Assembly (NCBI GenBank): GCA_002483145.1
Contig: DLHJ01000005.1
Span: forward strand, 1 to 64,000
Source: Cellvibrio sp. UBA7671
GTDB taxonomy: Bacteria; Pseudomonadota; Gammaproteobacteria; Pseudomonadales; Cellvibrionaceae
Length of the DNA stretch: 64,000 bases
Reading direction: 5' to 3'
Of this stretch, positions 1 to 64,000 are shown one piece after another. The notes under the pieces are model-generated. The model had not been told where the DNA came from. It worked only from the letters and a program-made list of their open reading frames with translations, and searched no databases. The first letter of the stretch is position 1, and each line of letters opens with the position of its first letter. Position numbers and translations under genes: made by a program.

Positions 1-429
1 AGTGGCGACATCAGCGCTGCCGGTGTAGCAACCCTCACCATTGACCTCAGCACTGTCAATACCGGTGTCGCCCTGCGCGATGAGCGTATGCGCGGCCTGT
101 TGTTTGATGTGACCAACTACCCCACCGCAACTGTGACCGTGGCTGTACCTGCCACCCTGATCAGCAGCCTGGCGGTTGGCCAATCCGCTACCACCGATAT
201 CTCTGCCAGCCTGAACCTGCACGGTGTGACCGGTGCGATTACCACCAAAGTCTCCGTCCAGAAACTGTCCGCTAACCGCGTATTGGTGCAAAGCCTGTCA
301 CCGATCCTCGTGAAAGCCGGCGATTACGCACTCACCGATGGTGTGGAAGCCCTGCGTGCAGCGGTGGGCATTGCCTCGATCAGTGTCGCCGTACCCGTGG
401 ACTTCGCGCTCGTCTTTGACGCCCGTTAA
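1..429 (+). CDS. CBM2-YceI secreted protein, C-terminal part only (5' end outside window)
   Basis: The reading frame is open from base 1 to the TAA at 427-429, so only the last 142 residues are present. They match almost residue for residue the C-terminal YceI-like domain of the protein at 7653-8714 (shared stretches such as ALRDERMR and [16 protein letters not shown]-like motifs). YceI domains are lipocalin-like barrels that bind isoprenoid quinones or similar lipids in the periplasm. By analogy with the full-length paralogue, the missing part should hold a signal peptide, a CBM2 and a serine linker. The next gene starts 27 bases downstream, so the two are probably co-transcribed. It resembles the Cellvibrio japonicus protein called Cbp2E. 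Confidence 0.85.
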   Translation, partial: SGDISAAGVATLTIDLSTVNTGVALRDERMRGLLFDVTNYPTATVTVAVPATLISSLAVGQSATTDISASLNLHGVTGAITTKVSVQKLSANRVLVQSLSPILVKAGDYALTDGVEALRAAVGIASISVAVPVDFALVFDAR

Positions 430-456
430 TTGGATGAAGCTTAGAGAGAACCTATC

Positions 457-3400
457 ATGAAAAAATTAATGAAACTGTCGATGCTCTCCAGCGGGTTAAT
501 GGCCCTGGGCATCATGGCATCCAGCGGCGTTAACGCCCAGGGTGCCTGTAGTGTGGCTTACGATACCGTCAACAGCTGGGGCAACGGTGGCCAATACAAG
601 GTCACTATTACCAACAACGCCACTGCCAAAACCAGTTGGGAACTCTGCTGGAGTTTTGCGGGCAATGACACTATCCCCAACCTGTGGGACGGTGTATTGA
701 CCCAAACCGGTAAAAACGTGTGTGTGAAAAATGCACCTTACAACCCCAACCTCGCGGCAAACGGTACAGCGACCTTTGGTTTCCTGGTGAATAACCCGGG
801 CACCATCCCCACCGCGTTTACCTTGAACGGCGCCGCCTGTGGTGGCAATGCCAGCTCAGTGGCCAGCAGCACCCCAAGCAGTGTGCCGACTACCAGCAGC
901 AGCCGCAGCAGCACACCGACCACTAGCAGCCGTAGCAGCAGTAGCGTCTCCGGTGCAGCTGCCCGCTGGTTACTCGATGCCACCAACTCCACCTTCAACT
1001 TCGTGACCGTGAAGAAAAGTACAGCCGGTGTGGAAACACCCGAAAGTATGACCTTCAGCCAGTTGCAAGGCACTGTGGCAGCCAATGGCCAGGCGACCCT
1101 GACCATTCCACTGGCCAGTATCAGCACCGGTAACGTGATCCGCGATCCACGCATGCAGAACCTGCTGTTTGAATCGGCTTACCTGCCCAACCTGCACTTC
1201 ACCACCCAGCTCGACCTGACCGCGATTGACGCTATGACTGCTGGCAGCATCGCGGTACAAAGCGTCACCGGTAACCTCGTGTTGCACGGGGTCGTCAAAT
1301 CAGTGGTGTTTGATGCATTGGTGGTTAAGCACGCCAATAACAGCGTCAGCTTCTCTCCCCGCAAACCGATCGTGATCAACTCGATTGATTTCGACCTGAA
1401 TGCCGGTGTGGAAGCCTTGCGCGCTGTCGCTGGCCTTTCAACCGTTGGCGAGAAAGTGCCGGTTTACTTCAAGATGTTCCTGAACCGCGACAATCCCACC
1501 AACGTGCCTGCCATTACCCTGGCCACTGCACCTGCAGCGGCAACCGGCCTGACCGGCACAGTGAGCAACGCCACTGGCGCTGCCAACCTGAACTGGGCTG
1601 ATGTCAGCGCGACTGAAACCGGCTTCCTGGTGCGCCGTAAAGGTGCCGATGGTCGTTGGGTAACCGCGAACAATGCCACCGCCAACAGCGTGAGCTACCT
1701 CGACAGCCTGACCGCCGCCGGCAGCTATGACTACAAAGTCATCAGCTACACCGACAGCATCCCGGCTGCAGCTACGGCGCCTTTGACCCTGGTGTATGCG
1801 GCAACCGGTTCTTCTGCTGGCACCACCTCCAGCGCCCCGATTACTTCTGCCAGTTCCTCCAGCAGAAGTGCAACATCGGTTAGCTCATCGAGTAGAAGTG
1901 CTACCTCCGTAAGCTCAGGCAGTTCAAGCAGTGTTACCTTCCTCGGTAATGCCACCACCGGTGGAAATATTTTCAAGACCAAAGGTTGTGCAGGTTGCCA
2001 CGAGGATCCGGATAGCGATGGCGTGTTTGAAGGCTTCGCGTTTAACGTGAATTCCTTTACCTATCCCACAAGATTCGCGGTCAATAACTACACTGACGCC
2101 AATGTTGCAGGACTGGCCACATTTATTAGCCAACAAATGCTTCCACGTGTGGGCGGTTGCACCGATGCTAACTGCGCGGACCATTTGGCAGCTTACCTCT
2201 GGTCACTTAAGGGCCGCACACAAACCGGCGCAGTAGCTTGTGATACAACATCACCCGTTAAATACGGTATGCGTTCGGTGAAACTGCTGACTTCTTTCGA
2301 ATACCACAACTCGTTGCAGGCATTGTTTAACAGAACACTGCCAGCCAACTTTGCCTCGAAAGAGTTGGCTAACGCCGACAAAACTGTTGCCAACTTGCCA
2401 AACCACACGACGGAGCCAGTATCTGAAGCGCGCTTGTTGTCTTACAAGAAAAACGCTGAAGATATCGCTAGTTGGGCAATTGCCAACAATGCAGTGACGC
2501 TGAACAACTGTGGTGATACCACCTCGGCAAACTGTGCAACCAGCTTCATCGACAACTTCGCCTACCTGGCCTTCCGTCGTCCATTAACTAACGACGAGAA
2601 AACCGAGTACAGCGCAATTGTTCGTAATGGCTCAACTGGCTTGCGCTGGGCGATTCAAACCGTATTGATGTCACCGCAATTCCTGTACCGCACCGAGCTG
2701 GGTATTCCGGTTAGTCAGGCGCGTTCACAATCCTGGGGTAATGGTTCAGTGTTCCAAAGCGCAGATGGTACTGCTTACGCGTTAGATCCTTACGAGTTTG
2801 CATCTGCACTGGCCTATATGTACACCGGCAGTGCACCTGACCGTACCCTGTTGAGCGCAGCAGCCAATGGTTCGCTTGAAAACGCCACGTCACTCGGACA
2901 ACAAATCGATCGTTTGCTCGATTCAGATCTGGGTAAAGCCCAAATTGGCCGCTTCGCTGGCTTGTGGTTCCGCACAGACAGCGTGGTTGATATGAGCCGT
3001 ACCGGTGGCGCCAACTTCAATCAAGCAGTAAAAGATTCGATGGCGCAGGAGATCCGCGAAATTTACAAATACGCGTTCTACAACAACCTGCCGTTCACCG
3101 ACATCTACACCGGCGATTACACCGTCCTCAACAGCACCTTGTCGCAGTACTACGGTGTAACCGGCGGTGGTACGAGCGCAACGGATTGGCGGATGGTGAA
3201 CACTGCCAACTCCAAACGCGGCGGTGTATTGGCTTCTGGCGCATTTATGACAGTGAATGCCCATGCAGGCCGCACCTCGCCAATTAAACGTGCTGTGCAT
3301 GTGCGTCAGGATATGCTGTGTCAGAACATCCCTCTGCCAACCTCGTTCGAGGACAACACCGGGCTGCGTGACAAAGCGGCTGCCGACGCTCAAAAAGCGC

Positions 3401-4002
3401 TGGAAGCCGGCAACCTGACCACGACCCAGTTCTACGATATGCAAACCGCTGTACCGGGAACACCGTGTGCCCAATGCCATAACGCGATTATCAACCCACT
3501 GTTTGCAGTGGATGATTTCGACCACTTGGGTATGCCTCGCGCGCTGAGCAACGGCAAAGTTGTACAGAAAGCACTGGACCTCAACGGCAACGAAGCGCGC
3601 ACAAATCTGGTTGAGGTGCCGATGGTTAACAACGGTGGCCGCCTGTTTGGCGCTAACGGTGTAGGAACTGTGGGCTTCAACGAAGTGAACAACGAAAAAG
3701 ATACTGGCTCACCCGGCATCGCATTCAACGGTTCAAAAGACTTGGGCAAAGTGATGGTGGCTAACAGCCTGCCAGGTATCAATGCGTGCCTGATCCAAAA
3801 ATCGTTCCGCTACGCGACAGGTTATTCGCTCAGCAGACAATTCCAGGACGACACTCAGGAACCAGCCCTATCAACCCAACAGCAAGGCCAACTGGCTTGC
3901 GTATCCGATGCGCTCAAAACCAGGCTCACCGCAAGCAATGGGAATCCGCGCGCCATGCTGAAAGAGTTGGGTATGTCTAACGTGATTCGTTTCCGCCGCT
4001 AA
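457..4002 (+). CDS. Secreted CBM2-YceI-FN3-cytochrome c-DUF1592/1588/1585 protein (Cbp2D-like, copy A)
   Basis: This is a 1181-residue exported multidomain protein. The order seen is: signal peptide (about 1-27); CBM2-like module with NSWGNGG (about 28-125); Ser/Thr linker (128-165); YceI domain (168-338); FN3 domain (about 350-445); second serine linker; a c-type haem site CAGCH at Cys511; a DUF1587-like segment near 605; DUF1595/DUF1592 (about 695-850, FRRPLT and SPQFLYR); DUF1588 from 921 (RGGVLASG) with a second haem site CAQCH at Cys1004; and DUF1585 (about 1090-1175). The DUF set is typical of planctomycete-type cytochromes of unknown role. The CBM should hold it on cellulose. I infer electron transfer at the cell surface, as proposed for Cbp2D of Cellvibrio japonicus. 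The start follows AGAGAG by 9 bases. The paralogue at 8736 has one more haem site. Confidence 0.9.
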   Translation: MKKLMKLSMLSSGLMALGIMASSGVNAQGACSVAYDTVNSWGNGGQYKVTITNNATAKTSWELCWSFAGNDTIPNLWDGVLTQTGKNVCVKNAPYNPNLAANGTATFGFLVNNPGTIPTAFTLNGAACGGNASSVASSTPSSVPTTSSSRSSTPTTSSRSSSSVSGAAARWLLDATNSTFNFVTVKKSTAGVETPESMTFSQLQGTVAANGQATLTIPLASISTGNVIRDPRMQNLLFESAYLPNLHFTTQLDLTAIDAMTAGSIAVQSVTGNLVLHGVVKSVVFDALVVKHANNSVSFSPRKPIVINSIDFDLNAGVEALRAVAGLSTVGEKVPVYFKMFLNRDNPTNVPAITLATAPAAATGLTGTVSNATGAANLNWADVSATETGFLVRRKGADGRWVTANNATANSVSYLDSLTAAGSYDYKVISYTDSIPAAATAPLTLVYAATGSSAGTTSSAPITSASSSSRSATSVSSSSRSATSVSSGSSSSVTFLGNATTGGNIFKTKGCAGCHEDPDSDGVFEGFAFNVNSFTYPTRFAVNNYTDANVAGLATFISQQMLPRVGGCTDANCADHLAAYLWSLKGRTQTGAVACDTTSPVKYGMRSVKLLTSFEYHNSLQALFNRTLPANFASKELANADKTVANLPNHTTEPVSEARLLSYKKNAEDIASWAIANNAVTLNNCGDTTSANCATSFIDNFAYLAFRRPLTNDEKTEYSAIVRNGSTGLRWAIQTVLMSPQFLYRTELGIPVSQARSQSWGNGSVFQSADGTAYALDPYEFASALAYMYTGSAPDRTLLSAAANGSLENATSLGQQIDRLLDSDLGKAQIGRFAGLWFRTDSVVDMSRTGGANFNQAVKDSMAQEIREIYKYAFYNNLPFTDIYTGDYTVLNSTLSQYYGVTGGGTSATDWRMVNTANSKRGGVLASGAFMTVNAHAGRTSPIKRAVHVRQDMLCQNIPLPTSFEDNTGLRDKAAADAQKALEAGNLTTTQFYDMQTAVPGTPCAQCHNAIINPLFAVDDFDHLGMPRALSNGKVVQKALDLNGNEARTNLVEVPMVNNGGRLFGANGVGTVGFNEVNNEKDTGSPGIAFNGSKDLGKVMVANSLPGINACLIQKSFRYATGYSLSRQFQDDTQEPALSTQQQGQLACVSDALKTRLTASNGNPRAMLKELGMSNVIRFRR
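1861..1920 (+). repeat. Two in-frame 30-bp repeats in the serine linker
   Basis: Two adjacent 10-codon units (1861-1890 and 1891-1920) each encode S-S-R-S-A-T-S-V-S-S or a near copy. They lie in the linker before the haem domain of the Cbp2D-like protein. The codons differ at several third positions, so the duplication is not very recent or the sequence is under selection for protein composition only. Confidence 0.8.
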
Positions 4003-4005
4003 GGC

Positions 4006-4035
4006 CTGAATGGTGGGGGCAACCCCACCATTCAG
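4006..4035 (+). promoter_or_regulatory. Intergenic hairpin with GCAA tetraloop between copy-A genes
   Basis: Arms 4006-4018 and 4023-4035 form a perfect 13-bp stem with a GCAA (GNRA-class) loop at 4019-4022. It starts 4 bases after the stop codon of the Cbp2D-like gene. No T-tract follows, so it is a poor intrinsic terminator. It more likely acts as an mRNA stability or processing element, or a partial terminator, that sets the ratio of the two proteins. The equivalent junction in copy B (12231-12238) is only 8 bases long and has no hairpin. Confidence 0.7.
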
Positions 4036-4078
4036 CGAGACAACCAAAAACAGAATTCTAAATCCAAGAGGTTTGGTT

Positions 4079-5446
4079 ATGAAAAAGATTGATAGCAAAT
4101 TTCGTCATATGCCCGAAGAGGATGCCCTTGAGGCGATGGAGCATCAGAAAAAGCTCGAAGAAGGTCCTGCAGCACTTAATGCATACTTAAAAGACGATTA
4201 TTACAGCGGCAACAAACAAATACGCGAAGACTTTGTTCGACAAGATCGCCGCCGCTTCCTTGACCTGATTGGTAAGTCCGGCATTGCAGCTGGTTTACTG
4301 AAAGGCTCTGCTTTAGTGGGCGGCATTTTGGCAAATCGCCATGCACTCGCGCAGAATGACATCAATAAACGCGTCGTATTCTGTTACCTGAATAGTGGTG
4401 CAGCAGCCGGCCAGTGGATGCCAACCAGCGCAAGCCAGATGAATCAGATAACTCGCCCCTACGGCCCGCAAGGTTATGCGGTTTCTGATATCTGTCACTT
4501 CCGCCAAGTTGATGTAATCACCTCTGGTCATGCGACTGCACTTAACTCATTAGGAGTTACAGATTACAACTCGCCCACGATGGATAAACGTATTGCATCC
4601 GTGCTCGGTAGTACGACCCCACGTTCGTCTATCTATTTAGGTGCAAAAGCAACCACCAACGGCACTCTATGTAGCAATATCGGCCCTTGCCAGGACAACC
4701 CGACCCAGGCATTGGCAAGTATTTTCAACGGTACTGGTGGCGGTGGTGGAACAACACCCGATACTACCTATGCACTTTCTTATGATGCTCAATTGCGTGC
4801 GCTTGACTCCATCAAGAGCAAACTCAGCACCCAAGAATATGCGCGCTATCAGGAGCACATTGATTCATTGAAGAAAATCAAAACCAATACCGCCAACGAA
4901 AATAGTGGCGGTGGTGGCACCACAACCAACTGCGGCAGCACCATCACACCGAGTATGGCCAACATGCAGGCGACCGGCAAATCACAAGCCGACATTATTG
5001 TCGCAGCGCTTGCCTGTGGTATTACAAAAGTGGCGACACTGCAGTTGGGCAACCACCAAGGTGACTGGACTGGGCATAACACGACTTGGAGCCAGGATGC
5101 CCATCAGGCATGTCACGGCGCACCTAACAATAGTGCGTTTGTCGAAATGTGGCGCTACCTGAACGATGTACCCGCTTACCTGATTGATAAATTGCGCAAA
5201 ACATCCGGCCCGGATGGTCAACCACTCATCAATTCCACCGTGGTTGTCCAAGTCACTTGTATGGGTAACGGTATGGATCATACCTCGGGTAATGGCCCAT
5301 TTATCGTCGCCACTCAAATGCCTGGTTTTGCAAGTGGATTCTCTGCTCGCTCAGGCGGCAATGTGTATGACCTAAATGGAGCTATTCCCAAGGGTATGGG
5401 TCTGACCGGCATCAACCTCGGCAGCAGCACTCTGGGTCTCGTGTAA
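4079..5446 (+). CDS. DUF1552-family Tat-exported protein (copy A, divergent)
   Basis: The 455-residue product aligns by eye along its length with the clearer DUF1552 protein at 12239. Matching points are RVVFCYLNSG against RTLFIYHPNG, and a shared core ALACGITKVA against TLSCGITRSM. Start 4079 is chosen because AGAGG precedes it at a good distance; an in-frame upstream ATG at 4010 lies inside the hairpin. A twin-arginine motif (DRRRFLDLIG) sits unusually deep, after about 55 hydrophilic residues, and is followed by a hydrophobic stretch ending in ALAQ. Two Gly-rich loops (GGGGG and GGGG) are absent from copy B. DUF1552 proteins habitually accompany DUF1592 cytochromes; their biochemical role is unknown to me. 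Confidence 0.8.
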   Translation: MKKIDSKFRHMPEEDALEAMEHQKKLEEGPAALNAYLKDDYYSGNKQIREDFVRQDRRRFLDLIGKSGIAAGLLKGSALVGGILANRHALAQNDINKRVVFCYLNSGAAAGQWMPTSASQMNQITRPYGPQGYAVSDICHFRQVDVITSGHATALNSLGVTDYNSPTMDKRIASVLGSTTPRSSIYLGAKATTNGTLCSNIGPCQDNPTQALASIFNGTGGGGGTTPDTTYALSYDAQLRALDSIKSKLSTQEYARYQEHIDSLKKIKTNTANENSGGGGTTTNCGSTITPSMANMQATGKSQADIIVAALACGITKVATLQLGNHQGDWTGHNTTWSQDAHQACHGAPNNSAFVEMWRYLNDVPAYLIDKLRKTSGPDGQPLINSTVVVQVTCMGNGMDHTSGNGPFIVATQMPGFASGFSARSGGNVYDLNGAIPKGMGLTGINLGSSTLGLV

Positions 5447-5472
5447 CGCTCTTTGTTTGACAAGCTGTGAAC

Positions 5473-5514
5473 AAACGCCTTCTACTGCCATGCTGTAGAA
5501 GGCGTTTTGTTTTT
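5473..5514 (+). terminator. Intrinsic terminator after copy A module
   Basis: A 13-bp stem (5473-5485 with 5495-5507) with a 9-base loop is followed by a T-rich tract to 5514. It closes the copy-A operon 26 bases after the DUF1552 stop codon. Confidence 0.9.
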
Positions 5515-5576
5515 CAAAAAACTATTTAGCAATTGCCCAACCAACACTTTTCAAGCCTGACTCTGGTAAAGACCGA

Positions 5577-6953
5577 ATGAATAATAACAAGCAATATCCT
5601 GAGCATCTTATTGCAGCACTCCGATGCCCAAACTGCGGTAGCAGCGCACAGCAGGGATTTCAATTCAACGCTCTCCAATGCACTCACTGCGCAACCAATT
5701 ACTTTTCATTGGGCGAGGTGCCCTGTTTATTTCCTGCCGGGATCCATCAGAAACTGATCTGGCAACATCAAACAGCCAACCTGCAGTACATGGCGCAACA
5801 AGGCCTCGCGGCTTTGCATGAATCCCTGTCGCGCTACGATTTAACTGATACAACTCGCCAGCGGCTTACCGAGATACAAACAGCGAGTCAGGTTAATCTC
5901 GACACCATTCTTTCGCTCATGCAAAAACACGGCATCAATCCAATCCCGGATGAGCAATTAAGCCAAATGAACCCCGGTGATTTGAGTGAATATTTTGATT
6001 TGCTATTACGCGACTGGGCATGGGACTCAACCACAAATGCAAACCCGGAAAATACCGCTGCGCTCGCACGGACATTGGCTGACATTGAAAAGCTACCGCA
6101 AAAACCGGCACGCATATTAGTGCTCGGTGCAGGCGCCGGTCGATTGAGTTGGGATCTGCATGTCCGCTTGCAACCGGAATATACCTTGGCGTTAGATGCA
6201 AATCCGCTTGTACTGGCAGCTGCCGATGAGCTGGTGCATCAACGCCAGACAATTGCGATTGGTGAATTCAAAAATTTTCCACAAATTGGATTTCAGCACG
6301 CACACTGTTGGCAATTGGAGCCACCACACGATACTGACAATGCGCGCTCAACCTGGTTTCCATTGGGCGCCAATGTATGGCAACTGCCTTTTGCGCGCGA
6401 CAGTTTTGATTTGATTATTACCCCGTGGTTTATCGATGTTAACGGCGGAGATGTCAGGGATTTAATCGCAATTATTTATGAAAACCTCGCTCCGGGAGGG
6501 CATTGGTTAAATTCAGGTCCCTTGTTATTCACCCGTCATTTGCCGGTGCAATTAAAATACACGGCGACAGAAATCAAAGAATTTTTGTCACTCGCTGGAT
6601 TTACATTAATTGAAGAATCTATCACCAATACAGATTACCTGCGCTCGCCATTGGAGGCGCGCTTTCGCCAGGAACAGGTTTGGACTTTTCGAGCCGCAAA
6701 ACCCGAAGCGCGACAGGAAGCACCAATTATCGCAGGTGCACTAACAGCCTGGTTGGTGATGCATCATCTGCCCATCCCGAAAAACAATTATTCCAGCAAG
6801 GATTCGCACCCATTGATCGATGCGATATTGTCGCTCGTCGATGGCAATCGCTCGATCAATGATATTTGTTACGAAGTGGGTCCGCATCTTCCGCAAGATA
6901 TTCCAGTAAAAGATGTAGTTGTCACTTTATTCGGGCAAATACTTTCTGAATAA
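5577..6953 (+). CDS. Zinc-ribbon SAM-dependent methyltransferase-like protein
   Basis: The 458-residue protein has an N-terminal zinc ribbon (CPNCGS and CTHC pairs, about residues 18-38) like Trm112 or RNA-methyltransferase fingers. A Rossmann SAM-binding motif follows at about 178 (VLGAGAGRLSWDL), with a motif-IV-like segment around FDLIITPWFIDV. The C-terminal 60 residues (DGNRSINDICYEVG) look like a small PqqD- or winged-helix-type binding domain. There is no signal peptide, so it should be cytosolic. It lies between the two redox modules and runs in the same direction, but a terminator separates it from copy A. The substrate cannot be deduced. Link to the redox modules is by position only. 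Confidence 0.75.
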   Translation: MNNNKQYPEHLIAALRCPNCGSSAQQGFQFNALQCTHCATNYFSLGEVPCLFPAGIHQKLIWQHQTANLQYMAQQGLAALHESLSRYDLTDTTRQRLTEIQTASQVNLDTILSLMQKHGINPIPDEQLSQMNPGDLSEYFDLLLRDWAWDSTTNANPENTAALARTLADIEKLPQKPARILVLGAGAGRLSWDLHVRLQPEYTLALDANPLVLAAADELVHQRQTIAIGEFKNFPQIGFQHAHCWQLEPPHDTDNARSTWFPLGANVWQLPFARDSFDLIITPWFIDVNGGDVRDLIAIIYENLAPGGHWLNSGPLLFTRHLPVQLKYTATEIKEFLSLAGFTLIEESITNTDYLRSPLEARFRQEQVWTFRAAKPEARQEAPIIAGALTAWLVMHHLPIPKNNYSSKDSHPLIDAILSLVDGNRSINDICYEVGPHLPQDIPVKDVVVTLFGQILSE

Positions 6954-7652
6954 TCCAACAACATATTATCCAACAAAAATAGGCGGCGCATATTGCAACA
7001 TTAAAAGAGAAAAATACGACAAATTGCGGCAATAAACTCATCATTTTTATTGCCGTTGTCGTTCAGAAATCCAGTAGCAAACAATGAATTTCACGCGCCG
7101 AATTTTTTATAGATGAGAAATAAAAATACAGGCAATTAAATATCAAGACATAAGTGATAATTTTTGTAAACTGCAACCTGACACAAAAATGCCCTGATAT
7201 AGAAGAATAATAAAATCCCTAAAAAACAAGGCATTTTTTTCATTAAAGCTATCTGCTTCGCCAAAAACCACATTGAATATTTTCTTTCTATCGACTAGTT
7301 TTTTTAAGAGAATACCAAGCGCTGGCTTATCGCATAACTCACCTTATTTTTATCTATGCAATAAATTCGCATTTAAAAACAACAATAAATTTGTCTGTCA
7401 CCCTCCCAATGACAGCGGCACTATCTTAAATTGCCTCCATAGCGGTTTATCACACGTATCGATTTGTCAGTGACCCGGATTGCTAACAAGCTGCGTGTTT
7501 ATCCTATTTTCATCGCAATGACATCCTTTAGAAATAATTCTTGGGATTTCGTTTGATGCGAAATGGTAGCGCAATCATTTGGATATAAATAAAAAGGTCA
7601 ACCGTAACAACCGTGCCGAAGTGATTCGGTATTTACTTTCGAGGAAGAAACT
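6954..7652. other. 699-bp AT-rich intergenic region before copy B
   Basis: No convincing gene is present. It holds a perfect 10-bp inverted repeat (7027-7036 with 7046-7055), a 9-bp inverted pair with a long 36-base spacer ending in a T-run (7185-7193 with 7230-7238), and a TATAAA box at 7584-7589 without a good -35. The length and AT content suggest a regulatory region for the copy-B operon. No clear CRP-type dyad was seen. Confidence 0.6.
7027..7055 (+). terminator. Inverted repeat downstream of methyltransferase gene
   Basis: A perfect 10-bp stem (7027-7036 with 7046-7055) has a 9-base loop. It lies about 75 bases after the methyltransferase stop. The T-tract afterwards is poor, so termination is possible but not assured. 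Confidence 0.4.
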
Positions 7653-8714
7653 ATGAGTAGCTTCAACGCTTCTGCAATAACCCCTCGCCTGGCAGGTGCT
7701 AAAAACCGCACCATCTATGCATTATGGGGTTTTCTAACACTATCGGTGTTATCCACCCAAGCCCATGCAGGTTGCCAATATCTGGTAACCAATCAGTGGG
7801 GCAACGGGTTTTCCGCCACCATAAAAATAACCAACTCAGGTGCTAGCGCTATCAACGGCTGGGATATTAATTGGCGCTATAGCGGCGACAATCGTATCAC
7901 CAGCAGTTACAACACTACCCTCACGGGCAGCAACCCCTACAACGCCAAAAACCTCAGTTGGAATAGCACCATCCAACCCAACCAGACAGTAGAGTTTGGT
8001 GTACAGGGGACAAAGGGAGCGGCAGCCGCTGAAGTGCCTGTTATCAATGGCGCGGCTTGTGCGACGCCATTGTCTTCTTCAGCGGCTTCATCATCGCGAG
8101 CGAGTAGCTCGGCAATTTCATCCTCAGTTGTTTCATCATCGTCCATTGCTCCCAGCTCAAGCAGCAATTCCAGCTCTTCAGCAGTTAATACGGCAACATG
8201 GAGTCTGGATAGCAGCGCGTCTTACCTGAACTTTGTCACTACCAAAAACACCCACAATGTTGAAGTGCACAACTTCACCCGCATTAGCGGTGCAATCAGT
8301 GCGACGGGTGTTGCCACTTTGGCGATCGACCTCAGCAGTGTGAATACCAATATTGCCCTGCGCGATGAACGCATGCGCGATCTGCTCTTTCAGATCACCA
8401 GCTTCCCGACCGCCACCGCCACACTGAATTTGCCAAATGGATTGCTCACCAGCCTTGCTGTGGGTGACACCAGTGAAATCCAGCTCACCGCGAGCCTCGA
8501 CCTGCATGGTGTGACCTCCCCGGTCGCAACCAAAGTGTCGGTGCAGCGGCTGTCTGCCACCCGCATCCTCGTTCAAAACCTCTCGCCTATTGTGGTGAAT
8601 GCGCCGGATTACGCGCTCGCAGCCGGCGTAGAGGCATTGCGCGCTGCAGTCGGTATCGCTTCGATTAGCTCGGCGGTACCCGTGGATTTCACCCTCGTCT
8701 ATGACGCCCGTTAA
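7653..8714 (+). CDS. Secreted CBM2-YceI protein (Cbp2E-like, copy B)
   Basis: The 353-residue product has a long export signal (hydrophobic core [12 protein letters not shown], likely cleavage after AHA at about residue 39). A classical family 2 carbohydrate-binding module follows (about 41-140; [14 protein letters not shown], conserved Trp residues), then a serine linker (about 142-182) and a YceI domain (185-353). CBM2 modules bind crystalline cellulose or chitin; YceI barrels bind quinone-like lipids. I infer a cellulose-tethered carrier of a small redox lipid. GAGGAAG lies 9 bases before the ATG. The next gene begins 21 bases downstream. It is the full-length paralogue of the gene truncated at the window start. 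Confidence 0.9.
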
Positions 8715-8735
8715 TCGGACTGGAGAACAATCGAG

Positions 8736-11700
8736 ATGAAAAAATTATTGAAACTGTCGATGCTTTCCCTGGGGCTGATAGCCTCCGGCAGCACATTCGC
8801 ACAGGGTGCCTGTAGTGTGAATTACACCACTACCAATTCCTGGGGTAATGGCGGCCAGCAGGATCTGGTTATCACCAATACCAGCGCCGCCAAAACCAGT
8901 TGGCAACTTTGCTGGACATTTAACGGCAACGAAGTAATTAACAATCTGTGGAACGGCAGTTACACCGCAAGTGGTAAAAATGTGTGCGTAAAAAATGCGG
9001 GATACAACGGCAACTTGCCCGCCAATGGCACTGTCGCTTTTGGTTTTACCCACACCAATGCCCCGGGCGCCAAACCCACCAGCTTCACTCTCAACGGTGT
9101 TGCCTGTGGCGGCACCGCCAGCAGCAGTGCACCTAGCAGCATGCCAACCACAAGTAGCAGCCGGAGCAGCAGCAGTGGCTTCACTACCAGTCGCAGTACC
9201 AGCAGCAGTAGCCTTCCCGCAAACGCCGCTCGCTGGTTGCTAAACGACAGCAAATCGGTGCTCAACTTTGTATCGGTCAAAAATACCGATGTCGCGGAGA
9301 CTTTCACCTTTGGCCAACTGCAAGGCACTGTTTCAAGCGGCGGCCAAGCAACCCTGAGTATCCCGCTCGCCAGTATTTTGACCGGGGTAGCTATCCGCGA
9401 TACACGCATGCAGAGCATGTTGTTTGAATCCAACTACCTGCCCAACCTGCACGTCACTACCCAGTTGGATCTCGCCGCGCTTGATGCCATGGCTGCAGGT
9501 AGCACCAGCACCCTGAGCCTCAGCGGCAGCTTGATCCTGCACGGTGTGATCAAGCCACTAACGTTTGATACCCTGGTGATCAAGCATTCCAACAACAGCG
9601 TTAGCTTCTCACCGCGCAAGCCGATCGTGATCAACGCCACTGATTTCGATTTGAATGCCGGCATTGAATTACTGCGTCTAACCGCAGGTGCCACCAGCAT
9701 CGGTGAGAAAGTCCCGGTCTACTTCAAGGTGTTTTTGACCAAAGACAATCCCACCAACTTACCTGCGATTAGCCTTGCACCAGTGCCCAACACACCATTG
9801 AATTTAATGGGTAGTGTCAGCCAAGTCAGCGGCAATGCCACTCTTAACTGGGCCGATACCAACAGCAACGAAACCGGCTTTTTGGTACGTCGCAAAGGAC
9901 TGGATGGTCGTTGGACAACCAAAGCCAATCTTGGCGCCAACTTCTCAACCTACGTGGATAGCCTGCTCAACACAGGCGGCGGTTTCACTTACAAGATCAT
10001 TAGTTACTCCGGCAGCATTCCGTCGCTCCCCAGCAATGAAGTCACTTTGGGGCTCAACGGTATTGACTCATCGGCTTCCAGCCAGAGCTCAGTTAGCAGT
10101 TCAGTCAGCAGTTCAGTGACCAGCTCCTCCAGCAGCGTTGCTTACGTTGGCGATGCCGCACGCGGCAAAATACATTGGGAAGACGCAGAGATCGGCTGTA
10201 AGTTTTGCCATGCCGTGAACCCCGATGGCACCGCCGGCTCAAGCCTGAGCAAGATCGACCCGAGAAACCTGCGCTTTACTACAGCACTGGGGATGGCGAA
10301 ATACATTGAAGAAAATATGCCCAAAGGCAATGTGGGAGTTTGCACCGGCCAATGCGCGGCAGATACAGCGGCCTATTTCCAATCCTTGATGCCAATAACC
10401 GTGTCGTCATCAATGAGTTCAAGCAGTCGCCTGTCATCAAGCAGTTCGTCATTAAGCAGCTCCGCCAGCTCGAAAAGCTCTGGCAGTTCCAGCAGCGCAC
10501 CAGTGTTGAACGGCGCCCAGCTCTATGTTGATAAAGGTTGTGCCAACTGCCATGGCGCACGCGGCGATAACCCAATGCGCCCGATTGTGCTTGACCGCTG
10601 GACCCGCTCGACCTTGATCAGCAAGATCGATGCGACTATGCCCTTGGGCAACCCCACCGCCTGTGTTGGCGATTGCGCGACAGCTATTGCGGATTACATT
10701 CTCAGTTGGAAACCGATTGTGAGCTGTAATGCCGATGAGGATGTCTTGCCACGCCGCCTGCGGCTGCTGACCAACCGCGAATACGCCAATACCATCAACG
10801 ATTTGTTGAATATCAGCACTGGCGCCGCTATCGCTGCCAGTTTTGAGCCTGACACTGAAGTAAAAGGGTTCGATAACAATGCTGAAGCCAGCAAGATCAA
10901 CAATGGCCGTATGGATGCTTACTGGAACGCGGCAAAACAAGTCTCTGAAACCGTCAGCCTAACCAACCTGATGACTTGTTCCACCGGAACTGCCCGCGAC
11001 CAATGTGCCAATACCTTTGTGCCAGCATTTGGTAAAAAAGCATTCCGTCGTCCGCTAGTAGCGGCTGAGCAAACATCCTATAGCAACCTGTTTCGCTTGG
11101 GTGCGAGTAACGAAGCGGGCGCACGGCTGGTTATCCAATCGATGTTGTCGTCGCCCAACTTTCTCTATCGCGCTGAAATTGGCAGCGTTGTGAGTGGTAC
11201 AAGCAACCTGACAGCTTACGAAACCGCCAACCTGCTCTCTTACACTTTCGCCGGTTCTATGCCGGATGCAACCCTGTTTACCGAAGCCGACAACAATCGC
11301 CTGACGACGCCAGTACAACTGCGTACCCAGGCCGAGCGCTTGCTGGCGACGACCAAAGCGGCCAGCCAGTTCAGCCACTTTGGTCTGCAATGGTTGCATG
11401 TGGATGATGTCGCCAACCTGCAGCGCGATAAGACCCTGTATCCACAATTTACCCAGGCGATTGGCACGGCGATGAAGACTGAGCTGGAAACCTTCCTGAA
11501 CGAGCTGTTCCTGAAGCCCGGCTACAAAATGGCAGATGTGTTCAACCCCGGCTTTACCTTCGTGAATGGCACACTCGCCAGTTATTACGGTATGACTGGT
11601 GTCACCGGCACCAACTTCCAGAAAATCAACACCAATAGCCAACGCGGCGGTGTACTGGCGATGGGGGCGGTCACGGCAACACTGGCAACAGTCACTGGTT

Positions 11701-12230
11701 CACACCCAATCCATCGCGGTCTGTTAGTGCGCCGTAATCTGCTCTGTCAGGAATTTGCGCCGCCACCACCAAACGTGGGCGAAGTCGAACCTCTGAACCC
11801 CAACAAGCCGACCCGCGAGCGCTTTGCGGCGCATACCAACAATCCGAACTGCCAATCATGTCACCAGTACATCGACGATATTGGTTTCGGTTTTGAAAAC
11901 TATGATGCCGTGGGCCGCTTCCGCACCACCGAGGGCAACAACATTGCCATCAATGCGAGCGGCACTATTTCCGGTTTGGCGGTCATGACTGAGTCGGACA
12001 ACTACTCGTTTACCGACTTGCGCGGTCTGTCCACTGTGCTCGCCACAGCCGGCGCTGAACCCACCTCAAAATGCCTGACCAAGCAGTACCACCGCTTTGC
12101 CACCGGCATTTCCGAACCGAATGAATGTGCGGTTAACGCGAGTTATTCACGCTGGCAGAACAAGTCCACGGATCTGCGCGACATGATGCTCGAAACCGTT
12201 ACCTCACCCACCTTCCTGACCCGCAAATAG
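8736..12230 (+). CDS. Secreted CBM2-YceI-FN3-(cytochrome c)2-DUF1592/1588/1585 protein (Cbp2D-like, copy B)
   Basis: This 1164-residue paralogue of the protein at 457 has the same order: signal peptide (1-23), CBM2-like module, serine linker, YceI (about 165-335), FN3 (about 345-440), then haem domains, DUF1587 (near 670), DUF1595/1592 (from about 766), DUF1588 (RGGVLAMG, about 970) and DUF1585. It has three CxxCH haem sites: CKFCH at Cys488, CANCH at Cys602 and CQSCH at Cys1039. Copy A has only two. A serine linker separates the first two haem domains. The N-terminal coding sequence is nearly identical to copy A. It should be an exported, cellulose-associated multihaem protein; electron donor and acceptor are unknown. 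Confidence 0.9.
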   Translation: MKKLLKLSMLSLGLIASGSTFAQGACSVNYTTTNSWGNGGQQDLVITNTSAAKTSWQLCWTFNGNEVINNLWNGSYTASGKNVCVKNAGYNGNLPANGTVAFGFTHTNAPGAKPTSFTLNGVACGGTASSSAPSSMPTTSSSRSSSSGFTTSRSTSSSSLPANAARWLLNDSKSVLNFVSVKNTDVAETFTFGQLQGTVSSGGQATLSIPLASILTGVAIRDTRMQSMLFESNYLPNLHVTTQLDLAALDAMAAGSTSTLSLSGSLILHGVIKPLTFDTLVIKHSNNSVSFSPRKPIVINATDFDLNAGIELLRLTAGATSIGEKVPVYFKVFLTKDNPTNLPAISLAPVPNTPLNLMGSVSQVSGNATLNWADTNSNETGFLVRRKGLDGRWTTKANLGANFSTYVDSLLNTGGGFTYKIISYSGSIPSLPSNEVTLGLNGIDSSASSQSSVSSSVSSSVTSSSSSVAYVGDAARGKIHWEDAEIGCKFCHAVNPDGTAGSSLSKIDPRNLRFTTALGMAKYIEENMPKGNVGVCTGQCAADTAAYFQSLMPITVSSSMSSSSRLSSSSSSLSSSASSKSSGSSSSAPVLNGAQLYVDKGCANCHGARGDNPMRPIVLDRWTRSTLISKIDATMPLGNPTACVGDCATAIADYILSWKPIVSCNADEDVLPRRLRLLTNREYANTINDLLNISTGAAIAASFEPDTEVKGFDNNAEASKINNGRMDAYWNAAKQVSETVSLTNLMTCSTGTARDQCANTFVPAFGKKAFRRPLVAAEQTSYSNLFRLGASNEAGARLVIQSMLSSPNFLYRAEIGSVVSGTSNLTAYETANLLSYTFAGSMPDATLFTEADNNRLTTPVQLRTQAERLLATTKAASQFSHFGLQWLHVDDVANLQRDKTLYPQFTQAIGTAMKTELETFLNELFLKPGYKMADVFNPGFTFVNGTLASYYGMTGVTGTNFQKINTNSQRGGVLAMGAVTATLATVTGSHPIHRGLLVRRNLLCQEFAPPPPNVGEVEPLNPNKPTRERFAAHTNNPNCQSCHQYIDDIGFGFENYDAVGRFRTTEGNNIAINASGTISGLAVMTESDNYSFTDLRGLSTVLATAGAEPTSKCLTKQYHRFATGISEPNECAVNASYSRWQNKSTDLRDMMLETVTSPTFLTRK

Positions 12231-12238
12231 GAGTCATC

Positions 12239-13570
12239 ATGAAAAGACGTTCATTACTCAAAGCCATTGCGGCCGGTTCTTTAGCGATGACCCCCTTGGC
12301 AACCATGTTGGCGCGCTCAGCGATGGCGGCCGAAGTACAGCGGATCCGCACGCTCTTTATCTACCACCCCAACGGCTGTGTGCCCGATGTATTCTTTCCG
12401 CGCGCCGGTGCACTCGCCAACGCCAGCTTTCCAGCCATGACCGCCCCCTTGCAAGCCGTTGCCAACCAGTTGGTCTTTTTGGATGGCATAGGCTACGAAG
12501 GCCAGGCCAATACCCACGAAGGTGGCGCGCTTAAATGCCTTACCGGCGTAGCCAGTTCGTCTGCGGGCGCCTCATCCATAGAGGTGCAAATGGGTCGGGA
12601 GGATTGGGCCAACCGCGCCAGCTCCGGTATCACCCGCCCCTCAGTACAAATGGGAGTCGGCACCAAATGGGGCAGCGATACCAGCAAACGCATCAGCTAC
12701 GACAACGGTACCAGCCTGCATCCAGTCGATGACCCGCGCATTTTGTATCCGCAGTTATTTGGCGGGACTAATAACGGTGTCGATACCAACCAGATACAGG
12801 TGTTGGCGCGCGCGCGTGAAGACCTCAACCGCTTGAGCACCCAGCTGGGCAGTATCGAGCGCGAGCGGCTGGATCAGCATGTCGCCGCGTTGGATGTATT
12901 GGAGCAGCGCCTGAACAGTGCTTCTATGGGGGGATGCCTGGACGTCAGCACCAGCATCAAGCCGCGCGTCGATGCGATTGTCGGTGGTGAGGAACAAGCG
13001 CTTTGGGCAACCCAGGTGCTGGCGAATATCTCCGCCATCCAGCAAGACATTGCAGTCGCCACGCTCTCCTGCGGTATCACCCGCAGCATGGCGTTTATGT
13101 ACGGTGTGCCCGTATCGCCGATTGTGGTACCCGGCACTGGTACCGGCGACCACGACTTGTCGCATCAGGACGCTGCCGCGCATACCACCAGCAAGGTGTG
13201 GTGGATGGGGCAAATCCGTCAGTTCATTCAAAAATTGGCGGCCACGCCCGACGTCAACGGCAGCTTGCTGGACAACACCATCATCTGCACCGTATCCGAC
13301 CTCGGCCACGGCAACTACCACAACCATCACCGCATCCCCATGTTCCTCGCGGGCGGTAAAAATGCGGGGTTGATTACGGGACGCTCGGTGGATTTGCGCC
13401 CGCTCGGTGAAGTCAACAAACGTTGGGGTGACCAAACCAGTACCCAAGGTGGCGTCAACCACACCAACGTGCTGATGACCATTGCCGAGAAAGCAGGCTA
13501 CCGCAACGTCGTCATGCCGACTGCGAATGGCCGCATCAACAACGTGTGGGTAAATGGAACTGGTTTGTAA
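12239..13570 (+). CDS. DUF1552-family Tat-exported protein (copy B)
   Basis: The 443-residue protein starts 8 bases after the previous stop, with TAGGAG as ribosome-binding site. The N-terminus carries a twin-arginine signal (KRRSLLKA followed by a hydrophobic stretch and SAMAAE). The rest matches the DUF1552 pattern: LFIYHPNGCVPD near the start, LVFLDGI, an ATLSCGITRSM segment and HNHHRIPMFLAG near the C-terminus. In planctomycetes and proteobacteria such proteins are encoded next to DUF1592 cytochromes, as here. Tat export suggests that it folds, perhaps with a cofactor, before secretion. The reaction is not known to me. Confidence 0.85.
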   Translation: MKRRSLLKAIAAGSLAMTPLATMLARSAMAAEVQRIRTLFIYHPNGCVPDVFFPRAGALANASFPAMTAPLQAVANQLVFLDGIGYEGQANTHEGGALKCLTGVASSSAGASSIEVQMGREDWANRASSGITRPSVQMGVGTKWGSDTSKRISYDNGTSLHPVDDPRILYPQLFGGTNNGVDTNQIQVLARAREDLNRLSTQLGSIERERLDQHVAALDVLEQRLNSASMGGCLDVSTSIKPRVDAIVGGEEQALWATQVLANISAIQQDIAVATLSCGITRSMAFMYGVPVSPIVVPGTGTGDHDLSHQDAAAHTTSKVWWMGQIRQFIQKLAATPDVNGSLLDNTIICTVSDLGHGNYHNHHRIPMFLAGGKNAGLITGRSVDLRPLGEVNKRWGDQTSTQGGVNHTNVLMTIAEKAGYRNVVMPTANGRINNVWVNGTGL

Positions 13571-13592
13571 CGAATGATTTTTTAAGAATGAT

Positions 13593-13617
13593 GGCCTTCG
13601 GCGCCCCGCCGAAGGCC
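13593..13617. terminator. Hairpin between convergent genes
   Basis: An 11-bp perfect stem (13593-13603 with 13607-13617) with a 3-base loop lies between the copy-B operon and avtA, which converge. T-tracts are weak on both sides. Confidence 0.6.
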
Positions 13618-13652
13618 CCGCTTGGAGTCCGGAACAAGGATGTACCGGTTTT

Positions 13653-14906
13653 TTATTGGCTGAAAACCCTTCTAACCTCATCCGCAATAATCTGCGCGCC
13701 CTGCTCTACTACGCTTGCATCCTGACAATAAGTCACACGAATGCATTCGCGAGAATGTTGCCACTCACCCGCCAAACCGGGGAAAAAATGATGGCCGGAT
13801 ACCACTAAAACGCCACGCGCTTTTAACCGTTGATAAAGTTCTTCGCTGCTAATGGGTAAATTTCTAAACCAGAGCCACAGAAAAATCGCGCCTTCCGGTT
13901 TGTGGATAAAACACGGTAGATCGCCGAGATATTTTTTAAAAGTCGCCACGGCGTGCTCCATACGCGCGCGATAAAAAGGCGCGACGACTTCGCGGCTCAA
14001 TTGCAGAATTTTTCCATCCGCCAATAAATGCCGCGCGAGAGCGGGGCCGAAATTTCCAGTCGCTAAACTTAAAATCGTATTGGCTTTGGCGAAGGCGTTA
14101 ATCACATCGGGGTTGGCGATAACAATGCCCGTGCGTGCACCGGGCAAACCCAACTTGGAAAGGCTGAGCACGAGAATGGTGTTCTCATTCCAATGGGGTT
14201 GCGCATCGGCAAATAGAATATTCGGGAATGGAGTTCCATAAGCGCCATCGACAATAAACGGGACTTGATGCGCGCGCGCCAGTTCATCCAGTTTTACTAA
14301 TTCTTCGTCGCTAATCACGTTACCGGTGGGATTAGTGGGGCGCGACACGCAGAGCGCGCCTGTCTCACTGGTAATCTTGAGCTGTGAAAAATCGACGTGA
14401 TATTTAAAAAAACCGTCGGGCAGCATTTCAATGCTCGGGCGCGTTGATGTAAAAAAATCCGCGCTGATTCCCAAATCGTTATACCCCAAATACTCCGGTG
14501 TGAGCGGCAATTGGATACGCTTTTTTGAGCCGTCGGCATAATCGCCTGCGAACAAATTAAACAATACAAAAAATGCGGATTGGCTGCCATTGGCGAGCGC
14601 GATATTCGCACGCGAAATCGGCCATTGATATTCGTTGTGCAGTAAATTGGCAATGGCGTCGAGCAATTCAGCATCACCCTGCGGCGGCTGGTAAACCCCT
14701 AAAAGTTGATGGGTTTCATGTGGATTAGTGAGCGTTGCGCGCAGTGCATCTTCAAACACTTGCTCCATTTCTGGAATGCGCGCCGGGTTGCCGCCCCCCA
14801 TAAAAATCATATCGGGATTTACGCGCAGCGCCTCACCCAAATCATCCATTAGCGTGACTATGCCAGCATCAGTGCAGAGTTTTTGGCCGAAGCGCGAGAA
14901 TTGCAT
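13653..14906 (-). CDS. avtA: Valine--pyruvate aminotransferase
   Basis: The 417-residue fold-type I PLP aminotransferase matches AvtA from its first residues (FSRFGQKLCTDAGIVTLMDD). It transfers the amino group between valine and pyruvate in the cytosol. The PLP lysine is Lys251 in LSLSKLGLPGAR, and the substrate-region motif GGGNPARIPEME is present. Length is normal for the family. It stands alone on the minus strand between a convergent operon and a receiver-domain gene. Confidence 0.92.
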   Translation of the reverse strand: MQFSRFGQKLCTDAGIVTLMDDLGEALRVNPDMIFMGGGNPARIPEMEQVFEDALRATLTNPHETHQLLGVYQPPQGDAELLDAIANLLHNEYQWPISRANIALANGSQSAFFVLFNLFAGDYADGSKKRIQLPLTPEYLGYNDLGISADFFTSTRPSIEMLPDGFFKYHVDFSQLKITSETGALCVSRPTNPTGNVISDEELVKLDELARAHQVPFIVDGAYGTPFPNILFADAQPHWNENTILVLSLSKLGLPGARTGIVIANPDVINAFAKANTILSLATGNFGPALARHLLADGKILQLSREVVAPFYRARMEHAVATFKKYLGDLPCFIHKPEGAIFLWLWFRNLPISSEELYQRLKARGVLVVSGHHFFPGLAGEWQHSRECIRVTYCQDASVVEQGAQIIADEVRRVFSQ

Positions 14907-14929
14907 AAACAGGAACCAGAATGATTAAA

Positions 14930-14958
14930 CCGCTAGTGAGAGCGAAGCAATCTAGCGG
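14930..14958 (-). terminator. Weak terminator after the receiver gene
   Basis: On the minus strand, a 7-bp stem (14952-14958 with 14930-14936) is followed by TTTAAT. It lies between the response-regulator gene and avtA. Confidence 0.4.
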
Positions 14959-14983
14959 GTCAGGCGGAAAAACACTAGCGGGA

Positions 14984-15349
14984 TTAAATCAGGCCAAATT
15001 TTTTCAGGGTTGTAGCCAATTTTTCCGGGTTAACCGGCTTCTGGATAAAATCAATCGCGCCCAACTGGGTGACGCGAGCGTGGGCAGTTGGTTGGATATC
15101 GCCGGAGATAACGATAATCATCGCATCAAGCCCTTCCGCCTTTACCGTCTCCAGTACCTGGTAGCCATCCATTTCAGGCATGGTCAGGTCGAGAAAGACC
15201 ATCTCGCCCTTGCCCTCGCGAATAGCCTGTAATCCTTCGGCACCATTGGTAGCAAAGGTGATCTCGACATCCCAGCCTTCAGGTAGTGAGCGCGCGACTT
15301 GCTTGCGCGCCATCATGGAGTCATCACAAATCAGTAGAGGTGTCGCCAT
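14984..15349 (-). CDS. Single-domain CheY-like response regulator
   Basis: The 121-residue protein is one receiver domain with no output domain. The acidic pair is Asp9-Asp10, the phospho-acceptor Asp54 (FLDLTMP), Ser82 is in the Thr/Ser position, and Lys104 is in QKP. It should act by phosphorylation-dependent binding to a partner, as CheY or Spo0F types do. No histidine kinase is adjacent, so the partner is unknown. Confidence 0.88.
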   Translation of the reverse strand: MATPLLICDDSMMARKQVARSLPEGWDVEITFATNGAEGLQAIREGKGEMVFLDLTMPEMDGYQVLETVKAEGLDAMIIVISGDIQPTAHARVTQLGAIDFIQKPVNPEKLATTLKKFGLI

Positions 15350-15511
15350 GGGGTAAACGGTTCTTTTAATTGGTGAATAATGAGTGACATAACGACTGAC
15401 AAACAGTGGCGCTCAAATGCAAAGCACCTAATCCAGTCGATCTCTGGAGAGTATAGTCAGGGATTTTTGTCCGCAGCGAGTTTTTTATCCAGCTTTGCGT
15501 TTTATCAATCC

Positions 15512-16783
15512 CTAGTCAGTCAGACGTGTAGCCGCCACGGCCGTTTGTTGCTCAAAAAGAGCGGCAACGCTAACACTCAATAACTGCTCACGTGTGTTAT
15601 CAACTCCACTCAATATTCGGAAGGCATCTGCGCCCCAGGGTACGTGAGCCAAACAAGCAGTATCCTGTGGCAACTGGCGTGGCAAGGCCAGAATGTCGCT
15701 CAACTGTTGCAACGTCAGCAAATTAAGATTCTGGCTGATCAGATAATGTCCCTGGTAATTGGCCGTAATGACATGGCTTTTTACCAGCGCATCGCGGATC
15801 CGTAACCACTGCTCTGCGGCAAGCCCCTGGTGCAAGAGTTCGCGTTCCGGTACGGCAACGCCTTTCTCTGAGGCACGATAACATCGCCACAAAATCATTA
15901 AACTGGCAAACAGATCCGGGTAGTTGCGGTCGCGCAACACTATTTGATGTGCACCAATGGTATGGACAAATACAGCACCGCCCAAAATCACCGTCCAAAT
16001 CAGGTTCACCCACAGCAGAAACAGCGGTAAAGCGGCAAAGGCACCGTAAACCAGAGTGAATGACGAGTGACCAACAATCCACCCAAAAGCGGCTTTTAAT
16101 CCCTGAAAACCAAGGGTGGTAAAAAAGCCACCGATTATGGCGTGCCGCACCGATACCTTGCAGTTGGGCACAGCGACAAACAACAATGTAAATGCCGCCC
16201 AGGTGAGCACCCAGGGAGCTAGCTGGAATACCCATTCAAATACGCCGAGGCTGTCGTAAGTTCCAACCAACAAACGAAATGAGGCAAGATAAGTGCTTAT
16301 ACCCAGCGCCGCGCCAAGCAACAAAGGCCCCAAACTCAATATCGCCCAGTAGAGTAAAAAGTTGGCGACGCCACGCCGACCGCGCGGCACACCCCAGATA
16401 CCATTAAAGTTTTGCTCGATATCTTTGAGCATCAAATAGGCGGATACGAGCAAAAACAGCAGACCAAAGGCGGTCAAATTGCGCGCCTGAGCGGAAAAGT
16501 CTTTTAGGTACTTACCCAAATCCTGTTCACTGTTGGGTAAAAAATGCTGGAACAACATCGACTGAAGTTGGTCGCCGAGGTTTTGAAACGCGGGGATAAT
16601 GGAGAACATCGAAAAGGTCACCGTCATCATTGGCACTGTGGCGAAGAGGGTGACGTAGGTAAGCGAGGCGGCACTTTTTTGGCAGGATTTGGCCTGATAC
16701 TGGTGCACCATCAACCAAAAAAAACCGACTAACCAACGATATCTTTTGTGTAAAAGCTCAATCAGAGACGGCGACAGCGGCAT
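15512..16783 (-). CDS. yihY: YihY/BrkB-family inner-membrane protein
   Basis: The 423-residue protein has about six hydrophobic segments in its first 300 residues and the family pattern around [14 protein letters not shown] and [16 protein letters not shown]. The C-terminal 120 residues are soluble and look like a winged-helix-type tail. The family was once annotated as ribonuclease BN, which is now considered wrong; its true function is unsettled. It diverges from arsC across 83 bases. Confidence 0.85.
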
Positions 16784-16820
16784 AACGTGAAATCCTTAAA
16801 CCAAGTCAGGGCGCAGCCGC

Positions 16821-16826
16821 TATAAT
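16821..16826 (+). promoter_or_regulatory. Candidate -10 box upstream of arsC
   Basis: A perfect TATAAT lies 41 bases before the arsC start codon, in the divergent gap. No convincing -35 is seen at 16-18 bases upstream, so this is only a candidate. Confidence 0.3.
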
Positions 16827-16866
16827 CTGCCGCGCCATCGTAAATAGACGTTATCAAGAGACAATT

Positions 16867-17214
16867 ATGGTCACACTTTATCACAACCCGCGCTGCTCAA
16901 AATCGCGCGAGGCGCTGAACCTGTTGCGTGAACAAGGGCAAGAACCCGAGGTGATCCTGTATTTGGAAACACCGCCCAACGCCAAAACATTGAAAGCACT
17001 GCTAGTTAAATTAGGAATTAGTGCGCGCGACTTGTTGCGCAAGGGTGAGGATGCGTATAAAGAGCTGAACCTCGCCGATGAAAAACTCAGCGAAGCCGCC
17101 TTGATTAAGGCGATGGTAGAAAACCCCAAATTGATTGAGCGGCCAATTGCAATTAATGGCGATAAAGCAGTGATCGGTCGTCCGCCGGAAAACGTTTTGC
17201 AAATCATCGCGTAA
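16867..17214 (+). CDS. arsC: ArsC-family arsenate reductase (glutaredoxin type)
   Basis: The 115-residue thioredoxin-fold protein has the family signature HNPRCSKSR, with the catalytic Cys at residue 10, and ends in the conserved RPI...GRPPE segment. The family reduces arsenate using glutaredoxin and glutathione. However, chromosomal members in this gene order (arsC-wrbA-DUF2069, as in Pseudomonas) often lack any ars operon, and their true substrate is uncertain. It is followed by a strong hairpin and then wrbA. Confidence 0.85.
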   Translation: MVTLYHNPRCSKSREALNLLREQGQEPEVILYLETPPNAKTLKALLVKLGISARDLLRKGEDAYKELNLADEKLSEAALIKAMVENPKLIERPIAINGDKAVIGRPPENVLQIIA

Positions 17215-17869
<655 letters not shown>

Positions 17870-17900
17870 AACTCTCGCATTAAAACGACAAGGTTAATGT

Positions 17901-18353
17901 ATGACTAACACGCCAGAACACAATGATTTATCCGCAGGTGAAAAACCAAAAAAAGTCATTGTGATTACCGATGCAGATTCCGTTGTGCTGCATAAAAAAT
18001 TGCACATTGGTCGCTTCATAGTGCGCGCCAGTTACATCAGCTTACTGGTGTTATTCAGCTTGCTAAATATCATTAATGAAAACGGCAAACTCGCGCTCTG
18101 GTTGCTGCAAATTATCCCACTGCTGATTTTCATTCCGGCGCTGTTGCGCGAAACACACCGCACTTACAGCTGGCTGTGCTTTGTCGCACTCATGTATTTT
18201 GCAGCGATTATCCCGTTACTGATGAGCCGTTGGTTGTGGAGCGATTGGCTGATAACCCTGCTGGTAAGCGCCATGTTTATGGCCGCCATGATGACCAGCC
18301 GCTGGTTGCAGTACTGGAATTATTATTTGTCTACCAAAACCCAAAATTCATAA
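17901..18353 (+). CDS. DUF2069 membrane protein
   Basis: The 150-residue protein has four predicted membrane helices after a 45-residue soluble N-terminus. The conserved DUF2069 core is seen at HRTYSWLCFVALMYF. The family is typical of gammaproteobacteria and follows wrbA in Pseudomonas as well. Function unknown. Confidence 0.82.
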   Translation: MTNTPEHNDLSAGEKPKKVIVITDADSVVLHKKLHIGRFIVRASYISLLVLFSLLNIINENGKLALWLLQIIPLLIFIPALLRETHRTYSWLCFVALMYFAAIIPLLMSRWLWSDWLITLLVSAMFMAAMMTSRWLQYWNYYLSTKTQNS

Positions 18354-18375
18354 ATTTTTTCGGAAGGAAATTATT

Positions 18376-20316
18376 GTGTCTGTGAATTATTACGAACCAC
18401 CAGCACCACACAATCCAACGCAACCTGGAGCATCGAAACCAAACCGTGCAGCACCACAGCTGCCCCCACCAAAAAAACGTGGTGCATGGAGCATTTTTTT
18501 TAACGGAATGGGTGCAGGTATTACCTGGTTTCGCAATGCGTTGATGAACACCCTCTTCATTGTTGTGCTCATCATTTTTATCATTGCGGTAAGTTCAAGT
18601 GCACCACAACCTTTACCCGAAACCTTCGCCTTGCGTCTTGCGCCAACCGGTTTATTGGTTGATCAACGCAGTTACATTGACCCGGCCAGCTTGTTACTTT
18701 CTGAAGACGACCCGGAAGAAAATGAAACCGTTGTGAGCGATGTTGTTGAAGCCATCAATAAAGCGGCTAAAGATAAACGCGTAACCATGCTGGTGTTAGA
18801 ACCCGGCCGCATGCTCGGCGGCGGCGTGAGCAAAATGAATGACATTGGGCAAGCGTTGGAAAATTTTAAAAGCGCGGGCAAAAAAATCATCGCCGTAAGC
18901 GACAACTACTCACAAGACCAATATTACCTCGCCAGCTATGCCGACGAAATTTATCTGCATGATATGGGTTTGATCGAAATTACCGGCTACGGCCGCTACA
19001 TGAATTACTACAAAACCGCGCTGGATAAACTCGGGGTAACCATCCACGCCTTCCGCTCCGGCAAATACAAGGATTATTTGGAACCCTACCTGCGCGACGA
19101 CATGTCAGAAGAATCGCGCGAGCACAATGCACAGTGGATCAACGAACTATGGGCCAGTTACACCGGCAAGATCGAAAGCCTGCGCAAATTACCGCCGGGC
19201 AGCATCAATGACTACGTGAATAATATCGATGCACATATGGCCTTAACAACCGGCGACAGCGCCAAACTCGCACTGGAAAAAGCACTGGTCGATAAAGTTG
19301 TCTCGCGCCAGGACATGGAAAAAATGCTTATCGAGCAAGCAGGAAAAAGTGAGGACGGCAATTGGTATAACGGCGTCGGCATAAAATCCTACCTTGCCGA
19401 TATTCGCAAGCATCCAAAACTGGATAAAAACAAAGTTGCGGTAATTGTTGCCTCCGGCTCAATTGTGGATGGGCATCAACCCGACGGCAGCATTGGAAGC
19501 GAAAGCATGCTGGAATTATTGCGACAGGTAAAAGACGATGAACAAGTAAAGGCCCTGGTAATCCGTATCGATTCCGGCGGTGGCAGCGCCTTTGCATCGG
19601 AGATTATCCGCTCTGAAGTTATTGCACTGCGCGAGAAAAAAATCCCGATTTATATTTCCATGGGCACAGTCGCAGCATCCGGAGGTTATTGGATCGCAAC
19701 CGCAGGCGATAAAATCTGGGCGCAACCCACTACCATTACCGGTTCGATTGGCGTATTCGGCGCATTCCCTACACTGGAAAAATCCCTGCAAAAAATTGGT
19801 ATTAACACTGACGGTGTAGGCACGACTGAATTAGCGGGCACCATGCGCCTTGATCGCCCACTATCCGAAAAAGCCAGCAAGGTTGTACAAATGGGTGTGG
19901 ATAATATTTACCAGCGCTTCATCACACTGGTAGCTGACGCGCGCCAACAGGAAGTGAAAGCCATTGATGAAATTGCCCAAGGCCATGTATGGACCGGCAA
20001 TAAAGCCAAAGAAATCGGTTTGGTGGATGAGCTGGGTACGTTGAACGACGTCATTACCGCCATCGTACAAGAGGCCAAATTGAGCAGTTACAAAGTAGAG
20101 TTTGTACAGCGCCCGCTTTCGTCCAAAGAAGAATTCTTGCGCTCACTCACGCAGGGGCATGCAGGTACATTTGTCCCCAAATCGTTGCTGGAGAATTTTG
20201 CATCGCTCAATGTGTTGAACAATCTCGCACCCGCATTAAAGCCACTGAGCGATCTGCAAAAAATGAATGACCCACAAGGCATTTATGTACAGTGTTTGGA
20301 TTGCGTAGCGCCTTAA
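18376..20316 (+). CDS. sppA: Signal peptide peptidase SppA, 67K type
   Basis: The 646-residue membrane-anchored serine protease begins at GTG 18376, with GGAAGGAAA as ribosome-binding site. After a proline-rich cytosolic N-terminus there is one membrane helix (about residues 55-75), then tandem S49 domains. The catalytic Lys230 (FRSGKYKDYL) is in the first domain and Ser435 (TVAASGGYW) in the second, the arrangement known for Escherichia coli SppA. It degrades cleaved signal peptides in the inner membrane. Confidence 0.93.
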   Translation: MSVNYYEPPAPHNPTQPGASKPNRAAPQLPPPKKRGAWSIFFNGMGAGITWFRNALMNTLFIVVLIIFIIAVSSSAPQPLPETFALRLAPTGLLVDQRSYIDPASLLLSEDDPEENETVVSDVVEAINKAAKDKRVTMLVLEPGRMLGGGVSKMNDIGQALENFKSAGKKIIAVSDNYSQDQYYLASYADEIYLHDMGLIEITGYGRYMNYYKTALDKLGVTIHAFRSGKYKDYLEPYLRDDMSEESREHNAQWINELWASYTGKIESLRKLPPGSINDYVNNIDAHMALTTGDSAKLALEKALVDKVVSRQDMEKMLIEQAGKSEDGNWYNGVGIKSYLADIRKHPKLDKNKVAVIVASGSIVDGHQPDGSIGSESMLELLRQVKDDEQVKALVIRIDSGGGSAFASEIIRSEVIALREKKIPIYISMGTVAASGGYWIATAGDKIWAQPTTITGSIGVFGAFPTLEKSLQKIGINTDGVGTTELAGTMRLDRPLSEKASKVVQMGVDNIYQRFITLVADARQQEVKAIDEIAQGHVWTGNKAKEIGLVDELGTLNDVITAIVQEAKLSSYKVEFVQRPLSSKEEFLRSLTQGHAGTFVPKSLLENFASLNVLNNLAPALKPLSDLQKMNDPQGIYVQCLDCVAP

Positions 20317-20325
20317 CAAGATTAA

Positions 20326-20353
20326 ATGATTGGCAGGAAACCCTGCCAATCAT
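20326..20353. terminator. Terminator hairpin between sppA and the convergent lipoprotein gene
   Basis: A perfect 12-bp stem (20326-20337 with 20342-20353) has an AAAC loop. It lies 10 bases past the sppA stop and serves both converging genes. T-tracts are modest. Confidence 0.7.
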
Positions 20354-20382
20354 TCCCTCCGCACTTTTATAATTTATCCTGT

Positions 20383-22644
20383 TTAGTTGCAATTCTCCAA
20401 CCCACCAATCCATGCCGCTATAACATTCACTGCTTCTTGATCAACCACATGTGATGCTAACGGCGGCATTTGGTTTACATCCCGCACTTTCATACGCGCA
20501 AGCAGTACTGAACGCTCGGGCTCACCCGGAGCAATAATGCGTGCGTTGTTAATGCCCAAATCGCCCGCTGCTGGTTGTACATTGCAGGTTTGTGTTGCGG
20601 CAAGCTCTGTGCTGTAGCGCAAATCCAAAGTGACTGGTGTAGGCCCGTTGGGGCTATGGCAATTGCTGCAGTTACTGTGCAAATAGCTGCGCGCACGCTG
20701 CGTCAGTGTTGCATTAGTATCGCCGAGCGAAAAAAGTGTTTTTGCTTTTTGCGTGGGTGTAATTGCAGAAGAAAAAAGATTGATATGGGCGAGCGTATCC
20801 AGTTGATGTGCATTGATACCGCTCGCGTTGTAGAGCATGAAATTATTTAATTGCAGGGTTTCCAAACCCAGTGAAAAATTCGCGACTTGCGTATGGCAAG
20901 TGAGACATTGGCCGCGGCTGGGGTATTGCCATTGCACTCCTTCGATTGATTTTTCTTTGGCATCGGTTAATAAGAGCGCGTCGGTTTGGTCGTCGCGCCA
21001 TTCATAGCTAAAGCCTTGCCACCCCAACTCACCGCGTGCAAATAAACGTGTTTCGACAAAACGCTCATTCAATGTGAAATGTTTCATCAACACACTGCCA
21101 ACTGGAAATAAAAAATCCCCATCAGTCGTTAAATCTATTTTTGTGTTATTGGGAAGTGCAAAATACCGGTCTTTTTCTGCGGCATCTGACCAAAGTGGGC
21201 TGGCGACTGTGTAAGGGATCATTGCTGCTGCAGGCAGTGTTGGATTTGCAGAATTAACACAACCGGTTGCTGATAACCGCGCCGCCATAGTGCCCGGTTG
21301 CAATTGCCCTCCGGTCGCTTGCATTTTAACGATTTGTGAACCGGCACCCGATTGGCCAATCGCATAGAGTTCGCCTTGATTATCTTGCGCGAAGGACACT
21401 ATATCGACCGGTACATTACCGTGACTGTTAACACTGATGTTGCCGTTACTATTACGCGTAATAGATTGCATGGTATTCACGCAAAAATCGGTGAAAAAAT
21501 ATTTCCCGTAAGCAGCAGGATATTGTGTACCACGATAAACATAACCGCCAATCACTGAGCAAACACCCGTGTTGTGGCTAATCGATAACACCGGTTTAAT
21601 TTTATTAGCGGTAGAACAATTGGTGCGCTCGCTATAACAGAAGTCACCCTCCATATCACCCCAACCGTAATTGCCGCCGCGCGTAACCAGATTCACCTCT
21701 TCCCACGCGCCCTGCCCTACGTCGCCCACCCACAACTCATTGGTCTCGCGGTCAAAACCAAAACGCCAGGGGTTGCGTAAACCGTAAGCCCAAATTTCTG
21801 GCGCACCGCCGGTAACAGCGAAAGGATTATCAGCGGGAATCGCGTAATTGCGTCCGCCACTCGCGTTATTCACATCGATACGTAAAATTTTCCCAAGCAA
21901 ATTGTTGGTGTTCTGGCCATTTTGTTGTGGGTCACCCCCACTGCCGCCATCACCGGAGCTGATATATAAGTAGCCGTCGCTGCCAAATGCAATCTGCCCG
22001 CCGTTGTGATTGGAATAAGGTTGATTAAAACGCAGCAAAATAATTTCTGAATCGCGATTAATAATTCCATTATTTGCAACTTCAAAACGCGTCACCCGCG
22101 TTTCCATATTATTGTTGACATTGCGGCCGATATAATTGAAATACACATAGCGATTAGTTTCAAATTGTGGATGAAATGCCATCCCCAACAAACCGGTTTC
22201 ACCGCCGGAAAAATCCACACGATCTTCAATATTCAAGATCTCAGTCAATGCATTCGCGCTCGTATTATTTTGAAAACGCACCACCCTGCCAGGCTGACGC
22301 GTTGCATACCAATAATTATTGTCGTTGGGTGCCTGCAGTAAATTGGTCGCATTGGCAATATTGGGGAGTGAAGGAAATACCGCTTGCCAGCTAATACTGG
22401 TTGGGGTGCCGGAGTTAACAGGCGCCGGTGCAATACAGGTGGCATTCTGTGGCCGTGCAGATAATCCGGATAAGACACTGCTGGATGCCGATGAACCTGC
22501 TAGCGAACTACCCATTGATGAATTGGCAACAGAATTCCCTTGGGACGATTGGGCAGAGGATCCACCACTACCACCCCCTCCACCGCACGAAAAAAGAAAT
22601 AGAAAACTGGATATAAACAATAATTTTTTTACGCACTTTTCCAT
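20383..22644 (-). CDS. PQQ-dependent sugar dehydrogenase fused to a diheme cytochrome c (lipoprotein)
   Basis: The 753-residue protein starts at the ATG at 22644, 8 bases after GAGGTAA; an upstream in-frame Met is less likely. The signal ends in a lipobox (FLFSC) followed by a Gly/Ser linker. Residues about 75-430 are a soluble-glucose-dehydrogenase type beta-propeller (SGGETGLLGMAFHPQF; SNHNGGQIAFGSDG; YGLRNPWRFGFD). The C-terminal 300 residues resemble the SO_2930-type diheme cytochrome, with haem sites CLTCH at Cys580 and CSNCH at Cys659. It should oxidise an aldose or oligosaccharide outside the inner membrane and pass electrons within the same chain. No PQQ synthesis genes are in the window. 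Confidence 0.88.
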   Translation of the reverse strand: MEKCVKKLLFISSFLFLFSCGGGGGSGGSSAQSSQGNSVANSSMGSSLAGSSASSSVLSGLSARPQNATCIAPAPVNSGTPTSISWQAVFPSLPNIANATNLLQAPNDNNYWYATRQPGRVVRFQNNTSANALTEILNIEDRVDFSGGETGLLGMAFHPQFETNRYVYFNYIGRNVNNNMETRVTRFEVANNGIINRDSEIILLRFNQPYSNHNGGQIAFGSDGYLYISSGDGGSGGDPQQNGQNTNNLLGKILRIDVNNASGGRNYAIPADNPFAVTGGAPEIWAYGLRNPWRFGFDRETNELWVGDVGQGAWEEVNLVTRGGNYGWGDMEGDFCYSERTNCSTANKIKPVLSISHNTGVCSVIGGYVYRGTQYPAAYGKYFFTDFCVNTMQSITRNSNGNISVNSHGNVPVDIVSFAQDNQGELYAIGQSGAGSQIVKMQATGGQLQPGTMAARLSATGCVNSANPTLPAAAMIPYTVASPLWSDAAEKDRYFALPNNTKIDLTTDGDFLFPVGSVLMKHFTLNERFVETRLFARGELGWQGFSYEWRDDQTDALLLTDAKEKSIEGVQWQYPSRGQCLTCHTQVANFSLGLETLQLNNFMLYNASGINAHQLDTLAHINLFSSAITPTQKAKTLFSLGDTNATLTQRARSYLHSNCSNCHSPNGPTPVTLDLRYSTELAATQTCNVQPAAGDLGINNARIIAPGEPERSVLLARMKVRDVNQMPPLASHVVDQEAVNVIAAWIGGLENCN

Positions 22645-22781
22645 GGTGATTACCTCGCAGAACATTGCCCGATACGGCGTATCTTTACGAAAGTCTGATC
22701 AATCACTATAGCGCTCCTTGCTGATAGTGTTCTGTGGTCAACAGCTCATAAGATCGGTGTGCGCTCACTTTTTATCGCAAC

Positions 22782-22809
22782 AAAAAAACCCGCGTAGAAA
22801 GCTGGCGGG
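22782..22809 (-). terminator. Intrinsic terminator after the GMC operon
   Basis: On the minus strand, a GC stem (22809-22805 with 22793-22789) is followed by seven Ts (22788-22782). It separates the TIM-barrel/GMC/subunit-3 operon from the sugar dehydrogenase gene. Confidence 0.8.
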
Positions 22810-22858
22810 GTTGATTGCGTGGCGTGGAAAAATCACCGTTCCACTTTGCAGTATTTCT

Positions 22859-23407
22859 TTATTTAGTTGCCCAACCTCTATCGCCCACTTTGTAGGCCAG
22901 GTTGCCGTCGAAACGCCCGGGTATCGGAGCATGACGCAATACTTGCGTGCCACCCACCTCTGAAGTGAAGAAACCAAACAGGGTCAGTTGTTTGATCATC
23001 GTGAAGTAATGGATACCGCCTGCAGCAATATCCGCTTTTGCTGTACGGTCGAGTTGATTAACAAAATCTTCCCGCTCATTTTGTTGCAGATCCATAAAGC
23101 TACGGCGGTAAGTTTTTTTGCAATTGTCTTCGAGCGTCATCAGGCCTTTATGAAAAATTGCCTGTTCATCCAGCGTGTAGCAATCCGTCACAAACACACT
23201 CATAAACTGGCCGACTTGCGCGTCTTTGGCGCCCGGCGTGTCGGTGCGCGGCAGAATGGTTTCTGCAATTTCATCCAAGAGCGCAATATTTTGTGCAGAA
23301 AAACGGGTTGGTGCCTGAGTGGCACAACCACTTAACAGCGCGGAACCACCAATCATGGCAGTACCGGTAGCAGCAGTAATCAGTTTTAATAATTCACGGC
23401 GATTCAT
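22859..23407 (-). CDS. Gluconate 2-dehydrogenase subunit 3 family protein
   Basis: The 182-residue protein starts at the ATG at 23407, which overlaps the GMC stop codon by 4 bases (ATGA). The N-terminus has both a twin-arginine pattern (NRRELLKLI) and a lipobox-like LLSGC at about residue 27. The rest matches the small subunit of FAD sugar dehydrogenases (LLDEIAETILPRTDTPGAKDA). Such subunits assist Tat export and maturation of the GMC flavoprotein subunit. The strict overlap indicates coupled translation with the large subunit. Confidence 0.88.
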   Translation of the reverse strand: MNRRELLKLITAATGTAMIGGSALLSGCATQAPTRFSAQNIALLDEIAETILPRTDTPGAKDAQVGQFMSVFVTDCYTLDEQAIFHKGLMTLEDNCKKTYRRSFMDLQQNEREDFVNQLDRTAKADIAAGGIHYFTMIKQLTLFGFFTSEVGGTQVLRHAPIPGRFDGNLAYKVGDRGWATK

Positions 23408-25095
23408 GACAGATTCCCCTTTTTCAGTTCTTTTACCGCATGGTCCACAGCGCGTGCAGTCATTGCCATATAGGTCAGCGATGGATTTACGCAGGAGGCA
23501 GATGTCATGGCGGCACCATCGGTGACAAAGACATTGGGTGCATCCCACACCTGGTTAAAACCATTGAGCACGGAAGTTTTAGGGTCGCGCCCCATACGCG
23601 CGGTTCCCATTTCGTGAATGCCCATACCCGGTGAATAACCCCAATCGGCACCACCGACATTTTTAACGCCGGCAGCCTCAAGGATCTCAATGGCATCCTG
23701 CTGCATATCTTTGCGCATCGCCAATTCGTTTGCGCGGATCTCCACATCCATCGCCAATACGGGCAGGCCCCATTTGTCGGTAACCTTGCGATCGAGATAA
23801 ATCCGGTTGTCGTGGTGCGGCAGCATTTCGCCAAAGGCTGTCATACCGATAGTCCATGCACCCGGTTCGGCCAGGGCATTTTTGAAATCTGCACCCACCC
23901 CCATTTCCGCCACATCGCGATTCCAGTCCTGGCGGCTGGCAGCGCCTTGATAGCCAAATCCACGCACGTAACTGCGCTTTTCGTCGCCCAGATTGCGGAA
24001 GCGGGGAATATAAAAACCCGCCGGGCGACGGCCGTAGTAATACTTGTCCTCGTAACCTTCAACAACTCCACCAGCACCGACGCGGAAGTGGTGATCCATG
24101 ACATTGTGCCCCAACTCGCCGCTGCTACTGCCCAAACCATCCGGCCAAATATCGGTGGCGGAATTCATCAAAATCCAGGTGGAGTTAAAGCTGGAAGCGT
24201 TGAGGAAAATTACGTTGGCAGTGAATTCATACGTCTTGTTGGTTTCTGCATCAATGACCTCTACCCCGCGCGCGCGTTTTTTGTCTTTGTCGTACAACAC
24301 CTGGCTGACAATAGAAAATGGGCGCAGGGTGAGATTGCCCGTTTTCATGGCCGCCGGCAGCGTCGATGATTGGGTGCTGAAATAGGCACCGAACGGGCAG
24401 CCCAACCAACACTTATTGCGGTATTGGCAGTTGACTCTGCCCTGCTCCGGTTTGGGTTGGGTGATGTTGGCCGTACGGCTGTTGATCATCAAACGTTTGC
24501 CGCCATAGGCTTTTTTGATTCTGGCCGCCACGTCTTTTTCAACGATGTTGAGTTCAATCGGTGGTAAAAACTGGCCATCAGGCAGATGATCCAAACCTTC
24601 AAGGCTGCCGGAAATTCCCGCGAACCGTTCAACGTAATCGTACCAGGGCGCCATGTCTGAATAGCGAATCGGCCAATCAACGGCAATACCTTCACGCAGA
24701 TTGGCTTCAAAATCCTGCGCACTAAACCGATAACTTTGACGCCCCCACAAGAGCGAACGACCACCCACGTGATACCCCCTAAACCAATCAAAGGGTTTCT
24801 TTTCAACATAAGGGCTTTCCTGCTCATTCGCCCACATACCTTGGGTTTCTTCATTGAGTACAAAGTCGCGTTTCAACACCGGGTGATTGCGCTGCATTTC
24901 CTGTGTCGGGCGGCCGCGATGCGGATAATCCCACGGTTCTTTGTGGGCATTGACGTAATCTTTGATGTGCTCAATATTGCGCCCGCGTTCGAGTAGCAAT
25001 ACTTTCAGCCCTTTTTCGGTGAGCTCTTTCGCCGCCCAGCCGCCGCTAATGCCGGAGCCAACCACAATGGCATCAAAGTGTTGTGTAGTGGACAT
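23404..25095 (-). CDS. GMC-family FAD sugar dehydrogenase, large subunit
   Basis: The 563-residue flavoprotein begins with the FAD-binding motif VVGSGISGGWAAKEL and ends with the GMC motif SASCVNPSLTYMA. A cysteine set C-x5-C-x3-C at Cys223, Cys229 and Cys233 (NKCWLGCPFG) matches the iron-sulfur region known in FAD glucose dehydrogenase complexes. It has no export signal of its own, consistent with hitchhiker export via subunit 3. Relatives oxidise gluconate, fructose, glucose or the C3 of glycosides. Given the neighbouring isomerase-like gene, C3 oxidation of a disaccharide is possible but unproven. AGAGG precedes the start. Confidence 0.88.
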   Translation of the reverse strand: MSTTQHFDAIVVGSGISGGWAAKELTEKGLKVLLLERGRNIEHIKDYVNAHKEPWDYPHRGRPTQEMQRNHPVLKRDFVLNEETQGMWANEQESPYVEKKPFDWFRGYHVGGRSLLWGRQSYRFSAQDFEANLREGIAVDWPIRYSDMAPWYDYVERFAGISGSLEGLDHLPDGQFLPPIELNIVEKDVAARIKKAYGGKRLMINSRTANITQPKPEQGRVNCQYRNKCWLGCPFGAYFSTQSSTLPAAMKTGNLTLRPFSIVSQVLYDKDKKRARGVEVIDAETNKTYEFTANVIFLNASSFNSTWILMNSATDIWPDGLGSSSGELGHNVMDHHFRVGAGGVVEGYEDKYYYGRRPAGFYIPRFRNLGDEKRSYVRGFGYQGAASRQDWNRDVAEMGVGADFKNALAEPGAWTIGMTAFGEMLPHHDNRIYLDRKVTDKWGLPVLAMDVEIRANELAMRKDMQQDAIEILEAAGVKNVGGADWGYSPGMGIHEMGTARMGRDPKTSVLNGFNQVWDAPNVFVTDGAAMTSASCVNPSLTYMAMTARAVDHAVKELKKGNLS

Positions 25096-25133
25096 AGATA
25101 TACCTCTGGATAAACCGACTTTTTTATAGAAAA

Positions 25134-26054
25134 TTAAATATCGCAGATGCGGATCGCCGCTTTTAACGATTCAATTCTTTCGTTGTCCGTTGCGCGCTTG
25201 GGCATAAACTCCTGCGCGACATATCCCTTGAAACCCGTTGCGTGAATAGCGCGAACAATCGCGGGGTAATACAGCTCCTGCGAATCATCGATCTCGTTGC
25301 GCCCCGGAACACCGGCCGTGTGGTAATGGCCAAAATACTGGTGATTATTTTGAATGGTGCGAATGATGTCGCCTTCGCTGATTTGCATGTGATAGATGTC
25401 GTACAACAATTTAAAATTGGGCGAATCCAAACGCTTGCACAGTTCAATTCCCCACGCGGAGTTATCGGCAAAATAATCCGGGTGATCGACCTTGCTATTG
25501 AATAATTCCATTTGCAAAACCACACCGCGTTTTTCTGCTTGGGCCAGAATTTTTTTCAATCCTTTTGTGGCCTGCTTTAATCCATCTTCCGGATCTCTGC
25601 CGCGTGCATTCCCACTAAAACAAATCAGGTTTTTATAGCCTGCATCGCTGACCAAATCGATATGTTTGCGATAATTTTCAATCAGCGGCTGATGAAATCT
25701 CGCATCGCCCCAACCATCTTCCAGATTTAATTCAGCGCCATTACACATGGAAGAATCGACTCCATGCTGCTTGAGGATATGCCACTCACCGGGTCCCACT
25801 AAATCAATTGCCGAAAAGCCCAAACGTTTCACGACCAGACACAATTCTTCCACCGATAAGAAATTAAACGTCCAGCGCGCAACCGAATGGTGAATATTGC
25901 CCCTGAGTGAAGCTGTTGGTGAAACCCCGCGGGAAGATGAAGGTGCCGCCGTGGGTGAAGCGAGTTCTGCCCCGAGCGCGGAAAGGCTGGAAAGCCCCAA
26001 TGCACTGGCAACAGCGCCGCGCATAAGCGCACGGCGATTAATAGAATGGTTCAT
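25134..26054 (-). CDS. Tat-exported TIM-barrel sugar isomerase/epimerase-like protein (hydroxypyruvate isomerase family)
   Basis: The 306-residue protein starts with a twin-arginine signal (INRRALMRGAVASALG, processed near residue 30). The remainder is a xylose-isomerase-like TIM barrel with probable metal ligands in MELFNSKV, LLYDIYHMQ, GHYHTAGVPGR and the final AQEF. These match the hydroxypyruvate isomerase branch. Export makes a cytosolic glyoxylate role unlikely; periplasmic processing of an oxidised or keto sugar made by the GMC enzyme 38 bases downstream is a better fit. The substrate is unknown. Confidence 0.8.
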   Translation of the reverse strand: MNHSINRRALMRGAVASALGLSSLSALGAELASPTAAPSSSRGVSPTASLRGNIHHSVARWTFNFLSVEELCLVVKRLGFSAIDLVGPGEWHILKQHGVDSSMCNGAELNLEDGWGDARFHQPLIENYRKHIDLVSDAGYKNLICFSGNARGRDPEDGLKQATKGLKKILAQAEKRGVVLQMELFNSKVDHPDYFADNSAWGIELCKRLDSPNFKLLYDIYHMQISEGDIIRTIQNNHQYFGHYHTAGVPGRNEIDDSQELYYPAIVRAIHATGFKGYVAQEFMPKRATDNERIESLKAAIRICDI

Positions 26055-26232
26055 GATGGCTAGCTCTATTTTTTTAGATGGTATTTATACCGGCTCTCTC
26101 CAGCGCCGATAATAAAGATTAGCCCGCCAAAAACACCTTATCTATGCACCGATACGGATCTTTACTCTTTATGACAATAACCTGCAAAAGCGCAATAAAG
26201 CCGAGCAAAAACTGCCCATTCATTTGGTAAAT

Positions 26233-26257
26233 AAAAAAGCCAGCTCAATGGCTGGCT
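26233..26257 (-). terminator. Intrinsic terminator after the GH9 gene
   Basis: On the minus strand, a 7-bp GC-rich stem (26257-26251 with 26244-26238) is followed by a T-run to 26233, 30 bases past the GH9 stop. Confidence 0.85.
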
Positions 26258-26285
26258 CATAACAAACTAAAACGAGGTTACAACA

Positions 26286-28121
26286 TCACTTAGGCGTTAA
26301 CGCCTGAATAGCGGCCGAAACGTAAACCAAGGGCGCATTCCAGTTAATCGCAATTTCATTACTGGCATAACTGCACCAATTATCCAGATAGGATTTGGCC
26401 GCGATATTGGATGGATAAGGCACATTGCAACCGGACTTATCCTGCTGCCCAGGCTGCGGGCCACCGGCGATAAAACCGGGAATTGGCTCCGCAATGCCAT
26501 CGGCTTCTGATGGGCGATGATGCGGGTGCAGTGTTGCTTTATCGCCATAACCAGTCACGAACGACATATCCGTCGCATTGCGGCCGAGTACGTAATCGAG
26601 CATCGCCTGAGCGGCATCCAAATATTCACGCTTGCCATTCAAACGATAGCCTTGCACCAACATCATTGCCTGCCCCAGTGCGACTGAGTTACTGCCCCAG
26701 ACAAAATCATTTTTCTGCATAGTGACGCGATACGCCGATGCAGACCACACCGCTTGCAAATTGGCAGCGAGGCCATCGATACGGTTGGCAATTAATTGTT
26801 TATCGGCAACTGCGGTTAAATTATCGCGATGATGCGCCAATGAAATCCAACCCAAACTGCGTACATCGCCCCAGGAGGGAACTGTGGCAAAAGTTTCGGC
26901 GGGTTTCATCGCAGTGTAATAAGCGTCTTTTTTGCTGGTGATATACAACTCGGCTGCAGCCCAGGCAAATTCGTCAGCCAGATTGCCATCGCCGTACTCA
27001 CCGGTTTTGACATCATCGGGTTGTTTGTAGGTGACTGCCGGATTGGCAACCGCCCAGCCCCAAGCCGATTCTGCAGCAGCCAGCATTTTTGCCGACATAC
27101 CCGGCAATTGGGCTTCATATTGCGCAACGACACGGCTTGCGGTTGCCATTACCGCAGCAAAATCCAACGCGGCTGCCGTCGTTTTTTGCACCACATAACG
27201 CTCGCTCGTTGCCTGATGCGGCATTACAGTGCCATCAAAATTTTTGTTGGTGAGCTTGTGGTAGACGCCACCATCGTTGGGGTCCTGCATGCTCAACATC
27301 CACTCCAGATTCCATAAGGTTTCATTGAGCAGATCGGGAAGTGCATCACCACTTTCGGGAATATTTAAATTCTGGTTGTTAAACATTTCTGGAAAATGTT
27401 CGTAAGCCGCAAGCAGCGAATAGGTCGCAATGCCCGAGTTGACGATATATTTGTTGTAATCACCGGCATCGTACCAACCCTTGGGGCTGGAGATAATGGT
27501 GCCAGCAGGGCGAGCTGCACTGGCGGCTGACGGATGTACCAGCACCTGGGTATCTGGGTGGCCGAGTGGACGCGCAAAAATGCCAGCATGAGTTGCGAGT
27601 AATTCAGCGCTATTGCGGTTGTAATAAAAGGCTTTGATGCTCGCCGCCGTTAATGCGCTGTAGACATCATTGGCGATAGTAAAAGGATATGAGTCATTCA
27701 CACCCTCAACACGCACAAGGTAATCACCCGGCGTTTTTACGCTGGAAAAATCGGCTAGCCTGACGCTTTCTTCCGATGCACTCCAGGTAGTTGCAGCGCT
27801 CAGGTTGCCGCTCAATACTGCTGCGTTGGTCGCAGTATTGATCACTTTAAAAGTAGCCGCGCTGCCCGCTGGAACAACCGCCCATTTGGCAGACTCGGGT
27901 AGAAAACCCAATTGATTGAGCTTGATATTGCCCGCTACTGCGGCGGTAGAACTGGCGGCGGCGCTGCTAATGGCTACCGCAGCAGCAGATGATGCAGCCT
28001 TGGAACTAGCCGCACTATTACCGCCACTGCCTCCACCACCACTACCGCAACCAAACATGACACCGGTCAGGCCGACAAGCGCCAGCGCCGACGCCAAACG
28101 AGTCGGGATAAATACAGCCAT
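26286..28121 (-). CDS. Glycoside hydrolase family 9 endoglucanase, lipoprotein
   Basis: The 611-residue cellulase has a lipoprotein signal (VMFGC, Cys25) followed by Gly/Ser and Ala/Ser linkers, so it is probably anchored in the outer membrane. An N-terminal Ig-like CelD_N domain (about 66-150) precedes the GH9 catalytic barrel (about 160-605). Active-site landmarks are DAGDYNKY (Asp218 and Asp221), HPHHRPS, and the C-terminal acid Glu589 in NEIAINWNAP. No CBM is present, unlike secreted family members. GH9 enzymes cleave beta-1,4-glucan with inversion. GGAG lies 8 bases before the start. It resembles Cel9-type enzymes of Cellvibrio and Saccharophagus. Confidence 0.93.
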   Translation of the reverse strand: MAVFIPTRLASALALVGLTGVMFGCGSGGGGSGGNSAASSKAASSAAAVAISSAAASSTAAVAGNIKLNQLGFLPESAKWAVVPAGSAATFKVINTATNAAVLSGNLSAATTWSASEESVRLADFSSVKTPGDYLVRVEGVNDSYPFTIANDVYSALTAASIKAFYYNRNSAELLATHAGIFARPLGHPDTQVLVHPSAASAARPAGTIISSPKGWYDAGDYNKYIVNSGIATYSLLAAYEHFPEMFNNQNLNIPESGDALPDLLNETLWNLEWMLSMQDPNDGGVYHKLTNKNFDGTVMPHQATSERYVVQKTTAAALDFAAVMATASRVVAQYEAQLPGMSAKMLAAAESAWGWAVANPAVTYKQPDDVKTGEYGDGNLADEFAWAAAELYITSKKDAYYTAMKPAETFATVPSWGDVRSLGWISLAHHRDNLTAVADKQLIANRIDGLAANLQAVWSASAYRVTMQKNDFVWGSNSVALGQAMMLVQGYRLNGKREYLDAAQAMLDYVLGRNATDMSFVTGYGDKATLHPHHRPSEADGIAEPIPGFIAGGPQPGQQDKSGCNVPYPSNIAAKSYLDNWCSYASNEIAINWNAPLVYVSAAIQALTPK

Positions 28122-28242
28122 TGTGATTCTCCATTGCGTAGTCAGGCCCGGATGAGCCTGTTGTTGTTATGTGTTTGTCGTTATGTTGTTGAGCTAGAAC
28201 ACCTGGCGAGATTAGTTGATTAGCAGCTAGTCTGCGCACCGT

Positions 28243-28254
28243 TTTTCGCGAAAA
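28243..28254. promoter_or_regulatory. 12-bp perfect palindrome upstream of the GH9 gene
   Basis: TTTTCGCGAAAA lies 122 bases upstream of the GH9 start codon, in the gap after hda. Perfect symmetry and a central CGCG are typical of operators for LacI-like or similar dimeric regulators. No regulator gene is nearby. Confidence 0.35.
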
Positions 28255-28274
28255 CCTAAAGTGGAGATTAGGTT
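28253..28274 (-). terminator. Weak terminator after hda
   Basis: On the minus strand, a 7-bp stem (28274-28268 with 28259-28253) is followed by a short T-run. It overlaps the neighbouring palindrome by two bases. Confidence 0.4.
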
Positions 28275-28305
28275 GAAGAGAGTCTGGAGGTGAAGCGGAG
28301 GGAGA

Positions 28306-29019
28306 TCAAATCGCTAAAACTTTCTTTACAAAAGGAATGGTAAGTTTACGTTGCTCGGCGAGCGAAGCGTGATCGAGCCGCGCCAATTGCCAAAAGAGTT
28401 CGTTAGTGTCGCGCGGCAGACGCTGGATAATGTATTGCGCCACATCGTCACCCAACTCCAAACCGCGAGCGCGGGCGCGCATTTGCAAAGCTTGCTGTTT
28501 GTCTTCGTCGGTCAAGCTGTGTACTTGATAAGTCAGTCCCCACTGCAAACGTGAGCGCAAATCTTCCAGACTTAATGCAAGTTCACGCGGACTGTGTTCG
28601 GCGGCAACCAACAAGCATTTTTCCGCATCGCGCAGGCGGTTGTAGAGATGGAAAATCGCCAGTTCCCAATCGGCTCGGCCAGCAATCGTTGGCAAGCAAT
28701 CCAGGCACACTAGATCAACCATCTCCAAACCGGTAAACAGGTCGTCGGGCGCATAACCCACCAGATCACGCAGCGGCAGATACTGAACAGATAAACCCAT
28801 CTCCTGCGCCTGGTGACAAGCGGCCTGCAATAGATGCGTCAACCCGCAACCAGGTGCACCCCACAAATAGATGAACGACTCACCACTGCCGTCCAATTGG
28901 TCGCGTAACCCCTTTACTACCATCGCGTTGTGAGAATGGGCAGGCGCATAAAAATTCTCGAAGGTTGCGTCATCGTTCAGATTGACGCTGAGTGACAACT
29001 GCTGGGGCAAGTTAACCAT
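28306..29019 (-). CDS. hda: DnaA regulatory inactivator Hda
   Basis: The 237-residue AAA+ protein resembles the DnaA ATPase domain but has no DNA-binding domain. The N-terminus QQLSLSVNLNDDATFENF carries a clamp-binding-like motif. The P-loop is degenerate (GAPGCGLTHLL, no Lys). With the sliding clamp it stimulates ATP hydrolysis by DnaA after initiation. ATG 29019 begins 2 bases after the DUF2066 stop; an in-frame TTG at 29034 would overlap it. The DUF2066-hda order matches Pseudomonas. Confidence 0.92.
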   Translation of the reverse strand: MVNLPQQLSLSVNLNDDATFENFYAPAHSHNAMVVKGLRDQLDGSGESFIYLWGAPGCGLTHLLQAACHQAQEMGLSVQYLPLRDLVGYAPDDLFTGLEMVDLVCLDCLPTIAGRADWELAIFHLYNRLRDAEKCLLVAAEHSPRELALSLEDLRSRLQWGLTYQVHSLTDEDKQQALQMRARARGLELGDDVAQYIIQRLPRDTNELFWQLARLDHASLAEQRKLTIPFVKKVLAI

Positions 29020-29021
29020 AA

Positions 29022-30422
29022 CTACTTCTGCCAAACGTATATCAAAGGGTTCTCAGCGGTGCCGCCATAAACAGGCGCTTGCACCTGTGATGCAGGGGTG
29101 ACACCGGGAATCTGCTCATTAGCCAGTGCCTGATCCAACTCCGCCATCACCTCAGCATCAAGGCTCGGATCGTTGATAACGGCTGGATCATTGACACCAC
29201 CAGGAGTTTGGTCAGCTACTACCGCGCCCGTAGGTGTATCCACCAAAGTGTCCGATTGCAGCGGCGCCAACCGGCGCCCGAGTGCCAGCGTACTCATCAA
29301 TAACTTCACATCGCCTTCGGTTGTCAGGCGCACCAATATACCTTCCGCGTTGACCTTCACTACTTCCATACGCTGCACCATCGCCAGTTCATCCAAGTAG
29401 GCTTGCGCCTGTTTGAACTCGCCAAAACTAGTGATATTGCCAATGCGCAACACGATGGTTTGCGGCCCCTGATTGGTGGGCATGATGGCGTATTGGTTGG
29501 CGAAATAATCGGCGGCATGGTCGATCGCCGAGACAAACAGGCCTTTTACTTCCGGTGTCTCATCGACAAATGATTGATCGTTGCTGGCGTGGAGCAACTG
29601 CCAATCGCCAAGCCATGGGCCTTGAATAACAGGAGCAGAAGCTACGTCAGTCATGCCATCTACCACCACTGAACTTGCTGCTGATGAAGATGCAAGGCTG
29701 CTCACTGCTATCGCTTCGCTCGGCGTTTCAGCCGCTAATGGATCAACCACTACCGCCGGGGGAATTGGCCCAAGACTGTAAGGGGTGTAGCGACCAATCA
29801 AAATCGCATCGGCTCTATAGCGAAGCGAAGCGGTTTTGATTTTTTCGATATCCAGAGCCCAGAGATCATCAGCCGTAAGCGAGAGGCTATCTTCCAAATC
29901 CATCTTAGGGAAACTGAGCGGCAAACCGCGATACTGCGCCTGCAACTGCATCGCCTGCAGATCAGCTATGTCTGGCACTAGACGCAAACCCGTCGGGTCT
30001 TTTGCGACCAACCACACCAATACTTTCGGGCGAGTTGCAGGCCAGAGCGGCAGCTGCGAATCGCGCAACAGCTTTTCAATCGCCTGGGGTTCGTAGTTCA
30101 ACTGCAATCCTACGGCCGGGAATGTTTTGCCATCGGCAGTGATTTTTTCCGATGAAGATTTATAAGTGAAACCGAACAGGTAATTCTGTGCACCGGGTTG
30201 GGCGGCTTTTATGGCGGGGTGATCCAGTGCGCTGCGCTGGCCGGATACACGCACAACAACTTCACCGAAAGTCGCACGGGCGGCAGCATTTCGCTCGTTC
30301 TCAGACTGGGTTTTGACCAGCGTATCGGCGCGATAAATATCGACTTTTTGTCCAGCGGATGCTGCGCTTGCAAGCGCAACAATCAAGGAAGAAACCAGCA
30401 GACGTAGATGCAGGAAACGCAA
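29022..30422 (-). CDS. DUF2066 exported protein
   Basis: The 466-residue protein has a clear signal peptide (LLVSSLIVALASAASAGQ). The DUF2066 pattern starts directly after it (VDIYRADTLVKTQSENERNAA). The middle (about 230-255) is an Ala/Ser-rich spacer, and the C-terminal half looks like two small alpha/beta repeats. The gene sits between purM and hda, the conserved place for this family in gammaproteobacteria. Function unknown. Confidence 0.85.
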   Translation of the reverse strand: MRFLHLRLLVSSLIVALASAASAGQKVDIYRADTLVKTQSENERNAAARATFGEVVVRVSGQRSALDHPAIKAAQPGAQNYLFGFTYKSSSEKITADGKTFPAVGLQLNYEPQAIEKLLRDSQLPLWPATRPKVLVWLVAKDPTGLRLVPDIADLQAMQLQAQYRGLPLSFPKMDLEDSLSLTADDLWALDIEKIKTASLRYRADAILIGRYTPYSLGPIPPAVVVDPLAAETPSEAIAVSSLASSSAASSVVVDGMTDVASAPVIQGPWLGDWQLLHASNDQSFVDETPEVKGLFVSAIDHAADYFANQYAIMPTNQGPQTIVLRIGNITSFGEFKQAQAYLDELAMVQRMEVVKVNAEGILVRLTTEGDVKLLMSTLALGRRLAPLQSDTLVDTPTGAVVADQTPGGVNDPAVINDPSLDAEVMAELDQALANEQIPGVTPASQVQAPVYGGTAENPLIYVWQK

Positions 30423-30600
30423 CAGGAATTACCTCTAAATGCAGTCAGCAACAAGCAGGGAGGCGGCATTGTAACAGGCTTAAACAAGCATGCGGCAGAC
30501 CCAATTGAGGAAGCATTCACCAAAAATGTCTGATTCCAATAGCCACCGGCCCAGTGAGATTAGAATAACTTGCTCAGCCGCAGTGCTTTGGCCTGCAAGC

Positions 30601-30635
30601 GCCGCCATAAGCTGTTAGAATGGCGGCCTTTTTTT
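30601..30635 (+). terminator. Terminator-like hairpin in the purM upstream region
   Basis: A perfect 8-bp GC-rich stem (30601-30608 with 30620-30627) is followed by seven Ts (30629-30635), ending 37 bases before the purM ATG. It could be a leader attenuator. It could also be inactive if transcription starts inside the right arm, since a -10-like TAGAAT lies at 30616-30621. Confidence 0.5.
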
Positions 30636-30672
30636 GAACCAGTCCAACTGCCAGAGCTGTGAGCCCTTTCCT

Positions 30673-31728
30673 ATGAGCCAAAACCAAACCCCTACCACAT
30701 CCCTTAGCTACAAAGATGCAGGCGTTGATATTGAAGCTGGCGATGCGCTGGTCGAGCGTATCAAAAGCGTCGCCAAACGCACCCGTCGCCCCGAGGTAAT
30801 GGCCGGTTTGGGCGGTTTTGCAGCACTTTGTGAAATCCCCGAAGGCTATCGCCAACCGGTATTGGTATCTGGCACCGACGGTGTAGGAACCAAACTGCGT
30901 CTGGCAATGAATCTGCAAAAGCACGACACCATAGGTATCGATCTGGTGGCAATGTGCGTTAACGATTTGGTGGTCACCGGCGCTGAGCCGCTGTTCTTCC
31001 TCGATTACTACGCCACTGGAAAACTCAATGTGGATGTCGCTGCCGCCGTAGTATCCGGCATCGGCGATGGCTGCGAATTGTCCGGCTGTTCATTGGTTGG
31101 CGGCGAAACCGCAGAAATGCCCGGCATGTACGAAGGCGAAGACTACGACCTCGCCGGTTTCTGTGTTGGTGTCGTTGAGAAATCCGAAATTATCGATGGC
31201 AGCAAAGTGCAGGCAGGCGACGCTTTGATCGCCCTCACCTCCAGCGGCCCTCACTCCAATGGCTATTCGTTGATCCGCAAAATTATCGATGTCACCAAGG
31301 CCGACCTGAATCAGGATTGCGGCGGCAAACCACTAGCCAATGCGCTGATGGAGCCAACCCGTATCTACGTTAAATCGGTGCTAAAGCTGATCAAAGAATC
31401 GCAAGTCAACGCCATGGCACACATCACCGGCGGCGGTCTGACCGAAAATATCCCACGCGTATTGCCGGACGATTGCAAAGCAGTCATCGACACCAAAAGC
31501 TGGGCATTTCCACCCGTATTCCAATGGTTGCAACGCGGCGGCAATGTGGATATCCGCGAAATGTACCGCACCTTTAACTGCGGTGTAGGCATGGTGATTG
31601 CGGTTCCGGCGAGTGAGAAAGATAACGCACTGAACATTCTGCGCGCAGCGGGTGAAAACGCCTTTGTGATTGGTTCAATTGCCAAAGCCACTGGCGACGA
31701 ACACCAAGTTGAACTGCAAGGCCTCTGA
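30673..31728 (+). CDS. purM: Phosphoribosylformylglycinamidine cyclo-ligase (AIR synthetase)
   Basis: The 351-residue enzyme closes the imidazole ring in step 5 of purine synthesis. Family marks are [13 protein letters not shown] at the N-terminus, [23 protein letters not shown] and [14 protein letters not shown]. The ATG at 30673 gives the normal length; the frame also has a TTG at 30634, inside the T-tract of a hairpin, which is unlikely. purN follows after 5 bases. Confidence 0.96.
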
Positions 31729-31733
31729 TACGC

Positions 31734-32405
31734 ATGTCATCTACTGAAGTAAAAACCTTGCGGGTTGTTGTCCTTATCTCCGGTAGCGGTAGCAACCTGC
31801 AAGCCTTGATCGATGGTGTCGCCAATGGCGACCTCCCCATCGAAATAGCCGCCGTAATCAGCAATCGCCCTGACGTTTTGGGGTTGACCCGCGCGACCAA
31901 CGCGGGCATACCAACAGCAGTACTGGATCATAAAGGTTTTGCCAGCCGCGAGGCTTTTGATCAGGAATTGATGCGCACCATTGATGCTTACAACCCTGGC
32001 TTAGTCGTACTCGCTGGGTTCATGCGCATCCTAACGGCCGAATTTACCCAGCATTATCTGGGCAGAATGATCAACATTCACCCCTCGCTGCTACCCAAGT
32101 TTCAAGGGCTACACACACATCAGCGCGCTATTGATGCCGGTGAAAGCCACCACGGTGTTACCGTACATTTTGTCACTGCAGAATTGGATGGCGGCCCGGC
32201 AATTGTGCAAGCGTTGGTGCCTGTATTGGCTAGCGATGATGCCAGCCTGCTTGCCAAACGTGTGCAACGCCAGGAACATGTGATTTATCCATTGGCAGTA
32301 AAATGGTTCGCGCAAGGCGATTTGAAAATGCAGGACGGCAAAGCTGAGTTAAAAGGTGAACTTTTGCCTGCTTGCGGTTATCAAATTGAGGCCAATGAGC
32401 CCTAA
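31734..32405 (+). CDS. purN: Phosphoribosylglycinamide formyltransferase
   Basis: The 223-residue enzyme transfers formyl from 10-formyl-tetrahydrofolate to GAR. It starts VVLISGSGSNLQALID, and the catalytic region has NIHPSLLPKFQGLHTHQRA with HHGVTVHFVTAELDGG downstream. Length is normal. It is co-transcribed with purM and probably with the DUF3108 gene 11 bases on. Confidence 0.96.
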   Translation: MSSTEVKTLRVVVLISGSGSNLQALIDGVANGDLPIEIAAVISNRPDVLGLTRATNAGIPTAVLDHKGFASREAFDQELMRTIDAYNPGLVVLAGFMRILTAEFTQHYLGRMINIHPSLLPKFQGLHTHQRAIDAGESHHGVTVHFVTAELDGGPAIVQALVPVLASDDASLLAKRVQRQEHVIYPLAVKWFAQGDLKMQDGKAELKGELLPACGYQIEANEP

Positions 32406-32416
32406 AAGGAACGTCC

Positions 32417-33130
32417 ATGTTAAGCCTTCGCGTCAGCGTCTTTTTTATCCTTGCCTTGTTTACATCTTTAGCAAGCGCAGCAAATGCCCCCAAGACATTT
32501 GACAATCAGTACAAAGCCAAACTCTACGGATTTAATATCACCGTCAATAACCGCTTAACCAAAACAGCAGAAAACCAATACGATCTATTATTCAAAGCCG
32601 AGTCATTTATCGGCAGCATAACTGAACAGAGCAAGATGCAATGGAACCCGGCGCAGCAAACCGTCAGCCCGCTCCACTATAGTTATGCGAGGCGCGGCTT
32701 AAGCAAAGACCGCACGGCCGAATTATCGTTTGATTGGAAAAACAAAAGCGTCACTAACAACGTGCAGAAAACAAGTTGGCAAATGGATATCGCACAAAAA
32801 GTGCAAGACAAATTGAGTTACCAAATCCAAATGCAGCAGGATCTACTCAATGGCCAGAAAAACTTTACTTACCAAATTGCCGATGGCGGCCGTCTGAAAG
32901 AATATAAATTCATGACCGTTGGTGAAGAAATGTTGGACACCCCTTTAGGGAAAGTGAACACCATTAAAGTAAAACGCAGTCGCGAAAATGACGAGCGTGT
33001 GACTTACGCCTGGCTTGCAAAAGATTGGAATTATCTGCTGGTACGATTACAGCAAGAAGAAAAAGGGGAAGCCTATACAATTTATATTCATAAGGCGACC
33101 CTGGATGGCAAGGCCATCGAAAAATTTTAA
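32417..33130 (+). CDS. DUF3108 exported protein
   Basis: The 237-residue protein has a signal peptide (FILALFTSLASAANA). The DUF3108 pattern follows: a beta-rich domain with YKAKLYGFNITVNNRL and the late LGKVNTIKVKRSREND. The same gene follows purN in Pseudomonas. A periplasmic beta-barrel-like role is likely but undefined. Confidence 0.85.
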   Translation: MLSLRVSVFFILALFTSLASAANAPKTFDNQYKAKLYGFNITVNNRLTKTAENQYDLLFKAESFIGSITEQSKMQWNPAQQTVSPLHYSYARRGLSKDRTAELSFDWKNKSVTNNVQKTSWQMDIAQKVQDKLSYQIQMQQDLLNGQKNFTYQIADGGRLKEYKFMTVGEEMLDTPLGKVNTIKVKRSRENDERVTYAWLAKDWNYLLVRLQQEEKGEAYTIYIHKATLDGKAIEKF

Positions 33131-33212
33131 TCTCGTAACAGTTAGACTGTATTAATTTGATTTATTTAATTCTATTCAACTAAACCTATTCACTCAAATC
33201 AAAAGGCTCTTT

Positions 33213-33698
33213 ATGAACATCTCTGAAAATTGCGTTGCCAGCTTTCACTACACACTGACTGATGGCACTGGCAAAGTGCTCGATTCTTCCGAGGGCCACG
33301 AGCCACTGTCATACCTTCACGGTGCTGGCAATATTATTCCCGGCCTGGAAGATGCGTTGGTAGGCAAAGTAGTCGGCGACAAACTGAATGTATCTGTAAA
33401 TGCTGCAGAAGCTTACGGCTTGCGCGATGACAGCCTGGTACAAGAATTGCCATCAAACATGTTCTCCGGTATCGATAACATCGAAGTCGGTATGGAATTC
33501 CACGCTGAAACTGAACAAGGTTTGCAGGTTGTTACTGTCACCAAAGTAGAAGGCGACCAAGTCACTATCGACGGCAACCACCCGTTGGCCGGTGTTGACC
33601 TGACCTTTGATGTGGAAATTACCGAAGTACGCGCAGCGACCGAAGAAGAATTGAATCACGGTCACGCTCACGGTGCCGGTGGCCATCACCACCACTAA
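33213..33698 (+). CDS. slyD: FKBP-type peptidyl-prolyl isomerase SlyD
   Basis: The 161-residue protein has an FKBP domain with an inserted IF chaperone flap (VASFHYTLTDGTGKVLDSS; LHGAGNIIPGLEDAL). It ends in a His-rich tail (HGHAHGAGGHHHH) that binds nickel in SlyD of Escherichia coli. It acts in the cytosol as a folding helper and metallochaperone. Confidence 0.93.
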   Translation: MNISENCVASFHYTLTDGTGKVLDSSEGHEPLSYLHGAGNIIPGLEDALVGKVVGDKLNVSVNAAEAYGLRDDSLVQELPSNMFSGIDNIEVGMEFHAETEQGLQVVTVTKVEGDQVTIDGNHPLAGVDLTFDVEITEVRAATEEELNHGHAHGAGGHHHH

Positions 33699-33713
33699 GC
33701 CTAGTGATGAAAT

Positions 33714-33757
33714 AAAAAAGGCTCCCCCTGTGTTTCACTTCAGAGGGAGCCTTTTTT
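33714..33757. terminator. Bidirectional intrinsic terminator
   Basis: The A-run at 33714-33719, a GC stem with one mismatch pair (33720-33730 with 33741-33751) and the T-run at 33752-33757 serve slyD and the convergent zinc-ribbon gene. Confidence 0.92.
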
Positions 33758-33788
33758 ATAGCTATAGCAACAACACTTTTGTTACGAA

Positions 33789-33974
33789 TTATTTTAATTC
33801 CACTTTTTGCTCACCGCAGCGACTGCATTTATAGATAGTCACCAGCTTGCCCTGTTTTACATCAAACTGTTTTTCCTTTACCACTTCCCACTTATGAAAA
33901 CCGCTGCGGCATAAGGTTTTGCCTTTGTGTTTGTCAAAAGGGCTTGGCTTTTTAAATTTGATTACATCACCCAT
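33789..33974 (-). CDS. Small zinc-ribbon-like protein
   Basis: The 61-residue basic protein has likely metal ligands Cys22, His27, Cys50 and Cys53 (TLCRSGFHKW; YKCSRCGEQK). Similar short proteins occur in marine and soil gammaproteobacteria without assigned function. It starts 20 bases after the flavoprotein gene and reads the same way. Confidence 0.75.
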   Translation of the reverse strand: MGDVIKFKKPSPFDKHKGKTLCRSGFHKWEVVKEKQFDVKQGKLVTIYKCSRCGEQKVELK

Positions 33975-33993
33975 AACCTAGCGCACTCGCTTA

Positions 33994-35220
33994 TTAAACA
34001 TACGCAGCCGCCGCCGCACCAGACGCCCAAGCCCACTGAAAATTAAAACCGCCCAAATGGCCTGTCACATCAACAACTTCACCGATAAAAAATAACCCCG
34101 GCTGCGTTTTTGCCTCCATGGTTTTGGAGGAAAGATGATGGGTATCCACTCCGCCCAAGGTAACCTCAGCCGTGCGATAACCTTCCGTTCCGGCAGGCAT
34201 GATTTTCCATTCGTGGAATTGTGCTGCAATGAGCTGCAACTCCGCATGCGTATATTGATTGATCGGGCGATTGCCATTCCACTGCGCACCCCAGTAATCA
34301 CATAAGCACTGAGCAATATTTTTGGTGAGCAACTCACCCACCATAGTCGTAAGCAAAACCTTGGGGCGCACTTTTTGCTGTTCAGTTAAAAAATCAAATA
34401 AATGCAAATGAGGTAACAAATTTATTTCCAACTCTTTACCCGGCTGCCAATAGGACGATATCTGCAACATGGCGGGACCACTAAACCCGCGATGGGTAAA
34501 GAGCATAGCTTCCGAAAAACTCACCTGCCCGCTTGCGGTTTCGCAACTCACACTGACATCGAGCGCATTACCAACGCAGGGCGAAAATACTGCGAGCTGC
34601 GCAGGTGAAAGCGTAAAAGGAACCAAACCTGCAGTGCGCGGCTTTAACGGCAAACCAAATTGTTCCGCCAATTCATAACCCGCACCCGTCGCCCCCATAG
34701 TGGGAATCGAAAGACCACCCGTCGCCACCACCAGAGATTCGCAATAAATCGTACCCTGCGAGGTTTTGACTTTATAGCGCATCGGCAAATCGCTTTCGGG
34801 CAATGACGCAACCTGCTCAATATCGCAAAGCGTGTAGATATCAGCACCCGCTTGTGCGCACTCATCAAGCAGCATCGACAAAATATCTTGCGCTTTATTA
34901 TCGCAAAATAATTGCCCGAGCTTTTTTTCGTGATAGGGAATGTGATGTTTTTGCACCAGCGCGATGAAATCCCACTGGGTGTAACGCGCGAGCGCTGATT
35001 TGCAAAAGTGGGCATTGTCCGAGAGATAGTTTTTCGGCAGCACTTCCATATTGGTGAAGTTGCAGCGGCCGCCACCGGACATCAGAATTTTTTTGCCAAC
35101 TTTATTGGCATGGTCGATAACGACCACCGCGCGGCCACGTGCACCCGCCATAGCAGCACACATTAAACCAGCCGCACCGGCACCAACAATTAATACCTGT
35201 GTTTGGGAAGGGAGAGCCAT
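33994..35220 (-). CDS. HI0933-family FAD-dependent oxidoreductase (YhiN/BaiN-like)
   Basis: The 408-residue flavoprotein has the FAD-binding motif VLIVGAGAAGLMCAAMAG and the family signature GKKILMSGGGRCNFTN. The C-terminal FAD contact is HLGGFNFQWAWASG. The start at 35220 is preferred over an in-frame Met 11 codons upstream, which lies in a hairpin. Family members are poorly characterised NAD(P)/FAD oxidoreductases; the physiological substrate is unknown. Confidence 0.88.
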   Translation of the reverse strand: MALPSQTQVLIVGAGAAGLMCAAMAGARGRAVVVIDHANKVGKKILMSGGGRCNFTNMEVLPKNYLSDNAHFCKSALARYTQWDFIALVQKHHIPYHEKKLGQLFCDNKAQDILSMLLDECAQAGADIYTLCDIEQVASLPESDLPMRYKVKTSQGTIYCESLVVATGGLSIPTMGATGAGYELAEQFGLPLKPRTAGLVPFTLSPAQLAVFSPCVGNALDVSVSCETASGQVSFSEAMLFTHRGFSGPAMLQISSYWQPGKELEINLLPHLHLFDFLTEQQKVRPKVLLTTMVGELLTKNIAQCLCDYWGAQWNGNRPINQYTHAELQLIAAQFHEWKIMPAGTEGYRTAEVTLGGVDTHHLSSKTMEAKTQPGLFFIGEVVDVTGHLGGFNFQWAWASGAAAAAYV

Positions 35221-35238
35221 AACGGTGAACACTGCAGA

Positions 35239-35257
35239 GCTGGTGCGCGGCACCAGC
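35239..35257 (-). promoter_or_regulatory. Short hairpin between dcd and the flavoprotein gene
   Basis: An 8-bp stem (35239-35246 with 35250-35257) with a 3-base loop lies 20 bases past the dcd stop. There is no T-tract. It may weaken read-through from dcd. Confidence 0.4.
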
Positions 35258-35277
35258 AGAAAATTATGTGCACGGCA

Positions 35278-35847
35278 TTAGGTGCGCGGCAAAGTCACGC
35301 CGCGCTGCCCTTGATATTTTCCACCGCGATCTTTGTACGAGGTTTCGCAAATCTCATCGGATTCAAAAAACAACATTTGCGCAACACCTTCATTGGCATA
35401 AATTTTTGCAGGCAGTGGTGTAGTGTTGGAGAACTCCAGTGTCACATGGCCTTCCCACTCTGGCTCCAGCGGCGTTACGTTAACGATAATCCCGCAGCGC
35501 GCGTAAGTGGATTTCCCCAAACATACCGTCAAAATACTGCGCGGGATACGGAAGTATTCAACGGTGCGGGCAAGTGCAAAAGAGTTGGGCGGAATAATGC
35601 AGACATCACTTTTAATATCGACAAAACTTTTTTCATCAAAGTTTTTAGGATCGACAACGGTGGAGTGGACATTGGTGAAAATTTTAAATTCATCCGCGCA
35701 GCGAACATCGTAACCGTAGCTGGATGTACCGTAAGACACTATGCGCTGACCGGCGGCATCATAACGAATCTGACCCGGCTCAAAAGGTTCGATCATGCCG
35801 TGCTCTTCAGCCATACGGCGCATCCATTTATCGGATTTGATGCTCAT
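35278..35847 (-). CDS. dcd: dCTP deaminase
   Basis: The 189-residue enzyme converts dCTP to dUTP for dTMP synthesis. It begins [19 protein letters not shown] and has the family motifs [26 protein letters not shown] and the catalytic region [11 protein letters not shown], ending [10 protein letters not shown]. Length is normal. Confidence 0.96.
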
Positions 35848-35922
35848 AGTTGCTCCACTGCTAAATAGTTAAACGGCGCGCATCATAGCCTTTTTCAGGG
35901 TAGAAAAACACCGGCCTACCGG

Positions 35923-36396
35923 TTAGGAAATATCGCCGGATAGCCGATTGGCTGGCACATCCACCAAGGTAAATGCCATAGAAGAAGGTCGTTTTAGCTG
36001 CGGTGATTCATCCACCGCCAGCTGATTGATAATTGCACAATCACTGGTGTCATCACCCGCGCATTCATTTGCCATATCAACCAAGGTATCGCGCATGGCG
36101 CGGAGCGCAATCAACTGCTGATCGATCTGGATTATTTTCTCATCCACTTGTGCTTTTACCTGGCTGCAACGACGCTGTGGGTTCGCGTAAAGCGCCAATA
36201 GTTCGCGGCATTCATCCAGACTAAATCCCACCGCGCGTGCGCGCTGCAAAAAGCGCAATTGCTCCACATCTCTCAATGTGTAAATCCGGTAATCATTTCC
36301 CTCTTGTCGCATGGGCACCACCAAGCCTATCTCCTCGTAATAGCGGATAGTTTTATTGGGTAGGCCGCAAGCTTGGGCCGCTTGGCTGATATTCAT
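35923..36396 (-). CDS. MerR-family metalloregulator, CueR-like loop with Cys77
   Basis: The 157-residue protein starts at 36396, after GGAGG. The helix-turn-helix (about 1-70) and dimer helix are CueR-like. The metal loop Cys112-x7-Cys120 (CAGDDTSDC) matches the copper sensor CueR in sequence and numbering. However, residue 77, a Ser in CueR that favours monovalent ions, is Cys here (RRCSQVK), as in ZntR-type divalent sensors. No copA or efflux gene is adjacent. It acts as a metal-sensing activator of transcription; which metal is an open question. The C-terminal 30 residues have no further Cys. Confidence 0.85.
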   Translation of the reverse strand: MNISQAAQACGLPNKTIRYYEEIGLVVPMRQEGNDYRIYTLRDVEQLRFLQRARAVGFSLDECRELLALYANPQRRCSQVKAQVDEKIIQIDQQLIALRAMRDTLVDMANECAGDDTSDCAIINQLAVDESPQLKRPSSMAFTLVDVPANRLSGDIS

Positions 36397-36435
36397 TTCA
36401 TTGCCTCCGCGCAAGTTTTTATCTATTCCAATCAC

Positions 36436-36464
36436 TTTAAACATTTCCCTAACTGTAATGTCAA
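36436..36464 (-). promoter_or_regulatory. Candidate promoter of the MerR gene
   Basis: On the minus strand, a perfect TTGACA (36464-36459) and TTTAAA (36441-36436) are 17 bases apart, 40 bases upstream of the MerR start. Confidence 0.5.
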
Positions 36465-36643
36465 TGAAATCTTGCCACTTCAGCTATAACCACACGTAAC
36501 CCGTTACACTTTTTTTGCTACTTTTTGACACAAAAATACAAATTTAAACGCCACTTTTATATCAACCTTCTATATAATGGGTGAACTAATACACACTTCT
36601 GGTTTAATTATTTTTATATAAATCATTACCTTAGCAAGGCTTC

Positions 36644-36671
36644 TTGACAAAATAATTTAATAAACCAGAAT
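36644..36671 (+). promoter_or_regulatory. Candidate promoter of the small Cys/His-rich gene
   Basis: A perfect TTGACA (36644-36649) is followed after 16 bases by CAGAAT (36666-36671), 55 bases before the start codon. Confidence 0.45.
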
Positions 36672-36726
36672 AACTGAACAAGATTTATCCGGGTCCAACG
36701 ACGGGTTTTACCTTAAAGGACGATTT

Positions 36727-36954
36727 ATGGAATATCTCGATATCAACCATCCTGAATGGCAAAGAATGTGGGATGAGTTGTCCAGCTACCGTTTAAATGG
36801 CGGCGACCCCCTCTGCATCCATGAAGGGCACTGCTGGGAATATATGGGGTCCACCCTCGATCACCATCATTTGCGCCATTCCTGTCACCCGCTGACCAAT
36901 AAAGTGGAGTACATGTATATAGAACGCGCTGGTGCAGCATTGCGTTGGGCTTAA
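36727..36954 (+). CDS. Small Cys/His-rich protein of unknown function
   Basis: The 75-residue protein has AAGGA placed 7 bases before its ATG. Between residues 30 and 54 it packs ten potential metal ligands: Cys30, His32, His35, Cys36, His46, His47, His48, His51, Cys53 and His54 (CIHEGHCWEYMG; DHHHLRHSCH). There is no signal peptide. I do not recognise a named family. Its divergent position next to a MerR metalloregulator invites a link with metals, but no shared operator is visible, so that is inference only. Confidence 0.7.
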   Translation: MEYLDINHPEWQRMWDELSSYRLNGGDPLCIHEGHCWEYMGSTLDHHHLRHSCHPLTNKVEYMYIERAGAALRWA

Positions 36955-37176
36955 TGCGCACATCGCCACAATAAAAAACCCGGCTGCCTGCCATCATTTT
37001 TTGCGTTCCTGCAATAAATTTTATACTAGTGTCACACTCCCCCTTTAAGCTACATCCTGCTTTGATAATTCCTACCACTTTCGCGTTAAAAGTATGCTAA
37101 TGTGCTGCGTTTTTACGACGCGCACCGACTAACAATTCATCACAACTCATTACAATAACAACTCAATAGAATAACA

Positions 37177-37572
37177 ATGAAACGCTTCGTCCTGTTTGTA
37201 GGTATTGGTGGCATATCCACCCTGATCCAGTTTTTATTGCTGATCTTGTTTGTCGAAAGCCGTTTATTGCCAGAGGTTGTTGCTTCTGCTGCGGGATATG
37301 TGCTCTCGTCATTCTTTAACTACTGGGCGAACTACCACTACACGTTCAAGAGCTCTAGCAGTCACGCGCAGACATTTCCCAAGTATGCGCTGGCGGTTGC
37401 TATTGGCTTATCAACCAATACCTTGTTGTTTGCAGCGTTTTTATGGTTGTTCAATAACTATCTCGCCCTGCCTTGGGTCGAGCATTATTTGGCTGCGCAA
37501 TTTCTGGCTACGGGAATCACCGTGGTGTTGAATTTTGCGGTGCATAAATTCTGGATCTACAGGAATCATTAA
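37177..37572 (+). CDS. GtrA-family small membrane protein (first of two)
   Basis: The 131-residue protein has four membrane helices and the family pattern (FVGIGGISTLIQFLLLI; FNYWANYHYTFKS; NFAVHKFWIY). GtrA proteins are thought to flip polyprenyl-phosphate-linked sugars across the inner membrane. The next gene, a GtrB-like glycosyltransferase, starts 1 base after the stop. It opens the polysaccharide locus; upstream 200 bases hold no gene. Confidence 0.9.
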   Translation: MKRFVLFVGIGGISTLIQFLLLILFVESRLLPEVVASAAGYVLSSFFNYWANYHYTFKSSSSHAQTFPKYALAVAIGLSTNTLLFAAFLWLFNNYLALPWVEHYLAAQFLATGITVVLNFAVHKFWIYRNH

Positions 37573-37573
37573 A

Positions 37574-38536
37574 ATGACAACGTCCATTCCATCGCTTGCG
37601 GTTGTTATTCCCTGTTACAACGAAGAAGAGATGTTGCCCAAGACACTGGCGACCATGTTAAACCTACGCGACTCAATGATCGCCAAAGGTAAAATTAACC
37701 AGGAATCCAAAATTTATTTGGTTGACGATGGCAGCAAAGATAAAACCTGGAAAATTCTCGCCGAAGAAGCGGCAAAAAATTCTGCGCTAGTTGCGATAAA
37801 GCTCTCACGTAATAAAGGCCACCAAAATGCGCTCTATGCAGGCCTGTGCACTACCACTGAAGATATTACGGTCAGTATCGATGCTGACCTGCAAGATGAC
37901 CCACAAAATATTGAAGCCATGGTGGATGAATATCTAAAAGGTAACGATGTAGTTTACGGCGTGCGCTCAGCACGCCACACAGATACTTTCTTCAAACGCT
38001 TTACCGCCGAGGGCTATTATCATTTGATGAAAAAAATGGGCGTTGATCTGGTGTTTAACCACGCCGATTTCCGTCTACTCTCGCGCCGCGCATTGGAATC
38101 ACTAAAAGAATACGATGAGTCCAATTTGTTTTTGCGCGGCATAGTGCGCGAAGTGGGTTATCCCTCATCAGTAGTTGAGTATGAGCGTCAGGCGCGTGAA
38201 GCGGGTGAAAGCAAATATCCGCTGAAAAAAATGCTGTCGTTTGCATGGAAAGGTATTACTGCATTTTCCACTGCACCACTGCGTATGATCACCGTGCTAG
38301 GTCTGCTTTCAGGTTTTGCCTCTTTTAGCTTGATTGCCTGGGTTCTGGTAGTGCGGCTATTTACTGACAATGCCGCACCCGGCTGGGCATCAGTACTCTT
38401 GCCATTGCTATTCATCGGCAGTGTGCAATTAATTTGCCTTGGAATTATTGGCGAGTACTTATCAAAAATTTATGAGGAAGTAAAAAGAAGGCCTAAATTT
38501 CATATTAGCGACATTGTTGGACGAAAGGATCAATAA
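37574..38536 (+). CDS. GT2 polyprenyl-phosphate glycosyltransferase (GtrB-like, first)
   Basis: The 320-residue protein begins LAVVIPCYNEEEMLPKTLAT and has the GT2 metal-site DADLQDDP. Two C-terminal membrane helices (about 235-255 and 270-295) match the GtrB/DPM1 class that loads a sugar from a nucleotide donor onto undecaprenyl phosphate. ATG 37574 is favoured over an upstream frame extension that overlaps gtrA. It pairs with the GtrA gene before it. Confidence 0.9.
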   Translation: MTTSIPSLAVVIPCYNEEEMLPKTLATMLNLRDSMIAKGKINQESKIYLVDDGSKDKTWKILAEEAAKNSALVAIKLSRNKGHQNALYAGLCTTTEDITVSIDADLQDDPQNIEAMVDEYLKGNDVVYGVRSARHTDTFFKRFTAEGYYHLMKKMGVDLVFNHADFRLLSRRALESLKEYDESNLFLRGIVREVGYPSSVVEYERQAREAGESKYPLKKMLSFAWKGITAFSTAPLRMITVLGLLSGFASFSLIAWVLVVRLFTDNAAPGWASVLLPLLFIGSVQLICLGIIGEYLSKIYEEVKRRPKFHISDIVGRKDQ

Positions 38537-38563
38537 GCAAACGCCCATTTAGAAAAAACAGGT

Positions 38564-40513
38564 ATGTATATAAAAATGAACGACACGACCACTACTGCTG
38601 ACGATGAACCAAGGGGATCTACAACAACTAGCGCCAGCGATCAGGAGCATGCACTCACGCAAAGTGCGATAACCTTTGTCGATATGGTGCCGTTGGAGTT
38701 ATGCGATAGTCGCCGTACTAATTCCCGTTTATTACAGAGCTATTTAATTTTGGCCATAGTCGCCAATTTCACATTGCTCTTTCTCAAGGGCTACAGCCAG
38801 GATTTAGGTTATTGGCAAGATTGGGTGCGGCAATTATCAACCACCGGTTACGATGGTTTTAATGGTAACTACCCTCCATTCTATATCCACTGGCTATATC
38901 TCGTTGGGCAGATTTACAACTCCACAGGCATACCGCTTGAGCATAATGATTTATTAAAGTTTCTTACCCAGCTACCTGTCGTGGTTTTCCATGGGTTATT
39001 GATCATTTTAATTCAGAGCCAATTACGCAGATTCAATGCCACATACCAATTCACTCATATTATTTTGCTACTAACGGCAATCAACCCAGCCATATTAGTA
39101 AATGGCCCTATTTGGGGGCAAGTCGATTTAATACCGGCCACGATGGTATTCGGTGCGTTTTTACTGGCCACCTACCGACAATACACCTACCTTTCTATTC
39201 CTGTTTTTGTGTTGGCGCTGTTAACAAAGTTCCAAATGATTGCTTTCGCGCCGGTATTTGCATTTCTATTTTTCCGCAACATCGGTAAAAACCTGATAGG
39301 CGTTCTTATTGCTATCGCCGTTGGTGCACTGGTATTTATGCCATCGATACTTGCTGGGCATTTTTTACAATCGGTTAACCAAGCGTACATAGATACTCTA
39401 GGTCAATATCCAATGACCACATTCAATGCCGCTAATATTTGGATTTTGCTAACAGGTAATGTTGCCCCAGATAACATCATTTTATTTGGTGTCGCAGCTG
39501 ATTCAGCCTTGGCCAAAGTATTTACTGCCAAGTATTTTGGGATGCTGTTATTTTCCTTGACCGCACTGGGCATTTTCTTCCACGGCATTCACTTTCTCAT
39601 CAAAAATGAAACCATAATCAACGCGCGCCAACTCCTATCACAAGCACTCTTTTCTGCCACCATTTGTGCATTGGCTTTTTTCGCGTTACTGCCTGCCATG
39701 CATGAGCGTTACTTGTTTCCAGCCGTCATTATGGCGATCACTTTCAGCGCTATAGCTCAACAAAAATTGATTTACCCCATAGTAATCAGCCTATTATGCA
39801 GCCTGAACATGTTGATCATTTTAGAAATCAACGGTTCAGATATCTGGCATGGGCTTGCTTGGGGTACTATGGTGTTGCTGGTTTTAGCCATTATTGATTT
39901 GGCTAGCGCCGGGCGAATCATTAGTTGGCTAACAAACTTACTGAAATTTGCGACCAAAATTCCCGCAATATCCGTGTGGTGTTTTATTGTGGCTACGTCA
40001 GGAATGGCAGGCTATTTTTTTGACCGCTACCAAATTCACTCGCTCGCACTCACCGACAAACAAACTTTTCTGACAACTCTCCCCCTTGTCTACGCCAAGC
40101 AAGATCACGGCACTATGGCATTAAACCGCAGTTACGATGGCAACTATTTGTCGATAGCTAATCGCCGCTACGCGCAAGGAATAGGCACACACGCGAGTTC
40201 TGAGATCCAATACCAGTTGCCACCAGATGCCGTCGAGTTTAGTTTTATAGCCGCTTTGGATGATGAAGTAGGTACAGCTGATGTGCAATTTTCCGTGTGG
40301 GGCGATGATAAGTTACTATGGGAATCTGCACCTGTTTTAGGTTATGAGCGCGACATTCCCACTATTAATCTCGACGTGCGTGGTGTTCAAAAATTAACAC
40401 TGAAAGTGGCTCCATTGAAAGATGACAAATGGGATCATGCCAACTGGGTCAACACAGTTATATCTATTGCCCCAACAGCGGCCCCTGAAGAAAAAACACC
40501 AACAATTCACTGA
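38564..40513 (+). CDS. Multi-pass GT-C glycosyltransferase with C-terminal NPCBM-like domain
   Basis: The 649-residue protein has a hydrophilic 65-residue N-terminus, then about ten membrane helices. Between the first two helices lies an acidic periplasmic loop (GYWQDWVRQLS), and GPIWGQVDLIP follows later, typical of GT-C mannosyltransferase-like enzymes. After the last helix, residues about 505-640 look like an NPCBM/NEW2 carbohydrate-binding module (YAQGIGTHASSEIQYQLP; LTLKVAPLKDD). It is the likely third member of a GtrABC-like set, adding the lipid-linked sugar to a glycan in the periplasm. An alternative start is ATG 38576. Confidence 0.82.
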   Translation: MYIKMNDTTTTADDEPRGSTTTSASDQEHALTQSAITFVDMVPLELCDSRRTNSRLLQSYLILAIVANFTLLFLKGYSQDLGYWQDWVRQLSTTGYDGFNGNYPPFYIHWLYLVGQIYNSTGIPLEHNDLLKFLTQLPVVVFHGLLIILIQSQLRRFNATYQFTHIILLLTAINPAILVNGPIWGQVDLIPATMVFGAFLLATYRQYTYLSIPVFVLALLTKFQMIAFAPVFAFLFFRNIGKNLIGVLIAIAVGALVFMPSILAGHFLQSVNQAYIDTLGQYPMTTFNAANIWILLTGNVAPDNIILFGVAADSALAKVFTAKYFGMLLFSLTALGIFFHGIHFLIKNETIINARQLLSQALFSATICALAFFALLPAMHERYLFPAVIMAITFSAIAQQKLIYPIVISLLCSLNMLIILEINGSDIWHGLAWGTMVLLVLAIIDLASAGRIISWLTNLLKFATKIPAISVWCFIVATSGMAGYFFDRYQIHSLALTDKQTFLTTLPLVYAKQDHGTMALNRSYDGNYLSIANRRYAQGIGTHASSEIQYQLPPDAVEFSFIAALDDEVGTADVQFSVWGDDKLLWESAPVLGYERDIPTINLDVRGVQKLTLKVAPLKDDKWDHANWVNTVISIAPTAAPEEKTPTIH

Positions 40514-40538
40514 CCCAAATCGATACAGGTGCACGCTT

Positions 40539-41261
40539 ATGCGAGAGCGAATCCTAATAATCATCCCAGCCTACAATGAAGAAAAAAATATTCGCAAGGT
40601 TGTTCAATCCTTGCAGGATACTAACTCTGGTTATGAGTGCCTGGTAATCAATGACGGTTCAAAAGATAACACCCAGCGTGAGGCTGAGGCCAACGGGCTA
40701 GCAACCGTTATCGAATTACCTTCCAATCTTGGAATTGGTGGTGCAGTGCAGACCGGTTTCAAATACGCGCTCTACCAAAACTATGACTACGCCATTCAAT
40801 TTGATGGCGATGGGCAGCACCTCGCCAGCGAAATACCGAAAATTTTATCGCCACTCCAACACAACGATTATGATGTCTGTATAGGCTCGCGCTTTATTGA
40901 AAAGACCTTGGGTTTTCAATCCACTTTCATGCGCCGTATTGGCATTCGTATTTTTGAAATAATGAACATACTACTGATCAAAAAAAGAATTACCGATAGC
41001 ACTTCCGGTTTTCGTGCTTACAACAAGCAGGCCATTGCATTTCTTGCAAATAATTATCCAACTGATTATCCCGAGCCCGAAACGGTCATCTTATTAGGCA
41101 AAAACGATTTCCGTATCCGCGAGGTCTCTGTTGAAATGGTCGAACGCCAAGGCGGCGAATCATCCATTTCCGGCCTGAAATCAGCACACTATATGATCAA
41201 AGTAATATTGGCCATGCTGATGACATCACAACGACAAAAAATTCGCAGGATCTCGTTATGA
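40539..41261 (+). CDS. GT2 glycosyltransferase (DPM1-like, paired with DUF2304)
   Basis: The 240-residue protein begins ILIIIPAYNEEKNIRKVVQ with DGDGQH as metal site. It lacks C-terminal membrane helices, unlike the other two GT2 proteins in the locus. Its stop codon overlaps the start of the DUF2304 gene by 4 bases, so that small membrane protein probably anchors it. It should transfer a sugar to a polyprenyl phosphate. ATG 40539 follows the previous stop by 25 bases. Confidence 0.88.
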   Translation: MRERILIIIPAYNEEKNIRKVVQSLQDTNSGYECLVINDGSKDNTQREAEANGLATVIELPSNLGIGGAVQTGFKYALYQNYDYAIQFDGDGQHLASEIPKILSPLQHNDYDVCIGSRFIEKTLGFQSTFMRRIGIRIFEIMNILLIKKRITDSTSGFRAYNKQAIAFLANNYPTDYPEPETVILLGKNDFRIREVSVEMVERQGGESSISGLKSAHYMIKVILAMLMTSQRQKIRRISL

Positions 41262-41650
41262 TTGAGGATACATTGAAACTTCTGCTTGACAATCGTATTC
41301 AGGTTTTTTCCATTATTGGCAGCCTGATGTTATTTCTATTTATTTTGCGCTTGGTCAAACGTAGAAAACTTAAGGAAGAATACTCACTACTGTGGCTGGG
41401 TTTTGGGTTTGTTTTTATCGTCTTATCCATTTTTAAACCTATGCTGGAAATAGTTGCCAGCGCGGTTGGTATATTGTATGCCCCCGCCGCGTTGCTATTG
41501 ATGCTGGTGATTTCAGTCTTTTTTATATTGATCCAGTTTTCAATCGTTATTTCAAAGCTAGCGGAAGGTAACAAAAACTTAATTCAGGAAGTCGGCATAC
41601 TCAAGGCAGAACTTAAAAAATTAAAGTCATTGATTAAGGATAAAGAATAA
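41258..41650 (+). CDS. DUF2304 small membrane protein
   Basis: The 130-residue protein has three membrane helices followed by a charged coiled-coil-like tail (about 105-130). The family regularly follows a soluble GT2 gene, as here with an ATGA overlap. It may replace GtrA or serve as the membrane anchor of the transferase. Confidence 0.85.
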   Translation: MIEDTLKLLLDNRIQVFSIIGSLMLFLFILRLVKRRKLKEEYSLLWLGFGFVFIVLSIFKPMLEIVASAVGILYAPAALLLMLVISVFFILIQFSIVISKLAEGNKNLIQEVGILKAELKKLKSLIKDKE

Positions 41651-41651
41651 A

Positions 41652-43607
41652 ATGAAATCGCTGCTAGTACGAACTCTAAAATCAAAGACGCTTTACATCT
41701 TGATTTTAGCTGTTGGCCTATTGATTTTTCTTCTACAAAGCATACAACCCGTCTTCTCAAATTTTATCCTGACGACCCCCTCAGGAAATATACAGACTAT
41801 AGCAACCCCAGGCTTTATGCAGTCCAATGAAAGTGGGGTATACCGTCTAAGCGGCACACTCACAATGGGCAAATACACCAGCACTTTATTACGCTTTATT
41901 CCTGACGATGAGATTTATACATTAACAATCAATCAACACCCGATTGATCTAAGTATGATCCCAGCGCACGAACGCAAAGATTACAGCAAAGGGTTTACCT
42001 ACGAACTTAAAGACTATTTACATCAGGGCGACAACCAAATTGAAATCCTTTATATGGATCAAGGCGGTCTGATGGGTATAGTTATCAGTGCCGAAAGTAA
42101 TGGGCATATCAAACGTATTGTCTATTTATTGTTTACCACAGTGGCACTTTTGCTAGCACTCAAAATCACCAACGCTTGCCGCTTATCTACCCCGGTTAAA
42201 GTACTTTTTATTGGTGCTTTATTAATTCGCCTGGTTTATTTTTCGGTTACCACCGCTGATATCCGCGAACACGATTTGGGTGATCATATTGGCTACACTG
42301 AATACCTATCCCAACACTGGATGCCTCCACCCGTTGACTATGCAGTTGGCGGTGCATTTTTTCATCCACCTCTGTACTACTACACAGGCGCTATTGTTTA
42401 TAAAGCAACCCAACTGGTGGAACCCAGCAATAAAGTTATTCTATTTCGCATACAGCAGGTATTAGTACTGATTTACTCGATGGGATTTGTATTGTTTGGT
42501 TTGATGATTTTGCAGGAGCTGCTGAACTTATATCGCAAATCACCTGCACAACCGGAATACCCAACACCGGAAATCATATTAGGCCCTCAGAGATCTACGG
42601 AATCTAAGGAATCTACGGAATCTACGGAATCTCAGCCTGGCTTATTCAAGCGCTTGTGCAAGTCATTTAAAGATGAGAGTGTGCTTTGGGTAATTGGGGC
42701 ACTTTTTGCATTTTGGCCGGTGGCGATTATCCATTCGGTGCGGATCGGCAATGATCCGCTGCTTTATTTCCTTTTCACTGCAAGTCTCTACTACATCATC
42801 CGCTGGTACAGACACGATCAAAAACGCGACTTAATGATCGCAAGCCTCGTAGGTGCAGCAGCTATTTTGACCAAAGCCAACGGTGAAATTTTAGTGGCTG
42901 TACTCGGCGTTATTGGCCTTTATAAGATGGTATCCACTAAACAGTGGGCGACTTATTTTAAAATGGCGATTGCACCCTGTTTCATCATGTTACTCGCTGT
43001 TGCAATCACCGTTGGTCCAGGGTTAATTTTGAAAATGCAGGGAAAGCGCGACAAGTTGTACATCGATAACATCGATGGCCTCTCGCAAGCCAACCTGGTG
43101 GGCAATACCGCAGCAAATTATTTCTGGTTTGATGCGAAAATTTTTATTACTGAACCTTTCACTGACCCCTACGATGATCGCATGGGGCGTCAATTTTTCT
43201 GGAACTATCTGGGTAAAACCGGATTATTTGGCGAGTTTAAATATCCCGCGCTGTTAAATGTGAATACAGCTGTTATATGCAGTTTTCTGGCGGTTTTGAT
43301 GTTTCTTTATCTGTTGTTTGGCCTCTATCGTATGACCAGAGAAGACTTCAAGCGGATGGCGCCAGTGCTACTATCCGGATTTTTCCTCTGGGCTGGCGTC
43401 ACCTATATGCGCATGACATTTCCAGCAAATATCGACTTTAGATACATAGTGCCAATCATCCTCACCTTTTGCGCACTCTATGGCGTCAGTATTTTGCGCT
43501 TTCAACAACAGGGAGCCACCCGCTTAGCCAATATAGGGTTGACGATGTCGGCTTTATTTTCACTCTCAGCGCTGATATTTATTTGGGGAATTTACCTTAA
43601 CAGTTAA
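41652..43607 (+). CDS. Multi-pass GT-C glycosyltransferase (ArnT/PMT-like) with N-terminal beta domain
   Basis: The 651-residue protein has one membrane helix (about 12-32), a periplasmic beta-rich segment of about 120 residues, then some ten helices. GT-C landmarks are IREHDLGDHIGYTEYL, FFHPPLYYY and RIGNDPLLYFLF. A cytoplasmic loop around residue 314 carries a four-copy 9-bp repeat. It probably uses the lipid-linked sugar made by the preceding GT2/DUF2304 pair. Confidence 0.82.
   Translation: MKSLLVRTLKSKTLYILILAVGLLIFLLQSIQPVFSNFILTTPSGNIQTIATPGFMQSNESGVYRLSGTLTMGKYTSTLLRFIPDDEIYTLTINQHPIDLSMIPAHERKDYSKGFTYELKDYLHQGDNQIEILYMDQGGLMGIVISAESNGHIKRIVYLLFTTVALLLALKITNACRLSTPVKVLFIGALLIRLVYFSVTTADIREHDLGDHIGYTEYLSQHWMPPPVDYAVGGAFFHPPLYYYTGAIVYKATQLVEPSNKVILFRIQQVLVLIYSMGFVLFGLMILQELLNLYRKSPAQPEYPTPEIILGPQRSTESKESTESTESQPGLFKRLCKSFKDESVLWVIGALFAFWPVAIIHSVRIGNDPLLYFLFTASLYYIIRWYRHDQKRDLMIASLVGAAAILTKANGEILVAVLGVIGLYKMVSTKQWATYFKMAIAPCFIMLLAVAITVGPGLILKMQGKRDKLYIDNIDGLSQANLVGNTAANYFWFDAKIFITEPFTDPYDDRMGRQFFWNYLGKTGLFGEFKYPALLNVNTAVICSFLAVLMFLYLLFGLYRMTREDFKRMAPVLLSGFFLWAGVTYMRMTFPANIDFRYIVPIILTFCALYGVSILRFQQQGATRLANIGLTMSALFSLSALIFIWGIYLNS
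42593..42628 (+). repeat. Four tandem 9-bp repeats inside the GT-C gene
   Basis: Units at 42593, 42602, 42611 and 42620 are ATCTACGGA, with one base changed in the second. They encode alternating Ser-Thr-Glu and Ser-Lys-Glu. Being a multiple of three, copy-number change would keep the frame. Confidence 0.9.
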
Positions 43608-43610
43608 TAT

Positions 43611-43635
43611 AGGCATCCTTGAAGGGTGCCTTTCT
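43611..43635 (+). terminator. Terminator-like hairpin inside the polysaccharide locus
   Basis: An 8-bp stem with one GU pair (43611-43618 with 43624-43631) is followed by TTTCT. It lies between the second GT-C gene and the second gtrA, and may reduce read-through. Confidence 0.55.
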
Positions 43636-43656
43636 ATTACGCTAGGAGCAGTCAGC

Positions 43657-44037
43657 GTGTTAGCAGTACAATTTGTCAGGTTTTTAGTCGTGGGGTTGGT
43701 GAATACCTTATTTGGCTATTCCATATATGCCCTGCTCATCTACTTAGGCCTGAGCTATACCTACGCCTTGTTGTTCGCCACCATCCTGGGAGTGCTGTTT
43801 AACTTTCACACGATTGGCAGGTTGGTGTTTCAATCAAGAGATAAACGTCTGATTGGCAAATTTTTTGCTGTTTATGCAATAACCTTTTGCCTAAACCTGT
43901 TATTGATCAAATTGATGATCAAGTACGGACTCAGTGCTTATCTTTCTGGTGCATTAGCATTGGTTCCCACAACAGTCCTTTCGTTTTTGCTTAATAAATT
44001 TTTTGTGTTTAAAGGAAAACAGCATGAAACTCATTAG
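43657..44037 (+). CDS. GtrA-family small membrane protein (second)
   Basis: The 126-residue protein begins at GTG 43657, 9 bases after GGAG. It has four helices and the family ends (FLVVGLVNTLFGYSIYAL; SFLLNKFFVFKG). It overlaps the next GT2 gene by 14 bases. Probable flippase for a polyprenyl-linked sugar. Confidence 0.88.
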   Translation: MLAVQFVRFLVVGLVNTLFGYSIYALLIYLGLSYTYALLFATILGVLFNFHTIGRLVFQSRDKRLIGKFFAVYAITFCLNLLLIKLMIKYGLSAYLSGALALVPTTVLSFLLNKFFVFKGKQHETH

Positions 44038-44953
44038 TGTGGTTACCCCCTGTTACAATGAAGAAGACAATGTGCAGGAGTGCGTGAAGCTTATTCAAAG
44101 CGTGTTTTCACACTATGATAATTACACCTACGAACATATTTTTATCGACAATGCCTCGACAGATAAAACACTGGATATTTTGCGAGATATCGCCAGTACC
44201 GATAAACATGTCAAAGTCATCGCCAACAGCAGAAATTTTGGTCATATTCGCTCTCCCTATCACGGTCTTCTGCAAGCCCATGGAGATGCAGTGATTTTGT
44301 TTGTGGCCGATTTACAAGACCCTGCAAGCTTGATACCCGAGTTTATAAAAAAATGGGAAGAAGGTTTCCAAACCGTTGTCGGCACCAAACGATCAAGCGA
44401 AGAATCATCAGTGATGTTTACCATTCGCAAACTCTATTACAAAACAGTAAACCGGCTATCCAATATTGACCTCATCGATAACTTCACCGGATTTGGTCTG
44501 TACGATAAAGAAGTGATCGATCACCTGCGTAGTATAAATGACCCCTACCCTTACTTCCGTGGATTGATTGCCGAGATAGGCCTGCGTATTCATCAAATCC
44601 CTTACGACCAACCCGTTCGTGTTCGCGGTATTACCAAAAACAATTTTTTCACCTTATACGATATTGGCATGCTGGGAATAATTTCTCATTCACAAGTGCC
44701 ATTGCGAATTGCGACCATGGCAGGATTTTTACTCTCCTTTATCAGTATTTTTATTGCCGCCATTTATTTCTTATTGAAACTGATTTTTTGGAATTCATTT
44801 AGTCTCGGTATGGCACCTGTGGTAATTGGTATTTTCTTTTTTGCTTCGGTTCAATTATTTTTTGTGGGTATTTTGGGTGAATACCTCGGCTCTATTCATA
44901 TCTACAGCAAAAGAAGACCATTAGTGATCGAAAAAGAGCGAATTAATTTTTAA
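44024..44953 (+). CDS. GT2 polyprenyl-phosphate glycosyltransferase (GtrB-like, second)
   Basis: The 309-residue protein begins LISVVTPCYNEEDNVQECV, with a DLQDP metal site and two C-terminal membrane helices. It is the partner of the overlapping gtrA. The ATG at 44024 has AAAGGAAA before it. Its sugar donor could be one of the CDP sugars made by the genes that follow, though GtrB homologues usually use UDP-glucose or similar. Confidence 0.9.
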   Translation: MKLISVVTPCYNEEDNVQECVKLIQSVFSHYDNYTYEHIFIDNASTDKTLDILRDIASTDKHVKVIANSRNFGHIRSPYHGLLQAHGDAVILFVADLQDPASLIPEFIKKWEEGFQTVVGTKRSSEESSVMFTIRKLYYKTVNRLSNIDLIDNFTGFGLYDKEVIDHLRSINDPYPYFRGLIAEIGLRIHQIPYDQPVRVRGITKNNFFTLYDIGMLGIISHSQVPLRIATMAGFLLSFISIFIAAIYFLLKLIFWNSFSLGMAPVVIGIFFFASVQLFFVGILGEYLGSIHIYSKRRPLVIEKERINF

Positions 44954-45005
44954 CCCAATACCAACTGACAAACCCATAACCCCAGAGATAAAGCGGATTC
45001 CGACG

Positions 45006-45992
45006 ATGGCGGTAGTAACTCTCTCTAACCACAAGCAGTTTGCAGCAACTGCCGAGACCAGTTTGCTCGACGCAGCAAAAGCCCAAGGGTTAGTACTTGA
45101 ACACAGCTGTCGCAATGGCCGCTGCGGTGCGTGCAAGGCGAAGGTAATTAACGGCGAAACGCAGATTTTAAAAGCCGAGGAAAGCCTGGACGAAAATGAG
45201 ATGAATGCAGGTTTTATTTTAACCTGCTGTAGAACCGCAGTGAATGATATCGAATTGGATATAGAGGACTTGGGGCTACTAGCCAGTATAAAAATCCAAA
45301 CGCTGCCCTGCAAAATTGATCAGCTCAATTTGCTCGCACCCGATGTAATGCAAATATTTCTGCGTCTTCCACCAACCAACCAATTCAATTATTTGCCCGG
45401 CCAATATATCGATGTGATTGCCAAGAGTGGCGTGCGTCGTAGTTACTCTATTGCCAACGCTTTGCGCGCCGACAGCAAACTGGAATTGCATGTACGTGCC
45501 GTAACCCACGGGCAAATGAGTCAATATTGGTTTAATGAAGCTAAAACCAATGATTTATTGCGCTTGGAGGGCCCCCATGGCACATTCTGTTTTCACCCGA
45601 AACCAGAAAAAAATATTGTTTTTTTAGCTACTGGAACAGGTATAGCTCCCATAAAAAGCATTTTGGAAGAATTCTCCAATAACGCTGAATTGGTGCAGAA
45701 AAAAAATATTTATATTTACTGGGGCGGCAGAATTCTGGCAGATCTGTATTGGCAGCCCGATTTTGCCAACCTAAATATTGCGTTTCGCCCGACACTTAGC
45801 CGGGCATCAAACGATTGGGACGGGAGACATGGCTATGTACAAGATGCAGTCATTGCTGATGTTATAGATCTGCATGATTCCGTTGTGTATGCCTGCGGCT
45901 CCGATACCATGATTCACACCGCTAAAAAGCTGCTCGTCACTCAAGGGCTGAACCCAAACAATTTTTATTCTGACGCTTTCGTCAGTTCATAA
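45006..45992 (+). CDS. ddhD: CDP-6-deoxy-delta-3,4-glucoseen reductase
   Basis: The 328-residue protein joins a plant-type ferredoxin domain (Cys35, Cys40, Cys43 and Cys75 as 2Fe-2S ligands; CRNGRCGACK) to an FAD domain (RRSYSIANAL) and an NAD domain (LATGTGIAPIKSIL; YACGSDTMI). It passes electrons from NADH to DdhC to remove the C3 oxygen of CDP-4-keto-6-deoxyglucose. It is also called RfbI, AscD or E3. Confidence 0.92.
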   Translation: MAVVTLSNHKQFAATAETSLLDAAKAQGLVLEHSCRNGRCGACKAKVINGETQILKAEESLDENEMNAGFILTCCRTAVNDIELDIEDLGLLASIKIQTLPCKIDQLNLLAPDVMQIFLRLPPTNQFNYLPGQYIDVIAKSGVRRSYSIANALRADSKLELHVRAVTHGQMSQYWFNEAKTNDLLRLEGPHGTFCFHPKPEKNIVFLATGTGIAPIKSILEEFSNNAELVQKKNIYIYWGGRILADLYWQPDFANLNIAFRPTLSRASNDWDGRHGYVQDAVIADVIDLHDSVVYACGSDTMIHTAKKLLVTQGLNPNNFYSDAFVSS

Positions 45993-46016
45993 ACACAAAT
46001 TAAGGAGAGAGGATTA

Positions 46017-46790
46017 ATGAAAGCCGTTATTCTCGCTGGTGGCTTAGGCACCCGTTTAAGTGAAGAGACAGTCACCCGCCCAAAACCTATGGTGGAAATA
46101 GGTGGCAAACCTATCCTCTGGCATATTATGAAAATGTACTCGGCCCACGGCATAAATGATTTTATTATTTGCTGTGGCTACAAGGGCTATGTCATTAAAG
46201 AATATTTCGCGAATTATTTTCTGCATATGTCAGACATTACGTTTGATATGAGCGAAAACAAAATGCACGTTCATCATCAGCGCGCCGAACCTTGGAAAAT
46301 CACCTTGATCGATACGGGTGATAACTCCATGACCGGTGGCCGTTTAAAAAGAGTCTATGATCACATCAAAGATGAATCTGCATTTTGTTTTACCTACGGA
46401 GATGGTGTTAGCGACATCAATATATCCAAAACCATTGATTTCCATTTAACCCATGGCAAACTCGCCACCCTTTCCGCGACTTTTCCGCCAGGTCGCTTCG
46501 GCGCATTGGATATAGAAAATAATTGTGTAAAAAGCTTCAAAGAAAAGCCCAAAGGCGACGGAGCTATGATCAATGGCGGTTTTTTTGTATTGTCGCCCAA
46601 AGTGGTTGGTCTGATCGAGAACGACCAGACCATATGGGAGCAACATCCGTTGATGAAATTGGCTGAAGACGGTGAATTGATGGCTTATAAACACGAAGGT
46701 TTTTGGCAGCCAATGGATACACTGCGGGATAAAACTTACCTTGAAGAATTGTGGGCAAGTGGTAAAGCGCCCTGGAAAAATTGGGAGTAA
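46017..46790 (+). CDS. ddhA: Glucose-1-phosphate cytidylyltransferase
   Basis: The 257-residue nucleotidyltransferase makes CDP-glucose, the first step of the 3,6-dideoxyhexose pathway. It begins [19 protein letters not shown] and contains the family segments [12 protein letters not shown] and [10 protein letters not shown]. Also known as RfbF. AGGAGAG lies just ahead of the start. Confidence 0.96.
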
Positions 46791-46792
46791 TT

Positions 46793-47872
46793 GTGAAAGC
46801 TCAGGTTGATGCAGCCTTTTGGCAAGGTAAGCGCGTATTTTTAACAGGCCATACGGGCTTTAAAGGTAGTTGGCTCAGCTTATGGCTTGCGCACATGGGC
46901 GCGGTAGTTAAAGGTTATTCTCTCTCGCCACCGACCACACCTGCGCTCTTTGATGTTGCAAAAGTCGATCAGGTGATTGTATCGGAGATAGGTGATATCC
47001 GTGACCTCGATCGTCTTACCAAGAGCATGACAGAATTTAATCCAGATATTGTTGTTCACATGGCGGCGCAAGCACTGGTACGTTTGTCTTATAGCGAACC
47101 ACTGGCCACTTATTCCACCAATGTGATGGGTACCTTGCACGTATTGGAAGCCGCACGCCTGTGTCCATCATTGCGCGCAATTGTGAATGTCACTACCGAT
47201 AAGTGTTATGAAAATCGCGAGTGGGAATGGGGTTATCGCGAACACGAGCCTATGGGGGGACACGACCCCTACAGCAACAGTAAAGGCTGCGCTGAATTAG
47301 TTACCTCTGCTTATCGCAATTCTTTTTTTAACAAACCCGACAGCCCTGCATTGGGCTCAGCGCGTGCAGGCAATGTTATTGGCGGTGGAGATTGGGCTAC
47401 AGATCGCTTGATTCCCGATATCCTACGCGCATTTGAAAAAGAAGAGCCAGTGGTGATTCGCAATCCACAGGCGACACGCCCTTGGCAACATGTGCTGGAA
47501 CCTCTGAGTGGGTATCTGGTGTTGGCACAGGCGCTCTATCAACACGGGCAGCAACATGCAGAGGGTTGGAATTTTGGCCCACGCGATGAAGACGTTGAAC
47601 CGGTTGAGTGGATTCTCCACCAAATGGTAAGCAGTTGGGGCAATGGTGCCAGCTGGCAATTGGATGCGGGCGACCACCCTCATGAAGCAAAATATCTCAA
47701 GCTTGATATTTCCAAAGCTCGCACCCATTTGCATTGGTCACCTAGCTGGCGCCTGCACCAAACACTAGACAAAATTATTGCATGGCAGCGCGCATGGCTT
47801 GCTAATCAAGATATGCATGCCTATAGCATTAACGAGATCAAACAATACATGGCCGCTATGCGTGCCGATTAA
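46793..47872 (+). CDS. ddhB: CDP-glucose 4,6-dehydratase
   Basis: The 359-residue short-chain dehydrogenase-type enzyme makes CDP-4-keto-6-deoxyglucose. It has the NAD motif TGHTGFKGSWLSLWL and the catalytic YSNSK (DPYSNSKGCAEL). GTG 46793, with GGAG 5 bases before it, follows the ddhA stop closely; an in-frame TTG at 46781 would overlap ddhA. Also known as RfbG. Confidence 0.95.
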   Translation: MKAQVDAAFWQGKRVFLTGHTGFKGSWLSLWLAHMGAVVKGYSLSPPTTPALFDVAKVDQVIVSEIGDIRDLDRLTKSMTEFNPDIVVHMAAQALVRLSYSEPLATYSTNVMGTLHVLEAARLCPSLRAIVNVTTDKCYENREWEWGYREHEPMGGHDPYSNSKGCAELVTSAYRNSFFNKPDSPALGSARAGNVIGGGDWATDRLIPDILRAFEKEEPVVIRNPQATRPWQHVLEPLSGYLVLAQALYQHGQQHAEGWNFGPRDEDVEPVEWILHQMVSSWGNGASWQLDAGDHPHEAKYLKLDISKARTHLHWSPSWRLHQTLDKIIAWQRAWLANQDMHAYSINEIKQYMAAMRAD

Positions 47873-47906
47873 TTTTTATCGGTTTAAATATTAAAAAGGC
47901 AACACA

Positions 47907-49220
47907 ATGACTCCTGAAATTCTACGTCAAGAAATCGCTAAGTTGGTTCAACAATTTGCAGAACAAACTACTGCCCCAAAAGCGTTTGTACCCGGTGAAA
48001 GTGCTATTCCCCCCTCGGGTAAAGTCGTGGGTGCACGTGAAATGCAATTGATGGTTGAGGCTTCACTCGACTGCTGGTTAACCACTGGTAGATTCAATAC
48101 AGAATTTGAAAAAAAACTGGCTGAATTTTTAGGTGTTAAATATTTACTCTCGGTTAACTCAGGCTCATCCGCCAATCTGGTTGCCTTCAGTACCCTAACC
48201 TCTCCCAAGCTTGGCGCACGCGCAATTAAAAAAGGCGATGAAGTGATCGGCGTTGCGGCCGGTTTCCCCACTACCGTAAACCCCATTATTCAATTTGGTG
48301 CTATCCCTGTATTTGTCGATGTTGACGCGGCCACACATAATATTAATGCTGATTTAATTGAAGCGGCTATTACGCCAAAAACCAAAGCGATTATGCTAGC
48401 CCACACGCTGGGAAATCCCTTTAACCTCACCAAAGTAAAAGCAATTTGCGAAAAATATAACCTGTGGTTGGTAGAAGATTGTTGCGATGCACTGGGTGCA
48501 AAATACGATGGCAAATTGGTTGGTACCTTTGGCGACATTGCCACCCTGAGTTTTTATCCCGCACACCATATCACTATGGGTGAAGGCGGCGCCGTATTTA
48601 CCAACAACCCACAATTGAAAATGATCGCCGAATCTTTCCGCGATTGGGGACGCGATTGCTATTGCGCACCCGGTTGCGACAACACGTGCGGCAATCGTTT
48701 TGGTCAACAGTTTGGCAGCCTGCCCGTGGGTTATGACCACAAATACGTTTATGCACACATCGGATACAACTTAAAAATCACCGATATGCAAGCTGCTTGC
48801 GGTTTAGCGCAGTTGGAACGCGCGCAGGAGTTTATTGATGCACGCAAACGCAACTACGACTTATTAAAAGCGCGATTGAGCAACCTTGCTGATTTTATCG
48901 ATATTGCCCAACCAACGCCCAATAGCGAACCCTCCTGGTTTGGTTTCCCTATAACACTGAAAGAAAGTGCAGGCGTTAATCGTGTTGATTTTGTAAAATT
49001 TTTAGATCAAAACAAAATCGGTACACGTTTGTTATTTGCGGGTAATTTAACCCGCCAACCGTATTTTGAAGGCGTTGAGCATCGCGTGGTCGGTGATTTA
49101 ACGGTTACTGACAACACTATGAATAACACGCTTTGGCTAGGTATTTATCCTGCGTTGGGTACAGAACATTTCGATTATGTCGCCGAAAAAATGGAAGAAT
49201 TTTTTGGTTTGAATTTTTAA
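47907..49220 (+). CDS. ddhC: CDP-4-dehydro-6-deoxyglucose 3-dehydrase (E1)
   Basis: The 437-residue PMP-dependent iron-sulfur enzyme removes the C3 hydroxyl, with DdhD as reductase. It has the aminotransferase fold, but the usual PLP lysine is replaced by His220 (FYPAHHITMGEGG), as in characterised E1 enzymes. The 2Fe-2S motif C-x57-C-x-C-x7-C is exact: Cys193, Cys251, Cys253 and Cys261. Also known as RfbH. The product, CDP-4-keto-3,6-dideoxyglucose, is the branch point to several 3,6-dideoxy sugars. Confidence 0.96.
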   Translation: MTPEILRQEIAKLVQQFAEQTTAPKAFVPGESAIPPSGKVVGAREMQLMVEASLDCWLTTGRFNTEFEKKLAEFLGVKYLLSVNSGSSANLVAFSTLTSPKLGARAIKKGDEVIGVAAGFPTTVNPIIQFGAIPVFVDVDAATHNINADLIEAAITPKTKAIMLAHTLGNPFNLTKVKAICEKYNLWLVEDCCDALGAKYDGKLVGTFGDIATLSFYPAHHITMGEGGAVFTNNPQLKMIAESFRDWGRDCYCAPGCDNTCGNRFGQQFGSLPVGYDHKYVYAHIGYNLKITDMQAACGLAQLERAQEFIDARKRNYDLLKARLSNLADFIDIAQPTPNSEPSWFGFPITLKESAGVNRVDFVKFLDQNKIGTRLLFAGNLTRQPYFEGVEHRVVGDLTVTDNTMNNTLWLGIYPALGTEHFDYVAEKMEEFFGLNF

Positions 49221-49226
49221 CTGCTC

Positions 49227-50324
49227 ATGAATCAGGACTCTACTAATCACACACTCACTAGCTATCAACCCGGTGTAGCACTGGATGATTTGCAGTTGAT
49301 TGTTACGCAAACGCCAACCGAGGTATGGGCGGCGTTGCGCAATCAACGTATTTTTATTACCGGCGGCACCGGCTTTGTGGGTTGTTGGTTATTGGAGGCG
49401 CTGCTATGGGCAAACGCACAACTGGATTTAAATCTCCACCTGAGTGTTCTCAGTAGAGATCCCGCTGCGTTTACTATCAAGGCTCCGCATTTAGCGACGC
49501 ATAAGATAGTGACTCTGATTCAAGGTGATGTCACCGCGCTAGATAAAATCCATGAACCCTTTGATAGTGTGATTCATGCGGCTACTGATGTAGTAAAAAC
49601 CGGTGACAATCCTATCGCTACGTTCGACAACATCGTACAAGGCACGCGGGCAACCTTGGCGCTTGCACAGCGCGCAGGCGCAAGACGTTATTTATTGACC
49701 AGCTCGGGCGCAGTTTATGGTCGCCAACCGACAACAATATCTCATATCGCGGAAAATTATTCCGGCGCCCCTGACTCACTCGATATTAATAATGCCTATG
49801 GACAGGGTAAGCGTGTCTCCGAATGGCTCGCCCACAATTTTGCTCAGCAGTACAATATCCAGGTAAAAGTTGCGCGCTGCTTTGCGTTGCTAGGCCCTTA
49901 CCTGCCACTGGATGCACATTTTGCAGCGGGGAATTTTATTCGCGATGGACTCGACAATCGCACAATTGCAATCAATGGTGATGGCACCAGTAGCCGCTCT
50001 TATTTATACGCAGCGGATATGACCGTGTGGCTATTAACCATGTTGATCAATGGTCGTTCCCAACAAAATTATAATCTGGGTTCTGCACAGGCGATCTCTA
50101 TCAAAACCTTGGCTGAAACCATATCCGATATTATTTACGGTGAAAATAGAGTCACCATTGCCCAGCAACCTGTCACCAACGGTCCAATCCAGCAATACGT
50201 GCCCGATGTGAGCAAAGCACACCAGGAATTGGAGCTGGCACAATACACCGATTTGCTTTCTGCCATTCACAAAACAATTGCTTGGGAAAAGCGCAGGCGC
50301 TTATCAGCCGCGCATAATCACTAG
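49227..50324 (+). CDS. NAD-dependent epimerase/dehydratase (SDR) of the dideoxy-sugar pathway
   Basis: The 365-residue extended SDR has a 40-residue N-terminal extension before the Rossmann motif TGGTGFVGCWLLEALL. The active-site motif is Tyr-x3-Lys (NAYGQGKRVSEW), with a Ser in LLTSSGAVYG. It starts 6 bases after ddhC. The position suggests C4 reduction or epimerisation of the CDP-3,6-dideoxy-4-keto sugar (as for abequose or paratose synthases) or reduction of a branched product made by the transketolase-like genes that follow. The exact product cannot be read from sequence. Confidence 0.82.
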   Translation: MNQDSTNHTLTSYQPGVALDDLQLIVTQTPTEVWAALRNQRIFITGGTGFVGCWLLEALLWANAQLDLNLHLSVLSRDPAAFTIKAPHLATHKIVTLIQGDVTALDKIHEPFDSVIHAATDVVKTGDNPIATFDNIVQGTRATLALAQRAGARRYLLTSSGAVYGRQPTTISHIAENYSGAPDSLDINNAYGQGKRVSEWLAHNFAQQYNIQVKVARCFALLGPYLPLDAHFAAGNFIRDGLDNRTIAINGDGTSSRSYLYAADMTVWLLTMLINGRSQQNYNLGSAQAISIKTLAETISDIIYGENRVTIAQQPVTNGPIQQYVPDVSKAHQELELAQYTDLLSAIHKTIAWEKRRRLSAAHNH

Positions 50325-50350
50325 CCCTTTATTCAAGACGGACGTAGCGC

Positions 50351-51157
50351 ATGACTGCATTTGCCCCCCACCAATTACGACAAACCGTATTAAGAATGGC
50401 CTATTCCGGCTCCACCGTGCATATCGGCTGCGCATTTTCGATTATCGAAATCATGTCGGTACTCTATCGCAATCATTTACGCTATCCCGGAGATAATCCA
50501 GCGGCAACACTGCGTGATTATTTAGTATTGAGTAAGGGCCACGGCGTTATGGCACAGTACGCCTGCCTTTATGAAAAGAATTGGTTGACGACTACCGACA
50601 TCGAAAACTATTTTAAAGATGGCTCAAAGCTCAAAGGATTATCCGATGCTCACGTTGTTGGCTGTGAAGTCACTTCAGGCTCCTTGGGACACGGCTTATC
50701 CGTAGGTGTCGGGATGGCACTCGCCGCCAAATTAAATAAAAGCGATCAATACTGCTACGCTATTGTTGGCGATGGTGAAATGAATGAAGGCACCATGTGG
50801 GAAGCTATTTTATTCGCCAAACAACAAGCACTGGATAATTTAATTGTTATCGTCGATGAAAACGGTTTTCAGGCAATGGGCAAAACCCATGAGGTGTTAG
50901 GCTTGGGCAGCCTGAAAGATAAATTTATCGCATTTGGTTTTGATGCAATTGCCGTAGATGGTCATGATGAAACCGCGCTGGACAACGCCTTGATCGAATT
51001 AAAAAACAATAAAAATGAAAATCCCAAAGCCATCATCGCCCGCACTGTAAAAGGTAAAGGTGTTTCGTTTATGGAAAACGAAAACAGCTGGCATTACACG
51101 CGTTTAACCCAAGACACATTTGATCTGGCCATGGCCGAATTGGAGCCAGTAGTATGA
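50351..51157 (+). CDS. Transketolase-like protein, N-terminal (TPP-binding) subunit
   Basis: The 268-residue protein has the thiamine diphosphate motif GDGEMNEGTMWEA with the downstream Asn (VDENGFQ). Conserved histidines appear in VHIGCAF, LSKGHGVMA and SLGHGLSVG. It is half a transketolase; the other half is encoded directly after it with a 4-base overlap. Split transketolases transfer two-carbon ketol groups. Its place in a nucleotide-sugar operon, instead of with pentose-phosphate genes, suggests a specialised role. Confidence 0.9.
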   Translation: MTAFAPHQLRQTVLRMAYSGSTVHIGCAFSIIEIMSVLYRNHLRYPGDNPAATLRDYLVLSKGHGVMAQYACLYEKNWLTTTDIENYFKDGSKLKGLSDAHVVGCEVTSGSLGHGLSVGVGMALAAKLNKSDQYCYAIVGDGEMNEGTMWEAILFAKQQALDNLIVIVDENGFQAMGKTHEVLGLGSLKDKFIAFGFDAIAVDGHDETALDNALIELKNNKNENPKAIIARTVKGKGVSFMENENSWHYTRLTQDTFDLAMAELEPVV

Positions 51158-52065
51158 GATCCGTATTTTCCAAAGCTATTCTTGCCGCAGCCCAGGCAGA
51201 TTCCAAAGTGCTGCTATTAACTGGCGATCACGGGTATGCATTGTTCGATGAATTTCGTAAATGTTTACCGGCGCAATTTATTAATGCCGGCATCGCCGAA
51301 CAAAATATGGTTGGCGTTGCTGCAGGCCTTGCCAAAGCGGGCTTTAAACCCATTGTGTACGGTTTGAGTGCATTTGTACCCATCCGCGTGCTTGAACAAA
51401 TTAAAATGGATGTGTGCTACGAAAACTTACCCGTCGTCTTTATGGGTGATGGCGCCGGCTTGGTTTACAGCAGCTTGGGTAGCAGCCATCAATCGACGGA
51501 AGATATTGCTGTGTTGCGCTGCATTCCAAATATCAGCATTTTATCGCCTTGCGATGTTTATGAAATGCAATATGCCATGGATCAAGCATTGCGTTTTGAA
51601 TCGCCATTTTATGTACGTATGGGAAAATCCGATATTGGCCAAGTACATCAAGGACCAGTTTCCGTACCTGTTGGTGATTTGGTACCTGTACGTACAGGCA
51701 CCCAAAACAATATTGTTTTTTTAGCGACGGGTTCAATGGTAAAGACTGCAGTTACTCTGGCGGAAACAATAGACGCGGCCGTATGGAGCGCACCTGGACT
51801 AAAACCAATTAATAAGAATCAAGTCAATAATATTGCCCTCCACACCAAAACTCTGGTGACAATTGAAGAGCATTCAATTATGGGGGGCTTGGGTAGCCTT
51901 GTTGCGGAAATAGTCAGTGAAACAGGTAATACGCGGGTTGTCCGTATGGGAGTGCAAGATCGGTTCTCACAAAAGTGTGGCAGCTACGATTATTTGCTTA
52001 AAGAGCATGGCATTGATGTAGCGGCTTTATTACCACAACTCTCATCAATACTAGCCACAGATTAA
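51154..52065 (+). CDS. Transketolase-like protein, C-terminal subunit
   Basis: The 303-residue protein carries the TPP-activating Glu in NAGIAEQNMVGVAAGLA, the pyrimidine-binding domain (SSLGSSHQSTEDIAVLR) and the C-terminal transketolase domain (TIEEHSIMGGLGSLVAE). The start codon overlaps the stop of the N-terminal subunit (ATGA), so both halves should be made in equal amounts. All usual catalytic residues seem to be present. Confidence 0.9.
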   Translation: MRSVFSKAILAAAQADSKVLLLTGDHGYALFDEFRKCLPAQFINAGIAEQNMVGVAAGLAKAGFKPIVYGLSAFVPIRVLEQIKMDVCYENLPVVFMGDGAGLVYSSLGSSHQSTEDIAVLRCIPNISILSPCDVYEMQYAMDQALRFESPFYVRMGKSDIGQVHQGPVSVPVGDLVPVRTGTQNNIVFLATGSMVKTAVTLAETIDAAVWSAPGLKPINKNQVNNIALHTKTLVTIEEHSIMGGLGSLVAEIVSETGNTRVVRMGVQDRFSQKCGSYDYLLKEHGIDVAALLPQLSSILATD

Positions 52066-52181
52066 TTAAATTACCTATTTATTACTAAAGATCTGCTGTA
52101 AGCACTTACGGTCGAAGACTTATTATCTAAAACTTCTACCTAAGGTACCCAGGGTAATACCAATTCATAGGGGAACGGAGT

Positions 52182-53987
52182 TTGTATTTTTTTAAACTCA
52201 AGGAACAAGGCTTATTAAGCCTATTGCTATTGGCCTATGTTGTCGTGCGCAGTTTTTATTTGGATGCTGTACCACGTTGGGATGCCGCCACCTATTGGGG
52301 CGGTATTGCCAGCGCAATTGAAGCCACTAAAACTATTGGTAATATGGCTGAATTACCACGCGTTATCCTCGACACCTATAACGTGTTTGGCCATTCCGCG
52401 ATGGGCTATGTTGGCTTATTGGTATTAGGACAACTACTTGATTACCCCAATCTGTTTACGCTTAACTTCACCCATCTTTTGTTGGCTACTTTTTCGGTAT
52501 TCTGCACATTTAAAATTTTTCGCTGGTTTTTACCAAGCGCGCAACATTTACCGGAAGTATTATTGGCCACCGCAATTTTTGCACTGGACCCCCTATTTTT
52601 TGCCACATCCATTTTTATCAATACTGATTTTCCAGTATTAGTTTTTTTTACTGCCGCACTGGCTGCATTACTTTATGGTCACTACGGCTGGTTTGCGATT
52701 GCCAGTCTGTTTATGATTTTCTCCAAAGCGACAGGAGTACTATTCTGGATTTCATTAGCCGGTGGCATAGGGCTTTATAGCTTGATTGTCCTGTGCCGGG
52801 AAAATCGTGCAGGTCGCCTGCCAAGTTTGGGGCATCTACTTCCGCCTACAGGAATTTTAGCGGTAAAACACCACCTCCCGTTATCAACTATTTTTTACCG
52901 AATATTTTGTATTTTCCTACCCGGTGTTGGTTTTAAACTCTATTCAATTGCCAAACAGGGAGCCATGTGGTCAGCGAGCAACGGGATTAAATTTGATTCG
53001 CAAGGCTGGAATTGTTTTGGTTTCAATACGCGTGTGATGTCCAATCGAGCAGGTGAAATATTTATTCTCAATTTTCACTGGGTATTGGTGCTTGTTGTAT
53101 TGTTTGCACTTTTGATCGGTTACGGTCGCTATATCGAGCGAGGTCGAAAAAAAACAAGCGCAACAATAGAAACCGCATCGATAGATTCAAATACTGAGTA
53201 CAGCCAATCGGTTATCACTGAGCCCAATAGTAGTAATGCAGAAGCCACGGCAGCTCCAGCAGAAAATAATCGCTGGTGGGGCATGCTACCCGTGCTTATG
53301 TGTTTCCTCATCTTTGTTGTCTTTAACCTCACATACATCACCTACATTATTCCGCGCTACGTAGTGTACGGTGGTTTTTTCCTGATTATTTTTGCGCTCC
53401 TATCACTACAATTCGCAGCTAAGTCACGCAAAACACGCTGCATTTTACTCGCCATAGTATTTACTTTATTTACACTCCAAACTTTTCGCACAATTGATCC
53501 GCTCTCGAAATGGGTATTTGGATCAACCGCGTTTAGCGAACACCGTATTTTACAAATTGATAGTGCTGGAGAAGCCCAGGGAAATGGTTTTGTTTACAAT
53601 GCGGAATTTGCACTGGAAGACAAATTGCTCAACCGCATGCAAAAAGCCATTCCCATCAAACCGGATACCACGATCATTACCTGGAATAAAGACAGCGGTT
53701 ACGCCTGGTTTACCCGTGGTGATACTTTTGTGGATGCGGACTCACTGGAGCGCACCATAGATAAACGCAATAGTTTTGGCTATAACATTATCGAAATTAG
53801 CGATCTGCACCGCGCAATAGCACCACCCCATGCGATTTATATTTATATGTCCTGGCTTGCGCAATTTTCTAATGAAGAAAAGGAGCTGGCGCATCTACGC
53901 CAGTTTTATGAAGTGTCAGCAGCGGAAGATGTAGGTTTCCAAGGTTATAGCCTGCGGCTTTATCGTTTAACACGGCTCAGTCAATAA
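52182..53987 (+). CDS. Multi-pass GT-C glycosyltransferase (third in the locus)
   Basis: The 601-residue protein has about ten membrane helices. The first loop contains PRWDAATYWGGIASAIEA, with the acidic residue typical of GT-C enzymes. A hydrophilic Ser/Thr-rich loop lies at about 315-360, and the C-terminal 150 residues are soluble. The start is TTG 52182, close behind GGAG; this start is uncertain. It may use the lipid-linked sugar from the second GtrAB pair to modify the surface glycan with the dideoxy sugar made upstream. Confidence 0.78.
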   Translation: MYFFKLKEQGLLSLLLLAYVVVRSFYLDAVPRWDAATYWGGIASAIEATKTIGNMAELPRVILDTYNVFGHSAMGYVGLLVLGQLLDYPNLFTLNFTHLLLATFSVFCTFKIFRWFLPSAQHLPEVLLATAIFALDPLFFATSIFINTDFPVLVFFTAALAALLYGHYGWFAIASLFMIFSKATGVLFWISLAGGIGLYSLIVLCRENRAGRLPSLGHLLPPTGILAVKHHLPLSTIFYRIFCIFLPGVGFKLYSIAKQGAMWSASNGIKFDSQGWNCFGFNTRVMSNRAGEIFILNFHWVLVLVVLFALLIGYGRYIERGRKKTSATIETASIDSNTEYSQSVITEPNSSNAEATAAPAENNRWWGMLPVLMCFLIFVVFNLTYITYIIPRYVVYGGFFLIIFALLSLQFAAKSRKTRCILLAIVFTLFTLQTFRTIDPLSKWVFGSTAFSEHRILQIDSAGEAQGNGFVYNAEFALEDKLLNRMQKAIPIKPDTTIITWNKDSGYAWFTRGDTFVDADSLERTIDKRNSFGYNIIEISDLHRAIAPPHAIYIYMSWLAQFSNEEKELAHLRQFYEVSAAEDVGFQGYSLRLYRLTRLSQ

Positions 53988-54012
53988 ACTTTTGAGTCCT
54001 TCTTTTAGATAC

Positions 54013-54042
54013 ATCTCGCTTAACAGAGTGAGATATATTTTT
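54013..54042. terminator. Terminator between the polysaccharide locus and the MATE gene
   Basis: An 8-bp stem with one GU pair (54013-54020 with 54027-54034) is followed by a T-rich tract on the plus strand. It ends the polysaccharide operon 25 bases after the last stop. Confidence 0.7.
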
Positions 54043-54058
54043 AAACCGTTATTATTTT

Positions 54059-55441
54059 TTATTCAACCAACCGTGCTTCACGCGCGGCGATACCCGTATG
54101 CATCCACTTGCCCTGCTTCCAACGCCAGCGTTTTATCAGCGCACGGATACATTCATCAAGCACAGCCGCAATCAATAACCCATACAAACCCAAGCCGAGA
54201 GGTATCGCGAGGATATACGCGAGAGGAACGGAAAATAACCAGATCACACCAATACTGGAAATAGACGTAAATGCAGCATCGCCTGCGCAACGCAGGGCAC
54301 TACCAATGGTAATATTGACCGTACGCCATGGTTCAGCGAGAAAACTTAATACAAAAGCCCATAACCCAATTGCGATAACTTCAGGGTCATCACTGAACAA
54401 TTGCAATATTGGTTTATTAAATAGCAGCCAAGTCAATGCCAGTGCGGTGGTACCAATCAGTGAAAGCTTTAATGTTTGTTTAAGTTGTTTATCCACCAAA
54501 TCAAATTCTTGTCGGCCTACACGCTGCGCGATAATTGCCTCAGTCGCCATACCCAGGGCGATAGAAATCATCAGGCAAAATAAAAAGGTATTGTATGCAT
54601 AGACTTTGACTTTTAACGCAAGATCACCTACTTCAGCGGCGATCCAGTTAAGCGCAATCATGTAGGCTTGAAATGACATAGGTTCGAGAATAGAAGGCGC
54701 AGCAATCATTACTACCGGTGTAATTAACACACCAAAGTTTTTTATACCTTCGCGCAACGGAATATGAATGCGCAATTTTAAATGAACAACCAATGCAACA
54801 AATGTGAGGCTCATACCTGCTGCAATCACGCTCGCAATAGCAACACCTTGCACACCTGTCGGGGGTATTCCCATAAAGCCATAGACTGCAACTGAACAAC
54901 CAATAATATTGCTGACAAATAAAATTATATTGCTATAGGTATTCCATTGGGGCTCACCATAAATATTTAAAACAGTTTGGTAAATAACGCGGCAACCCCA
55001 GAGCGCCACCATCCAGCCAATGATCGATAAATATGTCCGTGCATGTTGTTCAACGTCTGCACTTAATGACATTGCCGATGCGACCCAAGGGCCACCGTGA
55101 TTTACAGTCAGCGCAGCAATTAATGCCAATACCATCACAAACACTGCATAAGCGGCGATCGTGGCATTGCCGCGCGCATAATCATTTGCACCTATGCGCT
55201 GGCTCGCAATACTCGCGCCGGCAAATGCGCTGACTATTAAAAACGCGTTGGCGACAAATACCAGGGGGGTGATTGCACCTACCGCAGCGGCAGCACTATC
55301 GGAAATACGACTGAGGAAATACATATCCACCAGCGGGATGGTATAGGTCACTGCCTGATCGATAAACATCGGACGGCTCATGCCCCAAATACCTTTATCC
55401 AGGACCCGGCTTTGGGGTACCTGTCTATGTGCAGATTTCAT
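54059..55441 (-). CDS. MATE-family multidrug/toxin exporter
   Basis: The 460-residue protein has 12 predicted helices in two homologous halves, starting with WGMSRPMFIDQAVTYTIPLVDMYF-type MATE sequence split around the first helix. MATE proteins expel cationic or small toxic compounds using sodium or proton gradients. It follows the ybbP-like gene on the same strand across a terminator. Its substrate is not evident. It converges on the polysaccharide locus; a role in that locus is unlikely. Confidence 0.88.
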   Translation of the reverse strand: MKSAHRQVPQSRVLDKGIWGMSRPMFIDQAVTYTIPLVDMYFLSRISDSAAAAVGAITPLVFVANAFLIVSAFAGASIASQRIGANDYARGNATIAAYAVFVMVLALIAALTVNHGGPWVASAMSLSADVEQHARTYLSIIGWMVALWGCRVIYQTVLNIYGEPQWNTYSNIILFVSNIIGCSVAVYGFMGIPPTGVQGVAIASVIAAGMSLTFVALVVHLKLRIHIPLREGIKNFGVLITPVVMIAAPSILEPMSFQAYMIALNWIAAEVGDLALKVKVYAYNTFLFCLMISIALGMATEAIIAQRVGRQEFDLVDKQLKQTLKLSLIGTTALALTWLLFNKPILQLFSDDPEVIAIGLWAFVLSFLAEPWRTVNITIGSALRCAGDAAFTSISSIGVIWLFSVPLAYILAIPLGLGLYGLLIAAVLDECIRALIKRWRWKQGKWMHTGIAAREARLVE

Positions 55442-55471
55442 AATGAGTTTCTATTATGTGACTGTATTGTT

Positions 55472-55501
55472 AAAAACACAGAGGCAGATTTCCGCCTCCG
55501 T
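55472..55501 (-). terminator. Intrinsic terminator after the ABC permease gene
   Basis: On the minus strand, an 8-bp stem (55501-55494 with 55485-55478, one GU pair) is followed by five Ts (55476-55472). It ends about 30 bases before the MATE start codon. Confidence 0.75.
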
Positions 55502-55525
55502 AAAACAAGCTGGATGGATGGGAAA

Positions 55526-58024
55526 TCAAGCAGCCTCACGCAATACAACAGCGGGAGGTGTTGTCACTACATGGCGACAGCATATATAGCCTAGCGCAGA
55601 CACGAACACGGCACCGCTAAGAGGGGATATTAGCCAAAAAATATAGTGTGGCTGTATCGCCGTTTCCAACACAAATTTTTGCAAACTAATCAAAAGTAGT
55701 TCGGTTCCAACAATGGCAATCAGCCCCGCCAGAAAACCGAGAATGGCAAACTCGGCGCAGATACTCCCCACAATTAATTGGCGTGGACTGCCCAATGCAC
55801 GCAACAAACCTGCCTGCTGTTTGCGCGCGGCGATACTGCCCATTACCGCCGCCAGCAATACCAGACAACCGCCAATCAAGGTCAACCACAGCACTAATAA
55901 AACACCATCGCTGACTTGGTCGATGATACTGCGGATCTGCTCGATAATCCGGTCAAGCTCCATCACTAGAATGGTTGGATGATCTAGCAACAGCTGATTG
56001 ATAAACGATTTTTGTTGTGTCGGCAAATAGATACTGGTGATAAATGTAGGTGAGTATGTGTCCAATGAACCCGGTTCAAAAATAAAAAAGAAATTTGGGC
56101 GCATACTACGCCAATCAAGGCTGCGGAAACTCGCGACTTCCGCATCTAGCAATAAACCACCAAATGAAAATTGCAGTTTATCGCCAATTTTTAACCCGAT
56201 TTCTTTTGCGGTATCCACCTCAACTGACACACCCGGTAAATTCGCAGCACTGCGCTGCCACTTATCCCACCAAAATCCTTCGAGGATTTTATTATCTGCC
56301 GCCAGGGTTTCAGCCCAAGTTACATTTAATTCACGGCGCAACGCATTGGCAAGCGAGCGCTGCTCTTCCGTTGTCTCAACACCATTAATGTGCGTTAAGC
56401 GCGCACGCATCATCGGGTAAAGCGGTTCTGGCCTAACCTTATTTTTTTCCAGCAATGCTTGCACTTGTGATAATTCAGCAGGCGGAATGTTCACTAAAAA
56501 ATGGTTGGGTGCATCATCCGGCACCTGTACTTTCCATTCTTCAATCAGCGATGTGCGCACAATGGTCATCGTAAACAACAACATAATTGCAATTGAAAAT
56601 ACCAAAATTTGTATCAGACTTTGGCCGCGTTGGCGCTGCAAATTGGCAAAGGCCAAACGCCAAAAACCACCGAGACGCAATACCATTTTTTTGCTCAAGG
56701 CCAGTAAGCCATATGCAGCAATAATGGTAACCACAATAACGGTAAGTAGCGCACCGCTGATACTCAATGCCAATTCAAGATCGCGGCTAAATAAAATCAC
56801 CAGGGTCAATACCGCAAACAACGCCAAAGCGGCTTGCATCCACACCTGCGGCATATTCACGGCCAATTCACGGCGCAGGATTTTTAGTGGCGGTACAGCT
56901 GGCAAATACCAAAGTGCGGGTAAGGCAAAAAATACCAGGCACATCAGGCCGCTAAAAAAACTCAACCCATAGGGATAAAAGCTCGCAGCGCCTAAACGGA
57001 TTTGATACACCTGCTGCAAACTTGTCGCCACAGTGCGTTGCAATAAGTCACCAAAAACCAACCCAATCAGCGAAGCAATTATTCCCAATAACAATAATTG
57101 AGAAAAATACAGCGTGCGAATTTGTACGGCACCTGCACCAAGACTTTTCATCAATGCAACTTGATCAGTATGGCGCGCGGAAAATTGGCGTGCGGTAATC
57201 GCAATCGCCACTCCGGCCAACAACACGGCAATTACAGCTGATAACAACAAAAATTGACGGCTGGTCTTTAAGGTGCGCCCCACCCGCTCTTGCGCCGAAT
57301 CTATATCGATCAAGCGCTGGTGTTTATTAAGCAGCGGTTTAAGTTGATCAACAAATGCTTTCAGTTGGCCAATATTGTCCGATGCAATTAACCATTGATA
57401 ATCCACACGGCTCCCGGGTTGCACCACCTGGGTTTTTTCCAGATCGGCAATATTCATAATCAGGCGCGCGCCAGTCATGCTAAACGGATTGGCGCTGTCA
57501 GGTTCACGAATCAATACCTGTGTGACTTTTAATTCGTATTCACCGACAGCCACTTTGTCGCCCAGTTGAATTTTTAATAGCGGCAACAAACGTGAATCGA
57601 CCCAGGCTTCGCCGGGTGCAGGAATTGTTTTAGCGATTTCGATATCGGCAAGATTCATCGCGAACGGTACACGGCTGATTTCAAATTGCCCGCGCAAAGG
57701 ATAACCCGAGTCCACTGCCTTCACTGAAGCAAGGTGCATTTCATCGCCGGCAAATACCATAGAGGAAAACAGCGCAGCCTGCGTTTGTTGAATATTGTCT
57801 TTTGCTGCGGCAGCAGGCCAATCGGGATTGTGTGGCTGCGAACCGCGCACAATGTAATCTGCACCGAGCACGCTATTGCTCTCACTGATTAGCGTCGATT
57901 CAAGACGATTGGTAAAAATGGAAATTCCGCTCAGCACTGCAACTGCTAATAGCAGTGAAAAACCCAATAGTTTTAATTCGCCACTGCGCCAATTTCGCCT
58001 CAATAAGTTAAATGCCAGCATCAT
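55526..58024 (-). CDS. ybbP: FtsX-like ABC transporter permease (YbbP family)
   Basis: The 832-residue protein has an N-terminal helix, a large periplasmic domain, and two FtsX-type permease blocks (about 255-450 and 695-825) with roughly ten helices in total. It pairs with the ATPase gene 5 bases upstream. The same trio (ybbP, ybbA, tesA divergent) occurs in Escherichia coli. The complex probably handles a lipid or lipid-like molecule by a mechanotransmission-type cycle; the substrate is unresolved. Confidence 0.9.
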   Translation of the reverse strand: MMLAFNLLRRNWRSGELKLLGFSLLLAVAVLSGISIFTNRLESTLISESNSVLGADYIVRGSQPHNPDWPAAAAKDNIQQTQAALFSSMVFAGDEMHLASVKAVDSGYPLRGQFEISRVPFAMNLADIEIAKTIPAPGEAWVDSRLLPLLKIQLGDKVAVGEYELKVTQVLIREPDSANPFSMTGARLIMNIADLEKTQVVQPGSRVDYQWLIASDNIGQLKAFVDQLKPLLNKHQRLIDIDSAQERVGRTLKTSRQFLLLSAVIAVLLAGVAIAITARQFSARHTDQVALMKSLGAGAVQIRTLYFSQLLLLGIIASLIGLVFGDLLQRTVATSLQQVYQIRLGAASFYPYGLSFFSGLMCLVFFALPALWYLPAVPPLKILRRELAVNMPQVWMQAALALFAVLTLVILFSRDLELALSISGALLTVIVVTIIAAYGLLALSKKMVLRLGGFWRLAFANLQRQRGQSLIQILVFSIAIMLLFTMTIVRTSLIEEWKVQVPDDAPNHFLVNIPPAELSQVQALLEKNKVRPEPLYPMMRARLTHINGVETTEEQRSLANALRRELNVTWAETLAADNKILEGFWWDKWQRSAANLPGVSVEVDTAKEIGLKIGDKLQFSFGGLLLDAEVASFRSLDWRSMRPNFFFIFEPGSLDTYSPTFITSIYLPTQQKSFINQLLLDHPTILVMELDRIIEQIRSIIDQVSDGVLLVLWLTLIGGCLVLLAAVMGSIAARKQQAGLLRALGSPRQLIVGSICAEFAILGFLAGLIAIVGTELLLISLQKFVLETAIQPHYIFWLISPLSGAVFVSALGYICCRHVVTTPPAVVLREAA

Positions 58025-58029
58025 CGCAA

Positions 58030-58713
58030 TTACTCCCGACCTGAGACTATAGAGCCCGCTGCCAACTCAATCCGGCGATTGCACAACTGCGCCAGACGCT
58101 CTTCGTGCGTGATTAAAATTAGCGTTGTGCCCTGCGCGCGGTTTAATTCAAACAGCAATTCAATGATGCGCGCACCGGTAGTACTATCGAGATTGCCAGT
58201 AGGCTCATCGGCAAATAAGACTTTAGGTTCACTGGCAAATGCACGCGCGATCGCAACCCGCTGTTGCTCACCGCCGGACAATTGTTGGGGATAATGATGC
58301 AAGCGCTGGGCTAATCCCACGCGCTCTAAAAATTCGCGCGCTTTGCTGCCCGCTGCTTTGTCGCCGCGTAGTTCCAATGGCAACATCACATTCTCGTGAG
58401 CGCTGAGACCAGGCAAGAGTTGGAATGATTGAAAAATAAATCCTACATTGCCGGCGCGAACTTTTGCACGCCCCTCCTCGTCTAACTGTGACAGGTTATG
58501 CCCATTCAGAATCACCTCTCCATTACTGGGCACATCCAAACCGGCGAGGATACCTAACAGCGTGGATTTACCCGATCCCGATGCGCCTGTAATCGCAAGT
58601 GACTCTCCAGCCATCACACTGATGGAAATGGGGTGGAGGATCGTTAAATTTCCCTCTTGCGTACTAACTTGTTTGGTGACTGAATTCGCTTGAACCATAG
58701 CAACAGCAGACAT
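58030..58713 (-). CDS. ybbA: ABC transporter ATP-binding protein (YbbA family)
   Basis: The 227-residue ATPase has Walker A GASGSGKSTLL, signature LSGGEQQRVAIARA and Walker B VLFADEPTGNLDS. It is of the LolD/MacB type. ATG 58713 is chosen; the frame extends 22 codons upstream into the divergent promoter region. It powers the permease encoded next. Confidence 0.93.
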   Translation of the reverse strand: MSAVAMVQANSVTKQVSTQEGNLTILHPISISVMAGESLAITGASGSGKSTLLGILAGLDVPSNGEVILNGHNLSQLDEEGRAKVRAGNVGFIFQSFQLLPGLSAHENVMLPLELRGDKAAGSKAREFLERVGLAQRLHHYPQQLSGGEQQRVAIARAFASEPKVLFADEPTGNLDSTTGARIIELLFELNRAQGTTLILITHEERLAQLCNRRIELAAGSIVSGRE

Positions 58714-58794
58714 AATTGAGTAACCTTTAATGAAGCAAAAAACCTTTATTAAACACGAATACCTCCATTCTATTGGCATAGGATTTTGATAACC

Positions 58795-59418
58795 ATGTAC
58801 AAACTGAAGATTTACCTGTTTTTACTCCTGACAATTGTCACCAGTCTTGTCTATGCACAAAACCCAACAGCTACCACAAAGATATTGGTGATGGGCGATA
58901 GCTTAAGTGCAGGGTATGGCATAGATGTAGAGCAAGGATGGGTAAGTCTGCTTGAGGAAGAACTAACGAAAAATCATGCAGTACAGATCATTAACGCCAG
59001 CGTTAGCGGTGAAACCAGTTCCGGTGGCAATACACGCCTGCCAGCATTACTCGCCGAACATAACCCGGATATTGTGATTCTGGAGCTAGGCGGTAACGAT
59101 GGTCTGCGCGGCCAACCGTTGAAATTACTAGAGAAAAATTTACAATCAATGATTGATGCCAGCAAAAAAAATGAGGCGAAAGTATTACTGGCAGGCATGC
59201 AGATTCCACCCAACTATGGCGCGCGCTACAGCAATCAATTTAAAGAGCTTTACCCTAAACTTGCTAAACAAAATCAGCTGGGATTAATTCCTTTTTTACT
59301 GGAGGGGATCGGCGGGAATGACACATTAGTGCAGCGCGATGGAATTCATCCTACTGCCGAAGCCCAACCGCTTATCGTAAAAAATGTGTTGCCAGAACTG
59401 GAAAAGCTATTGCCCTGA
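58795..59418 (+). CDS. tesA: Acyl-CoA thioesterase I / lysophospholipase L1 / arylesterase
   Basis: The 207-residue SGNH hydrolase has a signal peptide ending VYAQ. The catalytic Ser lies in VMGDSLSAGYG, the oxyanion Gly/Asn in LGGNDGLRG, and the Asp-His pair in RDGIHPTAEAQ. It is periplasmic and hydrolyses thioesters, lysophospholipids or aryl esters. ATG 58795 gives the usual length; TTG 58786 is in frame just upstream. Divergent from ybbA as in Escherichia coli. Confidence 0.94.
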   Translation: MYKLKIYLFLLLTIVTSLVYAQNPTATTKILVMGDSLSAGYGIDVEQGWVSLLEEELTKNHAVQIINASVSGETSSGGNTRLPALLAEHNPDIVILELGGNDGLRGQPLKLLEKNLQSMIDASKKNEAKVLLAGMQIPPNYGARYSNQFKELYPKLAKQNQLGLIPFLLEGIGGNDTLVQRDGIHPTAEAQPLIVKNVLPELEKLLP

Positions 59419-59429
59419 ATGCAAGAACC

Positions 59430-59449
59430 GGCAGCGCTACTGCGCTGCC
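59430..59449. terminator. Hairpin spanning the recJ stop codon
   Basis: A perfect 8-bp GC-rich stem (59430-59437 with 59442-59449) with a TACT loop lies between tesA and recJ, which converge. It includes the recJ stop codon (59437-59439). There is no T-tract. Confidence 0.55.
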
Positions 59450-61173
59450 AACTCCAAATAGTCTACCAGCAATTGCACTGTAGTATTCCCCCGAAATTCG
59501 TTGATATCCAACTTATAAGCCACGCGCACTTTTTTCGCTTGTGAATTAGGCCAACACGTTGGATCTATATTAAAGGCAATGGCATCCACTAGTTGCTGCC
59601 CATGTGCGTCATGCGCCAGGGTCATTTTTAGATGCTTTTCACCCACCAATTTTTGCTGCACTAAAAAAAATTCGCCATCAAATACCGGCTCGGGGAAATG
59701 TTGCCCCCAGGGCCCTGCTTCGCGCAATTGAGTGGCAATATGCAACGAAAAGTCCTGCGCGGCCAACGCACCATCACTCACCACAACCGCTTGTAAATCA
59801 TCTGTCGTTAGCTGACGGCGAACCTCTTCATCAAACGCCTGCGCAAATGCAGGAAAATTAGCACGCATTAAGCTCATGCCCGCCGCCATGGCGTGACCAC
59901 CAAATTTTTGCAGCAATTCCGGATGGCGTGCAGCAACCGCATCTAATGCATCGCGAATATGGAAACCCGGAACCGAACGCGCGGAACCTTTGATCTCACC
60001 CTCACCTACATCGGCAAACACAATCGTAGGGCGATGATATTTATCTTTAATACGTGAAGCCAAAATACCTATCACGCCCTGATGCCAGGTTTCATCAAAT
60101 AAACATAAACCCCAAGGCAAGCTCTCTGCGTCCGCTTGTAAGGTTTTTTGCAGCATAGTCATGGCTTCTTGTTGCATACCCGTTTCAATGGCTTTGCGAT
60201 CGCGATTTAATTCATCGAGCTGCGCTGCCATTTCACGCGCGAGATTTTCGCTCTCGCACATTAAACATTGGATACCAAGCGACATATCATCCAACCGCCC
60301 CGCTGCATTTAAGCGCGGCCCCAACGCAAAACCAAAATCACTGGCCACTAATTTATTGGCTTGTTTGCCTGATACTTCCAGCATCGCTTTAATTCCCGGA
60401 CGGCAAACACCTGCGCGAATACGCTGCAAACCCTGCGCAACCAAAATACGGTTGTTGTAATCCAATGGCACTACGTCGGCAACTGTGCCCAGTGCTACCA
60501 AATCCAAAAAGCTCGCCATATTAGGTTCGGTTATTCCGCTCTCTGCAAACCAACCCATTTGGCGCAGCTCGGCACGCAGCGCGTTCATCACATAAAAAAT
60601 AACACCGACGCCGGCAAGATTTTTACTCGGAAATTCACAGCCTGGCTGGTTGGGGTTAACAATGGCGTCCGCTTCCGGCAATTCGCTACCGGGCAAATGG
60701 TGATCAGTTACAATCACCGCTATACCTAACTCGCGCGCGGCAAGTACACCGTCAATACTGGAGATTCCGTTATCAACGGTGATGATCACATCCGGTTGCT
60801 GCGCAGCTGCCACAGCAACAATTTCCGGTGTTAAACCATAACCGTATTCAAAACGATTGGGCACCAAAAAATCAACATTGTGCAAACCCATTGCGCGCAA
60901 TGCCAACACTGCAAGCGCACTGCTGGTTGCGCCATCCGCATCAAAATCGCCGACAATAATAATTTTCGCCTGCGCAACCACAGCATCCGCCAATAGGCTT
61001 ACTGCCTCAGCCAAGCCTTTAAAATTAGGTTTATGGAGATTCGCAAGTTGATATTGCAACTCCCGCTCATGCTGCACGCCGCGCGCACTGTAAATGCGCT
61101 GCAGGAGCGGATGAATAGCCGTTTGGAATTCAACAGGCTGGACGGAATCACGACGGCGAATAGTTTTTTGCAT
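59437..61173 (-). CDS. recJ: Single-stranded-DNA-specific exonuclease RecJ
   Basis: The 578-residue 5'-3' exonuclease has the DHH-family motifs VGDFDADGATS and VTDHHLPGS. The DHHA1 segment is GGHAMAAGMSL, and the C-terminal OB domain covers about the last 110 residues. It degrades single-stranded DNA in recombination and mismatch repair. The order hom-thrC-recJ is conserved in Pseudomonas and relatives. Confidence 0.96.
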   Translation of the reverse strand: MQKTIRRRDSVQPVEFQTAIHPLLQRIYSARGVQHERELQYQLANLHKPNFKGLAEAVSLLADAVVAQAKIIIVGDFDADGATSSALAVLALRAMGLHNVDFLVPNRFEYGYGLTPEIVAVAAAQQPDVIITVDNGISSIDGVLAARELGIAVIVTDHHLPGSELPEADAIVNPNQPGCEFPSKNLAGVGVIFYVMNALRAELRQMGWFAESGITEPNMASFLDLVALGTVADVVPLDYNNRILVAQGLQRIRAGVCRPGIKAMLEVSGKQANKLVASDFGFALGPRLNAAGRLDDMSLGIQCLMCESENLAREMAAQLDELNRDRKAIETGMQQEAMTMLQKTLQADAESLPWGLCLFDETWHQGVIGILASRIKDKYHRPTIVFADVGEGEIKGSARSVPGFHIRDALDAVAARHPELLQKFGGHAMAAGMSLMRANFPAFAQAFDEEVRRQLTTDDLQAVVVSDGALAAQDFSLHIATQLREAGPWGQHFPEPVFDGEFFLVQQKLVGEKHLKMTLAHDAHGQQLVDAIAFNIDPTCWPNSQAKKVRVAYKLDINEFRGNTTVQLLVDYLELAAQ

Positions 61174-61210
61174 AATTTACTTTCGAATGGAATAACAATA
61201 ACAACAGAAA

Positions 61211-61245
61211 TAAAAACGCCGCAAGGATAAATCCATGCGGCGTTT
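61211..61245 (-). terminator. Intrinsic terminator after thrC
   Basis: On the minus strand, a 10-bp stem (61245-61236 with 61223-61214) that can extend through an inner 4-bp helix is followed by a T-run. It lies 22 bases past the thrC stop and before recJ. Confidence 0.88.
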
Positions 61246-61266
61246 AATCAACACAAGGTGTATGAG

Positions 61267-62664
61267 TTACTTGCGCACATTCGCCGCAACGAACTGCTGT
61301 ACCTTTGCCAGATCTTGTGGCAATACGGTGTAACGCTCTTCGCGCTCAAACAAATCCTGCATATGGTGTGGCAATACCGGATCTGTATCCTGCCCTGCTT
61401 TACGCACGGCTTCCGGAAATTTTGCCGGATGCGCAGTGGCGAGAATGACCATTGGAATATCCTGACGGCGGCGAGTTTTACGCGCAGCATCAACACCGAT
61501 TGCGGTATGCGGATCGAGCAGATATTCCGTGCGGTCAAACACCGAGCGAATCACATCAATCGTGACTTCATCGCTCACACCATGGCTGGTAAACAATTCG
61601 CGGGCGCGCGCCAAAGCAGATTCTTTCAGGGTCATGCTGCCGGATTTAAAATCTTCCATCAGCTGGCGAATCGCATTGCCGTCGCGGTCATACAAATCAA
61701 ACAACATACGCTCAAAATTGCTCGACACCATAATGTCCATACTCGGTGACAAGGTGTGTTGCAACTGGTTTTTGCTGTGATCATTACTGCTGATACAGCG
61801 ATGCAAAATATCGTTGCTGTTAGTAGCAATCACTAATTGATCAATCGGCAAGCCCATTTGTTTGGCAAGATAACCTGCAAAAATATCACCGAAGTTACCT
61901 GTGGGAACAGAGAAAGCAATTGGACGATGCGGTGCACCCAGTGCAAGACCGGCATAAAAGTAATACACGATTTGCGCCATGATACGCGCCCAGTTAATCG
62001 AGTTTACTGCAACCAACTGGCGGCCTTCCGGTAAGAAGGATTGATCACCGAAGCTGGCTTTCACCATATTCTGGCAATCATCGAAATTACCTTCCAATGC
62101 AATATTAAATACATTCGGTGCAAGCACTGTGGTCATCTGGCGGCGCTGAACATTCGACACACGATTGTTCGGGTGCATAATAAAAATATCGATGTTATCG
62201 CAGCGACGGCAACCTTCGATGGCAGCAGAGCCGGTATCACCAGAGGTTGCGCCCATCACAACGACTTTTTGGTTCCGTTTTTTCAACAAGTGATCAAGTA
62301 AGTGACCTAAAAATTGCAGTGCGAAATCTTTAAACGCGAGCGTCGGGCCCTGGAATAATTCCAGAATCCATTCGTTGTGGCCGGTTTGCACCAACGGCGC
62401 AATCGCATCGTGACGGAAAGTCGCGTAGGCATCCGCAATAATTTTTTTGAAATCTTCATCGCTAATTGCGCCAGCGATAAAAGGTTTCATCACATTAAAC
62501 GCGAGCTCTTGATAAGACAATCCTGCCCAGGAGGCAATTTCTTCTTTAGTAAATTTCGGCAAGGTTTCGGGCACATACAAACCGCCATCGGGTGCGAGAC
62601 CGGTGAGTACTACTTCTTCAAAACTGAGTGCAGGCGCTTGGCCGCGGGTGCTGATGTATTTCAC
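61267..62664 (-). CDS. thrC: Threonine synthase
   Basis: The 465-residue PLP enzyme converts O-phosphohomoserine to threonine. It begins KYISTRGQAPALSFEEVVL, has the PLP Lys112 in PTLAFKDFALQF and the phosphate-binding GATSGDTGSAAIEG. The start is GTG 62664, with AAGG 9 bases before it. It follows hom by 19 bases, in one operon. Confidence 0.96.
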   Translation of the reverse strand: MKYISTRGQAPALSFEEVVLTGLAPDGGLYVPETLPKFTKEEIASWAGLSYQELAFNVMKPFIAGAISDEDFKKIIADAYATFRHDAIAPLVQTGHNEWILELFQGPTLAFKDFALQFLGHLLDHLLKKRNQKVVVMGATSGDTGSAAIEGCRRCDNIDIFIMHPNNRVSNVQRRQMTTVLAPNVFNIALEGNFDDCQNMVKASFGDQSFLPEGRQLVAVNSINWARIMAQIVYYFYAGLALGAPHRPIAFSVPTGNFGDIFAGYLAKQMGLPIDQLVIATNSNDILHRCISSNDHSKNQLQHTLSPSMDIMVSSNFERMLFDLYDRDGNAIRQLMEDFKSGSMTLKESALARARELFTSHGVSDEVTIDVIRSVFDRTEYLLDPHTAIGVDAARKTRRRQDIPMVILATAHPAKFPEAVRKAGQDTDPVLPHHMQDLFEREERYTVLPQDLAKVQQFVAANVRK

Positions 62665-62683
62665 GATGCAAACCTTTAAAAAA

Positions 62684-63988
62684 TTATTTCAATGCTTCAA
62701 CACGGATGCGCTGAACAGAACCGGTGATTGAATCCAGCGCTTCAATACTGCGAATGGCAGCGGTGAGTTTTTTGTCTTGCACTTGATTGGTCAACAAAAT
62801 CAGCGGTACTGTTGATTCGCCATCTTTGGCTTCTTTTTGAATCATCGCTTCAATACTAATACCGGAATCACTCAGGATAGTGGCGATTTTTGACAGCACA
62901 CCCGGCTTGTCTTGCGCAGACATCCGTAGATAGTTAGCCGTTTCCACATCTTCAATGGGCAGGATTGGCTGCGCAGAAACAAAATCTGCACCGAAGCCTA
63001 AATAAGGAACACGATGCTCAGGTGATGCAGTCAGCGTACGCGCCACGTCAACGATATCGCCCACAATAGATGAACCCGTCGGTTCTGCACCGGCGCCAGC
63101 GCCGTAATACATAGTTGCGCCTACAGCATCGCCTTTCACCAACACGGCGTTCATCACACCATCAACATTGGCGATCAAACGCTTCTCAGGGATCAAAGTT
63201 GGATGAACGCGCAGTTCGATACCTTTATCGGTGCGACGTGCGATGCCCAGGTTTTTGATGCGATAACCGAGCTCTTCTGCGTAAACCACATCTTCTGCAG
63301 CAATTTTGGTGATACCTTCGGTAAAAACTTTATCGAACTCCAGAGGGATGCCAAATGCGAGCGAGGCGAGAATCACCAACTTATGCGCTGCATCTATCCC
63401 CTCAACATCAAAAGTAGGATCAGCCTCTGCATAACCCAAGGCTTGGGCTTCAGCTAATACATCGGCAAAGGAGCGGCCCTTATCGCGCATTTCAGTAAGA
63501 ATAAAATTGCCGGTTCCATTGATAATACCGGCAAGCCATTCAATCTTGTTCGCTGCCAAACCTTCACGGATCGCCTTGATAATCGGGATACCACCAGCGA
63601 CTGCAGCCTCAAATGCAACAGTGACACCCTTGGCTTTTGCCGCTGCAAAAATTTCATTGCCATGATGGGCAATTAGCGCCTTGTTAGCCGTAATAATGTG
63701 TTTGCCATTTTCAATGGCTTTGAGAATAAGGTCTTTCGCAACAGTAGTACCGCCCATCACCTCAACCAGAACATCCACGTTCGGATTGTTAGCAACATCG
63801 AACACATCGCGGGTTACGTTGTACCTTGAAGTATCGCAATTGGGGTTGTCACGACGCGCACCAATTTGCACGATGGAAATATTGCAACCGGCGCGGGCAT
63901 CAATCAGCGCCTTATTGCGCGAAAGGATATTAACTGTACCGCTGCCCACGGTGCCCAGACCGCAGATACCTATTCTTACCGGATTCAA
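62684..63988 (-). CDS. hom: Homoserine dehydrogenase
   Basis: The 434-residue enzyme reduces aspartate semialdehyde to homoserine. It has the NAD(P) motif IGICGLGTVGSGTV, the catalytic core GIINGTGNFILTEM and YAEADPTFDVEGIDAAHKL, and a C-terminal ACT domain (about 355-430; QDKPGVLSKIATIL) for feedback control. The start is TTG 63988 with GAGGA 8 bases upstream, which the window still includes. Length is typical of the monofunctional, ACT-containing form. Confidence 0.96.
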   Translation of the reverse strand: MNPVRIGICGLGTVGSGTVNILSRNKALIDARAGCNISIVQIGARRDNPNCDTSRYNVTRDVFDVANNPNVDVLVEVMGGTTVAKDLILKAIENGKHIITANKALIAHHGNEIFAAAKAKGVTVAFEAAVAGGIPIIKAIREGLAANKIEWLAGIINGTGNFILTEMRDKGRSFADVLAEAQALGYAEADPTFDVEGIDAAHKLVILASLAFGIPLEFDKVFTEGITKIAAEDVVYAEELGYRIKNLGIARRTDKGIELRVHPTLIPEKRLIANVDGVMNAVLVKGDAVGATMYYGAGAGAEPTGSSIVGDIVDVARTLTASPEHRVPYLGFGADFVSAQPILPIEDVETANYLRMSAQDKPGVLSKIATILSDSGISIEAMIQKEAKDGESTVPLILLTNQVQDKKLTAAIRSIEALDSITGSVQRIRVEALK

Positions 63989-64000
63989 GGTGGATTCCTC

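What the first reader, a model, noticed from the sequence alone, without database searches (positions are those of the whole stretch)
1..13570. Duplicated cellulose-tethered redox module (CBM2-YceI / CBM2-YceI-cytochrome-DUF1592 / DUF1552)
Seen: the same three-gene order occurs twice about 8.3 kb apart, with clearly homologous proteins. Known: CBM2 binds cellulose, YceI barrels bind quinone-like lipids, CxxCH binds haem, and similar CBM2 redox proteins (Cbp2D, Cbp2E) are known in Cellvibrio japonicus. Inferred: the set forms a complex that carries electrons to or from the cellulose surface, for example to lytic polysaccharide monooxygenases, with the DUF1552 protein as a Tat-exported partner. 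DUF1592 and DUF1552 have no known function, so this is the best candidate for an undescribed system here.
Basis: partly seen in the sequence, partly recalled or inferred. Interest (0 to 1): 0.8.

Follow-up and report, generated by a model that had tools for sequence, protein, structure and literature searches.

The report
Cellulose-anchored haem operons with unknown partner
A cellulose-eating soil bacterium carries two diverged copies of an operon for secreted, cellulose-binding haem proteins, and in nearly all related loci examined the haem head is encoded beside one partner protein, which hints at a way of attacking plant fibre that need not rely on the known copper enzymes.

Summary
The observation largely holds: two three-gene units 8.3 kb apart; the first gene of unit 1 is cut by the contig start. 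Genes 1 and 2 are the known Cbp2E/Cbp2D pair of Cellvibrio. The third gene, DUF1552, also follows cbp2D in C. japonicus; my searches found no mention of that. New here: (1) DUF1592 and DUF1552 are near-obligate partners (7 of 7 DUF1592 genomes in 398 Pseudomonadota; 84 of 86 X132 genes adjacent, the other two at contig ends). (2) DUF1552 resembles the alkaline phosphatase superfamily and keeps three histidines; X132 has no solved fold relative. (3) X132 diverges with DUF1552 rather than with the YceI of its own chain. (4) In one group X132 lost its haem and its partner lost all three histidines. (5) 9 of 18 genomes with CBM2-YceI units showed no AA10 LPMO, so LPMO supply is unlikely to be the universal role. 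(6) A CARNMT1-like methyltransferase gene follows the Cys-variant DUF1552 of copy 1. Best reading: a CBM-targeted two-protein redox head acting on polysaccharide; the chemistry is unproven.

The parts
1..429 (+). Cbp2E-like gene of copy 1, C-terminal YceI (X158) part only; the 5' part lies beyond the contig start
   Evidence: 69% identical to copy 2
457..4002 (+). Cbp2D-like protein, copy 1: CBM2 (aa 31-128), YceI (171-339), FN3-like region, X183-type haem motif (C511), X132 (DUF1595/1592/1588, weak 1587/1585) with haem motif C1004
4010..5446 (+). DUF1552 (HXXSHH), copy 1; Tat-type RRRFL motif; three conserved His kept, Asp354 replaced by Cys
5577..6953 (+). Methyltransferase related to carnosine/protein-histidine N-methyltransferase CARNMT1, with a zinc-ribbon-like N-terminus; homologues in my loci follow Cys354-type DUF1552 genes
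   Evidence: PF07942 E 3e-16; human CARNMT1 structure 5yf0 E 3e-8; linkage
7653..8714 (+). Cbp2E-like protein, copy 2: CBM2 - YceI
8736..12230 (+). Cbp2D-like protein, copy 2: CBM2, YceI, FN3-like region, two X183-type haem motifs (C488, C602), X132 with haem motif C1039
10728..12230 (+). X132 part of copy 2, modelled at pLDDT 93.4, pTM 0.92; no fold match in the PDB
12239..13570 (+). DUF1552, copy 2; Tat-type KRRSLLK; H305, H309, H361, D354; fold like the alkaline phosphatase superfamily

Best explanation
The region holds two units (in a related one-contig genome, a four-unit tandem array) of an operon for secreted, cellulose-anchored haem redox complexes. The CBM2-YceI-FN3 front of Cbp2D, with Cbp2E, is the targeting and quinone-side part. 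The reactive head is a two-protein unit: X132 (a helical domain of novel predicted fold with one c-type haem motif) and the Tat-exported DUF1552 protein (fold like the alkaline phosphatase superfamily, in which a set of three conserved histidines, probably a single-metal site, replaces the usual two-metal hydrolase site). Most likely electrons move between quinol (YceI) or, in fused relatives, GSDH-type sugar dehydrogenases, through X183 to the X132 haem and the DUF1552 site, where polysaccharide is oxidatively attacked or modified. This need not involve an AA10 LPMO, though the module may also reduce one where present. Shown here: gene content, near-obligate pairing, joint divergence, joint loss, predicted folds, occurrence without AA10. 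Inferred: physical complex, metal in DUF1552, electron direction, reaction.
For: Pairing: in 398 Pseudomonadota genomes DUF1552 in 8, DUF1592 in 7, all 7 within the 8 (Fisher 2.7e-14); in 120 family genomes 69 and 70, the same set plus one marginal. Adjacency: 84 of 86 X132 genes, the remaining two at or near contig ends; 41 of 41 in a second, partly overlapping set. Joint divergence in 27 Cellvibrio Cbp2D-type units: X132 against DUF1552 rho 0.84 (0 of 2000 relabellings, global or within genome); X132 against the YceI of its own chain 0.25 (0.02 within genomes); DUF1552 against YceI 0.34 (0.33). Joint loss: the haem-less X132s of L026, L137, L141 sit with DUF1552s lacking all three His; X132 there keeps 49 of 59 conserved columns, the ten changes including CxxCH, R330, R306, E390. 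DUF1552 fold: 12 PDB chains at E <= 1e-3, by title all sulfatases, alkaline phosphatases or LtaP-type enzymes. Context: fusions to GH5, GSDH, Cip1-like, CBM26. Carriers without AA10. Literature: cbp2D/E deletion abolishes growth in a multi-mutant lacking lpmo10B; Teredinibacter X183s do not feed their LPMO.
Against: No biochemistry on DUF1552. Foldseek TM-scores for DUF1552 are low (0.21-0.40 over the 12 best) despite good E-values. The metal site is read from conservation: no coordinates were available, and the PhoA profile alignment covers 13 columns only (E 0.082). X132 and DUF1552 genes are adjacent, so joint divergence could reflect inheritance as one DNA block. The joint loss is one orthologous group, hence one event; one further haem-less pair kept HHH (L033, split frame) and seven haem-bearing pairs did not read HHH. 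AA10 co-occurrence in the family and LPMO activation by CjX183 in vitro fit LPMO donation. AA10 absence rests partly on MAGs of unknown completeness.
Confidence: 0.5

Rival explanations
1. The module is an electron donor for AA10 LPMOs: YceI-bound quinol reduces X183/X132, which reduces the LPMO copper on the cellulose surface; DUF1552 is an accessory assembly or docking protein.
For: CjX183 activates two bacterial LPMOs (PMC8981238, passages); AA10 enriched with DUF1552 in the family (58 of 69 against 19 of 51) and with DUF1592 in the phylum sample (4 of 7 against 21 of 391).
Against: 9 of 18 genomes with CBM2-YceI units have no AA10 match; G069 (100% complete, one contig) has the operon and no AA10; Teredinibacter X183s do not feed the cognate LPMO; cbp2D/E deletion still matters without lpmo10B; the nearest own-genome AA10 gene on a module contig is about 44 kb from the module.
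Confidence: 0.25
2. DUF1552 is an active hydrolase (phosphatase/sulfatase-like) that removes substituents from polysaccharide, and X132 is a structural or electron-sink partner; no metal redox.
For: Fold matches include carbohydrate sulfatases and LtaP.
Against: In the one stretch aligned to PhoA the H370 position is Met/Leu; at the place where I expect the nucleophile, position 97, His stands in 53 of 63 (placement inferred). Loss of the His set goes with haem loss, unexpected for an independent hydrolase.
Confidence: 0.12
3. The head works in the dehydrogenase direction: X132/DUF1552 or a fused GSDH takes electrons from sugars and passes them through X183 to quinone or the cell, i.e. extracellular sugar oxidation rather than chain cleavage.
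For: GSDH-X183-X132 fusions; their GSDH parts are related to the separate GSDH-CxxCH protein at window 20383-22665.
Against: The two window units and the other Cbp2D-type proteins that I scanned by Pfam (window, L037) carry no dehydrogenase domain; the growth loss on insoluble cellulose suggests a depolymerising role.
Confidence: 0.13

Closest known systems
Cbp2D / Cbp2E of Cellvibrio japonicus (CAZy X158, X183, X132 domains)
   Same: Same domain order CBM2-YceI-FN3-X183-X132 and CBM2-YceI, same gene order. L122 is the C. japonicus locus: residues 470-560 match the solved cbp2D X183 domain 7b21 nearly letter for letter, and its 1122 aa equal the published length.
   Different: The window has two diverged units; copy 2 has an extra X183-type haem motif and copy 1 a linked methyltransferase. 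The DUF1552 third gene and the DUF2214-like membrane gene found beside Cbp2E in many loci are not mentioned in the sections and passages that I read.
Planctomycete-type PSCyt3/PSD proteins with a neighbouring unknown gene (Verrucomicrobia, PMC5615132)
   Same: PSD/PSCyt3 domains, some with CBMs, usually beside a family of unknown genes (section 13 read).
   Different: There the linkage is noted without function; fold, residues, joint loss and AA10 were not treated in that section. DUF1552 is in the text as searched but not in the main text shown.
TERTU_3803 / TERTU_2913 of Teredinibacter turnerae
   Same: X183 and X132 domains, one with CBM2/CBM10 and a part predicted as PQQ dehydrogenase (PMC10916295, passages).
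   Different: No YceI in the architectures described in those passages; their X183s did not support the LPMO.
E. coli yceJ-yceI
   Same: YceI next to a putative cytochrome b561 gene, compared with the DUF2214-like membrane gene (H9 in 18 of 18, H100 in 17 of 18 distinct sequences) beside Cbp2E in many Cellvibrio loci.
   Different: No CBM, no haem c motif, no DUF1552; the DUF2214-like protein is not shown to bind haem or quinol.
CARNMT1 and the fungal LPMO N-terminal histidine methyltransferase
   Same: Methylation of a metal-finger or metal-site histidine (PMC12275196, PMC10349129: abstracts and outlines).
   Different: The fungal enzyme is a different, membrane-anchored one; the substrate of the window methyltransferase is unknown.

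Membership tests
Cbp2D/Cbp2E redox proteins | CBM2 + YceI (X158) in both proteins | tested here: met
   for copy 2 and for Cbp2D of copy 1; Cbp2E of copy 1 is cut by the contig start, only YceI seen
Cbp2D/Cbp2E redox proteins | X183 c-type cytochrome and X132 at the C-terminus of Cbp2D | tested here: met
   copy 2: phmmer to 7b21 E 1.8e-7 and 8q1w E 4.5e-8; both copies: CxxCH positions, DUF1595/1592/1588
Cbp2D/Cbp2E redox proteins | needed for growth on insoluble cellulose | not testable with these tools
   published for C. japonicus
AA10 LPMO electron donor | an AA10 gene present wherever the module occurs | tested here: not met
   9 of 18 genomes without match, completeness not told; G069, 100% complete. 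The window's own genome has 4 AA10
AA10 LPMO electron donor | electron transfer to an LPMO | not testable with these tools
   in print positive for CjX183, negative for the TtX183s
Alkaline phosphatase superfamily (DUF1552) | common fold | tested here: met
   Foldseek on the AF2 model: 12 chains at E <= 1e-3, though TM-scores are only 0.21-0.40
Alkaline phosphatase superfamily (DUF1552) | two-metal site with Ser/Thr/Cys nucleophile | tested here: inconclusive
   position of PhoA H370 is Met/Leu; three conserved His; nucleophile position only inferred
CARNMT1-type methyltransferase (5577-6953) | sequence family CARME | tested here: met
   PF07942 59.9 bits against cut-off 27; 5yf0 E 3.1e-8
CARNMT1-type methyltransferase (5577-6953) | methylates protein histidine | not testable with these tools
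   none

The most novel reading that the evidence does not exclude
X132-DUF1552 is a new class of oxidative polysaccharide-attacking enzyme: a two-protein complex in which a c-type haem of novel fold drives a mononuclear three-histidine metal centre built in an alkaline-phosphatase scaffold, aimed at cellulose, starch or other glycans by exchangeable CBMs, and independent of copper LPMOs. In the Cys variant of copy 1 a CARNMT1-like enzyme methylates a metal-site histidine in the cytoplasm before Tat export, a bacterial counterpart of the protective histidine methylation of fungal LPMOs.
Probability: 0.2. Interest if true: 0.94.

Novelty: new variant of a known kind. Interest (0 to 1): 0.74.

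Why it matters
How Cbp2D/E act is an open question in print: the single mutants grow worse on cellulose than the lpmo10B mutant, and a direct cutting role has been proposed without a named catalytic partner. This work names a candidate that one deletion can test: the DUF1552 gene directly behind cbp2D. It gives residues to change (H305, H309, H361 of DUF1552; haem motif, R330, R306, E390 of X132), argues that the function does not rest on AA10 LPMOs alone, and gives two large families of unknown function (DUF1592/1588 and DUF1552) a joint, testable role. If the chemistry is oxidative it would be a further route into crystalline polysaccharide, with uses in biomass conversion.

Tried and rejected
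LPMO donation as the universal role: set aside on AA10 distribution. Recent simple duplication of the whole unit: rejected for the window, because fronts are 60% and heads 24-28% identical. In genome G095 two units share a block of at least 3,301 bp at 99.6% DNA identity while their heads belong to different clades. The front tree does not mix throughout: fronts of the copy-2 type and of most C9-type units also group by type; mixing is clear for the G095, G079 and copy-1-type units; and the tree tool warned of long branches meeting in the X132 and DUF1552 trees. Solved relatives of X132: by sequence one marginal hit (2asf, E 0.094), by fold none (best E 0.36). Solved relatives of DUF1552 by sequence: best E 0.025, a tailspike, not credible. 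A PqqD-like C-terminus of the methyltransferase: one weak match, E 0.034, in 1 of 4 C-termini, not used. NCBIfam gave an exoglucanase model through the CBM2 parts and weak matches. Plasmid tblastn: 55 records, none covering 80% of the query, all under 60% identity. Fisher tests are not corrected for phylogeny. Mirror-tree test: 27 of 46 units used (19 without a full YceI or X132 left out); over all 46, X132 against DUF1552 is 0.74. Pairs against the joint-loss rule: L033 (no haem motif, HHH kept; its X132 frame is split); seven haem-bearing pairs not reading HHH, two truncated or broken (L046, L100) and five with a substituted or shifted His (L091, L093, L104, L105, L078).
Full report
What is there. 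The window is the first 64 kb of contig C4 of a 5.04-Mb genome whose closest named relatives in my scan are Cellvibrio. Two operon-like units lie on the plus strand. Unit 1: Cbp2E-like end (1-429, cut by the contig start), Cbp2D-like (457-4002), DUF1552 (4010-5446), then a methyltransferase (5577-6953). Unit 2: Cbp2E-like (7653-8714), Cbp2D-like (8736-12230), DUF1552 (12239-13570). Pfam gives CBM2, YceI and, in the C-terminal half, DUF1595/1592/1588 with DUF1587 and DUF1585 (weak in copy 1); I treat this half as the region that the CAZy literature calls X132 (one search shows DUF1587 in the Cbp2D figure legend). The X183 cytochromes of copy 2 match the solved 7b21, 8q1w and 8q1v domains. The same genome holds 5 DUF1592, 6 DUF1552, 10 YceI and 4 AA10 matches; the only AA10 on a module contig is about 44 kb from that module.

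Known part. Genes 1 and 2 are relatives of C. japonicus Cbp2E and Cbp2D. There a DUF1552 gene of 402 aa starts 48 bases after the end of cbp2D on the same strand. The single cbp2D or cbp2E deletions slow growth on filter paper; in a quadruple mutant lacking three cellulose genes and lpmo10B, removing either abolishes growth, and the authors propose a Cbp2D/E heterodimer that cuts cellulose by a new mechanism (PMC12542752: outline, abstract, sections 3, 13, 14, 19, 22 read). X183 of Cbp2D reduces LPMOs slowly (PMC8981238, passages); the Teredinibacter X183s do not support their LPMO (PMC10916295, passages). Two consecutively numbered ORFs with Cbp2D- and Cbp2E-like best hits (c194919_g2_i1_5 and _4) are in a wheat-straw metasecretome table (PMC6004670, passages). 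In the held library DUF1552 occurs in two papers, one on Rhodopirellula transcription (passages) and one on Verrucomicrobia; a joint search with DUF1592 found none; the five PSD/PSCyt3 DUF numbers occur in three papers; the mixed search listed four papers, none of whose passages that I opened couples this gene to Cbp2D. The Verrucomicrobia paper notes that PSCyt3 genes usually lie next to a family of unknown genes (section 13). The 2014 Gardner paper did not appear in the listings and was not seen.

The third gene is a near-obligate partner. In 398 Pseudomonadota genomes DUF1552 was found in 8 and DUF1592 in 7; all 7 also have DUF1552, and the eighth is a marginal match (Fisher 2.7e-14). None of 14 control genomes has either. 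In 120 family genomes 69 have DUF1552 and 70 DUF1592, the same genomes plus one marginal. A scan of named genomes with an X132 alignment kept the best 80 of 209 relatives, 78 loci. Together with the window and own-genome loci, 84 of 86 X132 genes (one short fragment dropped from 87) have a DUF1552 ORF beside them on the same strand, two of them upstream (L093, L104); the other two X132 genes run to, or nearly to, a contig end. In further Cellvibrio loci, fetched because they hold DUF1552, it was 41 of 41 (some of these are the same loci as before under another handle).

Carrier and head. Between the window copies the CBM2-YceI-FN3 front of Cbp2D is 60% identical, the X183-X132 end 27.6% and DUF1552 24%. 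Over 27 Cellvibrio Cbp2D-type units, X132 identity tracks that of the separate DUF1552 protein (rho 0.84; 0 of 2000 global and 0 of 2000 within-genome relabellings reach it; 0.64 within genomes) more than that of the YceI domain in its own chain (0.25; 19 of 2000 and 72 of 2000; 0.02 within genomes); DUF1552 against YceI is 0.34 (4 and 8 of 2000; 0.33 within genomes). In the trees, head types recur across species and match between X132 and DUF1552; fronts partly follow type and partly mix. In genome G095 (one contig), which has a tandem array of four units, two units share at least 3,301 bp at 99.6% DNA identity; the block ends inside Cbp2D at about residue 475, before the X132 heads, which belong to different clades. 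So heads seem to travel as a cassette with DUF1552 behind a front that can be homogenised. The limit of this argument is that the two head genes are physically linked.

Folds. AlphaFold2 on a 65-row alignment gives X132 at mean pLDDT 93.4 and pTM 0.92; Foldseek finds nothing significant in the PDB (best E 0.36). The second aligner, VIA-align, was not available, so a missed distant match is possible. DUF1552 (63 rows) comes out at pLDDT 82.3, pTM 0.80; the 12 PDB chains at E <= 1e-3 are by title sulfatases, alkaline phosphatases or LtaP-type enzymes, with TM-scores of only 0.21-0.40. In the alignment RR (62 of 63) marks a Tat-type signal; H305 (60), H309 (63) and H361 (61) are nearly invariant, Asp or Glu stands at 354 in 58, and C233 (62) and C278 (63) are conserved. 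A profile alignment to E. coli PhoA covers 13 columns (E 0.082) and sets D354 on PhoA D369, with Met/Leu where PhoA has H370 (PhoA ligand names recalled and checked against the sequence). From that I infer that H305, H309 and H361 take the places of the Zn1 ligands D327, H331 and H412 and that the second metal site is gone. This is inference; I had no coordinates.

A natural knock-out. Three orthologous units (L026 in this genome, L137, L141) have an X132 without the haem motif. Their DUF1552 partners read Ala-Asn-Asn in place of the three His, while of 124 pairs 113 have both the haem motif and HHH (exceptions under Tried and rejected). The X132 of these units keeps 49 of 59 conserved columns; the ten changes include the haem motif, R330, R306, E390 and G396. 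The DUF1552s also change at E207, H214 (which is Asn in one haem-bearing unit too), F174, D270 and a few others, but keep the RR motif and both Cys. This looks like loss of one joint active site with the folds kept. It is one event seen in three genomes.

Targets and electron sources. X132 proteins occur fused to GH5 cellulase (L031, L085, L097), to GSDH with CBM2 (L038, L039), and in C. japonicus to four CBM26 starch modules plus GSDH with a DUF1552 gene behind (L114); Cbp2E occurs fused to GH5 (L029) and to GH5 plus a Cip1-like domain (L090, L107). That GSDH is of PQQ type is family knowledge, not tested. A small membrane gene, with DUF2214 similarity below the cut-off in 3 of 4 scanned, lies beside module genes in 24 ORFs of my loci (18 distinct), mostly upstream of Cbp2E, in two genomes downstream, including C. 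japonicus (L122:3562-4194) and Teredinibacter (L037). E. coli yceI has a putative cytochrome b561 gene beside it. The gene is absent before unit 2 and cannot be seen before unit 1.

LPMO test. AA10 is enriched with DUF1552 in the family (58 of 69 against 19 of 51; Fisher 1.4e-7) and with DUF1592 in the phylum sample (4 of 7 against 21 of 391, P 4e-4; without the own family 2 of 5 against 20 of 390, P 0.03). None of these is corrected for descent. I then searched 35 genomes behind the 78 loci; 18 of them hold a Cbp2D with both CBM2 and YceI. Of these 18, 9 have no AA10 match (L051, L052, L053, L057, L060, L065, L066, L067, L072), 2 only weak ones (L064, L071) and 7 good ones. Completeness is not told; three of the nine are from named strains (Catenovulum agarivorans YM01, Catenovulum maritimum Q1, Alteromonas sp. 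KUL49), the others are MAGs or uncultured isolates, one of 1.6 Mb. At least five of the 18 are also in the family sample. Genome G069 (100% complete, one contig) has the full operon and no AA10. So AA10 supply is unlikely to be the universal role, though it may be one role.

Methyltransferase. The gene at 5577-6953 matches PF07942 (59.9 bits) and the human CARNMT1 structure (E 3e-8). Among the ORFs of my module loci homologues were found at five places, each within 1.5 kb behind a DUF1552 with Cys at position 354; 5 of 6 such DUF1552s have it and 0 of 113 others with room downstream (8 more were cut; 127 in all) (Fisher 3.3e-8). Genomes at large were not searched for it. Four of the five are close relatives (DUF1552 63-97% identical) and L034 is distant (27-30%), so this amounts to about two independent cases. 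CARNMT1 is a protein histidine methyltransferase acting on C3H zinc fingers (abstract), and fungal LPMOs carry a methylated His that protects them from auto-oxidation (abstract). Methylation of a DUF1552 histidine in the cytoplasm before Tat export is a bold but testable reading.

Verdict. The two units are new members of the Cbp2D/E kind with new features. The strongest new claim is that Cbp2D acts with DUF1552 as a matched redox head; the chemistry is open.

Noticed in passing
window 20383-22665 (-): GSDH-family protein with CxxCH motif near the C-terminus; 29-42% identical to X132-containing fusion proteins in relatives; a possible electron partner.
   Followed up: partly
window 22859-25095 (-): Gluconate-2-dehydrogenase subunit 3 and GMC oxidoreductase genes; a similar pair lies near another module of the same genome (L024:1-1734).
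   Followed up: no
window 26286-28121 (-): GH9 cellulase gene about 13 kb from the modules.
   Followed up: no
window 13653-14906 (-): Aminotransferase gene that also neighbours module loci of relatives (10 ORFs of my loci, some duplicates, 85-94% identical), so the module locus seems to have a fixed place.
   Followed up: partly
L026:7368-10876, L137, L141: CBM2-X132 protein without haem motif beside a DUF1552 without the three His, in three Cellvibrio-type genomes; may have a non-catalytic role.
   Followed up: partly
L025:5950-7612: FecR (Pfam) and a probable ECF sigma factor (by eye) beside a rearranged module (Cbp2E on the opposite strand) and a GH49-like gene; suggests signal-dependent control.
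   Followed up: no
G000:C15:1-1099 (L027) and window 1: Two contigs begin inside module genes, as expected if near-identical array repeats break the assembly; a further unit is probably missing.
   Followed up: partly
L122:3562-4194: DUF2214-like membrane protein with two conserved His upstream of cbp2E in C. japonicus and beside Cbp2E in other loci; possible quinol or haem b component.
   Followed up: partly
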